Origin: an uncultured Planctomycetota bacterium
Lineage (GTDB): Bacteria > Planctomycetota > Phycisphaerae > Sedimentisphaerales > UBA12454
Assembly: GCA_903847315.1 (NCBI GenBank)
Contig: CAINDG010000026.1
Span: 62,001-126,000 of the forward strand
Direction: 5' to 3'
DNA: 64,000 nucleotides
In this document: positions 1 to 64,000 of the stretch, one piece after another
Layout: each line of letters opens with the position of its first letter
Numbering within the stretch: position 1 is the stretch's first letter
Made by a program: the position numbers and the translations under genes
The notes under the pieces: model-generated
What the model was told of the DNA's origin: nothing
Databases searched by the model: none
What the model saw: the letters and a program-made list of their open reading frames with translations, nothing else

Positions 1-822
1 GGATTGAACTTTCGCTTTCCCACGCCGCGACCGGGCGACTTTGCGGAGAACAACGTTGTTCATGGCCGGCTCTACCGCTGCGGCGAGAACTGGCAGGAAC
101 GGCCGGTGATCGTTCTGCTGCATGGTCGGGCTGACTACTTTAATCATTGGTACAAATTTCCATTGATCGCTCGCCGCTGCAATCGGGCTGGATTCAACGC
201 GGCGACGTTGGTGTTGCCCTGCTACTTTCAACGCCGTCTGCGCAGACCTGCGGCGTTGCGCGGCTCGGATTACATGCAACTGGCGGAGACAACGTCGCAG
301 GCGATTGCCGAAATACGCGCCCTGACCGGGTGGCTGCTGGGTGAAGGTTGCCCTGCCGTGGCGCTGTGGGGCATTTCGTATGGCGCATGGCTGGCGGGGT
401 TGGCGGTGTGCCGCGAGGCGCGCCTGACCGCGGCCGTTCTGACCATACCCGGCGTGCGAATGAATCCAGAGTTCGCGGAACTAGTCTTCTTGCGACGCAT
501 CCGAGAGAAGTTGCAGGGACAGCGCGTGGCATTGGAGGCGTTGAATCTGACCGCTTTGAATCTGGCCACAATCCGGCCAGCCATCCCCAGGGAAAATATA
601 TTATTGATCGATGCAATCCATGATTTGATGGTTCCCAAAGAAGCCACCAAGGAACTCTGGGAAGCGTGGGGGCGGCCCGACATCTGGCGGTTGCCGCACG
701 GGCACATCAGCATCACCTGCATGACCGCGCCGGGCTTAACAGGCCGCATCCTTCGCTGGCTGGCGCCGCGCTTGAACCCGCCCGCCGTTAGAACGAGTCA
801 AACCACAGTTTTGCGCCATTAG
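1..822 (+). CDS. Alpha/beta hydrolase family protein, probably 5'-truncated by the window edge
   Basis: Seen: an open frame from the first base, with a possible TTG start at 4; the true start may lie upstream. It carries an early strand followed by LLHGRADY (oxyanion-hole HG), the nucleophile elbow GISYG (residues about 124-128), a later aspartate in LLIDAIHD and a histidine in LPHGHIS, which together fit a Ser-Asp-His triad. Known: such folds are esterases, lipases or related hydrolases; the substrate cannot be read. The gene is visibly richer in G and C than the rest of the window and is not part of an operon here. It ends about 100 bases before a tRNA gene. Confidence 0.75.
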   Translation, partial: GLNFRFPTPRPGDFAENNVVHGRLYRCGENWQERPVIVLLHGRADYFNHWYKFPLIARRCNRAGFNAATLVLPCYFQRRLRRPAALRGSDYMQLAETTSQAIAEIRALTGWLLGEGCPAVALWGISYGAWLAGLAVCREARLTAAVLTIPGVRMNPEFAELVFLRRIREKLQGQRVALEALNLTALNLATIRPAIPRENILLIDAIHDLMVPKEATKELWEAWGRPDIWRLPHGHISITCMTAPGLTGRILRWLAPRLNPPAVRTSQTTVLRH

Positions 823-868
823 CGAGTAGTGAGCGTCAGCCGGATACTTTCACGCCACCCTTTTAGTA

Positions 869-898
869 TTGACAGAGGAATCAACAAATTATTACAAT
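869..898 (+). promoter_or_regulatory. Sigma-70-type promoter of the tRNA-Arg gene
   Basis: TTGACA at 869-874 and TACAAT at 893-898 are separated by 18 bases and end 20 bases before the mature tRNA. The match to the consensus and the position make this the likely tRNA promoter. Confidence 0.7.
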
Positions 899-918
899 GC
901 AAGCACTTGTGGTTTTAA

Positions 919-992
919 GCGCCCGTAGCTCAATTGGATAGAGTTGCGGACTTCGAATCCGTAGGTTGCAGGTTCGAGTCCTGCCGGGCGCG
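919..992 (+). tRNA. tRNA-Arg (anticodon TCG)
   Basis: A complete cloverleaf can be folded. The acceptor stem is 919-925 with 985-991, with G992 as discriminator. The anticodon stem is 946-950 with 958-962 around a loop at 951-957, giving anticodon TCG at 953-955. The T arm is 968-984 with loop TTCGAGT. No CCA is encoded. TCG reads CGA (and, by wobble, other CGN) arginine codons. The reverse-strand reading frame over it is only a shadow. Confidence 0.96.
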
Positions 993-1000
993 TTTTTACG

Positions 1001-1074
1001 TAGCCACAAAGGCACCAAGACACAAAGTTTTTTTATAAAATTATTTTTTTCGTGCCTTTGTGTCTTAGTGGCTA
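1001..1074. repeat. Imperfect inverted repeat (dispersed-repeat-like hairpin)
   Basis: The left arm 1001-1027 and right arm 1051-1074 are reverse complements apart from an 8-base insertion in the left arm: TAGCCAC, then AAGACACAAAG, on one side and CTTTGTGTCTTAGTGGCTA on the other. The loop is T/A-rich. The sequence resembles a short palindromic repeat found scattered in many environmental bacterial genomes (recollection, not searched). It sits directly after the tRNA and before arfB. Confidence 0.6.
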
Positions 1075-1096
1075 TTTTTAATGGGAAACGCAGTAA

Positions 1097-1507
1097 GTGG
1101 CCAATCATAAAATTCAAATACCTCAGGACGAGCTTATATTCAAGGCCAGCAGGAGTTCAGGCCCCGGCGGGCAGAATGTAAATAAACTCAATACAAAAGT
1201 TGCCGTTGTGTTCGATGTTGAAAACAGCGGGATTTTAAACAGTCAGCAAAAAGAAATTATTATAAGAAAACTTGCGTCTCGATTAACAAAAGACAATAGG
1301 TTGATTGTGGAAAGCCAGAGGTTCAGAAGTCAAAGGGCCAACCGCGATTTTGCCGTTGAGAAATTAACTAATATTTTAGAAGGCGCACTGAAGAGGCCGA
1401 AAATAAGAAGGCCGACAAGGCCTACCCACACTGCGGTTGAAAAAAGATTAAAACAGAAAAAATCGAGGAGCCTGCTTAAACAGCAGAGAAGAGGATTAGA
1501 GGATTAA
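1097..1507 (+). CDS. arfB: ArfB/YaeJ-type peptidyl-tRNA hydrolase (release-factor-like)
   Basis: This 136-residue protein is a release factor domain 3 without the codon-recognition domain. The catalytic GGQ loop is clear (SSGPGGQNVN, residues 20-29), followed by the family's LNTKV segment and a long basic tail rich in Lys and Arg (about residues 108-136). Known: ArfB enters stalled ribosomes, the basic tail lies in the empty mRNA channel, and GGQ releases the peptide. GTG at 1097 is chosen because the family begins just ahead of the I-P-x-x-E/D segment; no strong ribosome binding site is visible. Confidence 0.9.
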   Translation: MANHKIQIPQDELIFKASRSSGPGGQNVNKLNTKVAVVFDVENSGILNSQQKEIIIRKLASRLTKDNRLIVESQRFRSQRANRDFAVEKLTNILEGALKRPKIRRPTRPTHTAVEKRLKQKKSRSLLKQQRRGLED

Positions 1508-1511
1508 CTGA

Positions 1512-1781
1512 TTAGAACGTTATTCTGAAATCCTTAAGGGAAGAATCGAACGAGGCATCTTCTATTTGAGTGTTCCTGACGCTGAAGGTTTGCTGCAAAT
1601 CCTCTATGCAATCGTTAATATCATCTTCGCTGCCCTGCAGGAACAGTTCGACTTTGCCGTCGGATGTGTTTCGCACAAAGCCGGTCAGTTCGTATCGCTG
1701 GGCGACGCTATGAGCGGTGAATCGAAAGCCGACGCCCTGAACCTGGCCGCTGAAAAGTATATGTTTCGCGATATTCGTCAT
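1512..1781 (-). CDS. acyP: Acylphosphatase
   Basis: This 89-residue protein has the full acylphosphatase pattern: FSGQVQGVGFRFTA (the substrate-binding arginine follows GVGF), then GFVRNTSDGKVEL with the catalytic asparagine, and G-S-E-D-D. Known: it hydrolyses the carboxyl-phosphate bond of acyl phosphates in the cytoplasm. The start is ATG at 1779-1781, preceded by AAGGA; a frame extending to 1925 would add 48 unrelated residues. It is convergent with arfB, with 4 bases between them. Confidence 0.92.
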   Translation of the reverse strand: MTNIAKHILFSGQVQGVGFRFTAHSVAQRYELTGFVRNTSDGKVELFLQGSEDDINDCIEDLQQTFSVRNTQIEDASFDSSLKDFRITF

Positions 1782-1952
1782 TGAATTTTCCTTAAAGATA
1801 AGTATAATTGGAATTATATGTTTTGGCAACTGTGCAGGAAACGTCAATCCCGGGGGTAAAATAGTCCAAAAAATAATAAGATATTCGTAATTCAAAATTG
1901 TTTCAAAATGGTTATAATAAGGCACTTAAATTACCTTAATTAGCAGAATGAT

Positions 1953-3221
1953 ATGAAAAGTCCTGGAAAACTGACAAAAAGAGAAGAACAGATTTATCAG
2001 ATTACGACGCTCGTAGCAGGCGGTTTTGCGCTGGGCGAAGTACTGGATAAGCTTTCGCGCGCCGCGGTCGAGATAACCGGCGCTTCGGCCTGCTCGATAA
2101 GACTGCTTGACGATGAAACGGGCGAATTGAAGATGCGAAGCACTTTCGGCCTGAGCGATGAATACAGAAATAAAGGCCCCGTTACGAGAGACGACCCAGT
2201 TATCAAGGCGGCCTTTGCCGGCGAAGCGGTGATTATAGACGATATGAGAGACGACTCGCGGGTCAGATACAAAGACGCTTCGAAAAGGGAAGGCATTATA
2301 AGCCAGCTTACCGTCGCGATGCAGTTCAAAAATACATCGATAGGGGTGCTGCGGCTTTACCGGCCGCGGATAGGCGGTTTTATGGAAGACGATATTGCCC
2401 TGGCGCGGTCGGTTGCCTCGCAGTGCGCTATCGCAATTACCAACGCTAAATATTACGCGAGGGCAATTGCTGGCGAGCAGGTCGCTCAGCAGGTAAAACT
2501 GGCGGGGATTATTCAAAGAAGAATGATACCTGAGACGGCGCCTAAAATGCCGGGCCTGGAAATCGCTGCGGCTTATAAGCCCTGCTTCGGGGTCGGCGGG
2601 GACTTGTACGATTTTATCAAACTCGACGACAATAATATCGCAATAACTATAGCGGATGTTATCGGCAAAGGAATTCCGGCTGCGCTTACGATGAGTTCGT
2701 TCAGGGGTATGATACGCGCTTACGCAGACGGCGGGCATAAGAGGCATACGATGGCGGAAATAATCCGGAAACTTAATAACACCGCCTGCGAGGAATGCAG
2801 GGACGGAGAATTTATCACGCTCTTTTATGCGATTATCAACACAAAAGAGCTGAGTATGACATACTGCAACTGCGGACACGAGCCGACGCTGCTCTGGCGG
2901 GGCGGCAAAATACGCGAACTGAAAAAAGGCGGCCTGGTTCTCGGCGTAACGAAAGAGACGGAATATGAAATAGAAAGAGTCGAGCTCAAGCACAATGACC
3001 GGCTGCTGTTTTATACCGATGGTTTGATTGACGCGGTTAATTTCGACGGGAAAATATGGGGCATAAACAATTTGTATAAAACGTTCAAGCAGTGCGTGAT
3101 GGGCACGGCTCGTGAAATTGTTAATAATACTCTTATATTGCGAAGAAGATTTATCGGCCTTGCGCGTCAGACCGACGATACGAGTATGGTAGTAGTCAGA
3201 ATTACAGATAAGCGTGGCTAA
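1953..3221 (+). CDS. GAF-domain PP2C (SpoIIE/RsbU-type) serine phosphatase
   Basis: 422 residues. The N-terminal half (about 15-165) reads as a GAF sensor domain. A linker helix with QVAQQVKLAGIIQRRMIP precedes a SpoIIE/PP2C domain with the metal-binding signatures GGDLYDF, ADVIGKGIPAAL, NCGHEP, FYTDGLIDAV and a final DDTSMVVV. Known: RsbU-like phosphatases dephosphorylate anti-anti-sigma factors in partner-switching pathways. No STAS or kinase partner is adjacent, so the target is unknown. The stop overlaps the cmk start by 8 bases, which suggests co-transcription. Confidence 0.88.
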   Translation: MKSPGKLTKREEQIYQITTLVAGGFALGEVLDKLSRAAVEITGASACSIRLLDDETGELKMRSTFGLSDEYRNKGPVTRDDPVIKAAFAGEAVIIDDMRDDSRVRYKDASKREGIISQLTVAMQFKNTSIGVLRLYRPRIGGFMEDDIALARSVASQCAIAITNAKYYARAIAGEQVAQQVKLAGIIQRRMIPETAPKMPGLEIAAAYKPCFGVGGDLYDFIKLDDNNIAITIADVIGKGIPAALTMSSFRGMIRAYADGGHKRHTMAEIIRKLNNTACEECRDGEFITLFYAIINTKELSMTYCNCGHEPTLLWRGGKIRELKKGGLVLGVTKETEYEIERVELKHNDRLLFYTDGLIDAVNFDGKIWGINNLYKTFKQCVMGTAREIVNNTLILRRRFIGLARQTDDTSMVVVRITDKRG

Positions 3222-3885
3222 ACTAATAATCACAATTGATGGTCCTGCCGGCAGCGGGAAAAGCTCAACGGCAAAACTTCTTGCCGCCAGGCTTGGAGCG
3301 GCATTTCTCGATACCGGCGCAATGTACCGAGCGGTAACTCTTGCCGCGATGCAGAGCCGCTGCGACCTTGCCGATACGGCCCAGCTCGAAAAAATTGTCG
3401 ACAGCACAAATTTCAAGTTCGAGATTAAAGACAACCGAATGACCGTGAAAATAAACGGCAGCGATTTTACAGAAAAAATCCGCGACCCGCAGGTAACCGC
3501 AAACGTCAGCGCCGTTGCGTCTATGCCGTCTTTACGCAAAAGACTTGTGCCGATACAGAGAGCCTTCGCCGGCCAGTATGAAAAAATCGTAGCGGAAGGC
3601 AGGGACCAGGGAACGGTTGTTTTTCCAAACGCCGACTTTAAATTTTTTCTTACCGCTGACGGCGTCGAACGCGCCAAAAGACGGGCAAAGGAACTGACCG
3701 AAAACGGCTATAAAGTCGATACGAATAAACTGCAGACAGAAATTGAAAAACGTGACAGGCAGGATTCGACAAGAAAAGTGTCGCCGCTTATTGCCGCGGC
3801 CGATGCGATAAAAGTGGATACTACCAGCCTGACGCTTGAACAGGTTGTCGAAAAAATTCTCGGACTGATAAAGAAAAATGATTAA
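3214..3885 (+). CDS. cmk: Cytidylate kinase
   Basis: 223 residues. The P-loop GPAGSGKSS is near residue 10, followed by DTGAMYRA, the NMP-binding GRDQGTVVFP and the lid-like RQDSTRKVSPL, all diagnostic of CMP/dCMP kinase. It phosphorylates CMP and dCMP using ATP. The start is GTG at 3214, inside the end of the phosphatase gene. The stop overlaps the acyltransferase start by 8 bases. The order cmk-plsC-ispH-rpsA is a known conserved bacterial cluster. Confidence 0.95.
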   Translation: MAKLIITIDGPAGSGKSSTAKLLAARLGAAFLDTGAMYRAVTLAAMQSRCDLADTAQLEKIVDSTNFKFEIKDNRMTVKINGSDFTEKIRDPQVTANVSAVASMPSLRKRLVPIQRAFAGQYEKIVAEGRDQGTVVFPNADFKFFLTADGVERAKRRAKELTENGYKVDTNKLQTEIEKRDRQDSTRKVSPLIAAADAIKVDTTSLTLEQVVEKILGLIKKND

Positions 3886-5314
3886 AAGCTTTATATTTAT
3901 AAAAGACATGTGGTATTTTATCTGCGGCTGGCCGATCCGGTTCTTTTGTGTTATGTTTTTCAGAATGCGGTTCTACGGCGTCACAAACGTTCCAAAGCGG
4001 GGAGGATTTCTTCTGCTGGGCAATCATCAAAGCTTCATCGACCCTCTGCTTGTTGTTGCGCCGATAAACAGGGTGTGTGCTTTCGCTATAAGGAACAACC
4101 TTTACAGGGCGCCGGTATTCGGATGGCTGCTTCTTATGTACAGCAGCGTTCCCATAAAAAGAGGTCAGGCCGACCTTACCGCGATAAAGGGATGTATAGA
4201 AAAGCTGAAAGCCGGATACGGTCTTGTTCTTTATCCCGAAGGGACCAGAACAAACGACGGCAAAATCGGAAAAATAAAACCTGGTTTCGGTCTGCTTGCC
4301 AGAAAAGCAAATGTGCCGATAATCCCTGTTATTGTTGACGGTGCCTTTGAATGCTGGCCAAAACATAATATAATGTTTTCGCTGGGAAGAGTTTTTGTTC
4401 AGTACGGCAAACCGATACAGCCGGAAGAAATAATCTCTATCGGCGACAGAGAATTTGCCAAGTACCTCACCAAAGTTCTCAGAAATATGCAAAGTGAACT
4501 GAGATTAAAAGTCGGCAGGGAACCTTTTGATTATCAAAATAAGCCTTCTGAAAAACCGGATGATCTGCCGAAGCAGGAAAACTCCGCCGTCCCTGTTTCA
4601 ATAGGGGCTTCCAATGCAGCTTTTCAGAAAAGTCAAATTACTAAAAGAATTAAAAAAGACATTAATTATATCTGGTATTGCTTATGGCGAGTCGCCTGCA
4701 GAGCATTCTGCAGAGTACTTTTTAATCCAAAGGCATATAACCTGGAGCGCGTCCCGGAAAAAGGCGGATTTCTGCTGCTATCCAACCATCAAAGTTTTCT
4801 TGACCCTATGCTTAACGCCAATCCGTTCAAGCGTCAGTGCTGCTTTGCCGCAAGAGACACTCTTTTTAAGGTTCCCGTTTTCGGCAGGCTTGTTCACACA
4901 GTTAACGCCATACCAATCAAACGGGACCAGGCCGACCTTACCGCGATGAAGATGTTTTTGGAAAAACTCAAAGACGGTTACGGACTCGTCCTCTATCCTG
5001 AAGGAACCAGAACAACCAATGGTAAAATCGCCGAGATAAAACCGGGCTTTGGGCTGCTGGCAAGAAAAGCAAATGTCCCTATAGTGCCGTCTGTTATCGA
5101 TGGTGCGTTCGAGTGCTGGCCGAAACATAAAAAATGGTTCTCATCCGGAAAAGTATACGTAACTTACGGACAACCCATTCCGGCAGAAAAAGTCGCCGAA
5201 CTGGGCGACAGAGAGTTTGCTAAATACCTCACCAAGATTCTCAGGGATATGCAGACAGAACTCAGACTAAAGGTCGGCAAAAAACCGTACGAGTATCAGG
5301 AGAATGAAAAATGA
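3878..5314 (+). CDS. plsC: Tandem PlsC: two fused 1-acyl-glycerol-3-phosphate acyltransferase domains
   Basis: 478 residues made of two PlsC domains in one chain. Domain 1 (about 1-215) has the catalytic HQSFID (H50, D55) and EGTR (121-124). Domain 2 (about 262-470) repeats them as HQSFLD (H304, D309) and EGTR (375-378). A polar linker of about 45 residues joins them. PlsC acylates lysophosphatidic acid at sn-2 at the membrane. Both copies keep all catalytic residues, so neither looks dead. A usual PlsC is 200-260 residues, so this is a duplication-fusion. It overlaps cmk by 8 bases. Confidence 0.93.
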   Translation: MIKSFIFIKDMWYFICGWPIRFFCVMFFRMRFYGVTNVPKRGGFLLLGNHQSFIDPLLVVAPINRVCAFAIRNNLYRAPVFGWLLLMYSSVPIKRGQADLTAIKGCIEKLKAGYGLVLYPEGTRTNDGKIGKIKPGFGLLARKANVPIIPVIVDGAFECWPKHNIMFSLGRVFVQYGKPIQPEEIISIGDREFAKYLTKVLRNMQSELRLKVGREPFDYQNKPSEKPDDLPKQENSAVPVSIGASNAAFQKSQITKRIKKDINYIWYCLWRVACRAFCRVLFNPKAYNLERVPEKGGFLLLSNHQSFLDPMLNANPFKRQCCFAARDTLFKVPVFGRLVHTVNAIPIKRDQADLTAMKMFLEKLKDGYGLVLYPEGTRTTNGKIAEIKPGFGLLARKANVPIVPSVIDGAFECWPKHKKWFSSGKVYVTYGQPIPAEKVAELGDREFAKYLTKILRDMQTELRLKVGKKPYEYQENEK

Positions 5315-5425
5315 ATCCCGCACCTTCCCTCTATTTAATTTCCTTCAAATTTATTAAAATCCTATTTTCTAATTGGATATGCGTTCATCCAAAAGAAATC
5401 GTTGAATATTCGGAAGGTGCGGGAT
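5315..5425. repeat. Terminal-inverted-repeat element A (111 bp)
   Basis: The perfect 14-base arms 5315-5328 (ATCCCGCACCTTCC) and 5412-5425 enclose an A/T-rich interior. That interior holds TTGGAT at 5373-5378 inside a smaller hairpin (TTGGAT...ATCCAA). The element fills the whole gap between plsC and ispH: it starts right after the stop codon, and its 3' arm contains the likely ribosome binding site (GGAAGG) and the first two bases of the ispH ATG. If transcribed, it would fold and could hide the ispH start. It is related to the elements at 8275 and 11909. Confidence 0.85.
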
Positions 5426-6275
5426 GAAAGTTATAGTTGCACAGAGCTGCGGTTTTTGTCCGGGAGTAAGAAACGCCATAACAATGGCGGAAAAGACTCT
5501 CGCGAAAGAGAAAAACGTCCATAGTCTTGGCGAAATCATTCATAATAAAGACGTGGTCAGGAAATTATCCGCGGCCGGACTAGAGAGAATCGAAAAGATT
5601 GAAAAAATAAAATCGGGTACGGTTATTATCCGTTCGCACGGCGCGACCGCAGAACAAATAAAGCAAATCAGAAAAAAAGGGCTGAAAATCGTTGACGCAA
5701 CCTGCGTACTTGTAAAAAGGGTTCAAAAAATCGCAAAACTGCTTTATGACCAAGGCTATAAAGTAGTAATGATTGGAGACAAAGGCCATCCTGAAGTGCA
5801 GGCGGTAATTGGTTCTGCGCCTGATATAGCAGTAGTAGGTGAAATAAAAGATGTTTCTAACCTAAGTAAACACAAGAAGTTAGGAATCATTTGTCAGACT
5901 ACTCAAAGTCCTGAGCATTTCGCGGAAATGATTGCCGCGATAGCCAAGACCAATTTTTCAGAGCTGAAAGTGATTAACACCCTGTGCAGAGAAGCCATTA
6001 AGAGGCAAAGTTACGCCGTTCAGTTGTGCAAAAAGGTTGACATAATGTTTATTCTCGGCGGGCTGCACAGCGCTAACACCAGGAAACTGGCGGAGTTATG
6101 TAAAAAATACAACAAAAAAACCTTTCATTTGCAAAATTACAAAGAGCTTGACAAACGCATTCTTTCCGGCAACAATGTTGCGGGTATAACGGCAGGTGCT
6201 TCTACACCGCAATGGATTATAGATGACTTTGTTGAAAATCTGCGGAGGTTTGACGCCAGGAAAAAGATAAAATAA
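5424..6275 (+). CDS. ispH: 4-hydroxy-3-methylbut-2-enyl diphosphate reductase
   Basis: 283 residues. It shows the iron-sulfur ligand motif CGFCPGV at the N-terminus, RSHGA, DATCVLV, GDKGHPEV, TTQSPEHF, NTLCREAIKRQ with the third cysteine, then LHSANTRKL and GITAGASTP. These are the IspH hallmarks. The enzyme makes IPP and DMAPP in the last step of the MEP isoprenoid pathway through a [4Fe-4S] cluster. Translation starts inside the 3' arm of the inverted-repeat element, so expression may depend on that fold. A terminator follows at 6309. Confidence 0.96.
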   Translation: MKVIVAQSCGFCPGVRNAITMAEKTLAKEKNVHSLGEIIHNKDVVRKLSAAGLERIEKIEKIKSGTVIIRSHGATAEQIKQIRKKGLKIVDATCVLVKRVQKIAKLLYDQGYKVVMIGDKGHPEVQAVIGSAPDIAVVGEIKDVSNLSKHKKLGIICQTTQSPEHFAEMIAAIAKTNFSELKVINTLCREAIKRQSYAVQLCKKVDIMFILGGLHSANTRKLAELCKKYNKKTFHLQNYKELDKRILSGNNVAGITAGASTPQWIIDDFVENLRRFDARKKIK

Positions 6276-6308
6276 AGATAAGGCCGATTTGAATTTCAGG
6301 GATTGGAT

Positions 6309-6340
6309 ACGCATTGGCTACGTAAGGTCAATGCGTTTTT
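6309..6340 (+). terminator. Rho-independent terminator after ispH
   Basis: An 8-bp stem, ACGCATTG (6309-6316) with CAATGCGT (6329-6336), is followed by a short T run to 6340. It separates the cmk-plsC-ispH unit from rpsA. Confidence 0.65.
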
Positions 6341-6431
6341 ATGTCAATAAATTTTGTGGCTGCTGCGTTTAAAGCGGATGTGGAGGACGCGGCGGCTGAT
6401 TAATGTACTCCACGAAAAAAAGGAAGGTATT

Positions 6432-8255
6432 ATGGTTGACAGAAATATTATCAGGAAATTAGGTTTTACCCCCGAGGATCTCGAAAGCAAAGTTGACGAA
6501 TTATTCAGCGCAGATGAAAACAAACTCCTCTCCGAAGCACTTCAAAAGAAAGTTGACGCCTTAACGCCCGGCACAATATTAAAGGGCAGAATTCTCCAGC
6601 AGATAGGCAACGATGTAATTTTCGAAATCGGTCTCAAAAGCGAAGGCGTCGTGGATGTCTCTGAATTTGACGACCCGGACGAAATACAGAGCGGCAGAGA
6701 AATCGATGTGCTTCTGGAAGAAGTCGATTCAGGCGGTCTTATCATTCTGAGCAAGAGGAAAGCCGACCGAATCAAGGGCTGGGAACAAATCATCACAACA
6801 AAGAAAGAAGGCGATACGGTAACCGGCAGGGTTATAAGGCGCATAAAAGGCGGCCTGCTGGTGGATATCGGCGTACCTGTCTTTTTGCCCGCTTCGCAGG
6901 TCGATATCAGGAAGCCGGGCGATATCAGCAGATTTATCGGTCAGGATGTTACCTGTGAGGTTCTCAAAATCGATACAGAAAATAAAAATATCGTTATATC
7001 GAGAAGGAAAATTATCGAGCAGCAGCGCTCGGCCGGCAAGGAAAAATTGCTTGCTGAAATCGAGGTCGGCCAGACCAGAAAAGGCATCGTCAAGAATATC
7101 GCCGATTTCGGCGTATTTGTTGACCTTGGCGGAATTGACGGCCTTCTGCATATTTCCGATTTGAGCTGGGGCAGAGTATCGCATCCGTCGGAAGTCGTCA
7201 ATCTCGACCAGGAAATTGAATGTATGGTTATCGGCGTCGATAAGGAAAACGAAAAAGTTTCGCTGGGCCTTAAACAGAAGTCTCCAAGTCCGTGGGAAAA
7301 TATCGAGACCCGCTATCCGATTAAAGCGAAGGTAAAGGGTACAGTAGTCAATGTTATGAACTACGGCATTTTTATCAGGCTTGAGGAAGGCGTTGAAGGA
7401 CTGGTGCATATCAGCGAAATGAGCTGGACGAAAAAAATCAATCATCCCGGGGACCTCTACAAGCTCGGCGACCAGGTTGATGTTCTTGTCCTCGAAGTCA
7501 ACAAGGACAAACAGGAAATATCGCTCGGCGTTAAACAGCTTGAGGCCAATCCATGGGCGGTCGCCTCACAGAAATATCCGCAGGGCACGGTTGTTAATGT
7601 CAGGGTAACAAGTCTGACAAACTACGGCGCCTTTGTCGAAATCGAGCCGGGTATCGACGGGCTGATTCACATCTCCGATATAAGCTGGACGAAAAAATAT
7701 AATCATCCGGGCGAGGCTCTGCAAAGAGATAAAGAAGTCAAATGCGTTGTGCTCGAAGTCGATGAGGAAAAGCAGAGAATATCTCTCGGCATAAAACAGC
7801 TTTCAGAAGACCCGTGGCTGCACGCGATTCCGGAAAAATATCTGCCTGGGCAGATTGTAAAAGGAGTCGTAACGAAGATAACCAATTTCGGCGTCTTTGT
7901 AGAACTTGAGCCGGACCTCGAAGGATTGCTGCATATATCTGAAATAGCGGACCACAAAATCGACAACCCGCAGGATGTTGTAAAGCCGGGGCAGGAAGTC
8001 GAAGTAAAAATTCTTCGTGTTGACAGCGATTCAAGGAAAATAGGGCTTTCAATGCGGAGAGTTAAATGGGCCGAAGATGACCAGAAACAGGCAGTCGAAA
8101 AGACTCAAACACAAACTCAATCTCAGCCCCCTCAGCAGACGCGAAGAGGCGGTCTTGAAGGCGATGGACTTATGATTCCGCAGGTAAGTGAACAGCAGAA
8201 AGAAGAAACCGTCTCGTCGGACGAGTCCAAAGACAACACTGAGAAAACAGAATAA
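6432..8255 (+). CDS. rpsA: 30S ribosomal protein S1
   Basis: 607 residues with six S1/OB-fold RNA-binding domains, at about 45-115, 130-195, 210-285, 298-370, 385-458 and 472-545. The last four carry the typical GxFVxL...GLxHISExxW signature. A Q/T/S-rich acidic tail follows. S1 brings mRNA to the 30S subunit. ATG at 6432 is chosen because AAGGAAGG lies just upstream; an in-frame start at 6354 would add 26 unrelated residues. The gene closes the cmk-plsC-ispH-rpsA cluster and is followed by inverted-repeat element B. Confidence 0.95.
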   Translation: MVDRNIIRKLGFTPEDLESKVDELFSADENKLLSEALQKKVDALTPGTILKGRILQQIGNDVIFEIGLKSEGVVDVSEFDDPDEIQSGREIDVLLEEVDSGGLIILSKRKADRIKGWEQIITTKKEGDTVTGRVIRRIKGGLLVDIGVPVFLPASQVDIRKPGDISRFIGQDVTCEVLKIDTENKNIVISRRKIIEQQRSAGKEKLLAEIEVGQTRKGIVKNIADFGVFVDLGGIDGLLHISDLSWGRVSHPSEVVNLDQEIECMVIGVDKENEKVSLGLKQKSPSPWENIETRYPIKAKVKGTVVNVMNYGIFIRLEEGVEGLVHISEMSWTKKINHPGDLYKLGDQVDVLVLEVNKDKQEISLGVKQLEANPWAVASQKYPQGTVVNVRVTSLTNYGAFVEIEPGIDGLIHISDISWTKKYNHPGEALQRDKEVKCVVLEVDEEKQRISLGIKQLSEDPWLHAIPEKYLPGQIVKGVVTKITNFGVFVELEPDLEGLLHISEIADHKIDNPQDVVKPGQEVEVKILRVDSDSRKIGLSMRRVKWAEDDQKQAVEKTQTQTQSQPPQQTRRGGLEGDGLMIPQVSEQQKEETVSSDESKDNTEKTE

Positions 8256-8274
8256 ATAATATTAAAAAGTTCCA

Positions 8275-8376
8275 CCCCGCACCTATTTGCATAGTGGTGC
8301 CATACGTTGGATTGTGCCGGTATTGCGGCACTGTCCGGTTTTTATGTATGTTGCCAGAATATAAATAGGTGCGGGG
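8275..8376. repeat. Terminal-inverted-repeat element B (102 bp)
   Basis: The perfect 14-base arms 8275-8288 (CCCCGCACCTATTT) and 8363-8376 enclose TTGGAT at 8307-8312 and an internal hairpin GTGCCG/CGGCAC. The right arm is followed by TTTTTG, so on the plus strand it may also end rpsA transcription. The arm sequence differs from elements A and C, but the changes on one side are matched on the other. Confidence 0.85.
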
Positions 8377-8464
8377 TTTTTGTTTCTTAACAGGCACTCC
8401 TTTTTAGACGATATAACCAGCGGAAAGAAAACCGCGGACAAAGTCCCATAAAAGGAGTTTAAAA

Positions 8465-9280
8465 ATGACAATTTTTGATATAACGATAAAAGATTACCTG
8501 ACCGAAATCGACGAGTCGCCGCTGCTTAGCTGGGAAGAAGAGTGTGAACTGGCTAATCGAGTAATCGAAAACGACGACCCCGAAGCAAGGGACCATCTGG
8601 TCAGAAGCAACCTGAGGCTGGTAGTCAGCATCGCCAAAAGATTTTCCACAGTCCGATTATCGTTGGGCGACCTTATAGAGGAAGGAAATCTGGGACTCAT
8701 CCGTGCTGTCGATTCTTTTGACCCATCGGTCGGTGTGCGGTTCAGCACATACGCAGCATGGTGGATTAAACAAACTATCAAACGGGCACTTCTGCTCGAC
8801 AGCGGCCCGATATCAGTTCCGACATATATGGTTGAAATGGTTAATCAGTACAAACATATTGTCGCGGACCTGCAGGCAAAGCTGACAGATACGCCTTCTG
8901 TCGCCCAGATAGCCGAAGAAATGAAACTGCCGGTCAAAAAAATAGTAGCTATAAAAGAAATCGCGGATTCTGTTAATACCTCATTAGAGGAGGAATCTTC
9001 CCAGACAAATCAGACATTACATGAAACTATGCCGCAGGCATCAAATCAATTGCCCGAAGATGAGCTTGCCAGCACCGAAGAGCTCAAAAAAATTGTCAGG
9101 ATGCTCGATAAAATGGAGCCCAGGCAGGCCGAAGTGCTCAAACTCCGCTTCGGCATAAACGGCACAGAACCATTGACTTTAAAGCAAATAGGTGCTAAAC
9201 TCGGCCTCACTCGTGAAAGGGTACGGCAAATTCAGCAGGAAGCATTGAAGGCCCTCAACGAGTTAATGAACTGCGATTAA
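8465..9280 (+). CDS. Sigma-70 family RNA polymerase sigma factor (RpoD/RpoS-like)
   Basis: 271 residues. Region 1.2 begins near residue 8 (KDYLTEI...PLLS). Region 2 contains NLRLVVSIAKRF, DLIEEGNLGLIRAVDSFD and the -10-recognition segment FSTYAAWWIKQTIKRAL. Region 3 follows, and region 4 ends with TLKQIGAKLGLTRERVRQIQ, the -35 helix-turn-helix. There is no region 1.1. The segment after region 2.4 (LLLDSGPISVPTYM) departs from the usual housekeeping sequence, so it is more likely a group 2 sigma factor. Strong ribosome binding site AGGAG at 8454. No adjacent anti-sigma factor. Confidence 0.9.
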   Translation: MTIFDITIKDYLTEIDESPLLSWEEECELANRVIENDDPEARDHLVRSNLRLVVSIAKRFSTVRLSLGDLIEEGNLGLIRAVDSFDPSVGVRFSTYAAWWIKQTIKRALLLDSGPISVPTYMVEMVNQYKHIVADLQAKLTDTPSVAQIAEEMKLPVKKIVAIKEIADSVNTSLEEESSQTNQTLHETMPQASNQLPEDELASTEELKKIVRMLDKMEPRQAEVLKLRFGINGTEPLTLKQIGAKLGLTRERVRQIQQEALKALNELMNCD

Positions 9281-9306
9281 GAAGCGGTATTTCTTGAGGC
9301 AAAAAA

Positions 9307-9819
9307 GTGAATCTCGAAAAACATATTCGGTCTATCCCCGATTGGCCTAAAAAGGGTATTCTGTTCAGAGACATTACGCCGCTTTTGGCCGACAAGGAAG
9401 CATTTGCGGCAGCGATTAAGACTATCGCGAACAGATACAAAGACAAAAAAATCGCTTATGTCGCGGCAGTCGATGCGAGAGGTTTTATTTTTGGCGCGGC
9501 AATCGCGGCAGAACTCAATGTAGCTTTCGTGCCAATCCGCAAAAAAGACAAACTGCCGTGCAAAAAAGAATCGGTAACTTACGACTTCGAATACGGTCAA
9601 AACACGCTCGAAGTTCACACAGACGCGATAAAAAAAGGTTCAAAAGTTTTAATGGTTGACGACCTTCTTGCGACCGGCGGGACTATGGCCGCTGCGTGCA
9701 GGCTCATTGAAAAAATCGGCGGCAAAATAGAAGGCATCGCTTTTCTTATCGAACTGAAAGACCTTAACGGCAGAAAAAAAATCGAAAATTATAATATCTC
9801 GGTCGAAATCGATTTTTAG
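9307..9819 (+). CDS. apt: Adenine phosphoribosyltransferase
   Basis: 170 residues with the APT N-terminus (IRSIPDWPKKGILFRDITPLL), DARGFIFG, the base-binding KKDKLPCK segment and the PRPP loop VLMVDDLLATGGTM. It converts adenine and PRPP to AMP in purine salvage. The start is GTG at 9307, 26 bases after the sigma factor stop, so the two may be co-transcribed. Confidence 0.95.
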   Translation: MNLEKHIRSIPDWPKKGILFRDITPLLADKEAFAAAIKTIANRYKDKKIAYVAAVDARGFIFGAAIAAELNVAFVPIRKKDKLPCKKESVTYDFEYGQNTLEVHTDAIKKGSKVLMVDDLLATGGTMAAACRLIEKIGGKIEGIAFLIELKDLNGRKKIENYNISVEIDF

Positions 9820-9835
9820 TTTTGACAAAACAAAT

Positions 9836-10945
9836 ATGCAGAAAATAGAAGTTAAAATTCCGTCTTGTCCGAAAAACAGTTACACGATAGCTGTCGGCGA
9901 TGAGTTTCTGCCGGCGGTACTGGGGCAGATTAAAAAACTTTTGCCAGGGAAAGAGCTGTTTTTAATTACCGATGCCAATATCGCAAAAACAAAACACCTT
10001 AAAAAATTAACTGGTCTTTGCAATCTGTACCGTTATGTAATCACTCCTGCCGGCGAAAAATCAAAGAATATAAATACCGTTACGAAAATCGTCGAGCAGA
10101 TGGAGAAAAAAGCCCTCGGCAGGGATTGTGCCGTAATCGCGCTTGGCGGCGGAACAGTCGGCGATATCGCAGGGTTCGTCGCCGCTATTTACAAACGGGG
10201 CGTACCTGTGGTTCAAATACCGACAACTACAGTTGCGCAGGCAGATTCCGCTATCGGCGGCAAAACAGGCGTCGATTCGTCAATCAGCAAAAATGCGTTC
10301 GGTGTATTCAAAAATCCCACAGCGGTTTATATTGATGTAAGCACCCTTAAAACTCTCGATGACAAGCAGTTCAACGCAGGTCTGGTCGAATCGATAAAGC
10401 ACGCTCTTATAGCGGATAAAGATTATTTTGATTATTTACAGAAAAATCTCAGCGGCATTCTTGCGAGAAAATCTCAGCCTCTTGAATACATCGCCGTTAA
10501 AAACTGCCGGATAAAAGCATCCGTTGTCGAAAACGACCCTTATGAAAAAAACAAAAGAAGAATTCTCAATTACGGCCATACAATCGGCCACACCGTCGAA
10601 TCGGCGAGCAATTATAAACTTCTGCACGGCCAGGCCGTTGCCATAGGTATTATCGCGGCAAATATTATTGAACAAAAACTCGGTCTTGGCGGCGAAGAAA
10701 GACTTGCATCGCTTAAAAAACTGTTCGGCAGATTAGACATCAGTCTCAAAGTGCCGAAATCAATAACCAAACGGCAAATTCTTGATATAATCAGCAGAGA
10801 TAAAAAAGCCGTGCAAAAATGGCCGCGATTTGTATTGCTCGAAAAGACGGGAAAAGTATTGTGCAAAAATGGTCAATTCGCGCTTCAGGTCGAGCGTAAA
10901 ATCGTTGAAGAAACGATTGATATATTATTAAACAGGAATTTATAA
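9836..10945 (+). CDS. aroB: 3-dehydroquinate synthase
   Basis: 369 residues. It has the NAD-binding GGGTVGDIAGFVA, PTTTVAQADSAIGGKTGVD, the zinc-ligand regions (GLVESIKHALI, LNYGHTIGHTVE, LLHGQAVAIGI) and a C-terminal helical domain. The enzyme makes dehydroquinate from DAHP in the shikimate pathway. Related sugar-phosphate cyclases share the fold, but the motifs fit AroB. It lies 16 bases after apt and 9 bases before an aldolase-like gene. No other aro gene is in the window. Confidence 0.92.
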   Translation: MQKIEVKIPSCPKNSYTIAVGDEFLPAVLGQIKKLLPGKELFLITDANIAKTKHLKKLTGLCNLYRYVITPAGEKSKNINTVTKIVEQMEKKALGRDCAVIALGGGTVGDIAGFVAAIYKRGVPVVQIPTTTVAQADSAIGGKTGVDSSISKNAFGVFKNPTAVYIDVSTLKTLDDKQFNAGLVESIKHALIADKDYFDYLQKNLSGILARKSQPLEYIAVKNCRIKASVVENDPYEKNKRRILNYGHTIGHTVESASNYKLLHGQAVAIGIIAANIIEQKLGLGGEERLASLKKLFGRLDISLKVPKSITKRQILDIISRDKKAVQKWPRFVLLEKTGKVLCKNGQFALQVERKIVEETIDILLNRNL

Positions 10946-10954
10946 GGAGAAAAA

Positions 10955-11908
10955 ATGTTCAGAGAGAAAATCAAAGTTCTTGACTGCACCATCAGGGACG
11001 GCGGTTTGATTAACAATCACTATTTCACGGATGAATTCGTCCGGGCGGCATATAAGGCTCTTTCAGAAGCGGGAATCGACTATATGGAAATGGGTTATCG
11101 TTCCAGCAGGGCACTTGCTCCGGAAACCAATTACGGCCCGTGGAAATACTGCGACGATGACAAAATAAGCCGGATTATCGACGGCATAGAATCGAATATG
11201 AAAATCTCGATTATGGTCGATGCCCACCGCGTCAAGGAGCAGCAGTTTCAGCCCGCCGATAAAAGTCCCGTTGATATGATTCGTGTTGCCACGTATGTCA
11301 AGGATATCGACAAGGCGATTGCGATGTTAAAAATCGCAAGCGACCTCGGCTATGAAACAACCGTTAATATTATGGCAGCGTCCATTGAAATTGAAAAAGA
11401 CCTGATTGAGGCTCTCGACCAGCTTGCACAAACGCCTGTGCAGGTTGTTTATGTTGTTGACAGTTATGGCTATTTTTACTGCGAGCAAATCGAATATATG
11501 GTTAAGCTTTATCGCCAGCACCTGCCGGCGAATAAGGAAATAGGTATTCACTGTCATAACAATCAGCAGTTGGCTTTCGCCAATACAATCGAGGCGATAA
11601 TTCACAACGCCAATTTCGTTGACGCTTCGCTCTATGGAATCGGAAGAGGCGCAGGCAATTGTGCGCTCGAATTGATTATGGGATTCCTGAAAAATCCAAA
11701 ATTCAGCCTTACACCGATTTTGAAAATCATAGAAGATTATATGATTCCGATGCGCAAAGATCTCGAATGGGGATATTTAATTCCGTTTATGATTACCGGC
11801 ATATTGAACAGGCATCCGGAGGCGGCTATCAGTTACCGCAAAACCAAAGACAAGGACAAATACGCAGAGTTCTACGAACAAGTCAGGGATTCGCTCGATA
11901 CCCTGTAA
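10955..11908 (+). CDS. DRE-TIM metallolyase (HMG-CoA lyase/4-hydroxy-2-oxovalerate aldolase-like)
   Basis: 317 residues. It begins with VLDCTIRDGGL, the metal-binding D-x-x-x-R-D motif of the pyruvate carboxyltransferase/HMGL family, and later has EMGYRSS, the second metal-ligand motif GIHCHNNQQLAFAN and DASLYGIGRGAGN. A divalent metal-dependent C-C lyase or condensing enzyme is therefore expected. The substrate is not readable: the chain lacks the C-terminal DmpG domain of true hydroxyoxovalerate aldolases. It follows aroB by 9 bases with AAGGAG as binding site, so the two are probably translated from one message. Confidence 0.8.
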   Translation: MFREKIKVLDCTIRDGGLINNHYFTDEFVRAAYKALSEAGIDYMEMGYRSSRALAPETNYGPWKYCDDDKISRIIDGIESNMKISIMVDAHRVKEQQFQPADKSPVDMIRVATYVKDIDKAIAMLKIASDLGYETTVNIMAASIEIEKDLIEALDQLAQTPVQVVYVVDSYGYFYCEQIEYMVKLYRQHLPANKEIGIHCHNNQQLAFANTIEAIIHNANFVDASLYGIGRGAGNCALELIMGFLKNPKFSLTPILKIIEDYMIPMRKDLEWGYLIPFMITGILNRHPEAAISYRKTKDKDKYAEFYEQVRDSLDTL

Positions 11909-12013
11909 ACCCCCACACCAATTTACACTATGGTTGGATGTTTGCATATCAACCAAGGTGTTTTTTGGTGTTTTGTTGGACTTTACAGCCACAAGGTAAA
12001 TTGGTGTGGGGGT
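11909..12013. repeat. Terminal-inverted-repeat element C (105 bp)
   Basis: The perfect 17-base arms 11909-11925 (ACCCCCACACCAATTTA) and 11997-12013 start on the base after the aldolase stop codon. The interior holds TTGGAT at 11934-11939 within a GGTTG...CAACC hairpin. Arm sequence differs from A and B with matched changes on both sides. Confidence 0.85.
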
Positions 12014-12016
12014 AAA

Positions 12017-12113
12017 GCGCAACAAAAAAGGGTTCAGATTTGACTGGACCCTTTTCGTTTCACCGGTTTCGAAAAACCTTTTCTTCTTCTTCCTTTATTT
12101 TTCGTAAAAGAGC
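12017..12113. repeat. Direct repeat, copy 1: PEP-CTERM gene tail plus terminator
   Basis: About 95 bases beginning GCGCAACAAAAAAGGG recur at 12749-12848 with few changes. The block covers the terminator and the last codons of the minus-strand PEP-CTERM gene, so it marks a duplication of gene ends. Confidence 0.85.
12024..12053 (-). terminator. Rho-independent terminator of the PEP-CTERM gene at 12060
   Basis: Arms 12028-12037 and 12044-12053 pair over 10 positions with one G-T pair. On the minus strand the stem is followed by six T. It starts a few bases past the stop codon. Confidence 0.85.
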
Positions 12114-12641
12114 AACTGCCCCTATACAGATTAATGTTATTGTCGCGGGTTCCGGAATTTGCGACAGGTTCAAATGGAATTGGCCCATAGTATTTGTAAC
12201 ATCAATTCTAAAATTCAGCGAAACAGTTTCGTCCGAAAGAACGCCATCGCCGGCTGAAAAGACAAGTTTATGGCCGCCATTGCTTATCGTCGAAGATTCG
12301 AATTTATCGCTTGAAACAGGCCCGGCAAAAGTTCCAACTGTATATGGGTCAAAAATGAGTTCGAAAGTACTCCACGAAGAACCGCCTGAATTGGTTACTG
12401 TTTCGGAAATAAGAAATGACGAAGGATTTGTATCTGCCGAGCCGCTCACTTCAATATGGTCGTATCCCAATAAAGAGTTGACATCAGCAGTTAATGTTAA
12501 AAGATCGCCGAAATTATTAAAATTCCAGCTATGTTTCATTTGCATCGGGTCATCAGGAAATGCACACTGAAATTGACTAATATTAGCAAATGCAAAATTA
12601 GCAGTTGCCAATGCGATTAACACAATCAATAAATTCTTCAT
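12060..12641 (-). CDS. PEP-CTERM sorting domain protein
   Basis: 193 residues: signal peptide (MKNLLIVLIALATANFAFA), a secreted domain of about 140 residues without a recognised fold, then IPEPATITLICIGAVALLRK, the exosortase recognition motif, membrane helix and basic end. Known: exosortases (XrtA/EpsH type) cleave such tails at the surface. ATG at 12639-12641 has GGAGG upstream. The chain runs nine or ten residues (EEEEKVFRNR) past the usual basic end; in the neighbouring copy the same bases are 3' untranslated, so a stop codon appears to have been lost here. Confidence 0.85.
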   Translation of the reverse strand: MKNLLIVLIALATANFAFANISQFQCAFPDDPMQMKHSWNFNNFGDLLTLTADVNSLLGYDHIEVSGSADTNPSSFLISETVTNSGGSSWSTFELIFDPYTVGTFAGPVSSDKFESSTISNGGHKLVFSAGDGVLSDETVSLNFRIDVTNTMGQFHLNLSQIPEPATITLICIGAVALLRKIKEEEEKVFRNR

Positions 12642-12748
12642 ATAACCATCCTCCATCCACAATAAGCAATCATAATAAACAAGTACTAATTTGTCAAGTA
12701 ATTTATTTGAAAAATTATTTAAAAAAATTTATATCATCCCGGAATCCA

Positions 12749-12848
12749 GCGCAACAAAAAAGGGTTCAGATTTCGCTGGACCCTTTTCGTTTCACCGGTT
12801 TTTGAAAAACCTTTTCTTCTTCTTCCTTTATTTTCTTTTTGTAAGAGC
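12749..12848. repeat. Direct repeat, copy 2: PEP-CTERM gene tail plus terminator
   Basis: This matches 12017-12113. In this copy the gene stops earlier (TAA at 12828-12830), so most of the repeat is non-coding. Confidence 0.85.
12756..12785 (-). terminator. Rho-independent terminator of the PEP-CTERM gene at 12828
   Basis: This is the same hairpin as at 12024-12053, ending in a T run on the minus strand. Confidence 0.85.
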
Positions 12849-13433
12849 TAACGCTCCGATACAAAGTAATGTTAGTGTCGCAGGCTCCGGTATAAAAGAA
12901 GGAGTCTGTTCAGTAGTGAAAGCAATAGTGCCTAAGAAAGTGAGTTTGAAACCAAACTCTCCTTCAGTACCGTCAAGTATTGGGGAACCGCTGCCCACAT
13001 AATAATCAATTGTTCCGACATATCCCGGGCCGCCGCCATTAGGTATGGTTCCCGCTGCAACGGAACTGACATTATATGTCCAGCCGATGTCTGGAGCTAT
13101 AATATTGGAAATTGAGAATGTTTTGGTCATCCCGATTATGATATGATAATCCGTCCAGTCTTTATGTGTGTCGTTCAGTACAGTTTCGTCAATTAAAACT
13201 TTCGGGTCTAATTCAGTATTGGTAGTAAAAGTTCCCTCAATATGTCCGGGATAACCATTTTGTGTGCAGTTCCATGCGATAGCATATTCACCATTGCCTG
13301 AAGTCCAATTTTGTGTTCCCATTACAATGGCACCATCATTATCATCATCGCAATACCAAGATGTTATTTGAGCATTGACTAAAGAGGTGGTAATTAGGAA
13401 AACTATAAAAGATGCAGCTAATAACTTCTTCAT
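12828..13433 (-). CDS. PEP-CTERM sorting domain protein
   Basis: 201 residues: signal peptide (MKKLLAASFIVFLITTSLVNA), a secreted domain of about 150 residues with several Trp and Gly and no recognised fold, then FIPEPATLTLLCIGALALTKRK as sorting tail. The ectodomain shares little with that of the gene at 12060 although their 3' ends and terminators are near copies. Its own promoter must lie in 13434-13717, where GGTACACAGTACC forms a small palindrome near 13460. Confidence 0.82.
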   Translation of the reverse strand: MKKLLAASFIVFLITTSLVNAQITSWYCDDDNDGAIVMGTQNWTSGNGEYAIAWNCTQNGYPGHIEGTFTTNTELDPKVLIDETVLNDTHKDWTDYHIIIGMTKTFSISNIIAPDIGWTYNVSSVAAGTIPNGGGPGYVGTIDYYVGSGSPILDGTEGEFGFKLTFLGTIAFTTEQTPSFIPEPATLTLLCIGALALTKRK

Positions 13434-13659
13434 CGCCTTCTTCCTTCCTTAAAAACACGGTACACAGTACCGCTATGCTAATGATAGTATTATATAGATA
13501 TTTTAAATTTTGTCAAGGAAAATTTATTTGTATAACTTATTATTAAATAAGTACATAACACATCCAAATTTTTACTGTATGGGACTTATCCAGATTGTAT
13601 CTAATTTCCCTTAAAAATTAACACAAGTTCAATTTAATCAGCGGTTTAAGCGAAATAGC

Positions 13660-13688
13660 TTGCAAAAATGGGCTCTTTTCTATAGAAT
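13660..13688 (+). promoter_or_regulatory. Probable promoter of ffh
   Basis: TTGCAA at 13660-13665 and TAGAAT at 13683-13688 have 17 bases between them and lie 30 bases before the ffh ATG. The remainder of the 13434-13717 gap is A/T-rich with nothing else recognised. Confidence 0.5.
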
Positions 13689-13717
13689 CAGCCGGTTTTC
13701 AAAACAGGTTAATAAGT

Positions 13718-15145
13718 ATGTTTGATGCACTGACAGAAAAATTTAATAATGTATTCCGCGCGATTACCAATCGCGGCAGGATTACCGAGGCCAACGTCTC
13801 AGACGCGATGAACGACGTCCGTAAAGCTCTGCTTGAAGCGGATGTGAACTATCACGTCGCCAAACAGTTCTGCAAGGATGTCAGGCAGGCCGCTATCGGC
13901 GCTGAAGTCATAAAAAGTCTGCATCCGGGGCAGGTCTTCGTAAAAATCGTCAATGATGAACTGACCAAACTTATGGGGCCGGAAGATTCAAAGATTTACT
14001 TTGTTTCGCCGGGTCCTACGGTAGTTCTCCTTGCTGGTCTGCAGGGCAGTGGTAAAACTACAACCGCCGCCAAGCTCGGAAAGTACATCGTCTCAAAAGG
14101 CAAAAAAACACTCCTCGTCGCAGACGACCTGCAAAGACCTGCGGCTATCGACCAGCTCGTAACGCTCGGCCAGCAGCTTAGTATAGACGTGTATAGCGAG
14201 CCGCAGTCCAAAGATCCCGTAAAAGTGGCTAAAAACGCGTTAAACCACGCCAAGAGCAATAACTATGATGTAGTAATTCTCGATACGGCAGGCAGATTGC
14301 ATATCGACGAAGATATGATGACTGAAGTCGCCAACGTCGCAAAGGCCACCAGCCCTCATCAGATTTATTTAGTCTGCGACTCGATGACAGGTCAGGACGC
14401 CGTCAACAGCGCAAAGGAATTTAATGACAGACTCGAATTAGACGGCGTAATCCTTACTAAACTCGACGGCGACGCGAGAGGCGGGGCGGCCCTGAGCGTA
14501 AAAGCCGTCACCGGCAAACCAATAAAATTCATCGGCGTAGGTGAAAAATTAGACAAACTCGAAGAGTTCCACCCGGACCGAATGGCAAGCAGAATACTCG
14601 GAATGGGTGATGTCGTCAGCCTTGTCGAAAAGGCGCAGGAACAGTTTGATGCCGAGGAATCGGCCAAGATGCAGCAGAAAATGGCCAAAGGCACCTTCGG
14701 TTTCGATGATTTTTTAAAGCAGATGCAAAGTGTCCGGAAAATGGGTGGATTAGCCGATATGCTCAAAATGCTGCCCGGAATGGGCAGTAAAATGGCCGGT
14801 ATGGACATCGACGACAATGAAATGGTAAAAATAGAGGCAATAATTCACTCAATGACACTTGAGGAAAGAAAAAATCCGGATATAATCAACCCCTCGCGCA
14901 GGAGGCGCATTGCCGCAGGTTCCGGAACAGACCAGTATGATGTATCCGGCTTGATAAAGACTTTCGAACGCAGCCGCAATATGCTCAAGGCTCTTTCGGG
15001 CGGTGCTTTAGGCGGATTTAAGGCGCTGTTAAGCGGCGGCGGTATGGATGCCATCGGCTCGATGATGAGTCAGGGACGGAAAATCAAACAGCGTTCGAGA
15101 CGAAAACAGAAAATCGTAAGAAAAGGTAAAATAAGATACAGGTAG
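13718..15145 (+). CDS. ffh: Signal recognition particle protein Ffh (SRP54)
   Basis: 475 residues. The N domain is about 1-85. The G domain contains GLQGSGKTTTAAKLG, DDLQRPAA, DTAGRLHID and TKLDGDARGGAAL. The methionine-rich M domain is about 300-440 (MQKMAKGTF.., MLPGMGSKMAGM). The tail is strongly basic. Ffh binds signal peptides and the SRP RNA and docks with FtsY to target inner-membrane proteins. It heads a plus-strand group of translation genes (rpsP, trmD, rplS), a common bacterial order. Confidence 0.97.
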   Translation: MFDALTEKFNNVFRAITNRGRITEANVSDAMNDVRKALLEADVNYHVAKQFCKDVRQAAIGAEVIKSLHPGQVFVKIVNDELTKLMGPEDSKIYFVSPGPTVVLLAGLQGSGKTTTAAKLGKYIVSKGKKTLLVADDLQRPAAIDQLVTLGQQLSIDVYSEPQSKDPVKVAKNALNHAKSNNYDVVILDTAGRLHIDEDMMTEVANVAKATSPHQIYLVCDSMTGQDAVNSAKEFNDRLELDGVILTKLDGDARGGAALSVKAVTGKPIKFIGVGEKLDKLEEFHPDRMASRILGMGDVVSLVEKAQEQFDAEESAKMQQKMAKGTFGFDDFLKQMQSVRKMGGLADMLKMLPGMGSKMAGMDIDDNEMVKIEAIIHSMTLEERKNPDIINPSRRRRIAAGSGTDQYDVSGLIKTFERSRNMLKALSGGALGGFKALLSGGGMDAIGSMMSQGRKIKQRSRRKQKIVRKGKIRYR

Positions 15146-15153
15146 ATACCGGC

Positions 15154-15228
15154 TGTCATTCCGAGCGGAGCGAATCGCAGCCGAGGAATCTATTAAAAAC
15201 AGATTTCTCCGCTTCGGTCGAAATGACA
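15154..15228. repeat. Dispersed-type inverted repeat that supplies a start codon
   Basis: The left part begins TGTCATTCCGAGCGGAGCGA and the right part ends CGAAATGACA; the arms are imperfect reverse complements with AATCT/AGATT inside. This kind of TGTCATTCCGAG palindrome is widely scattered in environmental bacterial genomes (recollection). ATG at 15223 of the next gene lies in its right arm. Confidence 0.7.
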
Positions 15229-15564
15229 TCGAAAGATATTATTAAAAATATCTGTAAATTATCTCTGAATCAGTTTCTCGAAAAGGCCGCTCAAAAGACG
15301 GACGATAATTTCGGAAAACAATTCAGAGGTTTTTTCGCTGATAATAAAGGCGACTCTGAACTTGCGATGCTCGCGAGCCCGTCGAAGGATGAAGTCGAAC
15401 AGCTGCGAAAAGCTGTTGCGATAATGACGGAAGACGAAAAGAAAAACGCCGATAAGCTCACAGATGAGCAGGTCAAAAAAATAGCGGAAGACGCGAAAAT
15501 AGACCCGGCGTTATTAGCCATTTTTATTAACGGCTATTCATTATATTTGAAACGTGTTTCCTGA
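15223..15564 (+). CDS. Hypothetical protein, 113 residues, starting inside a repeat
   Basis: No family recognised. The protein is mostly helical, acidic and Lys-rich (EVEQLRKAVAIMTEDEKKNA, then a DEQVKKIAEDAKIDPALLAIF segment), with no signal peptide or membrane helix. The ATG lies in the right arm of the inverted repeat and has no clear ribosome binding site. The frame stays open back through the repeat, so the true start is uncertain. It sits between ffh and rpsP on the same strand, 50 bases before rpsP. Confidence 0.55.
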   Translation: MTSKDIIKNICKLSLNQFLEKAAQKTDDNFGKQFRGFFADNKGDSELAMLASPSKDEVEQLRKAVAIMTEDEKKNADKLTDEQVKKIAEDAKIDPALLAIFINGYSLYLKRVS

Positions 15565-15614
15565 CGACAATGTGTCTGACGGAAAATTAATTATATACAG
15601 AAAGGGAAATAGTT

Positions 15615-16151
15615 ATGGCAGTAAAATTAAGACTTATGAGAATGGGGCGAAGGCACAAGCCTTTCTTCCGCCTCAACGCGATTGATTCCCGCACGCCTCG
15701 CGACGGCAGAATCATCGAAAAACTTGGTCATTATGACCCGATTGAGAAAGACGCTTCAAAGCAGATTGTTCTCAATAAGGAAAGAATCGAGTACTGGATT
15801 GGCGTCGGCGCTGTACCGAGCGACACGGTTGCGGAGATGATTGCAAAGATAGGCATTGTCAGCAAGCACTATCAGGAAAACCAGGCTCGCAAGAAAAAAG
15901 CAAGACAGGTCGCCAAAAAGAAGGGCGTACTTTACGATAATACACAAAGAACGCAGGCAAAGAAAATCGTTGAAAAAGCTGAAGCGGAAACAAAAGCCAA
16001 AGCTGATGCCGAAGCCAAAGTAAAAGCCGAAGCCGATGCAAAGATAAAGGCTGAGGCTGAAGCAAAGGCAAAAGCTGATGCTGACGCGAAAGCCAAAGCC
16101 GAGACTGAAGCAAAGGCAAAGACCGATGATGCCGGCGAGAAGAAAGCTTAG
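15615..16151 (+). CDS. rpsP: 30S ribosomal protein S16 with long Ala/Lys/Glu tail
   Basis: 178 residues. The first 85 or so are a normal S16 ([18 protein letters not shown]..., [12 protein letters not shown]). Residues about 115-175 are a low-complexity run of A-E-A-K and A-D-A-K units, predicted to be a long charged helix. Usual S16 is 80-110 residues. S16 is needed for 30S assembly. The gene has a binding site AAAGGGAAA upstream and is followed by trmD after 17 bases, the standard order. Confidence 0.95.
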
Positions 16152-16168
16152 GTTAAAGTAAAAAAGTG

Positions 16169-16867
16169 ATGAGAATAGATGTTCTTACGCTTTTTCCGGA
16201 AATGTTTGCCTCGCCGCTGAATTTTTCAATTGTTAAGCGTGCTCAGCAGCGGGGATTGGTGCAGATAGCTCTTTCAAATATCAGAGATTTCGCAAAAAGC
16301 AGCTACAACAAGGTCGATGACAGTCCATACGGCGGCGGAGCCGGGATGGTTTTAATGTGTCAGCCGGTTTTTGATTGTCTCGAATCAGTTCAGAAACAGG
16401 ACTCAAATTCCGGACGCGTCATCCTGCTGACACCGCAGGGCAGAAAATTCGACCAGCAACTGGCAAAAGAGCTTTCGGCTGAAAAAAGAATTATTCTCAT
16501 CGCAGGCCATTACGAAGGCTTTGACGAGAGAATAAGAATCGGCACCGGCGCCGAAGAAGTTTCAATCGGCGATTACGTCCTTAGCGGCGGGGAACTGCCT
16601 GCGATGGTGATAATCGACGCGATTGTAAGACTTCTGCCGGATGCGCTGGGCGATGAAGACTCGGCGGCAAACGATTCTTTTAGCGACGGCCTTTTGGAAT
16701 ATCCGCAGTACACCAGGCCGGAAGAATTCAAAGGGTTAAAGGTGCCGGATGTGCTGCTTAGCGGAAATCATAAGGAAATAGATAAATGGCGAAAACAGCA
16801 GGCCTTGGAAAAAACAGAAAAGCAAAGGCCTGACCTGTTGGACAAACATAAAAAATCAGAAAAATAA
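16169..16867 (+). CDS. trmD: tRNA (guanine-N1-)-methyltransferase
   Basis: 232 residues with the SPOUT-family TrmD signature: [25 protein letters not shown], the trefoil-knot SAM site [14 protein letters not shown] and [16 protein letters not shown]. It makes m1G37 in tRNAs with G36 and prevents frameshifting. ATG at 16169 fits the family start; GTG at 16166 is the alternative. It lies between rpsP and rplS. Confidence 0.96.
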
Positions 16868-16887
16868 GACATAAGGAGTATAAACGA

Positions 16888-17256
16888 GTGAAAACTGAAT
16901 TACTTGATGCAGTAGAAAAGAAAAATATCAAAGCTAAACTTCCATATTTTGAAGTAGGCGATACCGTTGATGTGCACTGTAAAATCCAGGAAGGCGAAAA
17001 AAGCCGTACGCAGATTTTTACAGGCGTTGTAATCGCGCGCAGCGGCCGCGGAATGAACGAGCATTTTATTGTTCGGCGAATCGTGGAAGACGAAGGTGTT
17101 GAAAGAACTTTCCCAATCCATTCACCGAATGTGATTGATGTCAAGCCGGTAAGAAGCGGCAAAGCCAGAAGGGCGAAACTTTATTTCCTTAGAGACCGCA
17201 CCGGAAAAGGCGTTAAGCTTTCACAGAAACGATCAGAACATACCGCCGGCGCATAA
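16888..17256 (+). CDS. rplS: 50S ribosomal protein L19
   Basis: 122 residues. FEVGDTVDVHCKIQEGEKSR, TGVVIARSGRGMNEHF, GVERTFPIHSP and KLYFLRDRTGK are L19 signatures. L19 sits at the 30S-50S interface. The GTG start at 16888 is preceded by AAGGAG. It is the last of the rpsP-trmD-rplS group. Confidence 0.97.
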   Translation: MKTELLDAVEKKNIKAKLPYFEVGDTVDVHCKIQEGEKSRTQIFTGVVIARSGRGMNEHFIVRRIVEDEGVERTFPIHSPNVIDVKPVRSGKARRAKLYFLRDRTGKGVKLSQKRSEHTAGA

Positions 17257-17262
17257 AAAAAC

Positions 17263-17658
17263 GTGTTTCTTTTTAGGAACAAAAAAAAGATTCTGTCGGA
17301 CCCCCATCTGCTCGGCCAGTGGGGGCAGAAACAGTGTGAAAAGTTTTTTAAGGCAACAGGCTGTAAAACTCTGACGCGGAATTTTTCCTGCAGCTCAGGC
17401 GAGATAGACCTTATTATGACCGCCGGCGACGGGACGGTGGTCTTTGTCGAAGTCAAAACAAGGGCAGATGAGAAATTCGCCGATGCCGAATCCGCTATTA
17501 CGTCCGCGAAAAAGCAAAGAATGATAAAGGCCGCAAATCTTTTCGTAAAAAAATACAAACTTGATAATTATCCTTTGCGTTTTGACGTAGTAATAGTGAT
17601 AGCCGACGAGAAAGGAAAGGCGCAAATAAGGCATTACGAAAATGCCTTTGCCCCGTGA
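17263..17658 (+). CDS. yraN: YraN/UPF0102 family nuclease-fold protein
   Basis: 131 residues. It shows the family pattern G-Q-x-x-E/Q (LGQWGQKQCEKFFKATG), RNFSCSSGEIDLIM and VVFVEVKTRADEKF, equivalent to the E...D...ExK site of a restriction-endonuclease-like fold. The function of the family is not settled; a role in DNA processing is often assumed. It starts at GTG 17263, 6 bases after rplS, and abuts tatD. Confidence 0.88.
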   Translation: MFLFRNKKKILSDPHLLGQWGQKQCEKFFKATGCKTLTRNFSCSSGEIDLIMTAGDGTVVFVEVKTRADEKFADAESAITSAKKQRMIKAANLFVKKYKLDNYPLRFDVVIVIADEKGKAQIRHYENAFAP

Positions 17659-17662
17659 GAAA

Positions 17663-18436
17663 ATGAACCTTATAGATTCACACGCCCATCTTACATTCGA
17701 CCAGTTCCGGAATAATCTCGATGATGTTCTGCAAAGAAGTATTCAGGCCGGCGTTACCGGTTGGATTGCCGTAGGAACGGACGTTGAACAAAGCAAAAGG
17801 GTGATTTCAATAATAGATAAATACGAAAATCTCTACGGCACCGTGGGGATTCATCCGCATTATGCTTCTGATATTTCAGTCTCTGATATTGAGCAGGTAA
17901 AAGAAATGGCCGGACACAAAAAAATCGTCGCTATCGGCGAGACAGGACTGGATTTTCATTATAATTTTTCCAAACAGGATGCGCAAAAAGACCTTTTTAA
18001 AAACCTGCTCGAAATCGCCGCACAAAAAAATCTGCCGGTAATTATACACAGCAGAGACGCCTTTGATGAAACAATGGATATTATCGATAAATTCGCGGAC
18101 AAAAACGCGAAGATAGTTTTTCACTGCTGGGGCGGTACCGTCGAGCAGACGCGGATTGTCCTCGATAAAGGTTTTTACATCTCATTTACCGGCGTTATCA
18201 CATTCAAAAACGCCCAGCAGGCGCAAGACGCGGCAAAAATCGTCCCGCTTGATAAAATGATGATTGAAACAGACTGTCCCTATATGTCGCCTGAGCCGCT
18301 TCGCAAGCAGAAGGTCAATGAACCTTCTCTGCTTGTCTATACGGCTCAGAAAATTGCCGAGCTTAAAGAAACAGACATCAACACTCTGGCAGAAAAGCTG
18401 ACAGAGACGACGAGAAAATTTTTCAGTCTTATTTAG
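17663..18436 (+). CDS. tatD: TatD family metal-dependent hydrolase (DNase)
   Basis: 257 residues with the metal site motifs of TatD: DSHAHLTF at the N-terminus, GTVGIHPHYA, IGETGLDFHYN, IIHSRDA, FHCWGG and a final METDCPYMSPEP. These enzymes are 3'-5' exonucleases acting on single-stranded or damaged DNA. ATG at 17663 is chosen because it abuts yraN without overlap and fits the family start; ATG at 17642 would overlap. It converges with the next gene, sharing 8 bases. Confidence 0.92.
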   Translation: MNLIDSHAHLTFDQFRNNLDDVLQRSIQAGVTGWIAVGTDVEQSKRVISIIDKYENLYGTVGIHPHYASDISVSDIEQVKEMAGHKKIVAIGETGLDFHYNFSKQDAQKDLFKNLLEIAAQKNLPVIIHSRDAFDETMDIIDKFADKNAKIVFHCWGGTVEQTRIVLDKGFYISFTGVITFKNAQQAQDAAKIVPLDKMMIETDCPYMSPEPLRKQKVNEPSLLVYTAQKIAELKETDINTLAEKLTETTRKFFSLI

Positions 18437-19973
18437 TTTTCTCATCCTTTACAGCCGGCTGCGCCGACGGCGGCTGATGTTTTATATGAAATAAAGTACC
18501 ATCCTTTATGCCCATATATTCTACAGAGCCGTCCGGATGGAATACCGGCCCGCCTTTGACAAGCTTGTCAACTTCCGGTCCGGCTTTGCCGTTGATAACC
18601 ATAAGCCACTTTTTGCCTTTTCTTGCTCCGTACGCTATTTTTTTACCGTCCGGGCTGAAGACCAGCGAACCCTGGCTGATTCCCTCAAACTCCGGTCCCT
18701 TTTGATTATCAACGACCACAAACCATTTCTCGCCGTTTCTTGCTCCGTAGGTTATCTGTTTGCTGTCGGGACTGAAAACCAGCGACCCTTTGCTGATTCC
18801 GTCAAACTCCGCGCCTTTTTGATTGTCAACGGTTACATACCACTTTTCGCCTTTCTTTGTTACATAGGCTATTCGTTTGCCGTCCGGACTGAAAATAGGC
18901 GAATCGGCTCCCTCGACTTCCGGTCCTGCCTGGCCGTTAACAACAACCATCCACTTTTTGTCTTTCTTCGCGATATAGGCTATCTGTTTGCCGTCGGCAT
19001 TTAAAACAAGCGAATTCGGAATAAGCTCACTATACTCAGAACCTGCTTTGCCGTTAAGGACGACAGACCACGTCTGTCCTTTCTTTGCTCCGTATGCTAT
19101 TTGTTTGCCGTCCGGACTGAAAACAGGCGAACCTTTAAGAATCCCGTCGAACTCCGGGCTGGCTTGGCCATCGGTTAATATAGACCACTTTTGATTCTTC
19201 TTTATTCCATAAACTATATGTTCGCCGCCGGGGCTGAAAACTGGTGTGCCTTCAAGAATTCCTTCAGCCTCAGGCCCTGCTTTGCCGTCGATGACCGCGA
19301 ACTGTTTATTGCCTTTTTGTGCTACATAGGCAGTGCGTTTGCTGTCAGAGCTGAAGGCGGGTGTATTAATTCCGTCAAATGCCGTCCCTTCCTGGCCATC
19401 GATAACCGCCAGCCACTTTTCGCCTTTCTTTGCGATGTAAGCTGTTCGCTTGCTGTCGGCACTGAAAATGAGTTTGCCCGGACCTATCAAGTCGAACTCC
19501 GGCCCCGATTTATTATCGGTAACTACAAACCACTTCTGACCTTTTCTCGCGGCGTAGATTACTCGTTTGCTGTCGGGGCTGAAGGCGATTGGATTTTTGC
19601 TGATGTCGTCAATTGCTATTCCCAGCTGGCCGTCAACGACCACAAATTTTTTATCGTCTTTCTGTGCTGCGTAAGCCGTTCTCTTGCTGTCAGGGCTGAA
19701 AATAACTGAACCTGCGACAATTTTATCGAATTCCGACCCACTCTGGCCGTTGATAACGACGAGCATATTTTTATTCTTTGTTGTTATGGCGGCCCAGTGG
19801 CAGCCGTCAGGGCTGATTATTGTTTCAAGAGCCTGGGCCGGTGCCACGCCGGAACGTTCCTGGCTATCCGCCTGTTTAGCCGGTCCCGGTGCGTTCGCCT
19901 CGGCCCCAAGGCAGTTCAGCGTCAGCAGTCCGATTACCGTAACCAATGCGGCCATAACTATTTGTCTCTTCAT
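18429..19973 (-). CDS. Secreted PD40/TolB-like repeat protein
   Basis: 514 residues. A signal peptide (MKRQIVMAALVTVIGLLTLN...) is followed by about eleven repeats of 37-39 residues, each of the form FSPDGKxIAYxAKKGxKWxVVxxGxxGPEFDxI, plus a partial one. The S-P-D-G/S-K core is that of PD40/WD40-like propeller blades, as in TolB. A closed or double propeller in the periplasm is likely. The partner is unknown. The high similarity between units suggests recent internal duplication. Confidence 0.8.
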   Translation of the reverse strand: MKRQIVMAALVTVIGLLTLNCLGAEANAPGPAKQADSQERSGVAPAQALETIISPDGCHWAAITTKNKNMLVVINGQSGSEFDKIVAGSVIFSPDSKRTAYAAQKDDKKFVVVDGQLGIAIDDISKNPIAFSPDSKRVIYAARKGQKWFVVTDNKSGPEFDLIGPGKLIFSADSKRTAYIAKKGEKWLAVIDGQEGTAFDGINTPAFSSDSKRTAYVAQKGNKQFAVIDGKAGPEAEGILEGTPVFSPGGEHIVYGIKKNQKWSILTDGQASPEFDGILKGSPVFSPDGKQIAYGAKKGQTWSVVLNGKAGSEYSELIPNSLVLNADGKQIAYIAKKDKKWMVVVNGQAGPEVEGADSPIFSPDGKRIAYVTKKGEKWYVTVDNQKGAEFDGISKGSLVFSPDSKQITYGARNGEKWFVVVDNQKGPEFEGISQGSLVFSPDGKKIAYGARKGKKWLMVINGKAGPEVDKLVKGGPVFHPDGSVEYMGIKDGTLFHIKHQPPSAQPAVKDEKTK

Positions 19974-19992
19974 AAGAATGACTCCTTTCTTT

Positions 19993-20010
19993 ATCCCGAT
20001 TTATCGGGAT
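19993..20010. repeat. Hairpin ATCCCGAT-TT-ATCGGGAT
   Basis: This perfect 8-bp palindrome also occurs in the terminator at 56281-56298. Here it lies just upstream of the repeat protein gene and lacks a T run, so it may be a mobile hairpin rather than a terminator. Confidence 0.6.
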
Positions 20011-20107
20011 AGTTAATTTATACTTTTAAATTATTCCTGTATATTGGGATATTATAGGAATTCTCCTGCAATATGCAATCCGGCAAAACATCTATTTTAC
20101 ATTTAAT

Positions 20108-20797
20108 TTAGTCGATAAGTTTTTTGGGATTTTCGGCAAGATTTATTATTTCGGCGAGAAATTTCGCCACATAATCTCCGCTGACTATCCTGTTGTCGGC
20201 GGAAAGACCGAATTCGACAAACTTTTTTATTTCTGTATTGCCCTGATTCGGAACCGGCCGCTCGATTATTTTACCGACAGAAAGAATACTGCACTGGCCG
20301 GGCAGGGGTATCGCAAGAAAAGAATCGATGCCGAACATTCCGAGCGCCGTCAGTGTTATGCATCCACCAGACAGGTCGTCGAGACTTAGTTTGTTAATTT
20401 TCGCCTTTTCTATAAGCTCGGCGGTTACCTTTGCGATTTCTGAAAGCTTTTTTTTGTTCGCGTTTTTTACTACCGGTACGACCAGTCCTTTCGGCGCGGC
20501 TACAGCAAGGCCGACATTGACGGTTTCGGCGATTTCAATATAGTCGTCTTTGAAACTTCCCGCCATCAATGGAGATTTTTCAACGGCGACGCCCATCGCG
20601 CGGATGAAAAAATCGTTCATTGAAATTCTTGTGCCAAGCTGTTTGCTTAAAGGCCTGCGCATCTCGGAAATTTTGCCGATGTCAGCTTTGGCGGTCAGAT
20701 AGAAACAGGGCTGGGTCTGTTTGGATTCGAGCATACGCTGACTGATAAGTTTTTGTATTCTCGTCAATGGTATGCGTTTGGCGTCCGCTTCGGACAT
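20108..20797 (-). CDS. 2-oxoacid dehydrogenase acyltransferase (E2) catalytic-domain homologue with altered active site
   Basis: 229 residues matching only the catalytic domain of lipoyl E2 proteins (RIPLTRIQKLISQRM, ISMNDFFIRAMGVAVE, NVGLAVAAPKGLVVPVV). Lipoyl and E1/E3-binding domains are absent. The active-site motif D-H-R-x-x-D-G reads DNRIVSG at residues 201-207: the catalytic His is Asn and the Asp is Ser. The codons AAC and AGC are clear in the sequence. A true acyltransferase is unlikely; a structural or regulatory role is possible. It starts 5 bases after the TlpA-like gene. Confidence 0.85.
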   Translation of the reverse strand: MSEADAKRIPLTRIQKLISQRMLESKQTQPCFYLTAKADIGKISEMRRPLSKQLGTRISMNDFFIRAMGVAVEKSPLMAGSFKDDYIEIAETVNVGLAVAAPKGLVVPVVKNANKKKLSEIAKVTAELIEKAKINKLSLDDLSGGCITLTALGMFGIDSFLAIPLPGQCSILSVGKIIERPVPNQGNTEIKKFVEFGLSADNRIVSGDYVAKFLAEIINLAENPKKLID

Positions 20798-20802
20798 AAA
20801 TA

Positions 20803-21441
20803 TTACTCGGCAAGAAGTATAGATTTCATTTCGCCCAGATGCATTGTTCCTTCGGTGGCAAGTTTTAATGTGCCGTTGGGCCTTATATAGAACGCCGATG
20901 GAAAGGCTTTGACTTTTTTGAACGGCTCAGGTAAATCGCCCTGGTAGGAACTAACCATATAGGTAATATTTTGGCTTTCAGCCATCGCCTTGACCGTATC
21001 GACGGGTTCATTTGAAATCGCGAGAATCGCCAGTTTGTCCACCGGCATTATTTCCCGCAATGCTGTAAGATGAGGAATCTCCATCAGGCAGGGCTGGCAC
21101 CACGTTGCCCAGAAAACCACTAAAACATCCCTGCCGTGGTAATCTGCCAGGTTAATCGTTTTACCTGATATGTCGGTTACTTTAAGGTCGGGCATTTGTT
21201 TGCCGTAAGAGTCAGTCAATATCGGATTCCAGCTGGTTCTGTGCGAAATAATCTCGTCAAGAGATTTGGAAATAAAAGAATCTGTTTTAGAAACCTTCTC
21301 AGTCGTTGAAGGCGAACTTACTGCGGGAACGGATTCTTTTGGCGGACTGCTTTTGCGGCAGCCGCTTATCGCCAAAACAGACAGTAGGCAAGCGGCCAAA
21401 ATTACAAAAGATATTTTCTTCATTAAAATTTCCAATCTCAT
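20803..21441 (-). CDS. TlpA/ResA-like thioredoxin-fold lipoprotein
   Basis: 212 residues. A signal segment ends in LAISGC, a lipobox, followed by a Ser/Pro/Lys-rich spacer and a thioredoxin fold with VVFWATWCQPCLMEIPHL; the CxxC is C-Q-P-C. Later SAFYIRPNGTL is the cis-Pro side of the fold. Known: such proteins reduce disulfides outside the cytoplasm, for example in cytochrome c maturation. ATG at 21441 has GGAGA at good spacing; ATG at 21423 is the alternative. It precedes the degenerate E2 gene, probably on one message. Confidence 0.85.
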   Translation of the reverse strand: MRLEILMKKISFVILAACLLSVLAISGCRKSSPPKESVPAVSSPSTTEKVSKTDSFISKSLDEIISHRTSWNPILTDSYGKQMPDLKVTDISGKTINLADYHGRDVLVVFWATWCQPCLMEIPHLTALREIMPVDKLAILAISNEPVDTVKAMAESQNITYMVSSYQGDLPEPFKKVKAFPSAFYIRPNGTLKLATEGTMHLGEMKSILLAE

Positions 21442-21460
21442 AATTTTCTCCGGCTAACTT

Positions 21461-22897
21461 TTATTCACTCATCGCGTTTTTCACAAAAAGGCCTCGACCG
21501 CTGTCAAGCCCCGTTATCAAAAGCCTGAAACGTCCGTCTTTTTTTAACTGTTCAAATTTTTCCCCGCTCGCGATAACGCCGTCGCCTTTGACGTATTCTG
21601 CGTAAACTTCATCGATATTGCACAGCACGGGAACATTTTTGTTAAAATAGTATATAAATGATTCATTGACTTTGCAATAAGCAATTATGGGTTTGTCAAT
21701 CGCCGCCGCTGCACTCTTCTGGGCTAAATCCCTGATTACGAGATTTTCGTCGGCCTCTTTGTCTTCGATTCCCGGCCGGACAAAAAAGAAAACACATAGC
21801 CCCATCAGAAAAACGACTATGTATGCTGCCAAAAAATTTCTCGCCAGTCTTCTGTTGTAAACTTTTCTTGCGAATATCATATCGTCGAGAATTATTCCTG
21901 TCAGGACTGCCATCGCTGGCATAATCGGCAAAATGTAATGCGGTCGTTTGCCGCCGCAGACGGTCATCGCCGCGATGCCAGCAAAAAACCAAAGCCACTG
22001 ATAACTAATCGCATCGCGTTTTTCTTCCCATATCCTATAAAAAGGCGCAGCGAAAGCGAACGGTATAAAAGCGGAAAACGGCAAAAAATGAACGAAAATT
22101 ACTGTAAAGTAATAATAAAACGGCTGTCCGCCCGAGGCGTATTCGCCCGTAGCTCTGCCCAGAAATTCATTTTTCCAAACCGTCAGTGCCGTCGGTTCAC
22201 CTTTCAAAATTGCTATCGGCCAGGGCAGAACTATCAGCAAAAACAATATTACTCCCGCTATCGGCAGTAATTTCGGAACAAGTTTCCATTTCCGATAAAC
22301 CACAAAATAAAAAAATATCGCGGGAATTATCAATGGCAGCGGGGCAGGACCCTTTGCGAGCATCGCAAGGGAAAAACTTATCCAGAAAACAAGCATACAG
22401 TAAATTTGTTTCCTGTGGGAGCTGGCTTGTACCGCGGAATAAAAACTCAGCATCGCAACCGCGACAAAAGCGGTCAGTGCCATCTCCGGCCTGCCTGTAT
22501 GGCTGTACCTGATATAACAAAACGAAGTTGACCAGATAATTGCCGAAAGCGCCCCTGTGCGAAATCCAAGCTGGTCTGAAATAAAATAAAAAATCGCGAT
22601 TGCCGAAAGGACCGCAAGCGCCGCCCCGGGCAGGCGAACAGTAAAATCATTTACACCGCCTGTTATTTTTGCCGCTGCCGCTGTGAGCCAGTAGCACAAA
22701 GGCGTTTTATTTAATCGCGCTTTGCCGTTAAACATCGGCACAACCCAGTCGCCGCTGCTGACCATATTTCTGGCGGCAACCCCGACATAAGCCTCATGAT
22801 TGCCGATAGCTCGGCCGGTCAGATCCCAAAACGCCGTCAGAACACTAACCCCCATCACGCCGGCAATAACAATCCATTTTATTTTTTTGTCGTCCAT
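21461..22897 (-). CDS. GT39/ArnT-like membrane glycosyltransferase
   Basis: 478 residues with about ten hydrophobic segments. The first periplasmic loop has the family pattern around NHEAYVGVAARNMVSSGDWVVPMFNGKARLNKTPLCYWL, including the acidic residue expected for a GT-C catalytic loop. A hydrophilic C-terminal domain of about 100 residues follows. Known relatives move a sugar from a polyprenyl phosphate donor to lipid A or to protein. No donor-synthesis gene is adjacent. The stop of threonine synthase lies 30 bases upstream. Confidence 0.82.
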   Translation of the reverse strand: MDDKKIKWIVIAGVMGVSVLTAFWDLTGRAIGNHEAYVGVAARNMVSSGDWVVPMFNGKARLNKTPLCYWLTAAAAKITGGVNDFTVRLPGAALAVLSAIAIFYFISDQLGFRTGALSAIIWSTSFCYIRYSHTGRPEMALTAFVAVAMLSFYSAVQASSHRKQIYCMLVFWISFSLAMLAKGPAPLPLIIPAIFFYFVVYRKWKLVPKLLPIAGVILFLLIVLPWPIAILKGEPTALTVWKNEFLGRATGEYASGGQPFYYYFTVIFVHFLPFSAFIPFAFAAPFYRIWEEKRDAISYQWLWFFAGIAAMTVCGGKRPHYILPIMPAMAVLTGIILDDMIFARKVYNRRLARNFLAAYIVVFLMGLCVFFFVRPGIEDKEADENLVIRDLAQKSAAAAIDKPIIAYCKVNESFIYYFNKNVPVLCNIDEVYAEYVKGDGVIASGEKFEQLKKDGRFRLLITGLDSGRGLFVKNAMSE

Positions 22898-22927
22898 TAC
22901 AACTTATGCACTTTTGCACTTATGCTC

Positions 22928-24289
22928 TTATGCACTCATTATTTTTATTATCTGTTTCAAATCGTTGGGGCATTCGATAGGCGGATTGCTGTATTTGCCG
23001 CCTTTTTCCTTGTGGTAGGTTACAGTTACATTAGGGTCTTTCAAACAATGGCCGGTAAGAACACACGCGACCCTCTCGTTTGGTTTTATCATCTTCTCGG
23101 CAAGCAGAACCTGCAAACCAGCTATCGTCGCCGCCGACGCCGGCTCGCACCCCAGCCCGTATTTTCCTATCAATGCCTTTGCATCGGTTATTGCCTCGTC
23201 GCTCACCGCCCGCACAACTCCGTTGCAAACGTCAATCGCTCGCAGACATTTTTTCAAATTCACAGGTCTTGAAATCTCTATCGCCGATGCGCAGGTATGA
23301 GGCGAGAATTTTTTCGCCGTAAGCTCTGCGTAAAAATCACTGATAATTTTATTATCAACTTTGCCGCCGTTCCATTTCAGTTTTCTATGGTTTACAAGCT
23401 CGGTCAGCGTATCTGCTCCGGTCGCGTTGATAATCGCCAATCGCGGCACTCTGTTGATAAGACCGAGCTGCTTTAATTCATAAAATGCCTTGCCGAACGC
23501 GCTTGAATTTCCCAGATTTCCGCCCGGCACGATAATCCAGTCCGGCACATCCCAGCCCAATCCCTCAAGAATGCGGTACATTATGGTTTTCTGTCCTTCG
23601 AGCCGGAACGGATTAAGCGAATTGAGAAGATATAATTTCAATTCAGTGCAAACCGCCTGCACCTGTTTCATACAATCGTCAAAATCGCCGAGAATTTGAA
23701 TAGTCTTTGCGCCGTAATCCATCGCCTGGCTTAATTTCCCGAACGCGATTCTGCCCGAGCCGATAAAGACCGTACATTTCATATCGCAGTGATGCGCGTA
23801 AAGAGCGACTGCTGCGCTGGTGTTTCCGGTAGAAGCGCACGCGCACGATTTTGCCCCGACCATTTTCGCATGACTGAACGCCGCCGTCATTCCGTTATCT
23901 TTGAATGAGCCGGATGGATTGAGCCCTTCATATTGAAGATGGAGATTTCCCTTCTTCATACCGAGAAATTCGCCGAGCATATCGTTTTGTTGTAACAGCG
24001 TTTGCCCTTCGCCGATTGTTATCTTGAATTTATCGTCGCAGAAATCCAGCAGTTCCCTGAATCGCCACACGCCTGAAAAGTCGAGTTTATTTTCTCTCGT
24101 TGACCATCGCTTTGCGAAGTCGGACAGTTTCTTTGGCGTTTTTATTTTGTCCCAGTTATAGCAGGCATCGAGCAGGTCTCCGCATTTTGGACATTTGAAA
24201 AACGATTCATTACAGCCGAACTCTGCGCCGCAATCCGGGTTTATACACTTCTGATACGCTTTTTGATTTTCTGCCATTTTACACTCCAT
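22928..24289 (-). CDS. thrC: Threonine synthase with N-terminal zinc ribbon
   Basis: 453 residues. A short zinc ribbon (CINPDCGAEF...FKCPKCGDLL) precedes the PLP fold. The PLP lysine lies in EGLNPSGSFKDNGM; STGNTSAAVALYA and PGGNLGNSSAFGKA are the phosphate and cofactor loops. It makes threonine from O-phosphohomoserine. ATG at 24289 has GGAAATA upstream, and ATG at 24277 is also well placed. It is first of the minus-strand run down to 18429. Confidence 0.93.
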   Translation of the reverse strand: MECKMAENQKAYQKCINPDCGAEFGCNESFFKCPKCGDLLDACYNWDKIKTPKKLSDFAKRWSTRENKLDFSGVWRFRELLDFCDDKFKITIGEGQTLLQQNDMLGEFLGMKKGNLHLQYEGLNPSGSFKDNGMTAAFSHAKMVGAKSCACASTGNTSAAVALYAHHCDMKCTVFIGSGRIAFGKLSQAMDYGAKTIQILGDFDDCMKQVQAVCTELKLYLLNSLNPFRLEGQKTIMYRILEGLGWDVPDWIIVPGGNLGNSSAFGKAFYELKQLGLINRVPRLAIINATGADTLTELVNHRKLKWNGGKVDNKIISDFYAELTAKKFSPHTCASAIEISRPVNLKKCLRAIDVCNGVVRAVSDEAITDAKALIGKYGLGCEPASAATIAGLQVLLAEKMIKPNERVACVLTGHCLKDPNVTVTYHKEKGGKYSNPPIECPNDLKQIIKIMSA

Positions 24290-24469
24290 TATTTCCTTTT
24301 TAGATTAGCGATTATAATAATCTTTTTATGTTTCATTTGCAACCTTCATCGGAATTAAAAAAAATCGTCTAAATCAATTGCGTTTTTTCATTTATCCGTT
24401 ATTTTATAGAAACCTCGTCATTGCCGCCGAGCCAGGCAATCTTAAATTTGAATATTCAGGAGCAGAAAA

Positions 24470-24931
24470 ATGAATAGAGTAGAATTTGCAATATTGTTGT
24501 TTGCGTTTTTAATCGCCGGCTGTAACTGTGATATTGTACGCAATCAAAAAATAAAACTCGATGAACCAAAATGTGTTTGTATCGAGCAGATAAATACGCA
24601 GGACCCTTATATCGGAAAGGTTCTTCGCGATGTTATAGAAAAGGAATTTGTCAGGCGCGGTTTTGCGTTATGTGATGCAAACAATGCCACGATTATAATT
24701 TCCGGCTCAGCATTTTTGACAGAACGTTCAAAAGCCAGCCAGAATTTTATTTTGATAGTTGGCGGCGGCTCATCGAACTCAAACCAGGCCATAGAAAGTG
24801 TTTCTTTAACGGCGAAAAATAAAGCCGGGCAAATTTTGGCAACCGCATCCTATGATAACAGCGAGCGTTTTACAGCCAGTAAGCTCGCAACCGAATTTGG
24901 CAGAGCATTTGCCGACAAACTGAAAAAATAA
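24470..24931 (+). CDS. Predicted lipoprotein, 153 residues
   Basis: The signal peptide ends in LIAGC, a good lipobox. The mature part of about 135 residues starts from IEQINTQDPYIGKVLRDVIEKEFVRRGF and later has NATIIISGSAFL, then a glycine-rich GGGSS stretch. This resembles small envelope lipoproteins that bind by an alpha/beta DUF4136- or CsgG-like fold, but I do not claim a family. A binding site AGGAGC precedes the ATG. Single gene. Confidence 0.7.
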   Translation: MNRVEFAILLFAFLIAGCNCDIVRNQKIKLDEPKCVCIEQINTQDPYIGKVLRDVIEKEFVRRGFALCDANNATIIISGSAFLTERSKASQNFILIVGGGSSNSNQAIESVSLTAKNKAGQILATASYDNSERFTASKLATEFGRAFADKLKK

Positions 24932-25320
24932 AAAATCTAAACAGTCCATGTCATTTACCGTCTTCTGAAATCCGCGCAGCGCCGCGGCGACTTGTCACGT
25001 CGAAGCTTTAGTGAAAACGGAAGTTCTTAACGAAGCCGGATTAATTTTTCACTTTTAACTATTCACTATGCCCCCCAAATCCCCCAAAAAATCAAACATT
25101 TCATTTTTAGGTTCAGAACGAATTGTCGGCACGGCGTAATCATTTTGCTGAAAAACCAATTAAAAAGATTGAATTTTAACGACAAGTTTGATATTTTGCC
25201 GCAAACAAGATTCAGCATCGCGGAGAGACGGGCTTAAATTAAATCTCGGTTATAAAATAGTTTTAACAGCGAGATAAGCAATATTAATAAAATATCACAC
25301 ATAACTAAATCGGAGAAGGT
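24932..25320. other. Intergenic region with a degenerate dispersed-repeat-like segment
   Basis: 389 bases without a gene. Around 24980-25040 there is a GC-rich stretch (CGCGCAGCGCCGCGGCGACTT, then CGAAGCTTTAGTGAAAACGG) that looks like a decayed copy of the common CGAAGCTTTAG...GGCGGA repeat. The rest is A/T-rich; no promoter or RNA is convincing. Confidence 0.4.
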
Positions 25321-26457
25321 ATGCCGGATATAAAAAAAATACGTGTGCTTATCGCCAACTGTCGGTTAGATTACAGGACAGGAACAGAGACCTACACTTA
25401 CGATATCGCCATTGAATTGTCAAAGCTGGGGCATATCCCTCTGGTTTACAGTCCCAAACTGGGCGAAATAGCTTTTGAGTTGCGCAATAAAGGCATCACG
25501 GTAGTCGATGACCTTAATATGATAAATGAAACCCCTGATATTATTCAGGGGCATCATTATATAGAAACATTTTTGGCGGCCATGCGTTTTCCTCGGACAC
25601 CTGTTTTTTTTGTCTGCCACGACCGTTCAACTTGGCATTCCGAACCGTTTATCGACCCTCGTATTCTCCGTTACGTCGCCGTTGATTATTATTGTTTGGA
25701 CAGGCTGCTGGAAAATTCTATTCCCAAAGAAAAAACACTGGTTCTTTTTAATACCGTGGACCTGAAAAAATTTAAGGCACGCGTTGAACCTCTTCCGCCC
25801 AGGCCGCGAAAGGCCCTGATTTTCAGTAATCAGGCAAAGGAGGATAATTATATTCAGCCTGTTACGACGGCCTGCCGCCAGCTTGGTATTTCCGTTGATG
25901 TAGTTGGCTCCGGAGTTAAAGCCGTTTCCAGTACGCCGCAGGATATTCTTGGAAAATATGATGTTGTGTTCGCCAGGGCCCGCTGCGCTTTCGAATCGAT
26001 GGCCTGCGGAGCGGCTGTTATTCTATGCGACATAACCGGATGCGGCCCGCTGGTAACTATGCAAAACATCGAAAGCCTCAGGATGTTAAACTTTGGAGTG
26101 AAAACGCTGGTAAATCCGATTACTCCGGCTTTTATTAAAGAGCAATTGTTGGCTTATGACCCTGTAGAGGCCGGCAGGGTTACCGAATGGATACGCGGCA
26201 ATGTTTCTGTTGAAGAACTTGCAAAAAAATATGTGGCATTGTATAAAGAACTTATTGAAGAGCATCGAAACATTATACTTTCTCGCCCGCAGCCCTGTCA
26301 GGAACGGCAAAAATGTCTTTTTAAGAGAATTTGCCGCAATCTCGAAAAATATCTTTTCAGAGCAAAATGTTATATTTCTTCTGATAGAATTGCTGACCAG
26401 TATGGTGCGGTTATGATTAAAATTGTTAAAAAAATAGATCGTAAACTATGGAATTGA
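25321..26457 (+). CDS. GT4-like glycosyltransferase
   Basis: 378 residues. The N-terminal GT-B half begins VLIANCRLDYRTGTETYTYDIAIELSKLGH, typical of glycosyltransferase family 4 proteins. The C-terminal half has FNTVDLKKFKAR and a shortened nucleotide-binding region ending in FARARCAFESMACGAAVILCD, equivalent to the usual E-x-x-x-A-C-G-x-P segment. The acceptor is unknown. A binding site GGAGAAGG precedes the ATG. The basic, Cys-containing tail (residues 320-378) is unusual for the family. Confidence 0.78.
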   Translation: MPDIKKIRVLIANCRLDYRTGTETYTYDIAIELSKLGHIPLVYSPKLGEIAFELRNKGITVVDDLNMINETPDIIQGHHYIETFLAAMRFPRTPVFFVCHDRSTWHSEPFIDPRILRYVAVDYYCLDRLLENSIPKEKTLVLFNTVDLKKFKARVEPLPPRPRKALIFSNQAKEDNYIQPVTTACRQLGISVDVVGSGVKAVSSTPQDILGKYDVVFARARCAFESMACGAAVILCDITGCGPLVTMQNIESLRMLNFGVKTLVNPITPAFIKEQLLAYDPVEAGRVTEWIRGNVSVEELAKKYVALYKELIEEHRNIILSRPQPCQERQKCLFKRICRNLEKYLFRAKCYISSDRIADQYGAVMIKIVKKIDRKLWN

Positions 26458-26489
26458 TTTTCTAAATAAGTCATCTAATTGTTGTTGAA

Positions 26490-27290
26490 ATGATAAAAAG
26501 GGTTTTACTTATTGTTGTATGTATACTGGCGTTGACAAGCGTCTCCGCTTTTGCGCAATTAAAGACCGGCCTGCAATCCTTGCCGGGCAAACTGCCTCAC
26601 ATCGAAACCAGATATAAATGGATTCAATACGACTTCGATCTCAATCAGGAAAAATTCTATATCTACGTACCGGCGAACTATACGGATACCGAACCATTTG
26701 GAATTTTAGTATTTCTCGGTCCCAGCGATAATTGTATCGCGGTACCTCCCGGCTGGGAGGCAGTACTTGCCAGGCACAAACTCATTTACATCGCACCTCA
26801 GAAAATTGGAAATAAACAACAAATAGCTCGAAGAGTGGGATTGGCCATTATTGGTGCGATGAAACTTTCTGAATTCGCCAAAATTGACACGACACGAATA
26901 TACGTCTCTGGAATGTCCGGTGGGGCCAGAATAGCTTCTTTCGCTGCGTTTGCTCATCCGAACTTGTTTTCATCGGTGTTTGCGGTCTGCGGAATCAATT
27001 TCTGCCGCAAAGTGCCTCGGGTCAAAGCGACCCAAACCGATGAGTACGGCTATTTTTCCATTGACCCTCGGCAGGCCGACGAAACCAAACGCCGCGTCAA
27101 GTTTGCCCTCGTTACAGGCCCGAAAGATTTTCGTTATGGAAATATTCTCGATATCTATCAGGGCGGCCTCCTGCCGGATGGATACAAAGTCAAACTTTTC
27201 GATGTCCCCGGGATGGGACATGAGATTTGTTCTGCAAAAATACTGAACGATGGCCTCAGTTGGTTCGAAGAACCGCCGCCGCGTCAATAA
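26490..27290 (+). CDS. Secreted alpha/beta hydrolase (esterase/PHB-depolymerase-like)
   Basis: 266 residues with a cleavable signal peptide (ending SAFAQ). The mature protein has FYIYVPANYTDTEPFGILVFLGPS, the nucleophile elbow VSGMSGGARIASF (Ser in GMSGG), and a C-terminal GMGHEIC with the catalytic histidine. These fit LpqC/PHB-depolymerase-like esterases or peptidases. It follows the glycosyltransferase by 32 bases, so the two could be co-transcribed. Confidence 0.78.
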   Translation: MIKRVLLIVVCILALTSVSAFAQLKTGLQSLPGKLPHIETRYKWIQYDFDLNQEKFYIYVPANYTDTEPFGILVFLGPSDNCIAVPPGWEAVLARHKLIYIAPQKIGNKQQIARRVGLAIIGAMKLSEFAKIDTTRIYVSGMSGGARIASFAAFAHPNLFSSVFAVCGINFCRKVPRVKATQTDEYGYFSIDPRQADETKRRVKFALVTGPKDFRYGNILDIYQGGLLPDGYKVKLFDVPGMGHEICSAKILNDGLSWFEEPPPRQ

Positions 27291-27378
27291 ATCACTATGG
27301 CTTTACTTGATTTTTCAATGGCCAAACGCGGCACAAGCTATTTTCAGGTTTGAAGCAATTATATGTTGTAAAATAATG

Positions 27379-27408
27379 TTGACACCATAAGTCAGACTCC
27401 ATTATAAT
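27379..27408 (+). promoter_or_regulatory. Consensus sigma-70 promoter
   Basis: TTGACA at 27379-27384 and TATAAT at 27403-27408 are both perfect, with an 18-base spacer. Start of transcription is expected near 27415, giving a leader of about 100 bases ahead of the gene at 27513. Confidence 0.8.
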
Positions 27409-27414
27409 TTACTA

Positions 27415-27505
27415 TCAAAGGGTTCGGGGCTTGCAAAGGCCCCGGAGGACTGTCAAGGTGGTCGGGCCGCCACCTAATTAATCGATTATTACGATTTTTT
27501 AGGAG
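27415..27505 (+). promoter_or_regulatory. Structured leader with attenuator-like hairpin
   Basis: Three stems follow one another: CGGGGC/GCCCCG (27425-27430 with 27439-27444), GGTGG/CCACC (27457-27461 with 27470-27474), and AATCG/CGATT (27480-27484 with 27492-27496) followed by T to 27500. The last one looks like a weak terminator placed directly before the ribosome binding site AGGAG at 27501. I match it to no known riboswitch. Confidence 0.5.
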
Positions 27506-27512
27506 ACGGAAC

Positions 27513-27860
27513 ATGACCGAGCAAAACGACCAACCCACTAACAACCACAGCAGCATATTGAGCTTCATATTAAGACTCTTCTGGATGCTTCTCGGCAACG
27601 CAATCCTTTTTGTTTCGATGTTATTAATTTTTCAGAGTACAGATGGGAAGTTTCATATCGTAGATACGGTTTTTTGGGTTACCACAGCATCTCTTGTCAT
27701 TGCCAGGTATCTCGATATAAAGTTTTATAACGGCCATACCGCTACAGGCGAGCCTGCCGATATGTCGCATTGGCGCGGTTATACTATCATTCTTCTGGTA
27801 TGCTCGGCAGTATTGTGGGTGCTCTTACATGCCATCAATTACCCGGTTGTAAACAAATAG
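27513..27860 (+). CDS. Small integral membrane protein, unknown function
   Basis: 115 residues. A hydrophilic N-terminus (TEQNDQPTNNHSS) is followed by three hydrophobic segments (about 18-42, 50-64, 85-106). No family recognised. A good binding site (AGGAG) lies 8 bases upstream. The gene is preceded by the strongest promoter match in the window and a folded leader, so it appears to be deliberately regulated. Confidence 0.7.
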   Translation: MTEQNDQPTNNHSSILSFILRLFWMLLGNAILFVSMLLIFQSTDGKFHIVDTVFWVTTASLVIARYLDIKFYNGHTATGEPADMSHWRGYTIILLVCSAVLWVLLHAINYPVVNK

Positions 27861-28000
27861 AACTACAGTATGAAGAATGTTTAGTTTGGACTGAAAAACC
27901 TTGAGGTCTATAGCAATTTTGCCGATATAACTCAGGTTGGACTCGAAATTGACATCAGTATGGGAAAGTACGAAATACAGGGCTTTTTTGCAGGTATATT

Positions 28001-29083
28001 ATGAAACTCTCAGGACTCAAGGTTGCCGGAGTAGGGGCCTTTGGCATTGCAGCGATTGGGGCAGTTGTGCTCCTTTTATACTGGCCATCTCACTCAAAAC
28101 CTGTTGGAACGCCATTGTCGCCCGAACCTGCGAAACCTATCGCCAAATCTATAAGGGTGCTTATCGTTCACAGCTATAACCCGGAGTATATCTGGGTACA
28201 GCGTATCACCGCCGGAATAATGAAGGAATTGGCAGACCTGCCCGTTGAAGTGAAGATGTTCTACATGTACACTAAACTGAAAAGCGACGAAGCTTCAAAA
28301 GTCGCGGCGGGCAAGAAAGCTGCGGAAATAGTTGCACAGTGGAAGCCGGATATTGTGATAGCTTCGGATGATGCCGCCCAGGAGTATTTTGCGTCACAAT
28401 ACGCAGGCAATGAAAAACTTCCGGTAGTGTTCTGTGGGGTCAACGGCGAACCCAAAGATTACGGCTATCCTGCGTCGAACGTCACGGGAGTATTAGAGAG
28501 GCCGTATTTCGAGGAAACACTGAAGCTGCTTGCCGCGATTCGGCCGGGGTTCAAAAAGATAGCTATAATATCTGAAGACCCCTCGACAGCCGAATTAGAT
28601 GCACGTTTTGTGCAAACTGCAAATCCGCCGTTTGAGGTGCAGTCATATACGACATGCAAGAGTTTTGACGAATGGCAAAAGGCCGTGAAAGACGCTCAGG
28701 ACAAGGCTGACGCCATCGGCGTTTGTACGTATCACTCAATCAAGCGAACGGGCACAAATGAGAATATGCCGCCCGCCGAGATTATGCGATGGACCATAGA
28801 CAACAGTGCGCTGCCGGTGGTTGGGTTCCTGGATTTTGTGGTCGAGGATGGCGCCCTTTGCGGCGTGGTGGAATCGGCTGAGGAACAGGGACTCCGTGCC
28901 GGTCAACTGGCCAAAATGATTCTTAAGGGCAGAAAACCATCGGAATTTCCAATCGTTGAACAAGGAATTAATGCACGAAAAATACTCAATATAGACACGG
29001 CCCAGAAACTCGGTATCACTGTTCCCGATTACCTTTACAAGTTTGTAGAGATCGTACATACGGAAGGGAAGATTCAACAGTAG
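28001..29083 (+). CDS. ABC-transporter-type substrate-binding protein
   Basis: 360 residues: one N-terminal hydrophobic segment, a Pro-rich spacer, then a two-lobed periplasmic-binding fold of the ABC_sub_bind type (IRVLIVHSYNPEYIWVQRITAGIMKEL, PDIVIASDDAAQEYFASQYAG, PVVFCGVNGEP, later GFLDFVVEDGALCGVVESAEEQG). Homologues of this type often serve as sensor inputs to histidine kinases rather than as transport receptors. Neither permease, ATPase nor kinase is adjacent here. ATG at 28001 is taken; no strong binding site. Confidence 0.82.
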   Translation: MKLSGLKVAGVGAFGIAAIGAVVLLLYWPSHSKPVGTPLSPEPAKPIAKSIRVLIVHSYNPEYIWVQRITAGIMKELADLPVEVKMFYMYTKLKSDEASKVAAGKKAAEIVAQWKPDIVIASDDAAQEYFASQYAGNEKLPVVFCGVNGEPKDYGYPASNVTGVLERPYFEETLKLLAAIRPGFKKIAIISEDPSTAELDARFVQTANPPFEVQSYTTCKSFDEWQKAVKDAQDKADAIGVCTYHSIKRTGTNENMPPAEIMRWTIDNSALPVVGFLDFVVEDGALCGVVESAEEQGLRAGQLAKMILKGRKPSEFPIVEQGINARKILNIDTAQKLGITVPDYLYKFVEIVHTEGKIQQ

Positions 29084-29105
29084 AGCGGATAAGCAGTTGG
29101 CTCTT

Positions 29106-29606
29106 CTATTGACTTTCAGCCGCGTTAGGCAGATTGAACCTTGCCATCGCTACAGTTCCCGTACGCACCATATTCTTTATGCCGTAAGGTTTGCACGCGT
29201 CGATAAAGGCTTCCAGTTTTTCTTCGGTATCCGCCAGTTCGACCATAGCGAATTTCTGCCCGATATCGACGACTTTGGCCTTGAACATTTCGACGAGCGC
29301 AATGATTTCGTGTCTTTTGTCCGGCGGGGCGTGTACGCACATCAGCATTAAATCGTGCGCGACAACGTCCTTTATGGAAAAGTCCTGCACCTTGACGACG
29401 TCGATTATTTTTTCTAATTGTTTGCGGACCTGCTCGACAACCTTATCATCGCCGACAACGACGATAGTCATCCTGCTCAGTGCCGGGTCGTCAGTTCTGC
29501 CGACCGCAAGCGAATCTATATTGAATGCTCTTGCCGCGAACATACCCGCCACGTGGGCCAGTACGCCGGGCTTATTTTGCACCAATGCGCTTATTATATG
29601 TTTCAT
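29106..29606 (-). CDS. ilvN: Acetolactate synthase small (regulatory) subunit
   Basis: 166 residues. The ACT domain at the N-terminus reads HIISALVQNKPGVLAHVAGMFAARAFNIDSLAVG, followed by the C-terminal ALS-SS domain. It activates the large subunit and gives feedback inhibition by valine. It lies 49 bases downstream of ilvB on the same strand. Confidence 0.95.
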   Translation of the reverse strand: MKHIISALVQNKPGVLAHVAGMFAARAFNIDSLAVGRTDDPALSRMTIVVVGDDKVVEQVRKQLEKIIDVVKVQDFSIKDVVAHDLMLMCVHAPPDKRHEIIALVEMFKAKVVDIGQKFAMVELADTEEKLEAFIDACKPYGIKNMVRTGTVAMARFNLPNAAESQ

Positions 29607-29655
29607 CTTTTATTACCTTAATTCCGCATTTTTGATATTTTATTTTTGATTTTCG

Positions 29656-31398
29656 TTATGCCATACTTTCGAAGATATCGAGACCGTCCATTTCGTGAAG
29701 GCTTTTTCCCGTCGCGACCATAGGCCAGACGTTTTCTTCGCGTTCGACTTTAAAGTCAACGACGCAGGGCATCTTTTCGCCGAGCATTTTCGCGATAGCG
29801 GTTTTGACTTCGCTTTTCTTATCAACTGTTATACCTACCGCCCCGAAAGCTTCTGCGACAGCCGCGAACTCCGGACTTTTCAGTGAGCTTTTCGAATATC
29901 TCTTGCCGTAGAACAGTTCCTGCCACTGCCGAACCATTCCCATATAGCCGTTGTTTATAATGCAGACTTTGACGGGCACTTCATATTGAACCGCTGTGCA
30001 CAACTCGTTCATCGTCATATTAAAGCTGCTGTCGCCGTCGATATCGATAACTGTCGTGTCTGGTTTTGCGATCTTGGCGCCGATAGCCGCCGGCAGACCG
30101 AATCCCATCGTTCCCAGTCCGCCGGACGTAATAAAATGCCGCGGCCTTGTATGTTTATAAAACTGGGCCGTCCACATTTGATGCTGACCGACTCCGGTAA
30201 CGATTATCGCGTTATCTTTTGTCGCCTGGTAAATCTGCTCGATAACATATTGAGGCTTGATGTTCGGACTTTTAGCGTCGTATCGCAGCGGGAAACGTTT
30301 TTTCCAGTCCGCGATTTTGTCGAACCATGCCTTTCTTTCCTTATGCTGAACTTCCTTTGTCATCTCGCCGAGGATATATTTCGCGTCTCCGACAACCGGA
30401 ATATTAACATTAACATTTTTGCTTATACTCGCAGGGTCGATATCGATATGAATAAACTTCGCGTTCGGCGCGAATGTTTTTAATTTCCCAGTTACTCTGT
30501 CGTCGAACCTTGCCCCGATCGCAATCATCAAATCGCATTCCTGCACCGCGTAATTCGCGTACGCCGTCCCGTGCATACCGAGCATATCGAGCGATTCCGC
30601 CCTCGTCTGGTCGTAACTGCCCAGTCCGAGAAGGGTCATCGTCACAGGCAGATTCGCCTTAATCGCGAAGGCCCGCAGCTCATCCGATGCGTTTGCCGAA
30701 ATCACGCCTCCGCCGACATAAAGCACAGGTTTTTCGGATTTATTTATTGCCTCCGCCGCCATTTTTATCTGCCGATGGTGTCCTTTTTCCTGCGGCCTGT
30801 AACCAGCCAGACTTATTTCGCCCAATGGCTTCATCTGGCATTTGGCGACTTCAATATCGACTGGGATATCTATCAGCACAGGCCCTTGCCTGCCGGTACT
30901 TGCGATATAAAACGCCTCGCGAATCGACTGTTGAAGGTCTTTAACATCCTTGACAATCATATTATGTTTTGTAATCGGCCGCGTTATGCCCGTCGTATCA
31001 GCTTCCTGAAATGCGTCATTGCCTATCAAATCCGTTCGCACCTGCGCCGTCAGCGCGACAAGCGGCACCGAATCCATCATTGCCGTCGCTATCCCCGTCA
31101 CTAAATTGCACGCCCCCGGCCCGCTGGTCGTCAAAACAACTCCCACCTTCCCGCTCGCCCGTGCGTACCCATCTGCCATATGACAGCCGCCTTGCTCGTG
31201 ACGCGGAATAATGAAATTAATCGGCGCATCGTACAGCTTGTCAAACAATGGCAATACCACCCCGCCCGGATAGCCAAACATCGTATCCACTCCCTGCTCA
31301 ATCAGTGTAGCAACGATAATCTCTGCGCCTGTCTTGATTGGCAAAGCAGATGGACTTTGTGGGGGATTGTCCTGTGAAGGATGTAACGGTTTCTTCAT
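29656..31398 (-). CDS. ilvB: Acetolactate synthase large subunit
   Basis: 580 residues with the three domains of ThDP enzymes. The catalytic glutamate lies in FGYPGGVVLPLFD, the FAD-binding middle domain follows, and the ThDP-Mg motif is GDSSFNMTMNELCTAVQY. It makes acetolactate or acetohydroxybutyrate in branched-chain amino acid synthesis. A promoter and a 190-base folded leader precede it. ilvC lies 5.6 kb away on the other strand, separated by a defence island. Confidence 0.95.
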   Translation of the reverse strand: MKKPLHPSQDNPPQSPSALPIKTGAEIIVATLIEQGVDTMFGYPGGVVLPLFDKLYDAPINFIIPRHEQGGCHMADGYARASGKVGVVLTTSGPGACNLVTGIATAMMDSVPLVALTAQVRTDLIGNDAFQEADTTGITRPITKHNMIVKDVKDLQQSIREAFYIASTGRQGPVLIDIPVDIEVAKCQMKPLGEISLAGYRPQEKGHHRQIKMAAEAINKSEKPVLYVGGGVISANASDELRAFAIKANLPVTMTLLGLGSYDQTRAESLDMLGMHGTAYANYAVQECDLMIAIGARFDDRVTGKLKTFAPNAKFIHIDIDPASISKNVNVNIPVVGDAKYILGEMTKEVQHKERKAWFDKIADWKKRFPLRYDAKSPNIKPQYVIEQIYQATKDNAIIVTGVGQHQMWTAQFYKHTRPRHFITSGGLGTMGFGLPAAIGAKIAKPDTTVIDIDGDSSFNMTMNELCTAVQYEVPVKVCIINNGYMGMVRQWQELFYGKRYSKSSLKSPEFAAVAEAFGAVGITVDKKSEVKTAIAKMLGEKMPCVVDFKVEREENVWPMVATGKSLHEMDGLDIFESMA

Positions 31399-31592
31399 TT
31401 TTTAACTCCTGATAAACATAAAGTTATTCCGACATTCTGTGGCTTTTACGGGCGTTTCTGAAGCGCCGACTATTAGGCAACGAGCTCTAATAGCCTGCCA
31501 AATCAGGATTTGCGCCCCGCCGCAGCGCCATAATCGCCCCTAAGGGCGTTTCAGGAAACGGCTTACAGTAAACTGTAAACCATTAACTGTGA
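31399..31592 (-). promoter_or_regulatory. Structured leader of ilvB, possible attenuator
   Basis: In transcript order it holds GTTTC/GAAAC (31559-31548), CGCCC/GGGCG (31548-31535), CTATTAG/CTAATAG (31493-31470) and a GGCGC stem (31467-31450), where the sequence GAAACGCCC occurs twice. A tiny frame with Val and Leu codons opens it. There is no T run, so any control would act by translation or by a distant terminator. Confidence 0.45.
31563..31583 (-). CDS. Possible leader peptide MVYSLL ahead of ilvB
   Basis: Six codons (ATG GTT TAC AGT TTA CTG) followed by TAA begin about 9 bases after the predicted transcription start. Valine and two leucines are the amino acids whose synthesis ilvB serves, as in known ilv/leu leaders. 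There is no convincing ribosome binding site and the peptide is very short, so this may be chance. Confidence 0.25.
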   Translation of the reverse strand: MVYSLL

Positions 31593-31598
31593 AATATT

Positions 31599-31627
31599 AT
31601 CATAATATATCTATCGGTTATTGTCAA
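31599..31627 (-). promoter_or_regulatory. Sigma-70 promoter of ilvB
   Basis: Read on the minus strand, TTGACA (31627-31622) and TATGAT (31604-31599) have a 17-base spacer. This is a near-consensus promoter about 200 bases upstream of the ilvB ATG. Confidence 0.75.
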
Positions 31628-31866
31628 GAGGGGATTTAGAACAGGCCAGCAGTAAAAACGATAAGAATTGACAAAAAGATAAGAATGGTAGAAAATGGGG
31701 GAAAATCGAGCCGGAATTAGAAGCAAAGGGAGAAATGGATAGGATGTTTTCAGATAAGTTTGTGCATAAAAATACTATTTTCTCTTCATACATTTTTTGA
31801 TACAGTATAAACCGATTTTTGACATAAAAGCTATTTATAATCATTGATAGTAAATGGAGAATTCAG

Positions 31867-33006
31867 GTGCCAACAAAAGAACTAACACGCAAGCCAAATC
31901 TGTTTGATAATTCTCATTTTATCGCTACTGACAGACCTCTTATTATAAACAAAGTTAAAATTCTGGAACTAATTGAAAACTTAAAGCACGAACACTCTTT
32001 AACTTCGCTTAAAAACTCTGTTTTCTGTCTCGAAAAAAACCTACAAAGTGTTAAAAACGACGAAATTGGGGTTATGAACGTTGATTCTAATGGTGGTACC
32101 GTAACAATTAGTCAAAAATATATCTTTGACCAATTGAACCAAATTGCGGAGTCTCAAACCATAGACAGAGCAAAGTATTACATTGACCGATTCGAGAAAG
32201 CTATTAGCGAAGTCAGGACAAGTCAAGTAAATGATATAAATTTAAACCGCTGGCAAGAATATGAAGATATAAAAACCGACAGTTTGTGGATAATGGACCG
32301 ACGTGATAGTACGGGAGTACACACAGCAGGTTATTGGGGGAACTTCATTCCACAAATACCTAATCAGATGCTCAAACGATACACAAAAAAAGGAGATTGG
32401 GTACTTGATACTTTTGCAGGATGTGGAACAACTCTCATTGAAAGTCAGCGACTTGGCAGAAACTGTATAGGAATTGAGCTTCAAGACAATGTTGCACAAA
32501 AAGCAAGAGAACTTGTTTCCAGCGAACATAACAAGTTTGGAACTGTCTCGGAAATCGTCACTGGAGACAGTACCACAATTGACCTAAAAAGTATATTGCA
32601 CAAACATCAGCAGAAAACAGTGCAAATGCTTATTATGCATCCTCCCTATTTCGATATTATAAAATTCAGCAATGATTCACGAGACCTAAGTAATGCCGGC
32701 ACAGTTGACAAATTTTTAGAACTTATGAATAAAGTTGTCGATAATGCTTCGGCAGTATTAGAGAATGGCCGCTATTTTGTATTAGTTATCGGCGACAAGT
32801 ACTCAAAAGGTGAATGGATTCCGTTGGGTTTTCTAACAATGAATGAAATCCTTAAAAGAGGATTTAAATTAAAAAGTATTATTATCAAGAATTTTGAAGA
32901 AACTCTAGGCAAAAGAAATCAAAAAGAATTATGGCGATACAGAGCTCTAGTAGGAGGTTTTTATATTTTTAAACATGAATATATATTTTTATTTAAGAAG
33001 AAGTAA
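31867..33006 (+). CDS. Type II-like DNA methyltransferase (N6-adenine or N4-cytosine)
   Basis: 379 residues. Residues 1-135 match nothing I know. Then comes WGNFIPQIPNQMLKRYTKKGDWVLDTFAGCGTTLIESQRLG, the SAM-binding motif I of N4/N6 methylases, and after it IMHPPYFDI, the catalytic PPY motif. Motif I preceding PPY is a permuted order relative to common beta-class enzymes. GTG at 31867 follows TGGAG. The next gene starts 3 bases later, and its nuclease motif makes this a restriction-modification pair. Strongly A/T-rich compared with the flanking ilv genes. Confidence 0.82.
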   Translation: MPTKELTRKPNLFDNSHFIATDRPLIINKVKILELIENLKHEHSLTSLKNSVFCLEKNLQSVKNDEIGVMNVDSNGGTVTISQKYIFDQLNQIAESQTIDRAKYYIDRFEKAISEVRTSQVNDINLNRWQEYEDIKTDSLWIMDRRDSTGVHTAGYWGNFIPQIPNQMLKRYTKKGDWVLDTFAGCGTTLIESQRLGRNCIGIELQDNVAQKARELVSSEHNKFGTVSEIVTGDSTTIDLKSILHKHQQKTVQMLIMHPPYFDIIKFSNDSRDLSNAGTVDKFLELMNKVVDNASAVLENGRYFVLVIGDKYSKGEWIPLGFLTMNEILKRGFKLKSIIIKNFEETLGKRNQKELWRYRALVGGFYIFKHEYIFLFKKK

Positions 33007-33009
33007 AGT

Positions 33010-33906
33010 ATGGAAATAAAAACAAAATTTTCAGATGATATAGCGAAAAAAATTATGGGCAGCCAAGACAGAGCAACAGAGTACTTATTAAAATTGAATG
33101 AAATTAAAACAATTTCATCTCTAAAATTCAAAACTGTTTCCAAGGGGAAAAATAGCGGAAATGAAGTGTTGCATTTAAACACAAACGAGATTTGGAAGGC
33201 AATTGTTGATAGTTGGGATTACGAAGTAAGCAAAAATATTATCAGAGATATTTTCAAGAAAACCGACAAATACAAAAATGGGAAAGAAGCAGACAATGCG
33301 ATGAATATCCTCATCACTGAATGGAAATCTTTGAAATTAGGTGATATTGCATGGCCATTTTCACAAGGTGCCTTTGATGAATTTGTGCAAAGAATCAATT
33401 CCGAAAAAGAAAATGGTTTTGTAAAAGATGAAGAAGTAAAAGTTGCCGCAGTTAAATATAGGAGAATAAAAGAAATCAACACAGTTAGGAATGATTTTAT
33501 TGAAACCTTAATTTTTGAAAAAAATAGCAATATCTTGCCAACATTAAATCATAGACGAGGAGTTGATTTCTTTATAAACGGAATTTCTTTCGACCAAAAA
33601 GTTGCTAAAAGTCCTACCAATGAATTTAAGAGACATTTTAAAGATAACTGGCGAGAAACAGCAATTAAAAAACCAGGATTGGTTGCAGAATATTTATATA
33701 AGTACCAAGACGAGGGAAGATTTGGAGCAGATCCAAGACTTTTAGTTGTTTATATAGATGAAGATGTTTCGATTGATAAGATCAGGGAAATAATCAATAG
33801 AACGGACTTAAATAATCCGATTGAAATTAATTTTACCTACAAGCACAAACATCTAGGCGAGAAAAATTATAAAGTTCGTTGTTTTGTGATTTTGTTACAC
33901 AACTAA
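33010..33906 (+). CDS. Predicted PD-(D/E)xK restriction endonuclease
   Basis: 298 residues. The only clear motif is GVDFFINGISFDQKVAK: D186 and D195-x-K197 fit the D...(D/E)xK site of restriction nucleases. The N-terminal 150 residues are helical, probably for target recognition. It starts 3 bases after the methyltransferase gene and shares its A/T-rich composition, so it is most simply the partner endonuclease. Target sequence unknown. A non-nuclease role cannot be excluded. Confidence 0.7.
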   Translation: MEIKTKFSDDIAKKIMGSQDRATEYLLKLNEIKTISSLKFKTVSKGKNSGNEVLHLNTNEIWKAIVDSWDYEVSKNIIRDIFKKTDKYKNGKEADNAMNILITEWKSLKLGDIAWPFSQGAFDEFVQRINSEKENGFVKDEEVKVAAVKYRRIKEINTVRNDFIETLIFEKNSNILPTLNHRRGVDFFINGISFDQKVAKSPTNEFKRHFKDNWRETAIKKPGLVAEYLYKYQDEGRFGADPRLLVVYIDEDVSIDKIREIINRTDLNNPIEINFTYKHKHLGEKNYKVRCFVILLHN

Positions 33907-33946
33907 AATAGTGGGATAACTAAAGAAAAAATGAAAGGAGAGAAAA

Positions 33947-34180
33947 ATGGAACGGAAGAGAAAAAGCTTTGCTTATTTAAGCACAAAAGTCTATGGAGGC
34001 AGGCCAGAAAATAAAACTTTAGGCATTAGATTCGAACCCAAAGACAAGGATATCGCAATAAAATTTTCCAGGGCCATCCTGCAGGCAGTAGAGCATGGCA
34101 AAGGTGTAGATATAACAGTATTTACGCATAAACCATTAAAAGACGGTTCTGTAAGAGTTACAGTTACAGCTCGTAAATAG
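33947..34180 (+). CDS. Small protein of unknown function (77 residues) in the defence island
   Basis: A strong binding site (AAAGGAGAG) precedes ATG 33947. The protein is basic at its start (ERKRKSFAYLSTKVYGG), has a central KDKDIAIKFSRAILQAVEHGKGVDITVF segment and ends KDGSVRVTVTARK, suggesting a small alpha/beta fold. No family recognised. Its place between the nuclease and the AIPR gene suggests a part in the same defence locus, but that is only position. Confidence 0.6.
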   Translation: MERKRKSFAYLSTKVYGGRPENKTLGIRFEPKDKDIAIKFSRAILQAVEHGKGVDITVFTHKPLKDGSVRVTVTARK

Positions 34181-34290
34181 GTATAAAATTCTAAAGCACT
34201 GTCGAATAATTAAGGAGTTGCCTTTTGTTCTTGCAGAAAACGTCTCTTTAAGAAATATTTTAATTTTTCGGAGTCGGAGATCGTATTGAA

Positions 34291-36021
34291 ATGAGAAAGA
34301 ATATTCCCGAAGCATATGCAATTGATTGTCTAATAAAAGAAATTGGTCAAAAGTTTTTTCATAGCGTGGAAAATAACAGTAAACGGAAAGGCAATTCTTT
34401 TCAGTATCTTTGCTTATCTGTCATTTGTAACTTAGATCTGAACTCGATAAGCAAGAATGACGTAACAGATGGAGATGACGATCAGAGAATTGATATCATT
34501 CACATCGAAAAAGAGTCCGGGAATAAAATCAATATTAATATATTTGATTGCACAACTTCAGGAGGATATAGTCCAAATGAGATTTCCTTATTAAGCAATG
34601 AAGGATTATCTTATATTTTCGTAAAAAGCCCTGCGGAGATACGGCGGCTGATAAACAGCAAGCTCAAAAATAAAATCTCATCTATCAGAAAGAATAGTAA
34701 ATTCGTCAATAGTATAAATGTTTATTACTGCATTTGTGATAACGTAGATGAGAATGAGCCTAAACTTCAAAGAGAGGTAGAAAACATAAGGAAGCGATAT
34801 AAGAGTAGCTTGAAGACAAGATATAATAATGCCGAATTTAATTTTCAGTTTTTCAATGGTTACAAACTTTTTTTAAAAAAACAGAAGAATGAAGAACCTT
34901 TATCAAGTAAAAAAGTTATTATTACTTATGATAGGCAAGATGATGATCAGATAGGTTTCCGTTTTTCTAATGAAGAAATTCCCGAAATAAAAGGGGCTTT
35001 GGTTACTGTTAGTGGTATAGAAATTGCAAAACTTGTTAATCAATATGGAGACAATTTATTCGAAAAAAATATTAGAGACGAAATAAAAGAAAGTAGAACT
35101 AATAAAGATATCATACGTTTTATTGAAACCTCAGCAAAAGAAAAACAAGGTAAGTTCTGGTTTCTAAATAATGGGATAACAATGATTTGCGATAAAGTTC
35201 GAGAAATAGGTACAAGTCATAATCGATTGGAACTGCTGAATCCGCAAATCGTGAATGGACAACAAACGGCCTTTTGCCTAAAAGAAGTAAATAGCCGAGG
35301 AAAGTTAGAGAAAAATGTAAAAGTCATATGTAGAATTGTCGAAACGAACAATTACGAATTTGCCAAAGAGATAGCTAAAACTAGTAACACACAGACAAAG
35401 ATAGATGCGGGTGATCTTGTTTCCAATGATTCTAAACAAATTGCAATTTCAAGTTTTCTGGCTTCAAGAGGATATTTTTATAAACGCAAAAAAGGTGGCA
35501 CTAAACCTCCAGATGGATTTAAGAATCGTATCACAAAAAAAATATTAGCCAAGGTCTCGATGGCACTTATAAATCGACAACCGTCAGTAGCAAGAATCGC
35601 TACGACGGATAAATTGTTTGACGAAGAATATGATAGACTTTTTGATTGCGACCCCAAAGAACTATTGCTGGCATCCTTGATTCATAAGTATTGTCAAAAA
35701 CAGGCAAGGAAACATAAAAAAAATGTTTTCATACGAACGACCATTTTACATATAGCAAGCATTTTGTGGCAGATCTTGCAATCGGAGAATGAGGATTTTA
35801 AACAAAAAGTTGATTCAATGATAGAAAGTCTAGAGATGAAAAAGGATCGGATCCTAAACTACAAAAAGGCAATCGAGATTTTGAAAGCGATAATAAAACA
35901 CGAAGCCAAAAGACATAAAATTTCCTTTGCGGAATACATAAAGACAAAGGATTTTCAGTCTTTTCTTAATACAGAGAAGCTAGATGGCCTGATATCTAAA
36001 GAAATTCAAAAAGAGTTTTAG
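34291..36021 (+). CDS. AIPR-family abortive infection/phage resistance protein
   Basis: 576 residues. The AIPR core is clear: KFWFLNNGITMICDKV (288-303) followed by LLNPQIVNGQQTAFCL (315-330). The N-terminal part resembles the restriction-endonuclease-like half of AIPR proteins (GDDDQRIDIIHIE...NINIFDCTTSGG), but where a Q/E-x-K is expected it has D86-C-T88, so the catalytic Lys seems lost. Known: AIPR proteins are found in phage-defence loci, often beside restriction-modification genes. A terminator follows at 36077. Confidence 0.85.
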   Translation: MRKNIPEAYAIDCLIKEIGQKFFHSVENNSKRKGNSFQYLCLSVICNLDLNSISKNDVTDGDDDQRIDIIHIEKESGNKININIFDCTTSGGYSPNEISLLSNEGLSYIFVKSPAEIRRLINSKLKNKISSIRKNSKFVNSINVYYCICDNVDENEPKLQREVENIRKRYKSSLKTRYNNAEFNFQFFNGYKLFLKKQKNEEPLSSKKVIITYDRQDDDQIGFRFSNEEIPEIKGALVTVSGIEIAKLVNQYGDNLFEKNIRDEIKESRTNKDIIRFIETSAKEKQGKFWFLNNGITMICDKVREIGTSHNRLELLNPQIVNGQQTAFCLKEVNSRGKLEKNVKVICRIVETNNYEFAKEIAKTSNTQTKIDAGDLVSNDSKQIAISSFLASRGYFYKRKKGGTKPPDGFKNRITKKILAKVSMALINRQPSVARIATTDKLFDEEYDRLFDCDPKELLLASLIHKYCQKQARKHKKNVFIRTTILHIASILWQILQSENEDFKQKVDSMIESLEMKKDRILNYKKAIEILKAIIKHEAKRHKISFAEYIKTKDFQSFLNTEKLDGLISKEIQKEF

Positions 36022-36076
36022 GAAATATTACATATTAAATTGGTGCAGGACAAGCAGGCGAAAGTAGGGGGGAAAA

Positions 36077-36108
36077 CCCTGATTTTTTTGAAAAAATAGG
36101 GATTTTTT
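36077..36108 (+). terminator. Rho-independent terminator after the AIPR gene
   Basis: CCCTGATTTTTT pairs with AAAAAATAGGG, followed by ATTTTTT to 36108. It closes the defence-island transcript. Confidence 0.75.
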
Positions 36109-36110
36109 CC

Positions 36111-36138
36111 TTGACTTTTGTTAAAAATATGGTAAAAT
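36111..36138 (+). promoter_or_regulatory. Probable promoter upstream of the HNH-AP2 gene
   Basis: TTGACT (36111-36116), a 16-base spacer and TAAAAT (36133-36138), directly after the terminator. The message would carry about 210 untranslated bases. Confidence 0.5.
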
Positions 36139-36207
36139 ACCGATATTGTTAGACGGAAAGTTAATATTTTACATAACACCTTATTTTTAAATAGAATAAG
36201 AGAATAA

Positions 36208-36333
36208 TCCGCCTGCGGCGGACAAGTCCTAAACAAATTCAAATTACCAAAATCCAAATTAATTAGACAAAATAACCTGCCGGATAAACCGGCAGGCTTT
36301 CGGACAAACCAATTCAATCCCGCCTTCGGCGGG
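36208..36333. repeat. Cluster of three short GC hairpins in an A/T-rich leader
   Basis: TCCGCC-TGC-GGCGGA (36208-36222), CCTGCCGG-ATAAA-CCGGCAGG (36276-36296) and CCCGCC-TTC-GGCGGG (36319-36333). Such GCCTTCGGC-type hairpins recur in many environmental genomes and may mark insertion of the endonuclease gene. They fill most of the 36022-36355 gap. Confidence 0.6.
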
Positions 36334-36355
36334 TAAACTTCAAAGAGGAAATATC

Positions 36356-36967
36356 GTGTCAAAATTAAATTTACAAATTCCGTATCCAACGTTTATCGAA
36401 AGCATTGTTGTTTATTTTCTCCTGCTCTATCGAAAAAAACATTACGGCTTCGCATTTAGAAAAATCAAACTTATAGGAGGGAGACCTGCCGGGTCGAAGC
36501 AAGGCGAAGACCGGTTTGCCATCGTTGACCCTGACGATTATCAGAAGTTATCTGAATATCCCTGGCAGCTTTATGAAAACGAAAGAAAGACTCGAGCTGC
36601 TGTCCGATATTGCGGTAATAGAATCATATATATGCATAGAGTAATTATGAATGCTCCCAAAGGTGTTATCGTTGACCATAAGAATCGCGACAGCCTTGAT
36701 AATACCAAACGCAACCTGCGATTCGCGACACCTTCTCAAAATTGCTGCAACTGCAAGCGAAGAAAAACAGGCCGTTCCAAATATAGAGGGGTTCGGTTTG
36801 ATAAAGACAAAAGAAAGAAAAAATGGAGGGCCGAGATAAATTATAATGGAACACGCAGGCATTTAGGATATTTCGATAATGAGGAAGAGGCGGCGAGGGC
36901 GTATGATGCGGCGGCGAAGATTTATCATGGAGAATTTGCTGTGTTAAATTTTGAGGATAAGCAGTAA
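36356..36967 (+). CDS. Free-standing HNH endonuclease with AP2 DNA-binding domain
   Basis: 203 residues. An N-terminal segment (LLLYRKKHYGFAFRKIKL...FAIVDPDDYQKLSEYPW) typical of this family leads into an HNH domain at 93-123 (MHRVIM...VDHKNRDSLDNTKRNLR) and an AP2 domain at 141-199 (SKYRGVRFDK...RRHLGYFDNEEEAARAYDAAA). Known: HNH-AP2 proteins are homing-type endonucleases of phages and bacteria. No intron or intein surrounds it. GTG at 36356 follows AGAGGA. It sits between the defence island and ilvC. Confidence 0.88.
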   Translation: MSKLNLQIPYPTFIESIVVYFLLLYRKKHYGFAFRKIKLIGGRPAGSKQGEDRFAIVDPDDYQKLSEYPWQLYENERKTRAAVRYCGNRIIYMHRVIMNAPKGVIVDHKNRDSLDNTKRNLRFATPSQNCCNCKRRKTGRSKYRGVRFDKDKRKKKWRAEINYNGTRRHLGYFDNEEEAARAYDAAAKIYHGEFAVLNFEDKQ

Positions 36968-37048
36968 ATAAATTTGCTTGCAAAAAATGCGGTTTGGGGG
37001 TAAAAATACGTAAAATACTCAATAATCATTAATTAGGAGACAATTGAA

Positions 37049-38050
37049 ATGGCAAAGATATATTATCAAAAGGACGCACCAATCGGCCCGCTTAAGGGTA
37101 AAAAGGTAGCAGTAATCGGATACGGCAGTCAGGGCCATGCACATAGTCTGAACCTTCGCGACAGCGGAATAAAAGTCGCGGTGGCGGAGCTGAAGGGCAC
37201 GGATAATTACAAACTGGCACAGAAACACGGCTTCAAGCCGGGCGATATAAAAACGGCAATGGCCGGGGCGACTTTGATAATTATAACACTGCCGGATGAG
37301 ATGCAGGCGAAGATATATCAGACGCAGATTAAGCCGAACCTCAAGGCGGGACAGACGCTGGGCTTCTGTCACGGATTTAATATTCATTTTAAATATATTG
37401 TGCCGCCGAAGAATGTTAACGTGGTTATGATTGCGCCGAAGGGGCCGGGGCATCTGGTTCGCGCCGAATACGAAAAGGGCGGAGGCGTGCCTTGTATTGT
37501 AGCGGTTCAGCAGGATGCGACGGGCAATGCGAAAAAGATAGCGCTTGCCTGGGGCAACGGAATGGGCGGAGCAAGGGCAGGTATCATTCAGACGACGTAC
37601 AAGGAAGAGACTGAGACGGATTTGTTCGGCGAACAGGTAGTTCTTTGCGGAGGTTTGACTTCGCTGATAAAAGCCGGATTTGAAACACTTGTCAAGGCGG
37701 GGTATCAGCCTGAGATAGCGTATTTCGAATGTTGTCATGAAGTAAAGCTCATTGTTGACTTGATTTATCAGGGTGGCTTAAGTTATATGAGATATTCGAT
37801 TTCGAATACGGCGGAATACGGCGACCTGACGAGAGGGTCGAAAATTATTACCAATAAAACAAGAGCTGAGATGAAGAAAATCCTGGCGGATATCAGAAGC
37901 GGGAAATTCGCGAAAGAATGGGTCGCGGAATATAAGGGCGGGATGAAGAAATTCAACGCACTGTACAAAAAAGACTATAACTGCAAGCTCGAAACGGTAG
38001 GCAGAAAACTGCGTAAGATGATGAAGTGGATCAAGGCGAAAGAGGTGTAA
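37049..38050 (+). CDS. ilvC: Ketol-acid reductoisomerase (class I), possibly NADH-preferring
   Basis: 333 residues. [21 protein letters not shown] is the dinucleotide site, and [32 protein letters not shown] and NTAEYGD are KARI landmarks. It converts acetolactate to dihydroxyvalerate. The loop that reads the NADPH phosphate (usually L-R-x-G-S-x-S) is E47-L-K-G-T-D-N here: Arg and both Ser are replaced and acidic residues added. From known KARI cofactor switching this suggests NADH use (inference). A binding site AGGAG lies upstream. Confidence 0.94.
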
Positions 38051-38075
38051 TCTGCCGGCGGAGAATAGGTGTTTT

Positions 38076-38840
38076 ATGAGAAAGAAATCCATGAAGACCT
38101 CAAATTATCTGTTGTTTGGGTTTATCGTTCTTGCGATGACGTTTTATATGGGCTGCGGAATAGAAGAGCCGGCCGAGAGGGTGTGGTTCGAGCCGAAGCC
38201 TTATACGAATAAACTGCCGAAGGCTTACCGGATGATCGAACTGAAAAAGACGACCAGCGCCGATGTGCTGGAAAATGTAAAGCTATATAAGCCCGAACTT
38301 ACAAGCCAAAGCCAAAGCGTTGTGGCGTGCTGGGCCGAAAAGAAAGAGACTTACCAGTTCTGGCTGACTATGACGGCGTTCGACGAGGAAGATTTTACTG
38401 TCGCACGGAAATATTTCCTGGCGGTCGATGAAAAGCCGTGGCATCTTCATAACGAAGGACAAAGTCTGAGGTTCGATTGCGAAATAGTACTCGACGCAAA
38501 GACTTTGTCGGAGCCTTACACGAGCGAAAACGAAAAACGAATCGCAATACTGAAAAAGATTCTTGAAATTACGCGCGACGATATAACGCAGGTCCGGCAA
38601 GACAGCAGAGTTGTGAACCAAGGGGCGATGATGATAAATCAAATGTTCGAGCGAGTACTCTATGTGCTGAAAGAATCGCCCGGCCTGGCGGCCAGACTCG
38701 ACGACCCGAATGCCGGACTCGATTTTGACCATATGACGTTGGGGAAAAGCAAGATAGGCCTGATAATCGATGATACTAATGACATTGCGACGGTTAAAAT
38801 AAGAATAGGGCAGGCAAAGCGGCTCTGGAAGCTGAAATAA
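38076..38840 (+). CDS. Predicted lipoprotein, unknown function
   Basis: 254 residues. The signal peptide ends TFYMGC, a lipobox. The mature protein is mixed alpha/beta with no recognised family; a central segment from WAEKKETYQFWLTMTAFDEED to KPWHLHNEG and a late NQGAMMINQMFERVLYVLKESPG helix stand out. It begins 26 bases after ilvC and ends at a strong terminator, so it may share the ilvC message. Confidence 0.7.
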   Translation: MRKKSMKTSNYLLFGFIVLAMTFYMGCGIEEPAERVWFEPKPYTNKLPKAYRMIELKKTTSADVLENVKLYKPELTSQSQSVVACWAEKKETYQFWLTMTAFDEEDFTVARKYFLAVDEKPWHLHNEGQSLRFDCEIVLDAKTLSEPYTSENEKRIAILKKILEITRDDITQVRQDSRVVNQGAMMINQMFERVLYVLKESPGLAARLDDPNAGLDFDHMTLGKSKIGLIIDDTNDIATVKIRIGQAKRLWKLK

Positions 38841-38842
38841 TC

Positions 38843-38874
38843 AAAAAGGCCGGCTTATTTAAGCCGGCCTTTTT
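38843..38874. terminator. Bidirectional Rho-independent terminator
   Basis: AAAAAGGCCGGCTT pairs perfectly with AAGCCGGCCTTTTT around ATTT. T runs follow on both strands, so it serves the lipoprotein gene and the convergent gene at 38884. Confidence 0.92.
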
Positions 38875-38883
38875 TTGTTGGCA

Positions 38884-39603
38884 TTATTTTGCGGGGGCAC
38901 TGAGTTTTTGCTGAATGTTTTCAAACTTTCCAAAGCAAATCAGTTCATCATTAAGTGAAAAAGTTTTGTCCGCAGAGGGGTTCGGTATTGTTTCATTTCC
39001 TCTTTTAATCGCAAGAACGGTTATGTCATAACTCCGCAGTTTTGAGTCGATAAGTGTCTTATTCAATATGGGGCTGTCCGGAAGAACCGTTATTCTCGAG
39101 ACACCATAGCCGCCAGTAGTGATTAGAAGCTCCTCAAAAGTTACGGGTTTGGCTATATCCTTTTTAACGAATTTTCTTAAAAGGCTTGTCAATCCATGAC
39201 CAGAATCGTCGTGGGTGAAGAGTTTGTAGAGCAAATAAAACAACAGAAGGATTACGGCAAGGTTTACCCAGGGCAGCATTTCCGCAGGCAGATAATTTTT
39301 CAGAAAAGGCAGGGACAATTTGGCCTGGCCGCCGCCCGGCTGCAGAGAATTGGCGAAAGTGGCTATCATCGTAACAAGACCGGCATTGCCGAGCACTATA
39401 AGGAATGAGGCGATTTTTCGTCTTTGAGGATTCGATACAATCAGCTCCGATTCTTTGGTAGTAAAACCTGTGCCGGTAAAACAGCTTAATGCCTGGAACT
39501 TCGCCAAGGACCAATCAAGGCCTGTAAGCTGAAAGGCAATGGCGCCGATTCGAACGACAATAAACGATACCAAGAGAACCATAATAAAAATTATAAGATT
39601 CAT
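38884..39603 (-). CDS. Membrane protein with cytoplasmic TrkA-C (RCK-C) domain
   Basis: 239 residues. Three hydrophobic segments (about 1-25, 62-85, 108-128) precede a C-terminal RCK-C domain (YGVSRITVLPDSPILNKTLIDSKLRSYDITVLAIKRG...NDELICFG), which in potassium channels and transporters binds nucleotides or ions. Between the first two segments CFTGTGFTTKESELIV looks like a pore-helix/filter element, but no full channel domain is present. A role in ion transport or its control is likely. Single gene. Confidence 0.75.
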   Translation of the reverse strand: MNLIIFIMVLLVSFIVVRIGAIAFQLTGLDWSLAKFQALSCFTGTGFTTKESELIVSNPQRRKIASFLIVLGNAGLVTMIATFANSLQPGGGQAKLSLPFLKNYLPAEMLPWVNLAVILLLFYLLYKLFTHDDSGHGLTSLLRKFVKKDIAKPVTFEELLITTGGYGVSRITVLPDSPILNKTLIDSKLRSYDITVLAIKRGNETIPNPSADKTFSLNDELICFGKFENIQQKLSAPAK

Positions 39604-39729
39604 ATTTGAGGCTCCAGATACTTAATAGCTGAATAACCCCCGGCAAAGCCGGGGGCTAAATATGTATAAAAAAATTCAGGCAGCATTGTCCAAAGCGTGC
39701 GGCGGATTTTATTTCTTCTATCCTAACCT

Positions 39730-40368
39730 TTAAGCTTCGAGCGGGCAAAGTCCATTCTGCGGCTGCCTGAGGCGGTCATCCCTGGCCGCGTTGTAAATTA
39801 TATTTGAATCTATTCCAATCGTTTTAATCTGCTGCTGAGCAGAAAGAATCGCCTTTGCCTGAGAAGTCGCCAAAAATTTGATGAAATCCGTCGGCACAAG
39901 ACGAAAACCGGAATTAAGTATTTTTTCTTCCACCAAAGCGGCAACGGTCCTTGCAGTGGCGGTATCGAGATTATGCTCGGTTATCAAATCACTGATAATT
40001 TTTGATTTGTTCCAGGGCCTGACGGAGCCGGAACGGTTAAATGTTCTGTCATCTGAGTCTATTTTAATCACTTCCACCCTTGTTCTGAGCAGATTTCTCC
40101 GCTGGCAATGTTCGGCGAGTGTTAGGGCGGCATTATAGAAACCAGTAGAACTAAGAACGGCTTTAATTATGGATAAAATTTCGCAACTGGTGATTTTATT
40201 TGAGTTGTGTTTGCTATACAGATAAAAAGTAACGGATTCGGCGAGCTGCTGTGCCATATATGTGTTATTTTCCGCAGGTTCCGCAAAGGCGTTGACAAAA
40301 GTCGCGATAACCTTCGTATGCAGGTATTCTTCCTCACTGCCGTCAGTTTTTATTACCATAAGCTGCAT
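39730..40368 (-). CDS. ATP-cone domain protein linked to NrdR
   Basis: 212 residues. The first 95 or so have the ATP-cone pattern (VIKTDGSEEEYLHTKVIATFVNAF ... ILSIIKAVLSSTGFYNAALTLAEHCQRRNLL). A second, poorer cone follows (RPWNKSKIISDLITEHNLDTATARTVAALVEEKIL). There is no zinc ribbon and no reductase domain. Known: ATP-cones sense ATP and dATP in ribonucleotide reductases and in NrdR. It lies 30 bases after nrdR on the same strand, so it probably acts with NrdR. Confidence 0.78.
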   Translation of the reverse strand: MQLMVIKTDGSEEEYLHTKVIATFVNAFAEPAENNTYMAQQLAESVTFYLYSKHNSNKITSCEILSIIKAVLSSTGFYNAALTLAEHCQRRNLLRTRVEVIKIDSDDRTFNRSGSVRPWNKSKIISDLITEHNLDTATARTVAALVEEKILNSGFRLVPTDFIKFLATSQAKAILSAQQQIKTIGIDSNIIYNAARDDRLRQPQNGLCPLEA

Positions 40369-40398
40369 TTCTTATCCTGTTTTATAAAAGAAAGATCA

Positions 40399-40890
40399 CT
40401 AATCGGTAAACAGCTTTGGTTGAGTGGAATTATCGGGCTCTGAAATAGCCTGAGTTACTTCCTCGAGTAAATCGCCAGCATCGTCGAACTGACGATAAAC
40501 ACTTGCGAATCGGATGTAAGCAACCTTGTCCACTGTTCTAAGATGCCTCATAGCGCTTTCACCGATAAATTTAGAACTTACTTCCTTGTCCGAATGCCTG
40601 AAGATGTCTTCTTCAATCCTGTCGGCCATCTGCTGAACCTGCTCTGCTGAAACGGGTCTTTTGTAACAGGCTTTCTGCAGTCCGGCGATGACCTTTTCTC
40701 TGTCGTAAGGCACTCGTAAATTGTCTTTTTTAATAACGCAAAGCTTAAAACTCTCTCCGACTTTTTCGTAAGTCGTAAACCGCCTTTTGCAAACAAGACA
40801 ATGACGGCGTCTCCGTATAACCCGTCCCGCTTCGCTGGACCGAGAGTCAATTACCTTGTCTTTGTTTTCCTTGCAATAGGGACATTTCAC
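40399..40890 (-). CDS. nrdR: Transcriptional repressor NrdR
   Basis: 163 residues: an N-terminal zinc ribbon (MKCPYCKE..KVIDSR..., RRHCLVCKRRFTTYE) followed by an ATP-cone (VIKKDNLRVPYDREKVIAGLQKACYKRPVS...). NrdR represses ribonucleotide reductase genes when dATP is bound. No NrdR boxes or nrd genes were found in the window. An unusual folded region with a terminator lies 235 bases upstream. Confidence 0.95.
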   Translation of the reverse strand: MKCPYCKENKDKVIDSRSSEAGRVIRRRRHCLVCKRRFTTYEKVGESFKLCVIKKDNLRVPYDREKVIAGLQKACYKRPVSAEQVQQMADRIEEDIFRHSDKEVSSKFIGESAMRHLRTVDKVAYIRFASVYRQFDDAGDLLEEVTQAISEPDNSTQPKLFTD

Positions 40891-41124
40891 GAGCTTTTTC
40901 TACCGGAAAAACTACAATATTTTGAATCGGAGGTATTGTAAGACCTATATGTAGTATGTCAACCAAAAATGTTTAAAAATTTTACTCACAGGCGACAATG
41001 CCTGTTAATGGTTAATTTGGTTTGCCGCAAGATGTGCGATTTAATAAGGTAACAGGATGCGGAATGAGAAATTCACAGCTTGATTTTGTTCGATTTGTTC
41101 TATTTGCCGGTATAATTTTGGCGC

Positions 41125-41163
41125 AAAAAAAAGGGCCTCTGCGTCCCCTTACAGCAGAGACCC
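41125..41163 (-). terminator. Strong Rho-independent terminator
   Basis: On the minus strand GGGTCTCTGC (41163-41154) pairs with GCAGAGGCCC (41142-41133), followed by eight T. It ends transcripts coming from the PEP-CTERM genes or from the candidate RNA next to it. Confidence 0.88.
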
Positions 41164-41280
41164 GACCCCCAATGTATAAGCGTAACCCCCCAAAAACGAG
41201 TTGCTGACTCAGGACGCTTACCAATTTGTTTTAGGCAGCCGGTTGTAAACTACCGGTCTGGCCTGATTTATTTGCGTCCC
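41133..41280 (-). ncRNA. Switch-like structured RNA candidate upstream of nrdR
   Basis: In transcript order there is a long stem GGACGC/GCGTCC (41279-41274 with 41217-41212) closing an inner two-part hairpin (AGGC/GCCT and ACCGG/CCGGT, 41264-41233). A second stem AAGCGT/ACGCTT (41219-41214 with 41183-41178) uses the same bases 41214-41217, and a terminator follows. The first and second stems exclude one another, as in riboswitches. I match no known class. It may instead be the 3' end of the PEP-CTERM message. Confidence 0.5.
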
Positions 41281-41401
41281 TCCTCTATTTGTAAAACAGC
41301 AACAAATTAACACACCGGCGAAGCTGTCCGTCCCGCTGCCGTCCTGCGAGCCGGGGCGGACAAATGTTATATTCAAAGCTCCTGCGAGCTGTTCAATTCC
41401 G

Positions 41402-41535
41402 ACCTGCCCTGGTTATTCCCCCCAAGGCAGGAAGCACAAGTTAAAGGAGGAGAGAAGAAGTCATTTTATTATTAGCGATTGCTTTCTTATCACTTCCGTT
41501 AAAACTATAAGAAATAAAAACAACAGAAGCAAATC
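41402..41535. repeat. Stem-loop element, copy 1, flanking PEP-CTERM genes
   Basis: The core ACCTGCCCTGG...CCAAGGCAGGAAGCACAA (41402-41439) is repeated at 43858-43895. The 10-bp stem is kept while its loop differs. Downstream similarity continues, weaker, to ATAAGAAATAAAAA. An additional hairpin AGCGATT/AATCGCT spans 41474-41538, next to the stop of the PEP-CTERM gene. Together with 41125-41280 it fills the 678-base gap. Confidence 0.65.
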
Positions 41536-41568
41536 GCTGAATATTTTTTTTAAGCCGATATTAACTTT

Positions 41569-42561
41569 TTAATGACGTTTTACGACCGATAATAAACCGA
41601 GAGCAAGTAAAGCAATAGTAGCAGGCTCCGGAATCGTCATAAGAGCAATATCATTTGTATGGCCATTGCCTGCGGCGTCATAGAGATAAGTCAAATTATA
41701 GAGATGGTTAACTCCGCCATAACCGAGAGTAACCGATGCGCCTTCAACCGCGGCGATACCATTGATTAAATCGAATTTACCAAAAACGGGGCTGCAGCCT
41801 GTATTGTCAAAGAGAACGATATTTCCGGCAGGTGGTGCGGCAGAGAGAGTAACAAGCAGATTCGCAGCCGAAGCACAATTGTTCATAGGGTCAATATAAA
41901 CGCTTTGGGCATGAATAGGACTTACGCCACCGGCACCAACCACGAAAGCGACAGTGCCAGTACCTGCATAAGTTCCTTTAGAATCTTTAGCTCCAATATA
42001 TATTTTTGCCAGACTAATGAAAGGATCGTCACCTATTACAGTAAAAGTTCCTGCGGCACCATTGGCGCCGGCTCCTCCTACAAACAGACAACCGTCGCCT
42101 GTAAGAGAACCACCGCTCATAGTATAATAGCCCACGCCGCCCGTTTTATATCCGACTTCGATTTTACCGGCAGAGCCGGTAGAAAGTTGTCCGCCTGTTT
42201 GAATGAGATATCCAATATTTCCGCTGCCGGTAGCGCCGGCACTTCCAATCATCAATTCTCTGTCGGCGCCGAGATATCCGCCGTCTGTAATTTTGAGAGT
42301 CGCGGCATTGGCGTTGTCAGGTCCGCTGGCAAGGTAGATTTTTGCTATGGAATAATTTCCTACGTTGCTGTTGACGGTGCATATTGCGGCAGGTCGAGTA
42401 ATCTTAATATCCTCAAAGTCGTTCGGCACAAAACCTTTGTCCCACAAAGCAGGATTTGCCCAGTAACCGGTCTGGCTGTTCCAGACAATAGTCGCGTAGG
42501 CATTGCCGGCACAAAAGACGGCCAGCAGGCATGCGATAAAAAGTTTTAAATTCAGCTTCAT
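41569..42561 (-). CDS. PEP-CTERM protein with autotransporter-like beta-helix repeats
   Basis: 330 residues. Signal peptide (KLFIACLLAVFCAGNAYA), then glycine- and threonine-rich beta-solenoid sequence with repeated G-x-L-x-I-G-x-x-G and YTMSGGSLTG motifs as in passenger domains, then the segment GTVAFVVGAGGVSPI shared with the next gene, and the tail IPEPATIALLALGLLSVVKRH. It begins with the pattern W-N-S-Q-T-G-Y-W, typical of such PEP-CTERM proteins. ATG at 42559-42561 is chosen as the start of the signal peptide. Confidence 0.85.
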   Translation of the reverse strand: MKLNLKLFIACLLAVFCAGNAYATIVWNSQTGYWANPALWDKGFVPNDFEDIKITRPAAICTVNSNVGNYSIAKIYLASGPDNANAATLKITDGGYLGADRELMIGSAGATGSGNIGYLIQTGGQLSTGSAGKIEVGYKTGGVGYYTMSGGSLTGDGCLFVGGAGANGAAGTFTVIGDDPFISLAKIYIGAKDSKGTYAGTGTVAFVVGAGGVSPIHAQSVYIDPMNNCASAANLLVTLSAAPPAGNIVLFDNTGCSPVFGKFDLINGIAAVEGASVTLGYGGVNHLYNLTYLYDAAGNGHTNDIALMTIPEPATIALLALGLLSVVKRH

Positions 42562-42621
42562 TTTATTACGACTTTCCCAATTAAATATTGTTTCCGCACA
42601 CATTCTGAAACAAACCCTCTT

Positions 42622-43656
42622 TTAGCGTCGTTTCACAGCAGCCAGTAAGCCGCCAAGAGTAATCAAAATGATAGTAGCAGGCTCCGGCACCCAAAGCAGA
42701 GCAATGTCTCGATTATCAGTGCCGCCGGCATAAGTCAGGGTATAATCGTAATTAGCTTTTCCGAAAGTCAAAGTTAGAGAAGCGCCTTCGGCAGCCGAGC
42801 CGCCGTTGAGAGTGTCGAAAGTGCCATGGAGATGAGTAGTGGCGTTAACGAGGATAATATCCTGTCCTATCGGAGGCGCACTGGTCAGGCTGACAATCAA
42901 ATTTGCGGTGGTGTTTGTTCCCTGGTCGATATAAGCGGTACTGTCCAGAACAATGGGACTTACACCGTTGGCACCAACCATAAATTTGAGAGTTCCGATA
43001 CCATTGTTGTATTGGCCGCCTCCGTTAGCGACGGAATCGCCAGCGACATAGAGGTTCTTCATATGAATCACAGGGGCATTGCCAACTATAACGAAAGTTC
43101 CTTCACCGTCGCGAGAACCTATAACCAACTGCCCATCACAGCCCGCGGTGGCGGCGTCATAAGTAAGAGTTCCGCCGCTCATAGTATAGGTAGAACCTCC
43201 TAATAGACCATAGCCATCACCAATGGCGAGTTTGCCGGTTTCTTTGAATTTTCCAAGGAAAATGAGTCCTCCAGACTGGTTGAGGTAACCAATCTGTTCC
43301 GGAGTGCCGGTCTGCTCACCGATACGAATCCAACCGAAGCCTCGAAGCTCTCCGCCATTTACGACGTTCAGCGTTGCTCCCTTGTATATTCTTAATCTGG
43401 TGCCGTTTCCGGTGTAGCTCCAGTTTCCCTCGACAGTATTTAATGTGACTATTGACCCGGTACCCTTGACTTTGACCTCATACTGGCCGTCCGGCTTTGC
43501 GACAGAACCGCCTAATTCGTCCACCCAGTTTTGGCCATCGCTGTCGCTCCAGTTACCTACGTCATTGACATCCCAATTGTATGAGACTAATGCAGAAGCA
43601 CCGTTTGTTGTCAGAGCAATCAATAAAAGTGCAGTCAACAGTTTCAACTTTATCAT
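42622..43656 (-). CDS. PEP-CTERM protein with autotransporter-like beta-helix repeats (paralogue)
   Basis: 344 residues. Signal peptide (LLTALLLIALTTNGASA), an opening W-D-V-N-D-V-G-N-W-S-D-S-D-G-Q-N-W, beta-solenoid repeats with YTMSGGTLTYD, the shared LKFMVGANGVSPI segment, and VPEPATIILITLGGLLAAVKRR. It is a paralogue of its downstream neighbour and of the gene at 58033. ATG at 43654-43656 has GGAAAGG upstream. Probably co-transcribed with 41569-42561 (60 bases apart). Confidence 0.86.
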   Translation of the reverse strand: MIKLKLLTALLLIALTTNGASALVSYNWDVNDVGNWSDSDGQNWVDELGGSVAKPDGQYEVKVKGTGSIVTLNTVEGNWSYTGNGTRLRIYKGATLNVVNGGELRGFGWIRIGEQTGTPEQIGYLNQSGGLIFLGKFKETGKLAIGDGYGLLGGSTYTMSGGTLTYDAATAGCDGQLVIGSRDGEGTFVIVGNAPVIHMKNLYVAGDSVANGGGQYNNGIGTLKFMVGANGVSPIVLDSTAYIDQGTNTTANLIVSLTSAPPIGQDIILVNATTHLHGTFDTLNGGSAAEGASLTLTFGKANYDYTLTYAGGTDNRDIALLWVPEPATIILITLGGLLAAVKRR

Positions 43657-43857
43657 ATATTGCCTTTCCAAGGTTTTCTCTCTCATATTGCATTAGACCC
43701 GAGAAGAAAATAGTTTTGTCAGCGGTCGAGTTTCTCCGCTTCCAAGTAAACTATGTAAAACGTAAGAAATAAAATCGACATAAGCAAAATCATCAGAAAA
43801 TTTTATTTTTAAAGCCCTGTTTCGCCCCCGATGGGCAAATGTGAGCTTCTCAAATTC

Positions 43858-43980
43858 ACCTGCCCTGGCTAAGTTCCCCCAAGGCAGGAAGCACAAATAG
43901 CAGAAGGAGAAAAGGAGCCCATTAGTAACAGTTATTTCCGACTCTCCAGGGAAAATATAAGAAATAAAAAATGGAAGTGC
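43858..43980. repeat. Stem-loop element, copy 2, flanking PEP-CTERM genes
   Basis: This is the second copy of the 41402 element, again with stem CCTGCCCTGG/CCAAGGCAGG and AAGCACAA beside it. It lies in the gap 43657-44042 upstream of the PEP-CTERM gene at 43656. On the minus strand additional pairing TGTG-CTTC with GAAG-CT-CACA encloses it. Nothing else in the gap is recognised. Confidence 0.65.
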
Positions 43981-44042
43981 AAAGTGGGGAGTAATTTTTC
44001 TAAAATTTGGAAAATGCCGTTGGAGAAAGTGTGATTATAGGA

Positions 44043-44915
44043 CTATCCTTTTGCTTTGGCATACCAGTCTGGGTCTTCGGATAGTTTTTGCTTTGCCTCA
44101 GCGGTCATCATCGCGAAGGCAGGATGCGAAGATTCCCAGGCGCGTTTTTTGAAATCACCGTCTCTCATTTTTTCGACTTCGGCAGCGGCGTCTTTGAAAT
44201 AACTGCCGTAAATGTGAAGCGAATCGGTAATATCGACGTATCTGCCGACTTTAACGGGTTTGCGGATTTTTTTGGAGATTTTTTCAGCTATAGTTCTCTG
44301 CAGGTCTGTCAGGGCATAAACATTCATAAACCAGGCTTTGTATAAGTCTCTGCTTCGCCAATGGGTGTTCATATTCAGATTGAAACTGCCGTCGGGATTT
44401 TCAATCAGCCTGCACCATATCCGCTGAAGGCAGGGCGGGTCTTCGGTTTTTGTGTCGGCTGTCGGCATCCAGGTAATGGCCTGTGCCCGCCTTGTGTAGG
44501 CAGTTTGTGCCAGGGAGTCGATGATATATTGAATCTGATTGACTTTCGCGAAAGGTTTTGGCGACTTGGGATTCCTGATGTTTTCGACGGGACAATAAGA
44601 AAATAATCTTTCGTGGTAAGTATAAGTCCATTTTCCGGCGGCGGGGTCAATCCAGTGGTCGTGAATGCCGTCAACGACTTCCTGACGATAGGCTTCGAGT
44701 TCTTCGGGCCCGCCGGGGAAATTTTTGTGTATTCTCGGTTCGGCAAAAGGATCCAGGACGATAATCATTGCGGTGGCATCCCTGCTTGGCGGGTCTGTGG
44801 GTTTATCGTACTGGGTTTTAATCTCAAGGCCGTTATCCCATACAGCTAAAACCGCCGCCTCCCAAGCCTCAGGCAGACAGGCTGCCTCAATAGTAATTAC
44901 AGGGATGTTTTCCAT
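44043..44915 (-). CDS. Thymidylate synthase homologue (methanogen-type ThyA family)
   Basis: 290 residues. The C-terminal half aligns with thymidylate synthase motifs: DPPCLQRIWCRL with the nucleophile C162, HWRSRDLYKAWFMN (phosphate-binding Arg and the Asn that contacts uracil, N198), and YVDITDSLHIYG. The N-terminal half follows the archaeal-type family rather than E. coli ThyA. dUMP methylation, or a related pyrimidine C5 transfer, is expected. No folate gene is adjacent. The binding site GGAGGT precedes ATG 44915. It lies 27 bases after the upstream gene. Confidence 0.78.
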   Translation of the reverse strand: MENIPVITIEAACLPEAWEAAVLAVWDNGLEIKTQYDKPTDPPSRDATAMIIVLDPFAEPRIHKNFPGGPEELEAYRQEVVDGIHDHWIDPAAGKWTYTYHERLFSYCPVENIRNPKSPKPFAKVNQIQYIIDSLAQTAYTRRAQAITWMPTADTKTEDPPCLQRIWCRLIENPDGSFNLNMNTHWRSRDLYKAWFMNVYALTDLQRTIAEKISKKIRKPVKVGRYVDITDSLHIYGSYFKDAAAEVEKMRDGDFKKRAWESSHPAFAMMTAEAKQKLSEDPDWYAKAKG

Positions 44916-44942
44916 TCTGCCACCTCCGTGTAGTGATAATAA

Positions 44943-46622
44943 TTACAATCCTAATTCCTCGTCGGTGAGATTATATTGCTGACGATATTCCTTTGGCACG
45001 TTTCGCAGAAGCGTTTGCGCCTCCTGTGAATATTTTGTGTTGGGATAATCTTTCATTACCTGTCTGCACATTTCTATGGGACTGCGATATATATGAGACG
45101 GAAGTCTGTTACCGATTTTTAGAAAAGTCCTGGCATTTGAGAGGAGTTTTTCTGCCTGATAATCATCGGCAACGGCAAAATTTTCGTCCGACTGCTTTTT
45201 AGTTACGGCAGGAGACGATACTGCCTGAGACTGTTTGTGACTTTCGTTAGCATCTCTGACGGCAGGTTTATGGTAGGGTTTATTCGGCTCTGTATACCGC
45301 GGCAAAGTTTTAACCGGTTCGGCCGCGCCAGGATTTTGGGCAGGTTTCAGCGGCAGATTGGGCTTATTAGGTTCGTTGGGTTCCGCAAATTCCTGCGGAT
45401 TATCCAGGATGTTTCGAATAATCATCTGCGGCAAAAAGCCATCGGCTTTTCCGGTATACCTGATTTTAGAATCCGGCCCGACAATCAAGAGCATCGGCTC
45501 ATTAGGGCCGATGGCAAGAAGCGAAGTTATTTTCTGCTGCTGTTCGGCAGAAGGCATAGGGGTCTGCCACGGCTGAGAATTTTTGATGAGCCAATTTTCA
45601 AGATTTTTTGTCTTTGAAGGGTCATTGAAATTGATTCCCACAAAGACGGCTTTCGTATCTTTTGTGAAGCGGTTCTGTAATTTTGAAAACGCTTCAAGTT
45701 CTGGATTTTGTATTTTTTTCGGCTGCCCGAAGTTGGTATAATAAGGGGAAGAAACAGGCTGAGATTCCACAGATGGCGAAGCAGCTTGCCCCGAATTTTG
45801 CGTGCCAAGCGGCGAAGGCGCAGGATTGTTCGGGTCTTTGCGAGGCGCATTCGGCTCATTTATTTCCGCTACTGCGTTGACTTCTGCCGGCGCAAAACTG
45901 TCAAGCGTATTAGGTTCGATTTTCCACAAAAGGACACAAAGGACATCTTTGACAGACCGATTTGAATTCTGGTCCGACTGCGGACGAATATCAAAAGTTT
46001 TGCCCAACAGGTCGGCCCTTATATCATTAACGTCAAGACTTAACTGGTCAGAAAGGGGTTGCTGATAATATGATTGCTCCTGCTGCGACTGCGTATCTTC
46101 GCTGGTTTTCGGTTTGCTGACGTGAGACGCGAGAATCTCGGATGCCGAGACATAATCCTTGTAAATTAATGAAAGGGCAAGATGCGTCCTGGTAAAGTTT
46201 GAATTTTGCGGGGTAATCTTCTGGGCGGCAGATATCTGCTTTAATACCTTGTCCTGCTTGTTGTCAAAATAATAAACCCATGCTGAAAGAGTATAATAAT
46301 CGATTTTTTGCTGCTCATTAAATGCCGGCAGGAACTTTCTGTTTCTGGCGACAATCTTAAGAGCTTCGTTACGGTTTGGGTCGGAGAGCATTTTGCCGGA
46401 ATTGACACAAGTCAGGATTTTTGTGTATTCGGCCGTGACTTCAGGTAAGGCGGTCACAGCCTGCTGTTCAAACTGCTGCTTTTTCTCCTGCGGAGTTTGT
46501 TTTGTCACCTGGGCTCTCTGCGTCTGCTGTTGCTGCTGTGGAGCGGCAACAGAAAGTGCGTAAGCGATACAAACAATAAAAGCCCCAAAAACGATTTTCG
46601 AAAGATTAGCGAATTTTTTCAT
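44943..46622 (-). CDS. Secreted helical-repeat and thioredoxin-like protein
   Basis: 559 residues. Signal peptide (FGAFIVCIAYALSVAAP), Gln-rich stretch, helical TPR-like segment (about 55-165), a Pro/Asn/Ser-rich linker, a likely thioredoxin-like fold without CxxC (AVFVGINFNDPSKTKNLENWLIK...PMLLIVGPDSKIRYTGKADGF), a second linker with NEPNEPNKPN, and a C-terminal helical repeat (SPIEMCRQVMKDYPNTKYSQEAQTLL). Function unknown; redox or scaffold roles are possible. Upstream of the thymidylate synthase homologue on the same strand. Confidence 0.7.
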   Translation of the reverse strand: MKKFANLSKIVFGAFIVCIAYALSVAAPQQQQQTQRAQVTKQTPQEKKQQFEQQAVTALPEVTAEYTKILTCVNSGKMLSDPNRNEALKIVARNRKFLPAFNEQQKIDYYTLSAWVYYFDNKQDKVLKQISAAQKITPQNSNFTRTHLALSLIYKDYVSASEILASHVSKPKTSEDTQSQQEQSYYQQPLSDQLSLDVNDIRADLLGKTFDIRPQSDQNSNRSVKDVLCVLLWKIEPNTLDSFAPAEVNAVAEINEPNAPRKDPNNPAPSPLGTQNSGQAASPSVESQPVSSPYYTNFGQPKKIQNPELEAFSKLQNRFTKDTKAVFVGINFNDPSKTKNLENWLIKNSQPWQTPMPSAEQQQKITSLLAIGPNEPMLLIVGPDSKIRYTGKADGFLPQMIIRNILDNPQEFAEPNEPNKPNLPLKPAQNPGAAEPVKTLPRYTEPNKPYHKPAVRDANESHKQSQAVSSPAVTKKQSDENFAVADDYQAEKLLSNARTFLKIGNRLPSHIYRSPIEMCRQVMKDYPNTKYSQEAQTLLRNVPKEYRQQYNLTDEELGL

Positions 46623-46735
46623 AATTTATCCAATTTTTCCTAAAAATAACCTTATAGTATAATGCCAATATATAATACCATAATACCAACTAAGTTTTAC
46701 CCTGAAAAGCTAAAAAAAGGGCGGTAAAAAGGTAT

Positions 46736-46765
46736 TTGACAATGTGGTTTTATAACCCATAATAT
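46736..46765 (+). promoter_or_regulatory. Promoter of ribE
   Basis: TTGACA (46736-46741), an 18-base spacer and TAATAT (46760-46765), 21 bases before the ATG. No room is left for an FMN riboswitch. Confidence 0.65.
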
Positions 46766-46786
46766 CTGTAATTTATTGAGGGTTCT

Positions 46787-47419
46787 ATGTTTACAGGACT
46801 AATAGAGTCGGTTTGTAGAGTAAATTCTACTGTTAATAAAACAGGCGGAATGAGACTGTCGATAAATATTGGCTGGGCGGCTCAAAGCGGCGAAAGCATC
46901 GCCATAAACGGAATATGCCTGACGGTTGCCGGCCTGAAAGGGAATATGGCGGAATTTGACGCAAGCGGCGAGACATTGGCGAAAACCACACTTGGAAAAT
47001 TAAAAACGGGCTCATTGGTGAATGTCGAAAGGGCGATGTCGGCGAGCGATAGATTTGGCGGACATTTTGTGCAGGGACATATCGATGCGACCGGCAAGAT
47101 TAAGAAAATCGAAAATAAAGGCGGCTTTTGGCAGTTTGTTTTCGAGACGCCGAAAGATGTCCTGGATTATATCGTACCCAAGGGTTCGATAGCAATCGAT
47201 GGGGTCAGTCTTACAATCGCAGATATACAAGGACAAAATTTTACCGTTTCGATAATACCGGCGACTTTCGAAAACACGATTTTTAAAAATTATAGAGTTG
47301 GAGATTCGGTTAATATCGAAACAGATATTCTCTGCAGAATAGTAAAAAAACAACTGGAACATATTCTGCCGAATAAGACAAACTTTGCAATTGGAAAACT
47401 GAAAGAAATGGGATTTTAA
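46787..47419 (+). CDS. ribE: Riboflavin synthase, alpha chain
   Basis: 210 residues made of two lumazine-binding repeats (MFTGLIESVCRVN... and HFVQGHIDATGKI...). The N-terminal MFTG and the paired GxHFVQGHID motif are diagnostic. It forms riboflavin from two lumazines. Start at 46787 follows GAGGGTTC. It lies 10 bases ahead of pdxA. Confidence 0.95.
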   Translation: MFTGLIESVCRVNSTVNKTGGMRLSINIGWAAQSGESIAINGICLTVAGLKGNMAEFDASGETLAKTTLGKLKTGSLVNVERAMSASDRFGGHFVQGHIDATGKIKKIENKGGFWQFVFETPKDVLDYIVPKGSIAIDGVSLTIADIQGQNFTVSIIPATFENTIFKNYRVGDSVNIETDILCRIVKKQLEHILPNKTNFAIGKLKEMGF

Positions 47420-47429
47420 AAATCATCCG

Positions 47430-48491
47430 ATGACCGATAATCGAAATAATTCAAATGAGCCGATGGTAATCGGGATAACGATGGGCGAGCCTTTGGGTAT
47501 CGGGCCGGAAATAATCGTCAAAGCGCTGTACGACCCGTTTTTGCGGCGAGGCGTGAAGTTTATTATATTCGGAATGGAAGAATTTCTCGAATATGCAGCC
47601 GATGCCACTGAAATTGCACCTTACTGGGGACGATGCCAGCATGAAAAAATCAGCAGAGATTTTCCGCATAATATAATCGTGGCGGATTATGACGACTATT
47701 CAGTGCCGACGTGGGCAAAAGGGCCGAGCAAGGCAGGCGGCGAGGCGTCGCTGCGGTTCTGCGTCGATGCAATCGAAGCGGCAAGAGCGGGTATCATTGA
47801 TGCAATTGTTACGGCACCGATAAGCAAGGTAAGCTGGAAAGAAGCGGAGGCTGAATGGCCGGGGCATACAGAAATGCTCGCGGCGATGTGCAAAAGTCCG
47901 CGCAAGGCGATGATGTTCGCGGCAGGGCCGCTGAAAATCGCACTTGCGACAATACACGAAGCGCTGTTCGACCTTCGCAATAAATTTACAATCGGATGCG
48001 TTTACGAGCCGATAGATTTGCTGAATGACGCTTTGCAGGAATTTTTCGGGATAAAAAAGCCGCATATAGCAGTGGCGGCGCTAAATCCGCATGCGGGCGA
48101 AGAAGGGCAATTCGGCGATGAAGAACAAAGAATAATATCGCCGGCGATTTTGATTGCACAGGAAATGGGGATTAAGTGCTCCGGGCCGTATCCTGCCGAT
48201 ACGCTTTTTGTCAGGGCGGCGGCGGGTGAATTCGACGGAGTTGTCGCGATGTATCACGACCAGGGAATGATACCTGTCAAACTGCTTGCGTTTAAAGACG
48301 CGGTTAATGTGACGATAGGCCTGCCGATAATACGCACATCGCCGGCGCACGGCACAGCGTTTGACATCGCTGGAAAAGGAATCGCGGATGAATCAAGCTT
48401 TAAAGCGGCAGTTAAACTCGCGATAGAAATGGCGAAAACCAAAAAACAAAACGCAGAATACAAAACACAGAATACCGAAGCAGGGAAGTAG
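47430..48491 (+). CDS. pdxA: 4-hydroxythreonine-4-phosphate dehydrogenase
   Basis: 353 residues. VIGITMGEPLGIGPEIIVKAL, GHTEMLAAMC, ALNPHAGEEGQFGDEE, YPADTLFVRA, MYHDQGMIPVKLL and GTAFDIAGKG are PdxA hallmarks, with metal-binding His residues in GHTE, NPHAGE and YHDQG. It acts in DXP-independent pyridoxal phosphate synthesis. Followed by rsmA after 12 bases, the common pdxA-rsmA order. Confidence 0.95.
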   Translation: MTDNRNNSNEPMVIGITMGEPLGIGPEIIVKALYDPFLRRGVKFIIFGMEEFLEYAADATEIAPYWGRCQHEKISRDFPHNIIVADYDDYSVPTWAKGPSKAGGEASLRFCVDAIEAARAGIIDAIVTAPISKVSWKEAEAEWPGHTEMLAAMCKSPRKAMMFAAGPLKIALATIHEALFDLRNKFTIGCVYEPIDLLNDALQEFFGIKKPHIAVAALNPHAGEEGQFGDEEQRIISPAILIAQEMGIKCSGPYPADTLFVRAAAGEFDGVVAMYHDQGMIPVKLLAFKDAVNVTIGLPIIRTSPAHGTAFDIAGKGIADESSFKAAVKLAIEMAKTKKQNAEYKTQNTEAGK

Positions 48492-48503
48492 AAAAAGCCA
48501 TAT

Positions 48504-49388
48504 ATGCAGACGAAAACAGACATTCAGAGACTTTTAGCAGGGGCGGGAGTTGAGCCGAATAAACGGCTCGGGCAGCATTTCCTCATCGACCTTAATCTAA
48601 TGGAGTTTTTACTTACAAACGCAGCGATAACGAAAAACGATATTGTGCTGGAAGTCGGTACGGGAACAGGGTCACTGACGGGCGAACTTGTCAAAAGGGC
48701 GGGGAAAGTTGTCGCTGTCGAATGCGACGATATTCTTGCGGGAATAACAAAACAGCATCTTCGCAACGCGGAAAATTTAGAAATTATAGTCGCCGATGTA
48801 CTGGAAAGTAAAAATACAATCAATCACGAAGTAATTGAAAAATTAATACAGGCACAGCAGGAAGTTTTCGGCAGAGTTCTTCTTGTGGCGAATCTGCCTT
48901 ATAACGCGGCGTCGTGCGTAATGCTGAATCTTCTGGATGGGCCGGTCGTTGCCGATGAAATGGTTGTGACCGTGCAAAAAGAAGTCGCCCAAAGAATGGC
49001 GGCTGCGCCGGGCAGCGAAGATTACGGGATATTGAGCATATTCCTTTCAGCGATGGGGCAATGCAAGGTGCTGAGGAAACTTTCGCCAAAGGTGTTCTGG
49101 CCAGTGCCGCAAGTGGACTCGGCAATGGTGCGATTCGACAGAGACCAGAAAAAAGCTTCTGAGATTCATAATGTTGTATTATTCAAACAGGTGGTGGACC
49201 TTTTTATGGGTCATCGGCGAAAAATGATGAGGGCCTGTGTGAAATCGGCTGAAGGCAAGCTGGCTTTGATTCACAACTGGGAAGATATTTTCGCCAGGGC
49301 ATTTGTCGAGCCGCATCACAGGCCTGAAGAATTAAGCGCTGTAGATTACGTTGCAATCGCAAATTTATGTAATGAAACGCTGGGCTAA
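48504..49388 (+). CDS. rsmA: 16S rRNA dimethyladenosine transferase
   Basis: 294 residues. NKRLGQHFLIDLN, the SAM motif VLEVGTGTGSLTGEL, and the catalytic VANLPYNAAS (N-L-P-Y) are typical of KsgA/RsmA. The C-terminal helical domain is complete. It dimethylates the two adenines near the 3' end of 16S rRNA. The end overlaps the convergent fumarase gene by 4 bases. Confidence 0.95.
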   Translation: MQTKTDIQRLLAGAGVEPNKRLGQHFLIDLNLMEFLLTNAAITKNDIVLEVGTGTGSLTGELVKRAGKVVAVECDDILAGITKQHLRNAENLEIIVADVLESKNTINHEVIEKLIQAQQEVFGRVLLVANLPYNAASCVMLNLLDGPVVADEMVVTVQKEVAQRMAAAPGSEDYGILSIFLSAMGQCKVLRKLSPKVFWPVPQVDSAMVRFDRDQKKASEIHNVVLFKQVVDLFMGHRRKMMRACVKSAEGKLALIHNWEDIFARAFVEPHHRPEELSAVDYVAIANLCNETLG

Positions 49389-50236
49389 ATTTCGCATGAA
49401 GCGTGGCGGTGGGCGTGACATTCGATATTTACTGCGACGGGGAGCGAAGCGATATGACAGGGGGCAGTCTCAATTAAAACTGCAATGGCCGTTGTGTCGC
49501 CGCCTAAGCCGGCAGGACCAATACCGAGTGAATTTATTTTCCGCAGAAGCTGGTTTTCCATTTGGGCATAGAAAGGCTCGGTGTTTTGCGAATTGAGTTT
49601 TCTTATGAGGGCTTTTTTACTCAGGAGGCAGCACTGCTCGAAATCACCGCCGATGCCAACGCCAATTATAAACGGCGGACAGGCATCAGCGCCTGCATTG
49701 GCAACAGTTTTTACAATCCAATCGGAAATTTTTTCGGCGCTGTCTGTCGGCAAAAACATTTTGAATTGACTTTTGTTTTCGCATCCGCCGCCTTTTGCCA
49801 TTAGCGTTATTTTTATTTTGTCGCCGGCGACGATTTCAGTGTGAATAACAGCAGGGGTGTTTGTGCCGGTGTTTTTTCTGTTATTAAGAGGCTGGGCAAC
49901 GACGCTTTTCCGCAAAAAGCCTTTTTCGTAACCGCTTGCTACGCCTGCGTTTATGGCATCGACAATGGTTTTGGTTTCCGGTTCAATTTTTACCTGAGAG
50001 CCTAACTGAATGAACACAACGGCAAGGCCTGTGTCCTGACAAATGGGGATTTGTTTCTGCTGAGCTATTTTCGCATTTTCGAGAAGCTGATTCAGCGTAT
50101 TTTTCGCGGAGGCGTTAGACTCTTTTTTCGCAGCGGCTGTCAGTGCAGCCAAAACATCCTGCGGCAGTTCGCAGCCTGCGGTTATGCAGAGCCTTTCAAC
50201 TTCAGAAACGATTTTTTCAAATGGTACAGTTCTCAT
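49385..50236 (-). CDS. Fumarate hydratase class I, alpha subunit
   Basis: 283 residues. It carries iron-sulfur ligand motifs of class I fumarases/tartrate dehydratases (PICQDTGLAVVFIQ, GGGCENKSQF, DACPPFIIGVGIGG) and the typical end (IGPAGLGGDTTAIAVLIE). This corresponds to the alpha (N-terminal) subunit of the two-subunit form. The beta subunit is not adjacent on either side, so it lies outside the window or elsewhere. Substrate could be fumarate/malate or tartrate. Confidence 0.88.
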   Translation of the reverse strand: MRTVPFEKIVSEVERLCITAGCELPQDVLAALTAAAKKESNASAKNTLNQLLENAKIAQQKQIPICQDTGLAVVFIQLGSQVKIEPETKTIVDAINAGVASGYEKGFLRKSVVAQPLNNRKNTGTNTPAVIHTEIVAGDKIKITLMAKGGGCENKSQFKMFLPTDSAEKISDWIVKTVANAGADACPPFIIGVGIGGDFEQCCLLSKKALIRKLNSQNTEPFYAQMENQLLRKINSLGIGPAGLGGDTTAIAVLIETAPCHIASLPVAVNIECHAHRHASCEI

Positions 50237-50240
50237 AGGA

Positions 50241-52445
50241 TTATTTTATTTCAATATCAAACGTTTTATACATCGTATTGTTTTCGGCGTCGGATATTTT
50301 AACGGCGACAACGTGCCGGCCGGTTTTCAAATCTTCCATTTTTATTGTAAAGTTTTCAGAGGTAGTGTCAAAGACATTATCATCAGGCAGAACAGAAATC
50401 CATTTTTCGTTGCTGTCGATTGTATAGGCGAAACCGTCAATTGTGCTGAATTCATCGGTAACTTTCAGGGTCAGAACCGCAGAGGAGCCGGTTATCTGAA
50501 GCTGATGCTTTTCAATTGCAGGAGCGGTATTATCAATGGTAACCGGTTCGCTAATCCTTGAGCCTGTAAGGGTTGAAGAAGCGTTGTTGCTTAGTCTGTC
50601 GGAAGCGGTAACTTTCAATTCGTAGATACCGTCCTCAACAGTTTTAGTATCCCAGTCGAAGGTGGTTTTGTCAAGTTCATCTACCAGTTTAATCCAGCCG
50701 GTACGGCCTTTTTTTCTGAAATCTATTTGGTAAATAAGCTGGTCGCCGTTTTCGTCCTCCGCCCTGAAGCTGATTTTACGTACGCCGGTATTGGCGTTTT
50801 TCTCATCGACTTTGCCGACGGTAATTTCTATTATTTTCGGGGCAAGGTTCGGTACGACATAAGCCGCGGCCACTTCTCGAACGACGGGAGCAGCGGTGTT
50901 TGTGCCGTTTAGAATCAATTTATACTGGCAAAATCTGCCGAGAGGAACGGTAAGGTCAACGGGTTCCGTTATTTTTACCGGTTCTGTCCAGGCGGAGAAG
51001 GTCGGGTCGTTTACATCATTAACATTTCCGCTTCTGGCGCTTAAAAGTATTTTCGCATCGGCTGGGATGTCGGCTTCAATCTGAAGTTTGCCCCACTGGG
51101 CGGGCTGGCCCGCGTCAATCAGGCTGGATTCATAGTCGCCTGTCTGGGCAAAGGCCGATTTGAGTTTTATGAGCTTGGGCGGATTTGCGGTCGCAAAAAT
51201 TATGTCGCTTCCAAGTTTTTTAATATCGGTTATCTGCGAAGACTGCTTATCTTCATAAATCATTGTTTCAGTTTCGGTTTTTGGATTGATGCTGAACAGT
51301 TGCGCCTTGTTGCCTGTGCCGAGCAGGAACCGGTCGTTCTGCGTACACAGCGTAAAGAAGACCGCAGTTTCATGGAAAATATCCGTTACGAAACCATTGG
51401 AGTCAATTTTGTAAATGTGACTTGCGGAACCTGCCGGCTGATTTCTTTCAAACTCCGCAGGGGGCGGCAGATTTTTGGCCGGACGTACGTCCAGAGACGT
51501 GTTAGGTGTTTTTAATGATAGACCAGAGTCCTGGCCCGATTCAGACGGTTCCTTTGGTTCGGGGTTTTCAGGTTTTCCGAGGGCCAAAGGTTTTTTCATT
51601 TCCGAGCCGCCTTTTAGCTGGGCTTTTATCGACTTGTAGGAAGTGGCGGCGGCGTATAGATTTCCGCTGCCGTCAAAAAGCAGGTCGGTAATTTCGTTTT
51701 CGCCGCTGTCATAAAGGATTGAAGCGGTTTTCTTTTCAGGATTAACTTTATAAACGAGACCTCTTGTGTCGGTGCCTGCGTAGACGAAGCCGTCTTTGCC
51801 GACGACAAGACACAAAATATTTTTGTCCTGGCAGGTATAGATAAGCTGCGGATTGCGGCATTTGCTGTCGAGCCGCCAGATTTGCCCTTTGGGGCCTGTG
51901 CCGAGAAAGATATTACCGGCCTTGTCGAGCGTGATGGCGAAAATGTAGGAAGCCTGATTCGGCTCGAAGACGCTTTCAAATTTTTTGCCGTCAAAACGAA
52001 TGAGTCGGCATTTGTCGCCGCTTACGCCGGCAAGGAGGTCGCCGCCGGAATCCAGAGCCAGTCTGAAAATATGCTGATTGGACAGGTGCTTTCTCGGCTC
52101 GTTGGGTTCGTTGGTTTCTTTTACCTGCTGTTTTTCCGGATAAATGCAGACAGTTTTGCCGTCTTTATATTTGTAGATTTGGCCGTTGGGACTTGTGCCG
52201 ATATATACGGAGCCATCGTCTTTGCAGACTATCGAGTTTATTGTCCAGACATCGTTAAAATCCGCTGTGAGTGTCTGTGACGAGGCGGCGAGAGAAATTG
52301 TTCCGCGGGAACTGATGATGGTGTTCTGCGTTTTGCCTTTTGAAAAATCGTCGAAGGTCTTGTGTTTTATAATTTTGCTCGTAACGGCAGGGCAATTGCA
52401 GGCGGCAATAAGAATAACGAGCACAAGGAACAAATATTTTTTCAT
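50241..52445 (-). CDS. Secreted propeller lipoprotein with Ig-like C-terminal region
   Basis: 734 residues. Signal peptide ending LIAAC, a possible lipobox. Residues about 60-440 hold repeated G-x-V/I-Y-x-G-T-x-x-x-G-x-I-Y-K units (DGSVYIGTSPNGQIYKY, AGNIFLGTGPKGQIWRL, DGFVYAGTDTRGLVYKV), a beta-propeller. A Pro/Glu-rich spacer interrupts it. The C-terminal 250 residues look like beta-sandwich domains (SFRAEDENGDQLIYQIDFR, DGIYELKVTASDRLSN). The fumarase gene follows 5 bases later. Function unknown; likely binding of a surface ligand. Confidence 0.75.
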   Translation of the reverse strand: MKKYLFLVLVILIAACNCPAVTSKIIKHKTFDDFSKGKTQNTIISSRGTISLAASSQTLTADFNDVWTINSIVCKDDGSVYIGTSPNGQIYKYKDGKTVCIYPEKQQVKETNEPNEPRKHLSNQHIFRLALDSGGDLLAGVSGDKCRLIRFDGKKFESVFEPNQASYIFAITLDKAGNIFLGTGPKGQIWRLDSKCRNPQLIYTCQDKNILCLVVGKDGFVYAGTDTRGLVYKVNPEKKTASILYDSGENEITDLLFDGSGNLYAAATSYKSIKAQLKGGSEMKKPLALGKPENPEPKEPSESGQDSGLSLKTPNTSLDVRPAKNLPPPAEFERNQPAGSASHIYKIDSNGFVTDIFHETAVFFTLCTQNDRFLLGTGNKAQLFSINPKTETETMIYEDKQSSQITDIKKLGSDIIFATANPPKLIKLKSAFAQTGDYESSLIDAGQPAQWGKLQIEADIPADAKILLSARSGNVNDVNDPTFSAWTEPVKITEPVDLTVPLGRFCQYKLILNGTNTAAPVVREVAAAYVVPNLAPKIIEITVGKVDEKNANTGVRKISFRAEDENGDQLIYQIDFRKKGRTGWIKLVDELDKTTFDWDTKTVEDGIYELKVTASDRLSNNASSTLTGSRISEPVTIDNTAPAIEKHQLQITGSSAVLTLKVTDEFSTIDGFAYTIDSNEKWISVLPDDNVFDTTSENFTIKMEDLKTGRHVVAVKISDAENNTMYKTFDIEIK

Positions 52446-52468
52446 TTTATTTTTTTCTCCGTATAAAA

Positions 52469-54262
52469 TTATTTCTTTTCAACGGTGATAGTAAAACTTT
52501 TGCTGTCGAGCACGATTGTTTCGAGCGGTATTGTCCGCTGGAGCCATTCGGAAGCGGGCTGGACGGACGTTGAACGCTTTTCATTGTTCAGCAGGAGCGT
52601 CTTAGTCAGCGGCAATTGCGGCAGTTCGGATTTTTCAAGAGCGATTCCGCCCTGCGGAAGCGTCAAAACGACATAAAGATTATTTCTTTTTTTGTTAGCG
52701 ATGTCATTAATGATATTTATAAGGTCCGGCAGATTTTCCGGCGTGTATTTATAGGGCGCAAGTTTTGTAACGAATTGTCTGTAGTCGTTATCGCCCATCG
52801 CGACAAGCTCGTATTCGCCCGGCGGGATATCGTCAGGAATTTTTATTTCTATTTTATAAGTTTTGTTGCCGGTCAGATACGATTCGAGCGTTGTCGAGGC
52901 AGTGATTGTCTGGCCGAGCTTTGCCGTTGTATTGGAAACCTCAAAATTCCATATATGAGAAACCGCTGTTTTTGGCAGGATTTTAATTTCAAAGTCGAGA
53001 GAGGTTATGGCAGGCCTGTTATAAGGATTATTCATAATCAGGCTTATCGCGCCGATGCTGTCAGAGAGGCAATCTTCAAGCGCGGCGGAGCTTGAGAAAT
53101 TTTCGAAGCAGATGGGTTTATAGCCCTGGATGCCGATGCGTGTTTTATATAATACGGTATGTTCGGCGGGCAAAGGACCAAGCATTGTGGCTGTTCCGGA
53201 GAGGCAGACTTCCAGCAAAAGCGGCGTGAAATACCGGTGCGATACAATCTGACAATTATATATGCGTGTTTTGGCGTCGTTGAATCGCTCTATCGTAATC
53301 CGCATCGGGATTGTGGCGGCCTTTTTGCCGATTGTGCCGACGATAGCGGATGTCTCGTCGGCATATACAGCCCCTTTAACATCGATTGTCTGGCCGAATT
53401 TAAATGACCTGACGACATTTGCGACAATGGTATGTACGTAACCCGTCGCCATCGGCACATCAATCGAACCCTGACCGAGAAAGCTGTGGCCGAAGGCGTA
53501 AACTTTGTCGCCTGCGACCTCAGTAATTGTGCCAATTGCGGAAAGTTCTATATCGCCATAAACGAGCGGCAGAGAAAGAATGCCGCCGGGCTTCATTGGC
53601 ATATCCGCGTATTCAGGGAAAAGTTTTCCGGAAGCGCCGCCCGAGACGGGCAGAAGACCTGCGGATTCAAAAGTATCGGCCAGACCTGCAAAAGCGGTTT
53701 GCGGCAGAGTAGTCGCCAAAGGGCAGGGCAGCATACTTATGCCGCCGGCGGTTTGTGAAGGAGATTTTATACAATTGATTGTCTGGTGATAGGCGGTTTT
53801 AAGGTCGATTGGTTTTGAAAAATCAAGAACCGGCGCAGAAGACATTTTGTCGGCAGGCGCAGAACCGCCAACGCTCAATATTTCTTCTATAGGCGTTACG
53901 CCGTAAAGCGGGTCTTTGCTGTATATCCAGGCAAAGGCCAAAGCGCCGGCGAGTCTGCCGTTTATATAGACCGGCGAACCGCTGCAGCCGGCGACCGGAC
54001 CTGTATGGATAAAGCGTTCGTCAGTGCCCATAACAAGGATTGCGTTTTTTCCGGGCGTAAAGTCCCTGACGACATCGACGACTTTGAGGTTGAATTTTTC
54101 AATTTCCGTGCCTTTATAGACCGTAAGGCAGGTCGCGTCCATTCCGGGAGTGATTTCATCAATTGTTATGTACTTTGTTTTGTCGATTTCTGCGAAGCAA
54201 CTACAGGGAAGCAAGGAAATGAGGACGTAAGGAAGTAAAGAAAATAGTCTTTTTCGAAACAT
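52469..54262 (-). CDS. SpoIVB-type serine peptidase (family S55) homologue
   Basis: 597 residues with a signal peptide. The first 250 residues have the S55 pattern: EITPGMDATCLTVYKGTEIEKF near the start and GPVAGCSGSPVYINGRLAGALAFAW, where the Ser of GCSGSP is the nucleophile, then VTPIEEIL. A long beta-rich C-terminal half follows (VSNTTAKLGQTITASTTLES). Known: SpoIVB cleaves SpoIVFA in spore formers; in non-sporulating planctomycetes the role is unknown. It lies 23 bases upstream of the propeller gene, same strand. Confidence 0.85.
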   Translation of the reverse strand: MFRKRLFSLLPYVLISLLPCSCFAEIDKTKYITIDEITPGMDATCLTVYKGTEIEKFNLKVVDVVRDFTPGKNAILVMGTDERFIHTGPVAGCSGSPVYINGRLAGALAFAWIYSKDPLYGVTPIEEILSVGGSAPADKMSSAPVLDFSKPIDLKTAYHQTINCIKSPSQTAGGISMLPCPLATTLPQTAFAGLADTFESAGLLPVSGGASGKLFPEYADMPMKPGGILSLPLVYGDIELSAIGTITEVAGDKVYAFGHSFLGQGSIDVPMATGYVHTIVANVVRSFKFGQTIDVKGAVYADETSAIVGTIGKKAATIPMRITIERFNDAKTRIYNCQIVSHRYFTPLLLEVCLSGTATMLGPLPAEHTVLYKTRIGIQGYKPICFENFSSSAALEDCLSDSIGAISLIMNNPYNRPAITSLDFEIKILPKTAVSHIWNFEVSNTTAKLGQTITASTTLESYLTGNKTYKIEIKIPDDIPPGEYELVAMGDNDYRQFVTKLAPYKYTPENLPDLINIINDIANKKRNNLYVVLTLPQGGIALEKSELPQLPLTKTLLLNNEKRSTSVQPASEWLQRTIPLETIVLDSKSFTITVEKK

Positions 54263-54412
54263 CAGTTTTTATCCTGTTTTTAGATATAATCTTACAAACA
54301 GGGGATAATTTTAGTGGTGTAAAACAGATATTGCAAGTTAAAAGGCAAAAGGCTATAATCAGAGCCCTTAAGTAGTTATAAATCGAAAACTAACATAAAA
54401 ATGAGGTAAACA

Positions 54413-55207
54413 ATGAAATCAGAACGTCGTCATGAACTGCAAACGAACGAACTGGCAGACTGGATATCTAATTTCCCACAGTGGTTCCAGGATAATCTGG
54501 CGACAGTAATTGTCGGGGCAGTTGTAGTCGTAGGTCTTATAGCATATACAATCTTCTTTTATCACAGGGAAAGCAGCGTCTGGGACCAAAAATCGGCACA
54601 GACAACGGCACTTCTCGACCAACTTCGCTGGCAGAAACAGACAGTCATACAGGGCAAGAACCAGGGACTGGGAGTTTCTGATTTCTTTCTGAATACCGCC
54701 AGCGGCCTGGAGACGGCAGCTACTGAAACGCAAAATGATATTCTATCGGCTCTTGCAATGATTAAACGAGCCGAGGCACTTCGTACCGAACTTCACTATC
54801 GGACTCAAATCGCTGAGCCGGATGTCCAGAAATTCCAGCTCGAACAAGCTCAAAAACTTTATGCACAGGCACTGGAAAAGGCAAAAACTTCGCCGACAGT
54901 GGCGGCAATGGCTGAGTACGGAACGGCATTGTGTCTTGAGGACAAGGGAGATTTCGCGGGAGCGAAAAAGCTTTACGATAAAATTGCACAGGCTCCTGAA
55001 TATAAGGGCACCCTTTATCCGGCAAGAGCGAAGCTTCGCGCAGAGACTATGAGCGACAACCAGATAAAAGTTGTTTTTGCAAAAGCTGAAAAAACAGAGC
55101 AGCCCGCTCCGGAAACAGTAAAACAACCCATAGGACCGCTGGAACTGGAAACACCGTCAAGTGGAACCAAGGCGACAACCGGCGCCGATGCTAATTCGGC
55201 TAAATAA
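54413..55207 (+). CDS. Membrane-anchored TPR protein (YfgM-like)
   Basis: 264 residues: cytoplasmic N-terminus, one membrane helix (about 29-50, TVIVGAVVVVGLIAYTIFFY), then a helical repeat region (LEQAQKLYAQALEKAKTSPTVAAMAEYGTALCLEDKGDFAGAKKLYDKI) and a Pro/Thr tail. The layout is that of YfgM-like ancillary SecYEG factors, but identity is low-confidence. It is 6 bases ahead of the pseudouridine synthase gene. Confidence 0.65.
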   Translation: MKSERRHELQTNELADWISNFPQWFQDNLATVIVGAVVVVGLIAYTIFFYHRESSVWDQKSAQTTALLDQLRWQKQTVIQGKNQGLGVSDFFLNTASGLETAATETQNDILSALAMIKRAEALRTELHYRTQIAEPDVQKFQLEQAQKLYAQALEKAKTSPTVAAMAEYGTALCLEDKGDFAGAKKLYDKIAQAPEYKGTLYPARAKLRAETMSDNQIKVVFAKAEKTEQPAPETVKQPIGPLELETPSSGTKATTGADANSAK

Positions 55208-55213
55208 CCTGCG

Positions 55214-56254
55214 ATGAGCGAAGACAAGTTCATCGAGCCGGAGAATCAAACCGAACAGAGTGCTCCGGACGCATTTGAGGTTGAGGGCGCAGAACATCTT
55301 ACCCTGCGAGTCGGCACCAATATAACACAACGGAGATTGGATAAATACCTCGGCGGCAGACTAAGCAATTTCAGCAGAACGATGCTTCAGAAACTGATAG
55401 TTGAAAAGGCAGTAACTATCAACGGCAAATCAGCCAAGCCCAGCACAAAGATATCGCCGGGCGATACCGTCGATTTAATTCTTCCGCCGCCGCCGGCCAA
55501 GGAGTATATCCCGGAAGATATTCCTCTGAATATTATTTATGAAGACGACGATATTCTGGTGATTAACAAACAGGCCAACCTGATTGTTCATCCTGCCAGA
55601 GGTTATAAAACAGGCACGCTTATCAATGCTCTCGCATTTCATTCGAAACAGCTTTCTAAAGGCAGCGAAGATTTTCGGCCTGGAATAGTTCACAGGCTCG
55701 ACCGCAATACCACAGGCGTTCTTATTATCGCCAAAAACGAAACGGCGCACTGGCGACTTGCCAGACAATTTGAGATGAGACAGACAAAAAAGCATTACCT
55801 GGCGATTGTACACGGCACGCCCGACCTTATGGCTGACTGCATCAATAAGCCGCTGGCGGTTCATCCGCTGATACGCGAAAGATTCGCTGTTCGGCCGGAA
55901 ATCGGCAAAGAAGCTATAACATTCTACGAGGTCATTGAAAAATTCAGAGGTTATTCGCTGCTCAAGGTGAATATAAAAACCGGCAGGACACATCAAATAC
56001 GCGTTCATATGTCGTATATCAAGCACCCGATAATAGGGGACGAGATGTACGGCGGAAAATTTGTCTATCCCTGGCAGATTGAAGATACAGAAGCCCAGCC
56101 GCAGGAGCCGCTGATATCAAGACCCGCACTTCACGCCTGGCAGCTTGAAATTACACATCCTGCGACGAATAAGCTGATGAAATTCGAGGCGCCTTTAGCC
56201 GATGATATGCAGCAAATGCTCGAAGAGCTGAGAAAGTTCAGGAAGGCAAAGTAA
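55214..56254 (+). CDS. rluD: RluA-family 23S rRNA pseudouridine synthase (RluD-like)
   Basis: 346 residues. An S4 RNA-binding domain (RRLDKYLGGRLSNFSRTMLQKLI..., about 35-95) precedes the catalytic domain with GIVHRLDRNTTGVLIIAKN, whose Asp is the nucleophile, and later GRTHQIRVHM and GDEMYGG. RluD acts on helix 69 of 23S rRNA; related enzymes have other targets, so the exact position is inferred. The last plus-strand gene before the PEP-CTERM array. Confidence 0.88.
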   Translation: MSEDKFIEPENQTEQSAPDAFEVEGAEHLTLRVGTNITQRRLDKYLGGRLSNFSRTMLQKLIVEKAVTINGKSAKPSTKISPGDTVDLILPPPPAKEYIPEDIPLNIIYEDDDILVINKQANLIVHPARGYKTGTLINALAFHSKQLSKGSEDFRPGIVHRLDRNTTGVLIIAKNETAHWRLARQFEMRQTKKHYLAIVHGTPDLMADCINKPLAVHPLIRERFAVRPEIGKEAITFYEVIEKFRGYSLLKVNIKTGRTHQIRVHMSYIKHPIIGDEMYGGKFVYPWQIEDTEAQPQEPLISRPALHAWQLEITHPATNKLMKFEAPLADDMQQMLEELRKFRKAK

Positions 56255-56270
56255 TTTTCGCCGAATTCAA

Positions 56271-56303
56271 TAAAAAAGCCATCCCGATTTATCGGGATGG
56301 CTT
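56271..56303 (-). terminator. Terminator of the PEP-CTERM array gene at 56342
   Basis: AGCCATCCCGAT (56277-56288) pairs perfectly with ATCGGGATGGCT (56291-56302). On the minus strand it is followed by T's at 56277-56272. Its core hairpin also occurs at 19993. Confidence 0.85.
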
Positions 56304-56341
56304 AGCCGAACGATATGGCACACGCCATTTTCTATTTCTAT

Positions 56342-57094
56342 CTATTTTTTTCTTAGAAGCAGACTCAAAGCGCCGAGACTAAGCAGACAAATCGTCGCCG
56401 GTTCGGGAACCGGTTCAAAACTGTAGGTGTAACTATTCATGACAAAGTCGTCTGCATATGTGATTATTGTCTGGTTTGTTCCAATGACGCCCTTGCTGAT
56501 GTTCATCCTGAGCACGGTGGCATTCGAGAAATCAAAGTTGTTTCCCCACTGAGACCACGGATTCTCGAACTGCGACCACGTCATTTCCTTCATAATCGGG
56601 CCACTGCTGTATGCATTGGTCCAGACGATGTACTCAAGACTCTGGCTGCTTGTGGACTGCAACCATGTATCACCAAGGTTGTTGTTAGTTGGCCAGATTG
56701 TGACCACCGTATCGTACCCGGTACCTGAGTATATGGGTCCGTTGTTGCTTATGTCGGGATCGTCCAACACGAAACTGAGGTTGGGGATGTAGTCTTCGGG
56801 TGCTTTCGCCCAATAACTCCAGGAATTAACGCTACTGACGGTAGTAACACCGGCGGGTGTGGGGTAGACTCTCGCTTGGGCGTATCCCCCGCTTCCGGGC
56901 CAATCTAATTTTGCCGACCAATTTCCTGCTGCGCTGGTACTATTGGTCCAGGGAAAAGTTCCACCCGACCCCTGCATTGTGGTAATATCGCCGTTAATGC
57001 TCGGGGTGGTATAAGGCAATTCAGCAGCACGAACCATATTTGCCCCAAAACTTAAGGCGATTACTACCGCACAAATACTAATTAACTTTTTCAT
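56342..57094 (-). CDS. PEP-CTERM protein, array gene 1
   Basis: 250 residues: signal peptide beginning MKKLISICAVVIALSFG, an ectodomain with many Trp, Tyr and Asn (for example SVNSWSYWAKAPEDY), and the tail VPEPATICLLSLGALSLLLRKK. No known fold recognised; a carbohydrate-binding-like sandwich is possible. The signal peptide and upstream bases are shared with the gene at 59362, but the ectodomains are unrelated. Confidence 0.85.
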   Translation of the reverse strand: MKKLISICAVVIALSFGANMVRAAELPYTTPSINGDITTMQGSGGTFPWTNSTSAAGNWSAKLDWPGSGGYAQARVYPTPAGVTTVSSVNSWSYWAKAPEDYIPNLSFVLDDPDISNNGPIYSGTGYDTVVTIWPTNNNLGDTWLQSTSSQSLEYIVWTNAYSSGPIMKEMTWSQFENPWSQWGNNFDFSNATVLRMNISKGVIGTNQTIITYADDFVMNSYTYSFEPVPEPATICLLSLGALSLLLRKK

Positions 57095-57282
57095 AACTTC
57101 TCTCCTGAAAAATAATTTGTTTAATATTTTTTAAATAACACTAACTCCTTCGATTTTATTTTTCTCGTTTTCCCTGTCCTTATAAAAAATCAAATTATTT
57201 TTTTGACCGTATATATTTATCTAATCTTCCTAAAAAATATTGCTCCAATCGCGAATATTGCAATCGTCGCCGGCTCGGGGAC
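57063..57282. repeat. Tail-intergenic-head block, copy 1 (220 bp)
   Basis: This covers the start of array gene 1, the gap, and the 3' end of array gene 2. It aligns without gaps to 60263-60482 with about 11 mismatches by my count (about 95% identity). The central 60 bases are identical. Confidence 0.93.
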
Positions 57283-57987
57283 GATAGTACCGCTGTCGAC
57301 TACGAAGTTGTCAAGATAAGCATCGCCCGAAGCCAGTTCTCTGCCGTCTGCCCAGCCGCTTATGTATGGGATGACAATGCCGCTGCCCCACTGGTCCTGA
57401 AAATTCTCGATGGTAATCCATTCGTTAGTTGCCCAATAGCCGGCATAGCTCAGATATAACTTGTCTTCGCTCACATCGTAGGAGATGTACAGAGTTCCAT
57501 CGTCTATAGTCCTCACCTTCTCTTCTTGGTCGATCTCAAAGTCGTCGCCATTTAGTCCTGCTATTCCTCGTTCGTGGTAAAAATATGGGTGGGTCCCTTC
57601 GTTGTTTTCATAACAGCCAGCTTCTAAGGTAAGATAATTACTCCCGTCTCCGATGAGCGCAAGATAAACGCAGGAATCGGAATTCAGAGGCCCAGAAGTT
57701 GAGATATGGTGGAAATCAATTTTAAGAGAAAAGTCGTTCGTCGGCAGAAGCCCCCAGCCATTAGCGATGTAATTAGCTCCATTATCCGCATCTGCGGTGG
57801 AGCGAAACTCCAATCTTCCGCCGGTCTCGTTCAGCCAGGCCTTGCTGTGATTGTCCTCATAAAGATTCCACATAGACGTATCCCTCGAAGTGTCGTTGAA
57901 GTCATCTGATTTCAACGCCGCATAGGCCACAGAAGTTGTTACGGCCATTAACAGTAATACTGTGGAAATTATTAGTAATTTTTTCAT
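57217..57987 (-). CDS. PEP-CTERM protein, array gene 2
   Basis: 256 residues: signal peptide MKKLLIISTVLLLMAVTTSVAYA, an ectodomain starting DDFNDTSRDTSMWNLYEDN, a LamG-like/concanavalin-type pattern (DFHHIST, LYISYDVSEDKLYLSY, DAYLDNFVV), and the tail VPEPATIAIFAIGAIFFRKIR. Paralogues at 61331 and 63157 share this domain, but its sorting tail matches instead the gene at 60417. Domain and tail thus have different histories. Confidence 0.86.
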   Translation of the reverse strand: MKKLLIISTVLLLMAVTTSVAYAALKSDDFNDTSRDTSMWNLYEDNHSKAWLNETGGRLEFRSTADADNGANYIANGWGLLPTNDFSLKIDFHHISTSGPLNSDSCVYLALIGDGSNYLTLEAGCYENNEGTHPYFYHERGIAGLNGDDFEIDQEEKVRTIDDGTLYISYDVSEDKLYLSYAGYWATNEWITIENFQDQWGSGIVIPYISGWADGRELASGDAYLDNFVVDSGTIVPEPATIAIFAIGAIFFRKIR

Positions 57988-58032
57988 TTAAGTTTTTTCC
58001 CTTTCTGTTTTTTTATTTAATTATTCCCTTAT

Positions 58033-59169
58033 TTATCTTTTTCTGCGAATCAGACTTAAAGCGCCGAGGCCGAGCAGGCAAATCGTCGCCGGTTCTGGTA
58101 TCAGCAGTACGAGGTCCTTGCCGTCTGTACCGCCTTTATAAGTCAAGGTATATTGATATTGTATTCCGCCGTAAGTTAGAATTATCGTATCTCCTTCCTG
58201 ACCTTTTCCGCCATTTATGTCGCCTGTGACGGTATCAAAAGTGCCCTGAATAATATTGACACAATCAATAAGGAGAATATCGCCCGTCGGCGGCGCAGCA
58301 GTCAGGGTGAGAATCAGCTGTGCGGTGGTGAACTGTGTGTCGCCGATGCCGTCTCCATCTGTGTCGATGAGGTCACCTTGATCAATATAAGCGATGCCAT
58401 TAACGGCAATCGGACTTACGCCATCACTGCCAATCTGATATTCGAGAATACCAGTACCATAGTCATAGGGGTTTTTGTCGGAGGCATGATCACCCGCGAT
58501 ATACAGGTACTTTATATGAATGTCAGGAGCGGTGCCAACTATCGTCATCTGTCCGTAGCCGTTTCGGTATCCTAATATCAGTTCTCCCGCACATTTCGGG
58601 TCGGCAGCATCGTATGTAAAGGTTCCGCCGCTGATGGTATAAGTAGAGCCTGATAACATACCACCATTAGGACTCATATTTGCATCACCAATTGCAAGCC
58701 TACCCGAAGCCATCTGGCGTGTAAGGGAAATACGTCCGCCTGTCTGGTTTAGGTAGGCAGCGTTTGGAGTGCTCCGAATATCACCAACACGAATCGAGCC
58801 GAAGCCGTAGAGGTCTGCGCCAGCAACAACATTCATTGTCGCGCCCTCATATACCCTGATACCCGTGCCAGACGTTGTGCTTGCCCAGCCGCCTATAGCA
58901 GTGTCCACTGTGCATACTGCCGTTGGCCCCGCGATATTGATTGGCCATGCTCCAGTCGCCAGGTTAATCGTCTCGGCGCTCGGTTCGTCAACAAAGGCAC
59001 CGGTGTATGCGTTACTATCTCTCCAGTTCTGGCCATCACTATCATCCCAGTGGCCTACCGCACCGTAGTCCCACACAAAGTTTCCTCCTTCAGTGAGAGT
59101 AGCAGCGGATGCGCCGATTGCCATAAAAGCTACCAGTAAAAATACAATCCACAATTCCAACTTCTTCAT
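58033..59169 (-). CDS. PEP-CTERM protein, array gene 3 (autotransporter-like)
   Basis: 378 residues after choosing ATG 59167-59169 (GGAG upstream). Signal peptide, then W-D-Y-G-A-V-G-H-W-D-D-S-D-G-Q-N-W, beta-solenoid repeats with STYTISGGTFTYDAA, a LEYQIGSDGVSPIAV segment and IPEPATICLLGLGALSLIRRKR. A clear paralogue of the pair at 41569 and 42622, about 15 kb away, so this family is spread across loci. Confidence 0.86.
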   Translation of the reverse strand: MKKLELWIVFLLVAFMAIGASAATLTEGGNFVWDYGAVGHWDDSDGQNWRDSNAYTGAFVDEPSAETINLATGAWPINIAGPTAVCTVDTAIGGWASTTSGTGIRVYEGATMNVVAGADLYGFGSIRVGDIRSTPNAAYLNQTGGRISLTRQMASGRLAIGDANMSPNGGMLSGSTYTISGGTFTYDAADPKCAGELILGYRNGYGQMTIVGTAPDIHIKYLYIAGDHASDKNPYDYGTGILEYQIGSDGVSPIAVNGIAYIDQGDLIDTDGDGIGDTQFTTAQLILTLTAAPPTGDILLIDCVNIIQGTFDTVTGDINGGKGQEGDTIILTYGGIQYQYTLTYKGGTDGKDLVLLIPEPATICLLGLGALSLIRRKR

Positions 59170-59361
59170 TTTAGCTTCTCCATTTAACAATCATTGTTTT
59201 TGTTATCTGCCTTAAGCGGATAAAGCAGTTATTTTTTCAAAATAACTACAACTCGTACGACTAAAGTATTTTTGTTCTTGTTTTCCTTTCTTTTCGTATT
59301 CTCGTTTATTGTTTTTGCCGCCGCGGCGATGTGCCGCGGCGGCCTATTATTCACTTGTTTA

Positions 59362-60294
59362 TTATTTTTTCCTTCGAAGCAGACTCAAAGCGCCAAGGCC
59401 GAGCAGGCAAATTGTCGTAGGTTCGGGAACAGCCGTCAAGCCACTCAACGCCACAATATTAGAGGGTAGTTGAGATTTGATGTTGAAGAGCGCCGTTGCG
59501 CTTCCCGTCAGTGGGTTGATCTTATATACGTTGAAATCGTCAGAAGAAGGAGTGGCACCATTGGCCATCCAACTAATGCCGAGCAGGTCGCCGTCGGCTT
59601 CGAAGTCCCAGCCGTCAATCAACCCGACAGGAGAGGTGCCGACACTTGCCGTGAAATTGGTGGCTATGACATCTGTGGTTGTCTTTATCCAACTGGAATG
59701 ATCAGTTTTCCAATCGGAGGCGTACCACGTGCCGTCTTTGTAGGCCAGCGCGCCGTCTGGGGCCGGATACCCGCCAATATAGGCGCCCAAGGTTGCGGAG
59801 ATTGGGTCGTTGCTGCCGTTCAGACCGACCTCATAGATGTAACCTCGTTTGCTGTATGCGCTTCCCGTATCACCTGTACGGGTATTTGTCCAGCAGTTCT
59901 CCACTGCGTAGAGTTTGCCATTATGATATTCCATCGCGTTCCATTGGGGCTCGTCCGTCCCGGTCAATGTCCTTAATGACGTGTCTGACAGTATTGTTCC
60001 AGTGGCCGCGTCCACCTTTGCAAGTTTGAAATTGTAGAAATTGTCAAGCGAACCCGTTGTGTTATGCACGGCGTAGAGGATGTTGCCCGGGGCGTAGGTG
60101 ACATCCATGATTATGTTCCAATCGGAGTATGTATAGGTCGTCCCGACAGTTCCGGTGGCGGTATCCAGCTTGAACAGCACCGAGCCGGTTTTACTCGTAC
60201 TCTGTGGTACACTTGCGGAGCCCCAGAACTGATCTGCTTGAGTTATTCCGGCGATGAACAACACTACTGCACAAATACTAATTAACTTTTTCAT
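59362..60294 (-). CDS. PEP-CTERM protein, array gene 4
   Basis: 310 residues: signal peptide MKKLISICAVVLFIAGITQA, propeller-like ectodomain with repeated Y-A-P-G-N-I-L-Y-A-V and NGKLYAVENCW strands typical of secreted beta-propellers, and VPEPTTICLLGLGALSLLRRKK. The signal region matches array gene 1. Between it and array gene 3 (59170-59361) there is only A/T-rich sequence with a GCCGCCGCGGC stretch. Confidence 0.83.
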   Translation of the reverse strand: MKKLISICAVVLFIAGITQADQFWGSASVPQSTSKTGSVLFKLDTATGTVGTTYTYSDWNIIMDVTYAPGNILYAVHNTTGSLDNFYNFKLAKVDAATGTILSDTSLRTLTGTDEPQWNAMEYHNGKLYAVENCWTNTRTGDTGSAYSKRGYIYEVGLNGSNDPISATLGAYIGGYPAPDGALAYKDGTWYASDWKTDHSSWIKTTTDVIATNFTASVGTSPVGLIDGWDFEADGDLLGISWMANGATPSSDDFNVYKINPLTGSATALFNIKSQLPSNIVALSGLTAVPEPTTICLLGLGALSLLRRKK

Positions 60295-60482
60295 AACTTC
60301 TCTCCTGAAAAATAATTTGTTTAATATTTTTTAAATAATACTAACTCCTTCGATTTTGCTTTCCTTGTTTTCCCTTTCCTTATAAAAAATCAAATTATTT
60401 TTTTGACCGTATATATTTATCTAATCTTCCTAAAAAATATTGCTCCAATTGCGAATATTACAATCGTAGCCGGTTCGGGGAC
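60263..60482. repeat. Tail-intergenic-head block, copy 2 (220 bp)
   Basis: This matches 57063-57282 without gaps. It covers the start of array gene 4, the gap, and the sorting-tail end of array gene 5. Confidence 0.93.
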
Positions 60483-61289
60483 CGTATAAATAAAGCCGTG
60501 GATACCAGAGGCGTCTTGGTATGTGCCAACAATATTACTGCCGTCTATGCCAGTTGGGTTTGTGCTAGTTGCTCCGGGTGCGTCGAGGGTGGTCCAGCTT
60601 GTTCCGTTGTAGAGAAAACCGTGTTGTTCACCAGAGGCGTCACCATAACAACCAACAATGTCGCTGCCGTCAATGCCAGCCAATTCTATCCAAGTCGCCT
60701 CAGGCTTGTCGAGGGTGATCCAGCTTGTCCCGTTATAGAGAAAACCATGTTCCTTGCCGGAGGCGTCAGTGTACGAACTAACAATATTGCTGCCGTCGAT
60801 GCCATCTGCCGATGTATCGATTGCTCCAGGGTAGTCAAGGGTGGTCCAGCTTGTTCCGTCATAGAGAAAACCATGGCCGCCGGAGGCGTTATAGTACGAA
60901 CCAATAATATTGCTGCCGGAGATGCCATAGGCGAATGTTCCAGTTGCCCCGGGTACGTCGAGGGTGGTCCAGCTTGTCCCGTTATAGAGAAAGCCATGTT
61001 CCTTACCGAAGGTGTCAGTATATTCACCAACAATATTGATTCCGTCGATGCCATCTGCCGATGTGTAAGTTGCTCCTGACATGTTAATGGTGGTCCAGCT
61101 TGTCCCGTTATAGAGAAAACCGTGTCCACCGGAAGCATCAGTGTATCCACCAACAATATTGCTTCCGTCGATACTACTTGCGCCTGTCTCAGTTGCTTCG
61201 GGCATACCAAGAGTGGTCCAAGTACCCGCCATTGTGTAACAAGTACCGAAGAGAGATATTACCACCCAAGTTACAATTAAGTTTTTCAT
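60417..61289 (-). CDS. PEP-CTERM protein with six HAF-type repeats, array gene 5
   Basis: 290 residues: signal peptide, six repeats of about 41 residues of the form WTTLDxPGATxTxAxGIDGSNIVGxYTDASGxxHGFLYNGTS, then VPEPATIVIFAIGAIFFRKIR. The repeat is the HAF-family extracellular repeat, probably a propeller blade. Nucleotide repeats are nearly identical, so the units can expand or shrink by recombination. Confidence 0.88.
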   Translation of the reverse strand: MKNLIVTWVVISLFGTCYTMAGTWTTLGMPEATETGASSIDGSNIVGGYTDASGGHGFLYNGTSWTTINMSGATYTSADGIDGINIVGEYTDTFGKEHGFLYNGTSWTTLDVPGATGTFAYGISGSNIIGSYYNASGGHGFLYDGTSWTTLDYPGAIDTSADGIDGSNIVSSYTDASGKEHGFLYNGTSWITLDKPEATWIELAGIDGSDIVGCYGDASGEQHGFLYNGTSWTTLDAPGATSTNPTGIDGSNIVGTYQDASGIHGFIYTVPEPATIVIFAIGAIFFRKIR

Positions 61290-61330
61290 TTAAGTTTTTC
61301 CTTCCTTCCATAAATTTACTATTTGTGTTG

Positions 61331-62125
61331 TTATTTTTTTCTTCGAAGCAAGCTTAAAGCGCCGAGACTAAGCAGGCAAATAGTTGCCGGTTCAGGGATG
61401 TAAACAACTGTGCCGCTGTCAACTACGAAGTTGTCGAGGAAGGCATCGCCCGAAGTCAGTTCTCTTTTGTCTGCCCAGCCGCCTAGAAATGGACTGACAG
61501 CAGTACAGTTCCATTCGCCTTGCAGTATGTTCTCAAGGGTCCAAAAAGAATTAGCAGACCCATAGCTTGTGGTGCTCAGATATAGGGAGTTCAGACTGGC
61601 GTCGTAAGAAATGTAAAGAATACCATCGTTTTCGTTTCTGGTGTCCTGCTTGTCGTCTTCGATGTCATTTGTGGTTTTGTAGTAATCGAAACGCGGGTGG
61701 CTTCCATTTTGGTCGAGATAGCTGCTGGCACTTATCGAGATATTGTTGCTTTTTATCCTTTCAAGGTCGCCTATGCCTTTGCCGAAACCAAGCTCAACTT
61801 CAATGCCTGAAAAATCTGGTCCCGAAGTTGAACCGTTGTGGAAATCAACTCTGAAAGAAAAATTGCTTGCTGTCGAAAGCCCCCAGCCGTTAGAGTAGTA
61901 AACGGCTGTTGACATTATCGCATCTGTCGTGGAGTGAAGCTCCAGTTGATGATTGGCTTGGTCCAGCCAGGCATTGGCGTGGCTGTCCTCGTAGAGATTC
62001 CACATAGATGTATTCCGCGAATTGTCGTAGAAGTCGTCCGATGGCAGGGCAGGCGCCGCATAGGCCACAGAAGTTGTTACAGCCGTTAATACCAATACTA
62101 TAGAAATCGCAATTAACTTTTTCAT
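61331..62125 (-). CDS. PEP-CTERM protein, array gene 6 (LamG-like)
   Basis: 264 residues. Signal peptide ending TTSVAYA, the DDFYDNSRNTSMWNLYEDS domain start seen in array genes 2 and 8, ILYISYDASLNSLYLS, GDAFLDNFVVDSG and IPEPATICLLSLGALSLLRRKK. A lectin-like sandwich is likely. GGAGA precedes ATG 62125. Its tail is of the common array type, unlike the tail of its paralogue at 57217. Confidence 0.86.
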   Translation of the reverse strand: MKKLIAISIVLVLTAVTTSVAYAAPALPSDDFYDNSRNTSMWNLYEDSHANAWLDQANHQLELHSTTDAIMSTAVYYSNGWGLSTASNFSFRVDFHNGSTSGPDFSGIEVELGFGKGIGDLERIKSNNISISASSYLDQNGSHPRFDYYKTTNDIEDDKQDTRNENDGILYISYDASLNSLYLSTTSYGSANSFWTLENILQGEWNCTAVSPFLGGWADKRELTSGDAFLDNFVVDSGTVVYIPEPATICLLSLGALSLLRRKK

Positions 62126-62178
62126 TTGAGTTTCTCCATTTGCTTTTCATTTTTTTATTTGTTGTTATTTTCCCAAAA
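62111..62178. repeat. Head-side repeat of array gene 6
   Basis: The 68 bases spanning the start codon and upstream region match 63934-64000 at the window end with few changes and one gap. Similarity extends into the signal-peptide codons. Confidence 0.8.
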
Positions 62179-62204
62179 TAGCAACACGTACGACTAAAAT
62201 TGCT

Positions 62205-63125
62205 TTATTCTCGTTTTCCTTTCCTTACAAAAAACTCAGATTTTTTTCTTCTAATCAGACTTAATGCGCCGATGCCGAGGAGGCAAATCGTCGCCGGTTC
62301 GGGGACATCGGCGGTAACGGCAATGCCGGTCGGGCCGCTCAACCCCGAGACCAGAGAGGCATTCACCGTCGCTCCCGACGTGGTGTATTCGCCGATCATG
62401 CCGTTGTTCATGTTCGCGACAAACAGATTCGATCCAGACACGGCAATGCCGTACGGGCCATCCAACCCCGAGACAAGGGAGGCGTTCACCGTGGCTCCCG
62501 ATGTGGTGTATTCGCCGATTATGTTGCCGCTCGTGACAAACAGGTCCGATCCAGAGACGGCAATGCCGCTCGGGTTATCCAGCCCCGGGATCAGGTAGGC
62601 ATTCACCGTGGCTCCCAACGTGGTATATTTGCCAATCATGCCGTTAGCTGTTAAGCCTTGGTTCATGTTCGCGACAAACAGATTCGATCCAGACACGGCA
62701 ATGCAGTACGGGGAACGCAACCCTGAGACCAGGGGGGCATTCACCGTCGCTCCCGACGTGGTGTATTCGCTGATCGTGCCCGTGATGTCCGAGACAAACA
62801 GGTTCGATCCAGAGACGGCAATGCCGGTCGGGGCAGTCAACCCCGAAACAAGGGATGCGTTCACCGTGGTTCCCGACGTGGTGTATTCGCCGATCGTGCC
62901 GTTGTTGTAGTTCGTGACAAACAGGTTCGATCCAGAGACGGCAATGCCGGTCGGGTAATCCAACCCCGAGACCAGAGATGCGTTCACTGTGGCTCCCGAG
63001 TTGGTGTATTTGCCGATCGTGCCGTTGTTGTAGTTCACGACATAGATATCCCCGCGCGCGGTCGTCGGCATGGTTGACGCCGCCAGCATCGCGGCCACTA
63101 AACAAATCGTAATTAACTTTTTCAT
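62205..63125 (-). CDS. PEP-CTERM protein with six NHL/Vgb-like repeats, array gene 7
   Basis: 306 residues from ATG 63123-63125 (GGAG upstream). Signal peptide, six repeats of about 42 residues with GIAVSGSNLFVTNYNNGTIGEYTTSG, fitting a six-bladed propeller of the NHL/virginiamycin-lyase type, then VPEPATICLLGIGALSLIRRKK and an 11-residue extra tail (SEFFVRKGKRE). The tail beyond the basic end is unusual. The nucleotide repeats are almost identical. Confidence 0.86.
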   Translation of the reverse strand: MKKLITICLVAAMLAASTMPTTARGDIYVVNYNNGTIGKYTNSGATVNASLVSGLDYPTGIAVSGSNLFVTNYNNGTIGEYTTSGTTVNASLVSGLTAPTGIAVSGSNLFVSDITGTISEYTTSGATVNAPLVSGLRSPYCIAVSGSNLFVANMNQGLTANGMIGKYTTLGATVNAYLIPGLDNPSGIAVSGSDLFVTSGNIIGEYTTSGATVNASLVSGLDGPYGIAVSGSNLFVANMNNGMIGEYTTSGATVNASLVSGLSGPTGIAVTADVPEPATICLLGIGALSLIRRKKSEFFVRKGKRE

Positions 63126-63156
63126 ACTTTCTCTCCTTCTTGAATTATTATTTTTA

Positions 63157-63948
63157 TTAACCAATTTTTTTTCTAATCAGACTTAATGCGCCAAGACCGA
63201 GCAGGCAAATCGTTGTCGGTTCAGGAACGATTGTTCCGCTTTCGACTACAAAGTCGTCGAGAAAAGCATCGCCGGATGTGAGGACTACGTTTTCGGCATC
63301 GCCGCTCAAGATTGGGCTAACAACGTCAGCCTTCCATTCGCCTCTCAGCAAACCAGATATGGTAACAAAAGCATTAGTTGTCCCGTAGCCAGTATCACTC
63401 ATATACAATTCGTCCAAGATTGTATTGTAGGAGATATACAAAATACCGTCATCCGAGGACCTTGTTATTTCACGTTCATTAACATGAATGCCATCCGTGG
63501 TTTTATCGCCCCAAATCTGCTTCTCGCTTCCATTGTCATAACTATAATAACCGGCGCCTAAAGAAGCATTGTTGTTACTCATTGTTGCAAAGTCCCCAAA
63601 TTTGGCGAGGCCAAGCATAGCGTCAAATTCGTATTGCCCCGACCCTAGAAGCGAACTGGCGTGGAAATTGGCCCTGAATGAAAAATCCTCCGCTGTCGAA
63701 AGACCCCAGCCATTAGCTACATAATTGGCTGACACATCTCCTGAATTTCCCGCAGAATGAATTTCCAGTTGCTGGTTATTTTCATACAACCACACCTTGC
63801 TTGAATTCTCCTCGTAGAGATTCCACATAGATGTATTCTGCGAATTGTCGTTGAAGTTGTCCGATGGCAGGGCAGACGCCGCATAGGCCACAGAAGTTGT
63901 TACGGCCATTAACACCAATACTAAACAAACAGTAATTAACTTTTTCAT
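63157..63948 (-). CDS. PEP-CTERM protein, array gene 8 (LamG-like)
   Basis: 263 residues: signal peptide MKKLITVCLVLVLMAVTTSVAYA, the DNFNDNSQNTSMWNLYEEN domain start, ILYISYNTILDELYMS, GDAFLDDFVVESG, and VPEPTTICLLGLGALSLIRKKIG. A paralogue of genes 2 and 6. The upstream 52 bases continue the shared head sequence to the window edge, so the array probably goes on. Confidence 0.86.
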   Translation of the reverse strand: MKKLITVCLVLVLMAVTTSVAYAASALPSDNFNDNSQNTSMWNLYEENSSKVWLYENNQQLEIHSAGNSGDVSANYVANGWGLSTAEDFSFRANFHASSLLGSGQYEFDAMLGLAKFGDFATMSNNNASLGAGYYSYDNGSEKQIWGDKTTDGIHVNEREITRSSDDGILYISYNTILDELYMSDTGYGTTNAFVTISGLLRGEWKADVVSPILSGDAENVVLTSGDAFLDDFVVESGTIVPEPTTICLLGLGALSLIRKKIG

Positions 63949-64000
63949 TTGAGTTTCTCCTTTTGCTTTAATCTTTTTATTTGTTGTTATTTTCCCAAAA
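63934..64000. repeat. Head-side repeat of array gene 8
   Basis: This matches 62111-62178 (start codon plus upstream A/T-rich sequence ending TTATTTTCCCAAAA). It is cut by the window end. Confidence 0.8.

Follow-up and report, generated by a model that had tools for sequence, protein, structure and literature searches.

Tandemly arranged genes for exosortase-type (PEP-CTERM) surface proteins form an array in the genome of an uncultured Planctomycetota bacterium, in which signal-peptide heads, sorting tails and in part non-coding spacers recur as DNA around ectodomains that differ in fold (e.g., a predicted lectin jelly roll, a propeller and HAF repeats). Comparative sequence analysis revealed the sharing of blocks, exact tail swaps and the turnover of ectodomains at a fixed locus between species. 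Judged from these patterns, the ectodomains of the array were quite likely shuffled over evolutionary time by homologous recombination of the RecA type between the tails and heads that the genes share.

Organization of the array

The window, i.e., the whole stretch of 64,000 nucleotides that was analyzed, comprises bases 62001-126000 of contig C26 of the source draft genome G000 (2.44 Mb, 97% complete). It was compared with one genome per species, G003 belonging to the same genus as G000, and all these genomes are drafts in fragments, probably assembled from metagenomes, with arrays that often stop at contig ends. The array and its border contain the following features:

55214-56254, plus strand: gene for an rluD-like pseudouridine synthase, in convergent orientation to the array and part of a conserved anchor
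56255-56413, minus strand: fixed 3' end of the array, i.e., gene 1 tail and spacer to rluD, aligning with contig C7 of G003
56342-57094, minus strand: gene 1, PEP-CTERM, ectodomain without homologue among 184 PEP-CTERM genes sampled
57063-57282, minus strand: block copy 1, joining the tail of gene 2 (57217-57282) via an intergenic part (57095-57216) to the head of gene 1 (57063-57094)
57217-57987, minus strand: gene 2, L-type-lectin-like ectodomain (2/6/8 family), tail of gene 5
58033-59169, minus strand: gene 3, possible beta-helix, with a stand-alone paralogue on contig C40 that has a different tail
59362-60294, minus strand: gene 4, PEP-CTERM, without homologue among the sampled PEP-CTERM genes
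60263-60482, minus strand: block copy 2, joining the tail of gene 5 (60417-60482) via an intergenic part (60295-60416) to the head of gene 4 (60263-60294)
60417-61289, minus strand: gene 5, HAF-repeat protein (TIGR02913 model)
61331-62125, minus strand: gene 6, lectin-like, array-type tail, same family as genes 2 and 8
62205-63125, minus strand: gene 7, NHL/virginiamycin-B-lyase-like propeller (PF24684, E=3.7e-15; PF01436)
63157-63948, minus strand: gene 8, lectin-like; the array goes on past the window (genes 9-16)

The ORF listing shows that positions 56342-63948 of the window are filled by eight minus-strand ORFs, the array genes 1-8. The preliminary description of eight same-strand genes with common signal peptides and sorting tails applies to the window; however, the array does not end there but continues on the minus strand for 6.4 kb more up to position 132413, where contig C26 ends, resulting in at least 16 genes in total. 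Without exception, the large ORFs on this strand of the array represent PEP-CTERM genes. The NCBIfam model TIGR02595 reaches or exceeds its cut-off in all eight array genes of the window, and the Pfam model PF07589 is above cut-off in six of the eight and sub-threshold in genes 2 and 5. The array proteins possess the PEP motif, the hydrophobic segment and the basic C-terminal end, and inspection of the translations revealed hydrophobic MKKLITICLV-like heads as N-terminal signal peptides. A large share of the 32 PEP-CTERM tail matches in the G000 genome is located within the array. Exosortase is encoded outside of it, as a profile search with PF09721 gave matches on contig C31 (E=9.8e-54) and contig C41 (E=1.7e-6), and family knowledge suggests that the array proteins are expressed, cleaved and putatively displayed on the surface through exosortase.

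At the DNA level, most array genes start with a common, near-identical head (first ~30 nt, encoding the MKKLITICLV-like sequence) and end with a common array-type tail of ~65 nt (PEPATICLLGLGALSLIRRKK-like); some genes share spacers too. These repeated tails (~65 bp) and heads (~30 bp) are often 80-90% identical, and genes 1-15 are complete ORFs, each with head and tail. Most array spacers are neither copies of the 220-bp blocks listed above nor copies of one another.

The ectodomains are diverse. Clustering 14 of the at least 16 genes by ectodomain gave ten families, so that the array contains at least ten, and genes 1-8 alone represent six (1; 2/6/8; 3; 4; 5; 7), in line with the at least five unrelated ectodomains proposed before. 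For genes 2/6/8 a beta sandwich was predicted (pLDDT 78, pTM 0.79), and in the PDB this model is matched best by L-type lectins (E from 7e-6), among them lectin domains of adhesins from staphylococci. This family is thus predicted to adopt an L-type lectin/concanavalin-like jelly roll, which is close to the earlier label "LamG-like". The model of gene 3 is beta-rich with weak matches only (best E 0.13), one of them an autotransporter passenger with a probability of 0.92; the earlier assignment as autotransporter-like is plausible from this passenger match but not established, and a beta-helical fold is possible with weak support. The HAF repeats and the NHL-like propeller agree with the model matches of genes 5 and 7, respectively. 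Database relatives of one window protein are distant (34-37% amino acid identity) and belong to metagenome-assembled genomes of Planctomycetota/Phycisphaerae, suggesting that the host is probably a member of the Phycisphaerae as well.

Shared blocks and exchanged tails

In coding orientation, each block consists of a 66 bp tail, 122 bp of intergenic sequence and the 32 bp head of the next gene. The two copies, which are the only ones in the whole G000 genome, are 95% identical without a gap (11 mismatches, longest exact run 73 bases, E = 9e-97), as already noticed in the preliminary description. The edges of the identity are abrupt, on one side just before the PEP codons and on the other a few bases inside the next signal peptide. 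Ectodomain clustering detected no similarity between genes 2 and 5 nor between genes 1 and 4, i.e., the blocks indeed run from tail through intergenic sequence to the next head between ectodomains that are unrelated on both sides. Shared DNA, including non-coding DNA, thus surrounds unrelated segments with sharp edges, as expected for a mosaic array.

The tails of genes 2 and 5 were compared with those on related ectodomains. The gene 2 ectodomain shows 43-48% amino acid identity to genes 6 and 8, 55% to a gene of G037 and 40% to a gene of G005, and all these relatives carry tails other than that of gene 2. The closest relatives of gene 5 are HAF proteins of G007 (56% amino acid identity) and G010 (51%), the tails of which are of the LLLLGLGGLVLRRK-type. 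As the relatives of each gene carry other tails, the tails of gene 2 and gene 5 are foreign to their own ectodomain families. The proposal that gene 2 combines the ectodomain of genes 6 and 8 with the tail of gene 5 was borne out.

Moreover, tails differ between otherwise similar genes. Gene 3 and its paralogue on C40, both inside contigs, have a DNA identity of 77-78% along the gene and of 92% in the last 30 codons before PEP, followed by 46% in the tail. Similarly, a gene pair of G003, also inside contigs, drops from 93% nucleotide identity before PEP to 59% in the tail. Gene 16, the last one on C26, has ~160 ectodomain bases in common with the gene that terminates C23 (98% identity, including an exact run of 141 bases), and no clear alignment was found between the two tails. 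The 5' halves of this pair are present on C28 and C47, which end in one common sequence; altogether the four contigs C26, C28, C23 and C47 have the same terminal sequence, with exact overlaps of 141 bases. Given this common end sequence and the matching orientation of three PEP-CTERM genes on C47, the array may continue distally on this contig. The pairs gene 2/5, gene 3/C40 and gene 16/C23 and the pair in G003 support the earlier suggestion that recombination between shared ends re-paired ectodomains and tails, and did so more than once.

The 141-base exact overlaps look like k-mer overlaps of an assembler, and a genome assembled from a metagenome might be joined chimerically at its repeats. 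However, both blocks reside inside one contig of 132 kb, and their longest exact run of 73 bases is shorter than the k of 141 that these overlaps suggest. Moreover, neither gene 3/C40 nor the pair of G003 touches contig ends, and the same pattern is present in four independent assemblies, making an assembly artefact very improbable.

Equally little credit is due to plain tandem duplication and divergence, by which ectodomains would have diverged past recognition while selection for export and sorting kept the ends. True tandem paralogues do exist among neighbours, i.e., genes 12, 13 and 15 of the array and genes of two types in the G010 array. However, divergence from one ancestor is difficult to reconcile with ectodomains of differing folds, with non-coding spacers that are 95% identical beside unrelated ectodomains and with paralogues that combine near-identical ectodomain DNA with unrelated tails. 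The junction of gene 16 between C26 and C23 contradicts it as well, unless it is an assembly error.

The array locus in related genomes

The anchor pdxA-rsmA-fum-...-rluD (47430-56254) is kept for the most part or completely in all ten relatives examined and marks the orthologous array locus. PEP-CTERM arrays are present at the corresponding locus in G003, G006, G009 and G010; the array directly adjoins rluD in G003, and an operon for potassium transport of the ktr-type, named from its translations, lies between them in G006, G009 and G010. For G000 and contig C7 of G003, the alignment covers rluD, the adjacent spacer and the tail next to it (about 90% nucleotide identity in the tail). The DNA match ends at window position 56414, the start of the PEP tail, and the ectodomains beyond are unrelated, whereas the heads and upstream spacers are similar again (77%). 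This is the strongest single comparison. Tail and flank are kept in both species and the ectodomains are unrelated, i.e., the content differs between shared flanks in relatives as expected for a mosaic array.

Block-like sharing beside unrelated ectodomains was observed in three related genomes. In G010, the end of C34 and C58 are 95% identical over 114 bp, in G009 tail and spacer of C13 and C74 are 87% identical over 181 bp, and in G003 spacer and head at the end of C18 and the start of C17 are 98% identical over 96 bp. Weaker and older examples (70-84%) are present in G002, G007 and G037. One duplication without swapped domains in relatives, which had been named as a refuting outcome, was tested for and not found; swaps were seen in relatives.

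Tail statistics were derived from a gene set gathered from PEP-CTERM matches in ten genomes, which is a non-random sample. Among pairs with an ectodomain identity of at least 55%, 6 of 18 within the same genome and 4 of 23 between genomes lose more than 0.2 nucleotide identity at the PEP codons. Within genomes, tails are more similar than between genomes, both in nucleotides (0.772 vs 0.730, permutation p = 0.0005) and in synonymous agreement (0.576 vs 0.510, p = 0.0005). This difference is small (0.77 vs 0.73 in nucleotides), suggesting that much of the tail sharing predates the species. In G000, array-type tails that are attached to unrelated ectodomains agree in synonymous codons with a frequency of 0.56, compared to 0.30 expected from codon usage, which is about the level of rluD orthologues between congeners (0.49-0.64). 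Taken together, the tail statistics fit a slow homogenization with sporadic recent exchange, and not a shuffling that is constant and rapid.

These numbers also bear on the explanation that tails resemble each other because they converged, or were kept alike by purifying selection, to suit the cognate exosortase, and that the tails of paralogues differ by fast neutral drift. The tails are short and hydrophobic, presumably to fit a single processing enzyme, their amino acid signatures differ between genomes, and their strong compositional constraint suggests that part of the similarity reflects selection. However, the excess of shared synonymous codons argues against it, and the continuation of the similarity through non-coding spacers refutes selection as the sole cause. 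Moreover, drift cannot erase a tail while the adjoining ectodomain keeps an exact run of 141 bases. As a whole, this explanation is considered improbable.

Proposed mechanism and comparison with known systems

For the shuffling by homologous recombination, the shared tails, heads and spacers would serve as substrates of the host machinery; RecA is encoded in G000. Exchanges that begin at the PEP codons and finish within the tail, the spacer or the next signal peptide would keep the reading frame. Ectodomains could thus be inserted, lost, duplicated or re-tailed while export and sorting signals stay intact, and as each repeat carries a sorting tag or a signal peptide in frame, most products should still be exportable and sortable. 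Gene conversion would result in the block common to genes 2/5 with genes 1/4, and unequal crossover in gain, loss and tandem duplication of genes. We infer either of these RecA-dependent processes as the mechanism, with an evolutionary rather than a programmed timing. A further step, in which tail, spacer and head act as recombinase-free docking repeats of a RecA-driven, in-frame and open cassette platform changing the cell surface within populations, is a tentative and rather doubtful extension.

The preliminary description went further and proposed a system for shuffling. A dedicated active shuffling or phase/antigenic variation would mean that the blocks are evolved recombination sites and that cells of one population differ in array content. 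The blocks are in frame at either end, ectodomains turn over between species, and array contigs of G000, G003, G009 and G010 break inside tail/head repeats, which is expected from repeats or from variants within a sample. However, no recombinase was found among the array ORFs, none of the three tyrosine recombinases of G000 is encoded on C26, and no integron integrase exceeded the cut-off (TIGR02249 best 83.7 bits vs cut-off 265, with matches below cut-off in 14 of 14 control genomes as well). In addition, the block copies are already 5% diverged and most spacers are not block copies. The claim of a system is not supported; the data show a long-term outcome that ordinary RecA-dependent recombination could produce, and active shuffling is judged unlikely.

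Readings as an integron or with an array-linked recombinase were rejected with these searches. A spacer element of G003 and G009 (GGGACGGAGTTAACCCACAG..GGGTATA) was considered as recombination site and dismissed, its core not being found in the G000 array. In G005, an inverted repeat of 158 bp flanks a PEP-CTERM gene and was considered as a possible invertible cassette; it looks like a dispersed repeat, and no comparable repeat was found around the other genes sampled. In the array and its relatives, Rfam revealed no RNA family at gathering level except one tRNA beside the G037 array.

The array resembles integron gene-cassette arrays in that unrelated ORFs are joined by a recurring intergenic sequence; it differs in lacking an integrase over cut-off and in a shared sequence that extends into the coding tail and head and is missing from part of the cassettes. 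In Borrelia vls, Neisseria pilS and Mycoplasma vlhA, one family is varied from related copies, typically at one expression site. The array has in common with these systems that cassettes for surface proteins are repeated, their ends being conserved and their middle parts variable. However, the array genes are all complete and differ in fold, and one expression site with silent partial cassettes is not found, genes 1-15 being complete ORFs.

The PEP-CTERM/exosortase (EpsH) tag was defined by Haft et al. 2006 (PMC1569441), who reported upstream sigma-54-type motifs in Proteobacteria. The array proteins correspond to this description in signal peptide, diverse ectodomains, C-terminus with PEP, hydrophobic and basic parts, many copies and exosortase, but their tails and spacers appear to be exchanged as DNA modules; the words recombin- and shuffl- are absent from the main text of that paper. 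For surface proteins of Porphyromonas gingivalis, domain rearrangement and allelic exchange were described (PMC5266723). These proteins are likewise modular, with a conserved C-terminal secretion domain and mosaicism across strains; there, related adhesin domain variants are exchanged within named genes, whereas in the array unrelated folds would be swapped between genes with the break at the sorting tag. In the literature collection searched, no prior description of PEP-CTERM together with gene conversion, recombination or tandem arrays was found.

The sharing of the PEP-CTERM tag by unrelated domains is known, and how the domains acquired the same tag has had little attention. Here the sorting tag itself would be the exchange point at the DNA level with exact junctions, offering a testable route for the turnover of surface repertoires without a specialized recombinase. 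The shared tag repeats, and the exchange points within them, might also be the reason for the breaks that assemblies of these genomes show within the arrays. As a side observation, such breaks at the array repeats fit the repeats and could also reflect strain mixtures.

Surroundings and gene content of the array

In three related genomes the gene for the pseudouridine synthase RluD, which marks the orthologous locus, is separated from the PEP-CTERM array by a potassium-transport operon, ktrB/(mscS-like)/ktrA:
L180:2595-5035, G009
L171:1316-4814, G010
L175:6724-10282, G006

This operon is absent from that place in the genome studied here (G000) and in G003 of the same genus, and rluD directly adjoins the array. 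Within the array of G000, four related genes in one run carry four different tails:
L009:11432-14955, genes 12-15

A homologue of gene 15 (58-62% amino acid identity) is found in the G009 array, with a similar tail kept.

Contig ends

One sequence is common to the ends of four contigs, with overlaps of 141 bases (exact) and 49 bases, and these ends represent a single gene type with two 5' halves and two tails:
L009:15185-15414, C26
L079 end, C23
L078 end, C28
L060 end, C47

The distal portion of the G000 array may lie on C47. The G003 assembly (roughly 20 contigs) has three contig ends inside its own array, at head repeats, and therefore array genes may be systematically lost from assemblies of such genomes:
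C7 start
C17 start
C18 end

Spacer element and inverted repeats

A spacer element is conserved 3' of array-type tails in two genera, next to unrelated ectodomains:
L098:36-251, minus strand, GGGACGGAGTTAACCCACAG..GGGTATA
L180:777-890, same element
L181:17325-17440, same element

Rfam gave no match in L098, L180 or L181. A GC-rich inverted repeat comes after the element in G003, and likewise after one of its copies in G009. A lectin-like PEP-CTERM gene of the related genome G005 is bracketed by a 158-bp inverted repeat (copies 94% identical); this is probably a repeat of the dispersed kind and not the frame of an invertible cassette:
L071:9057-9214, first copy
L071:10128-10285, second copy
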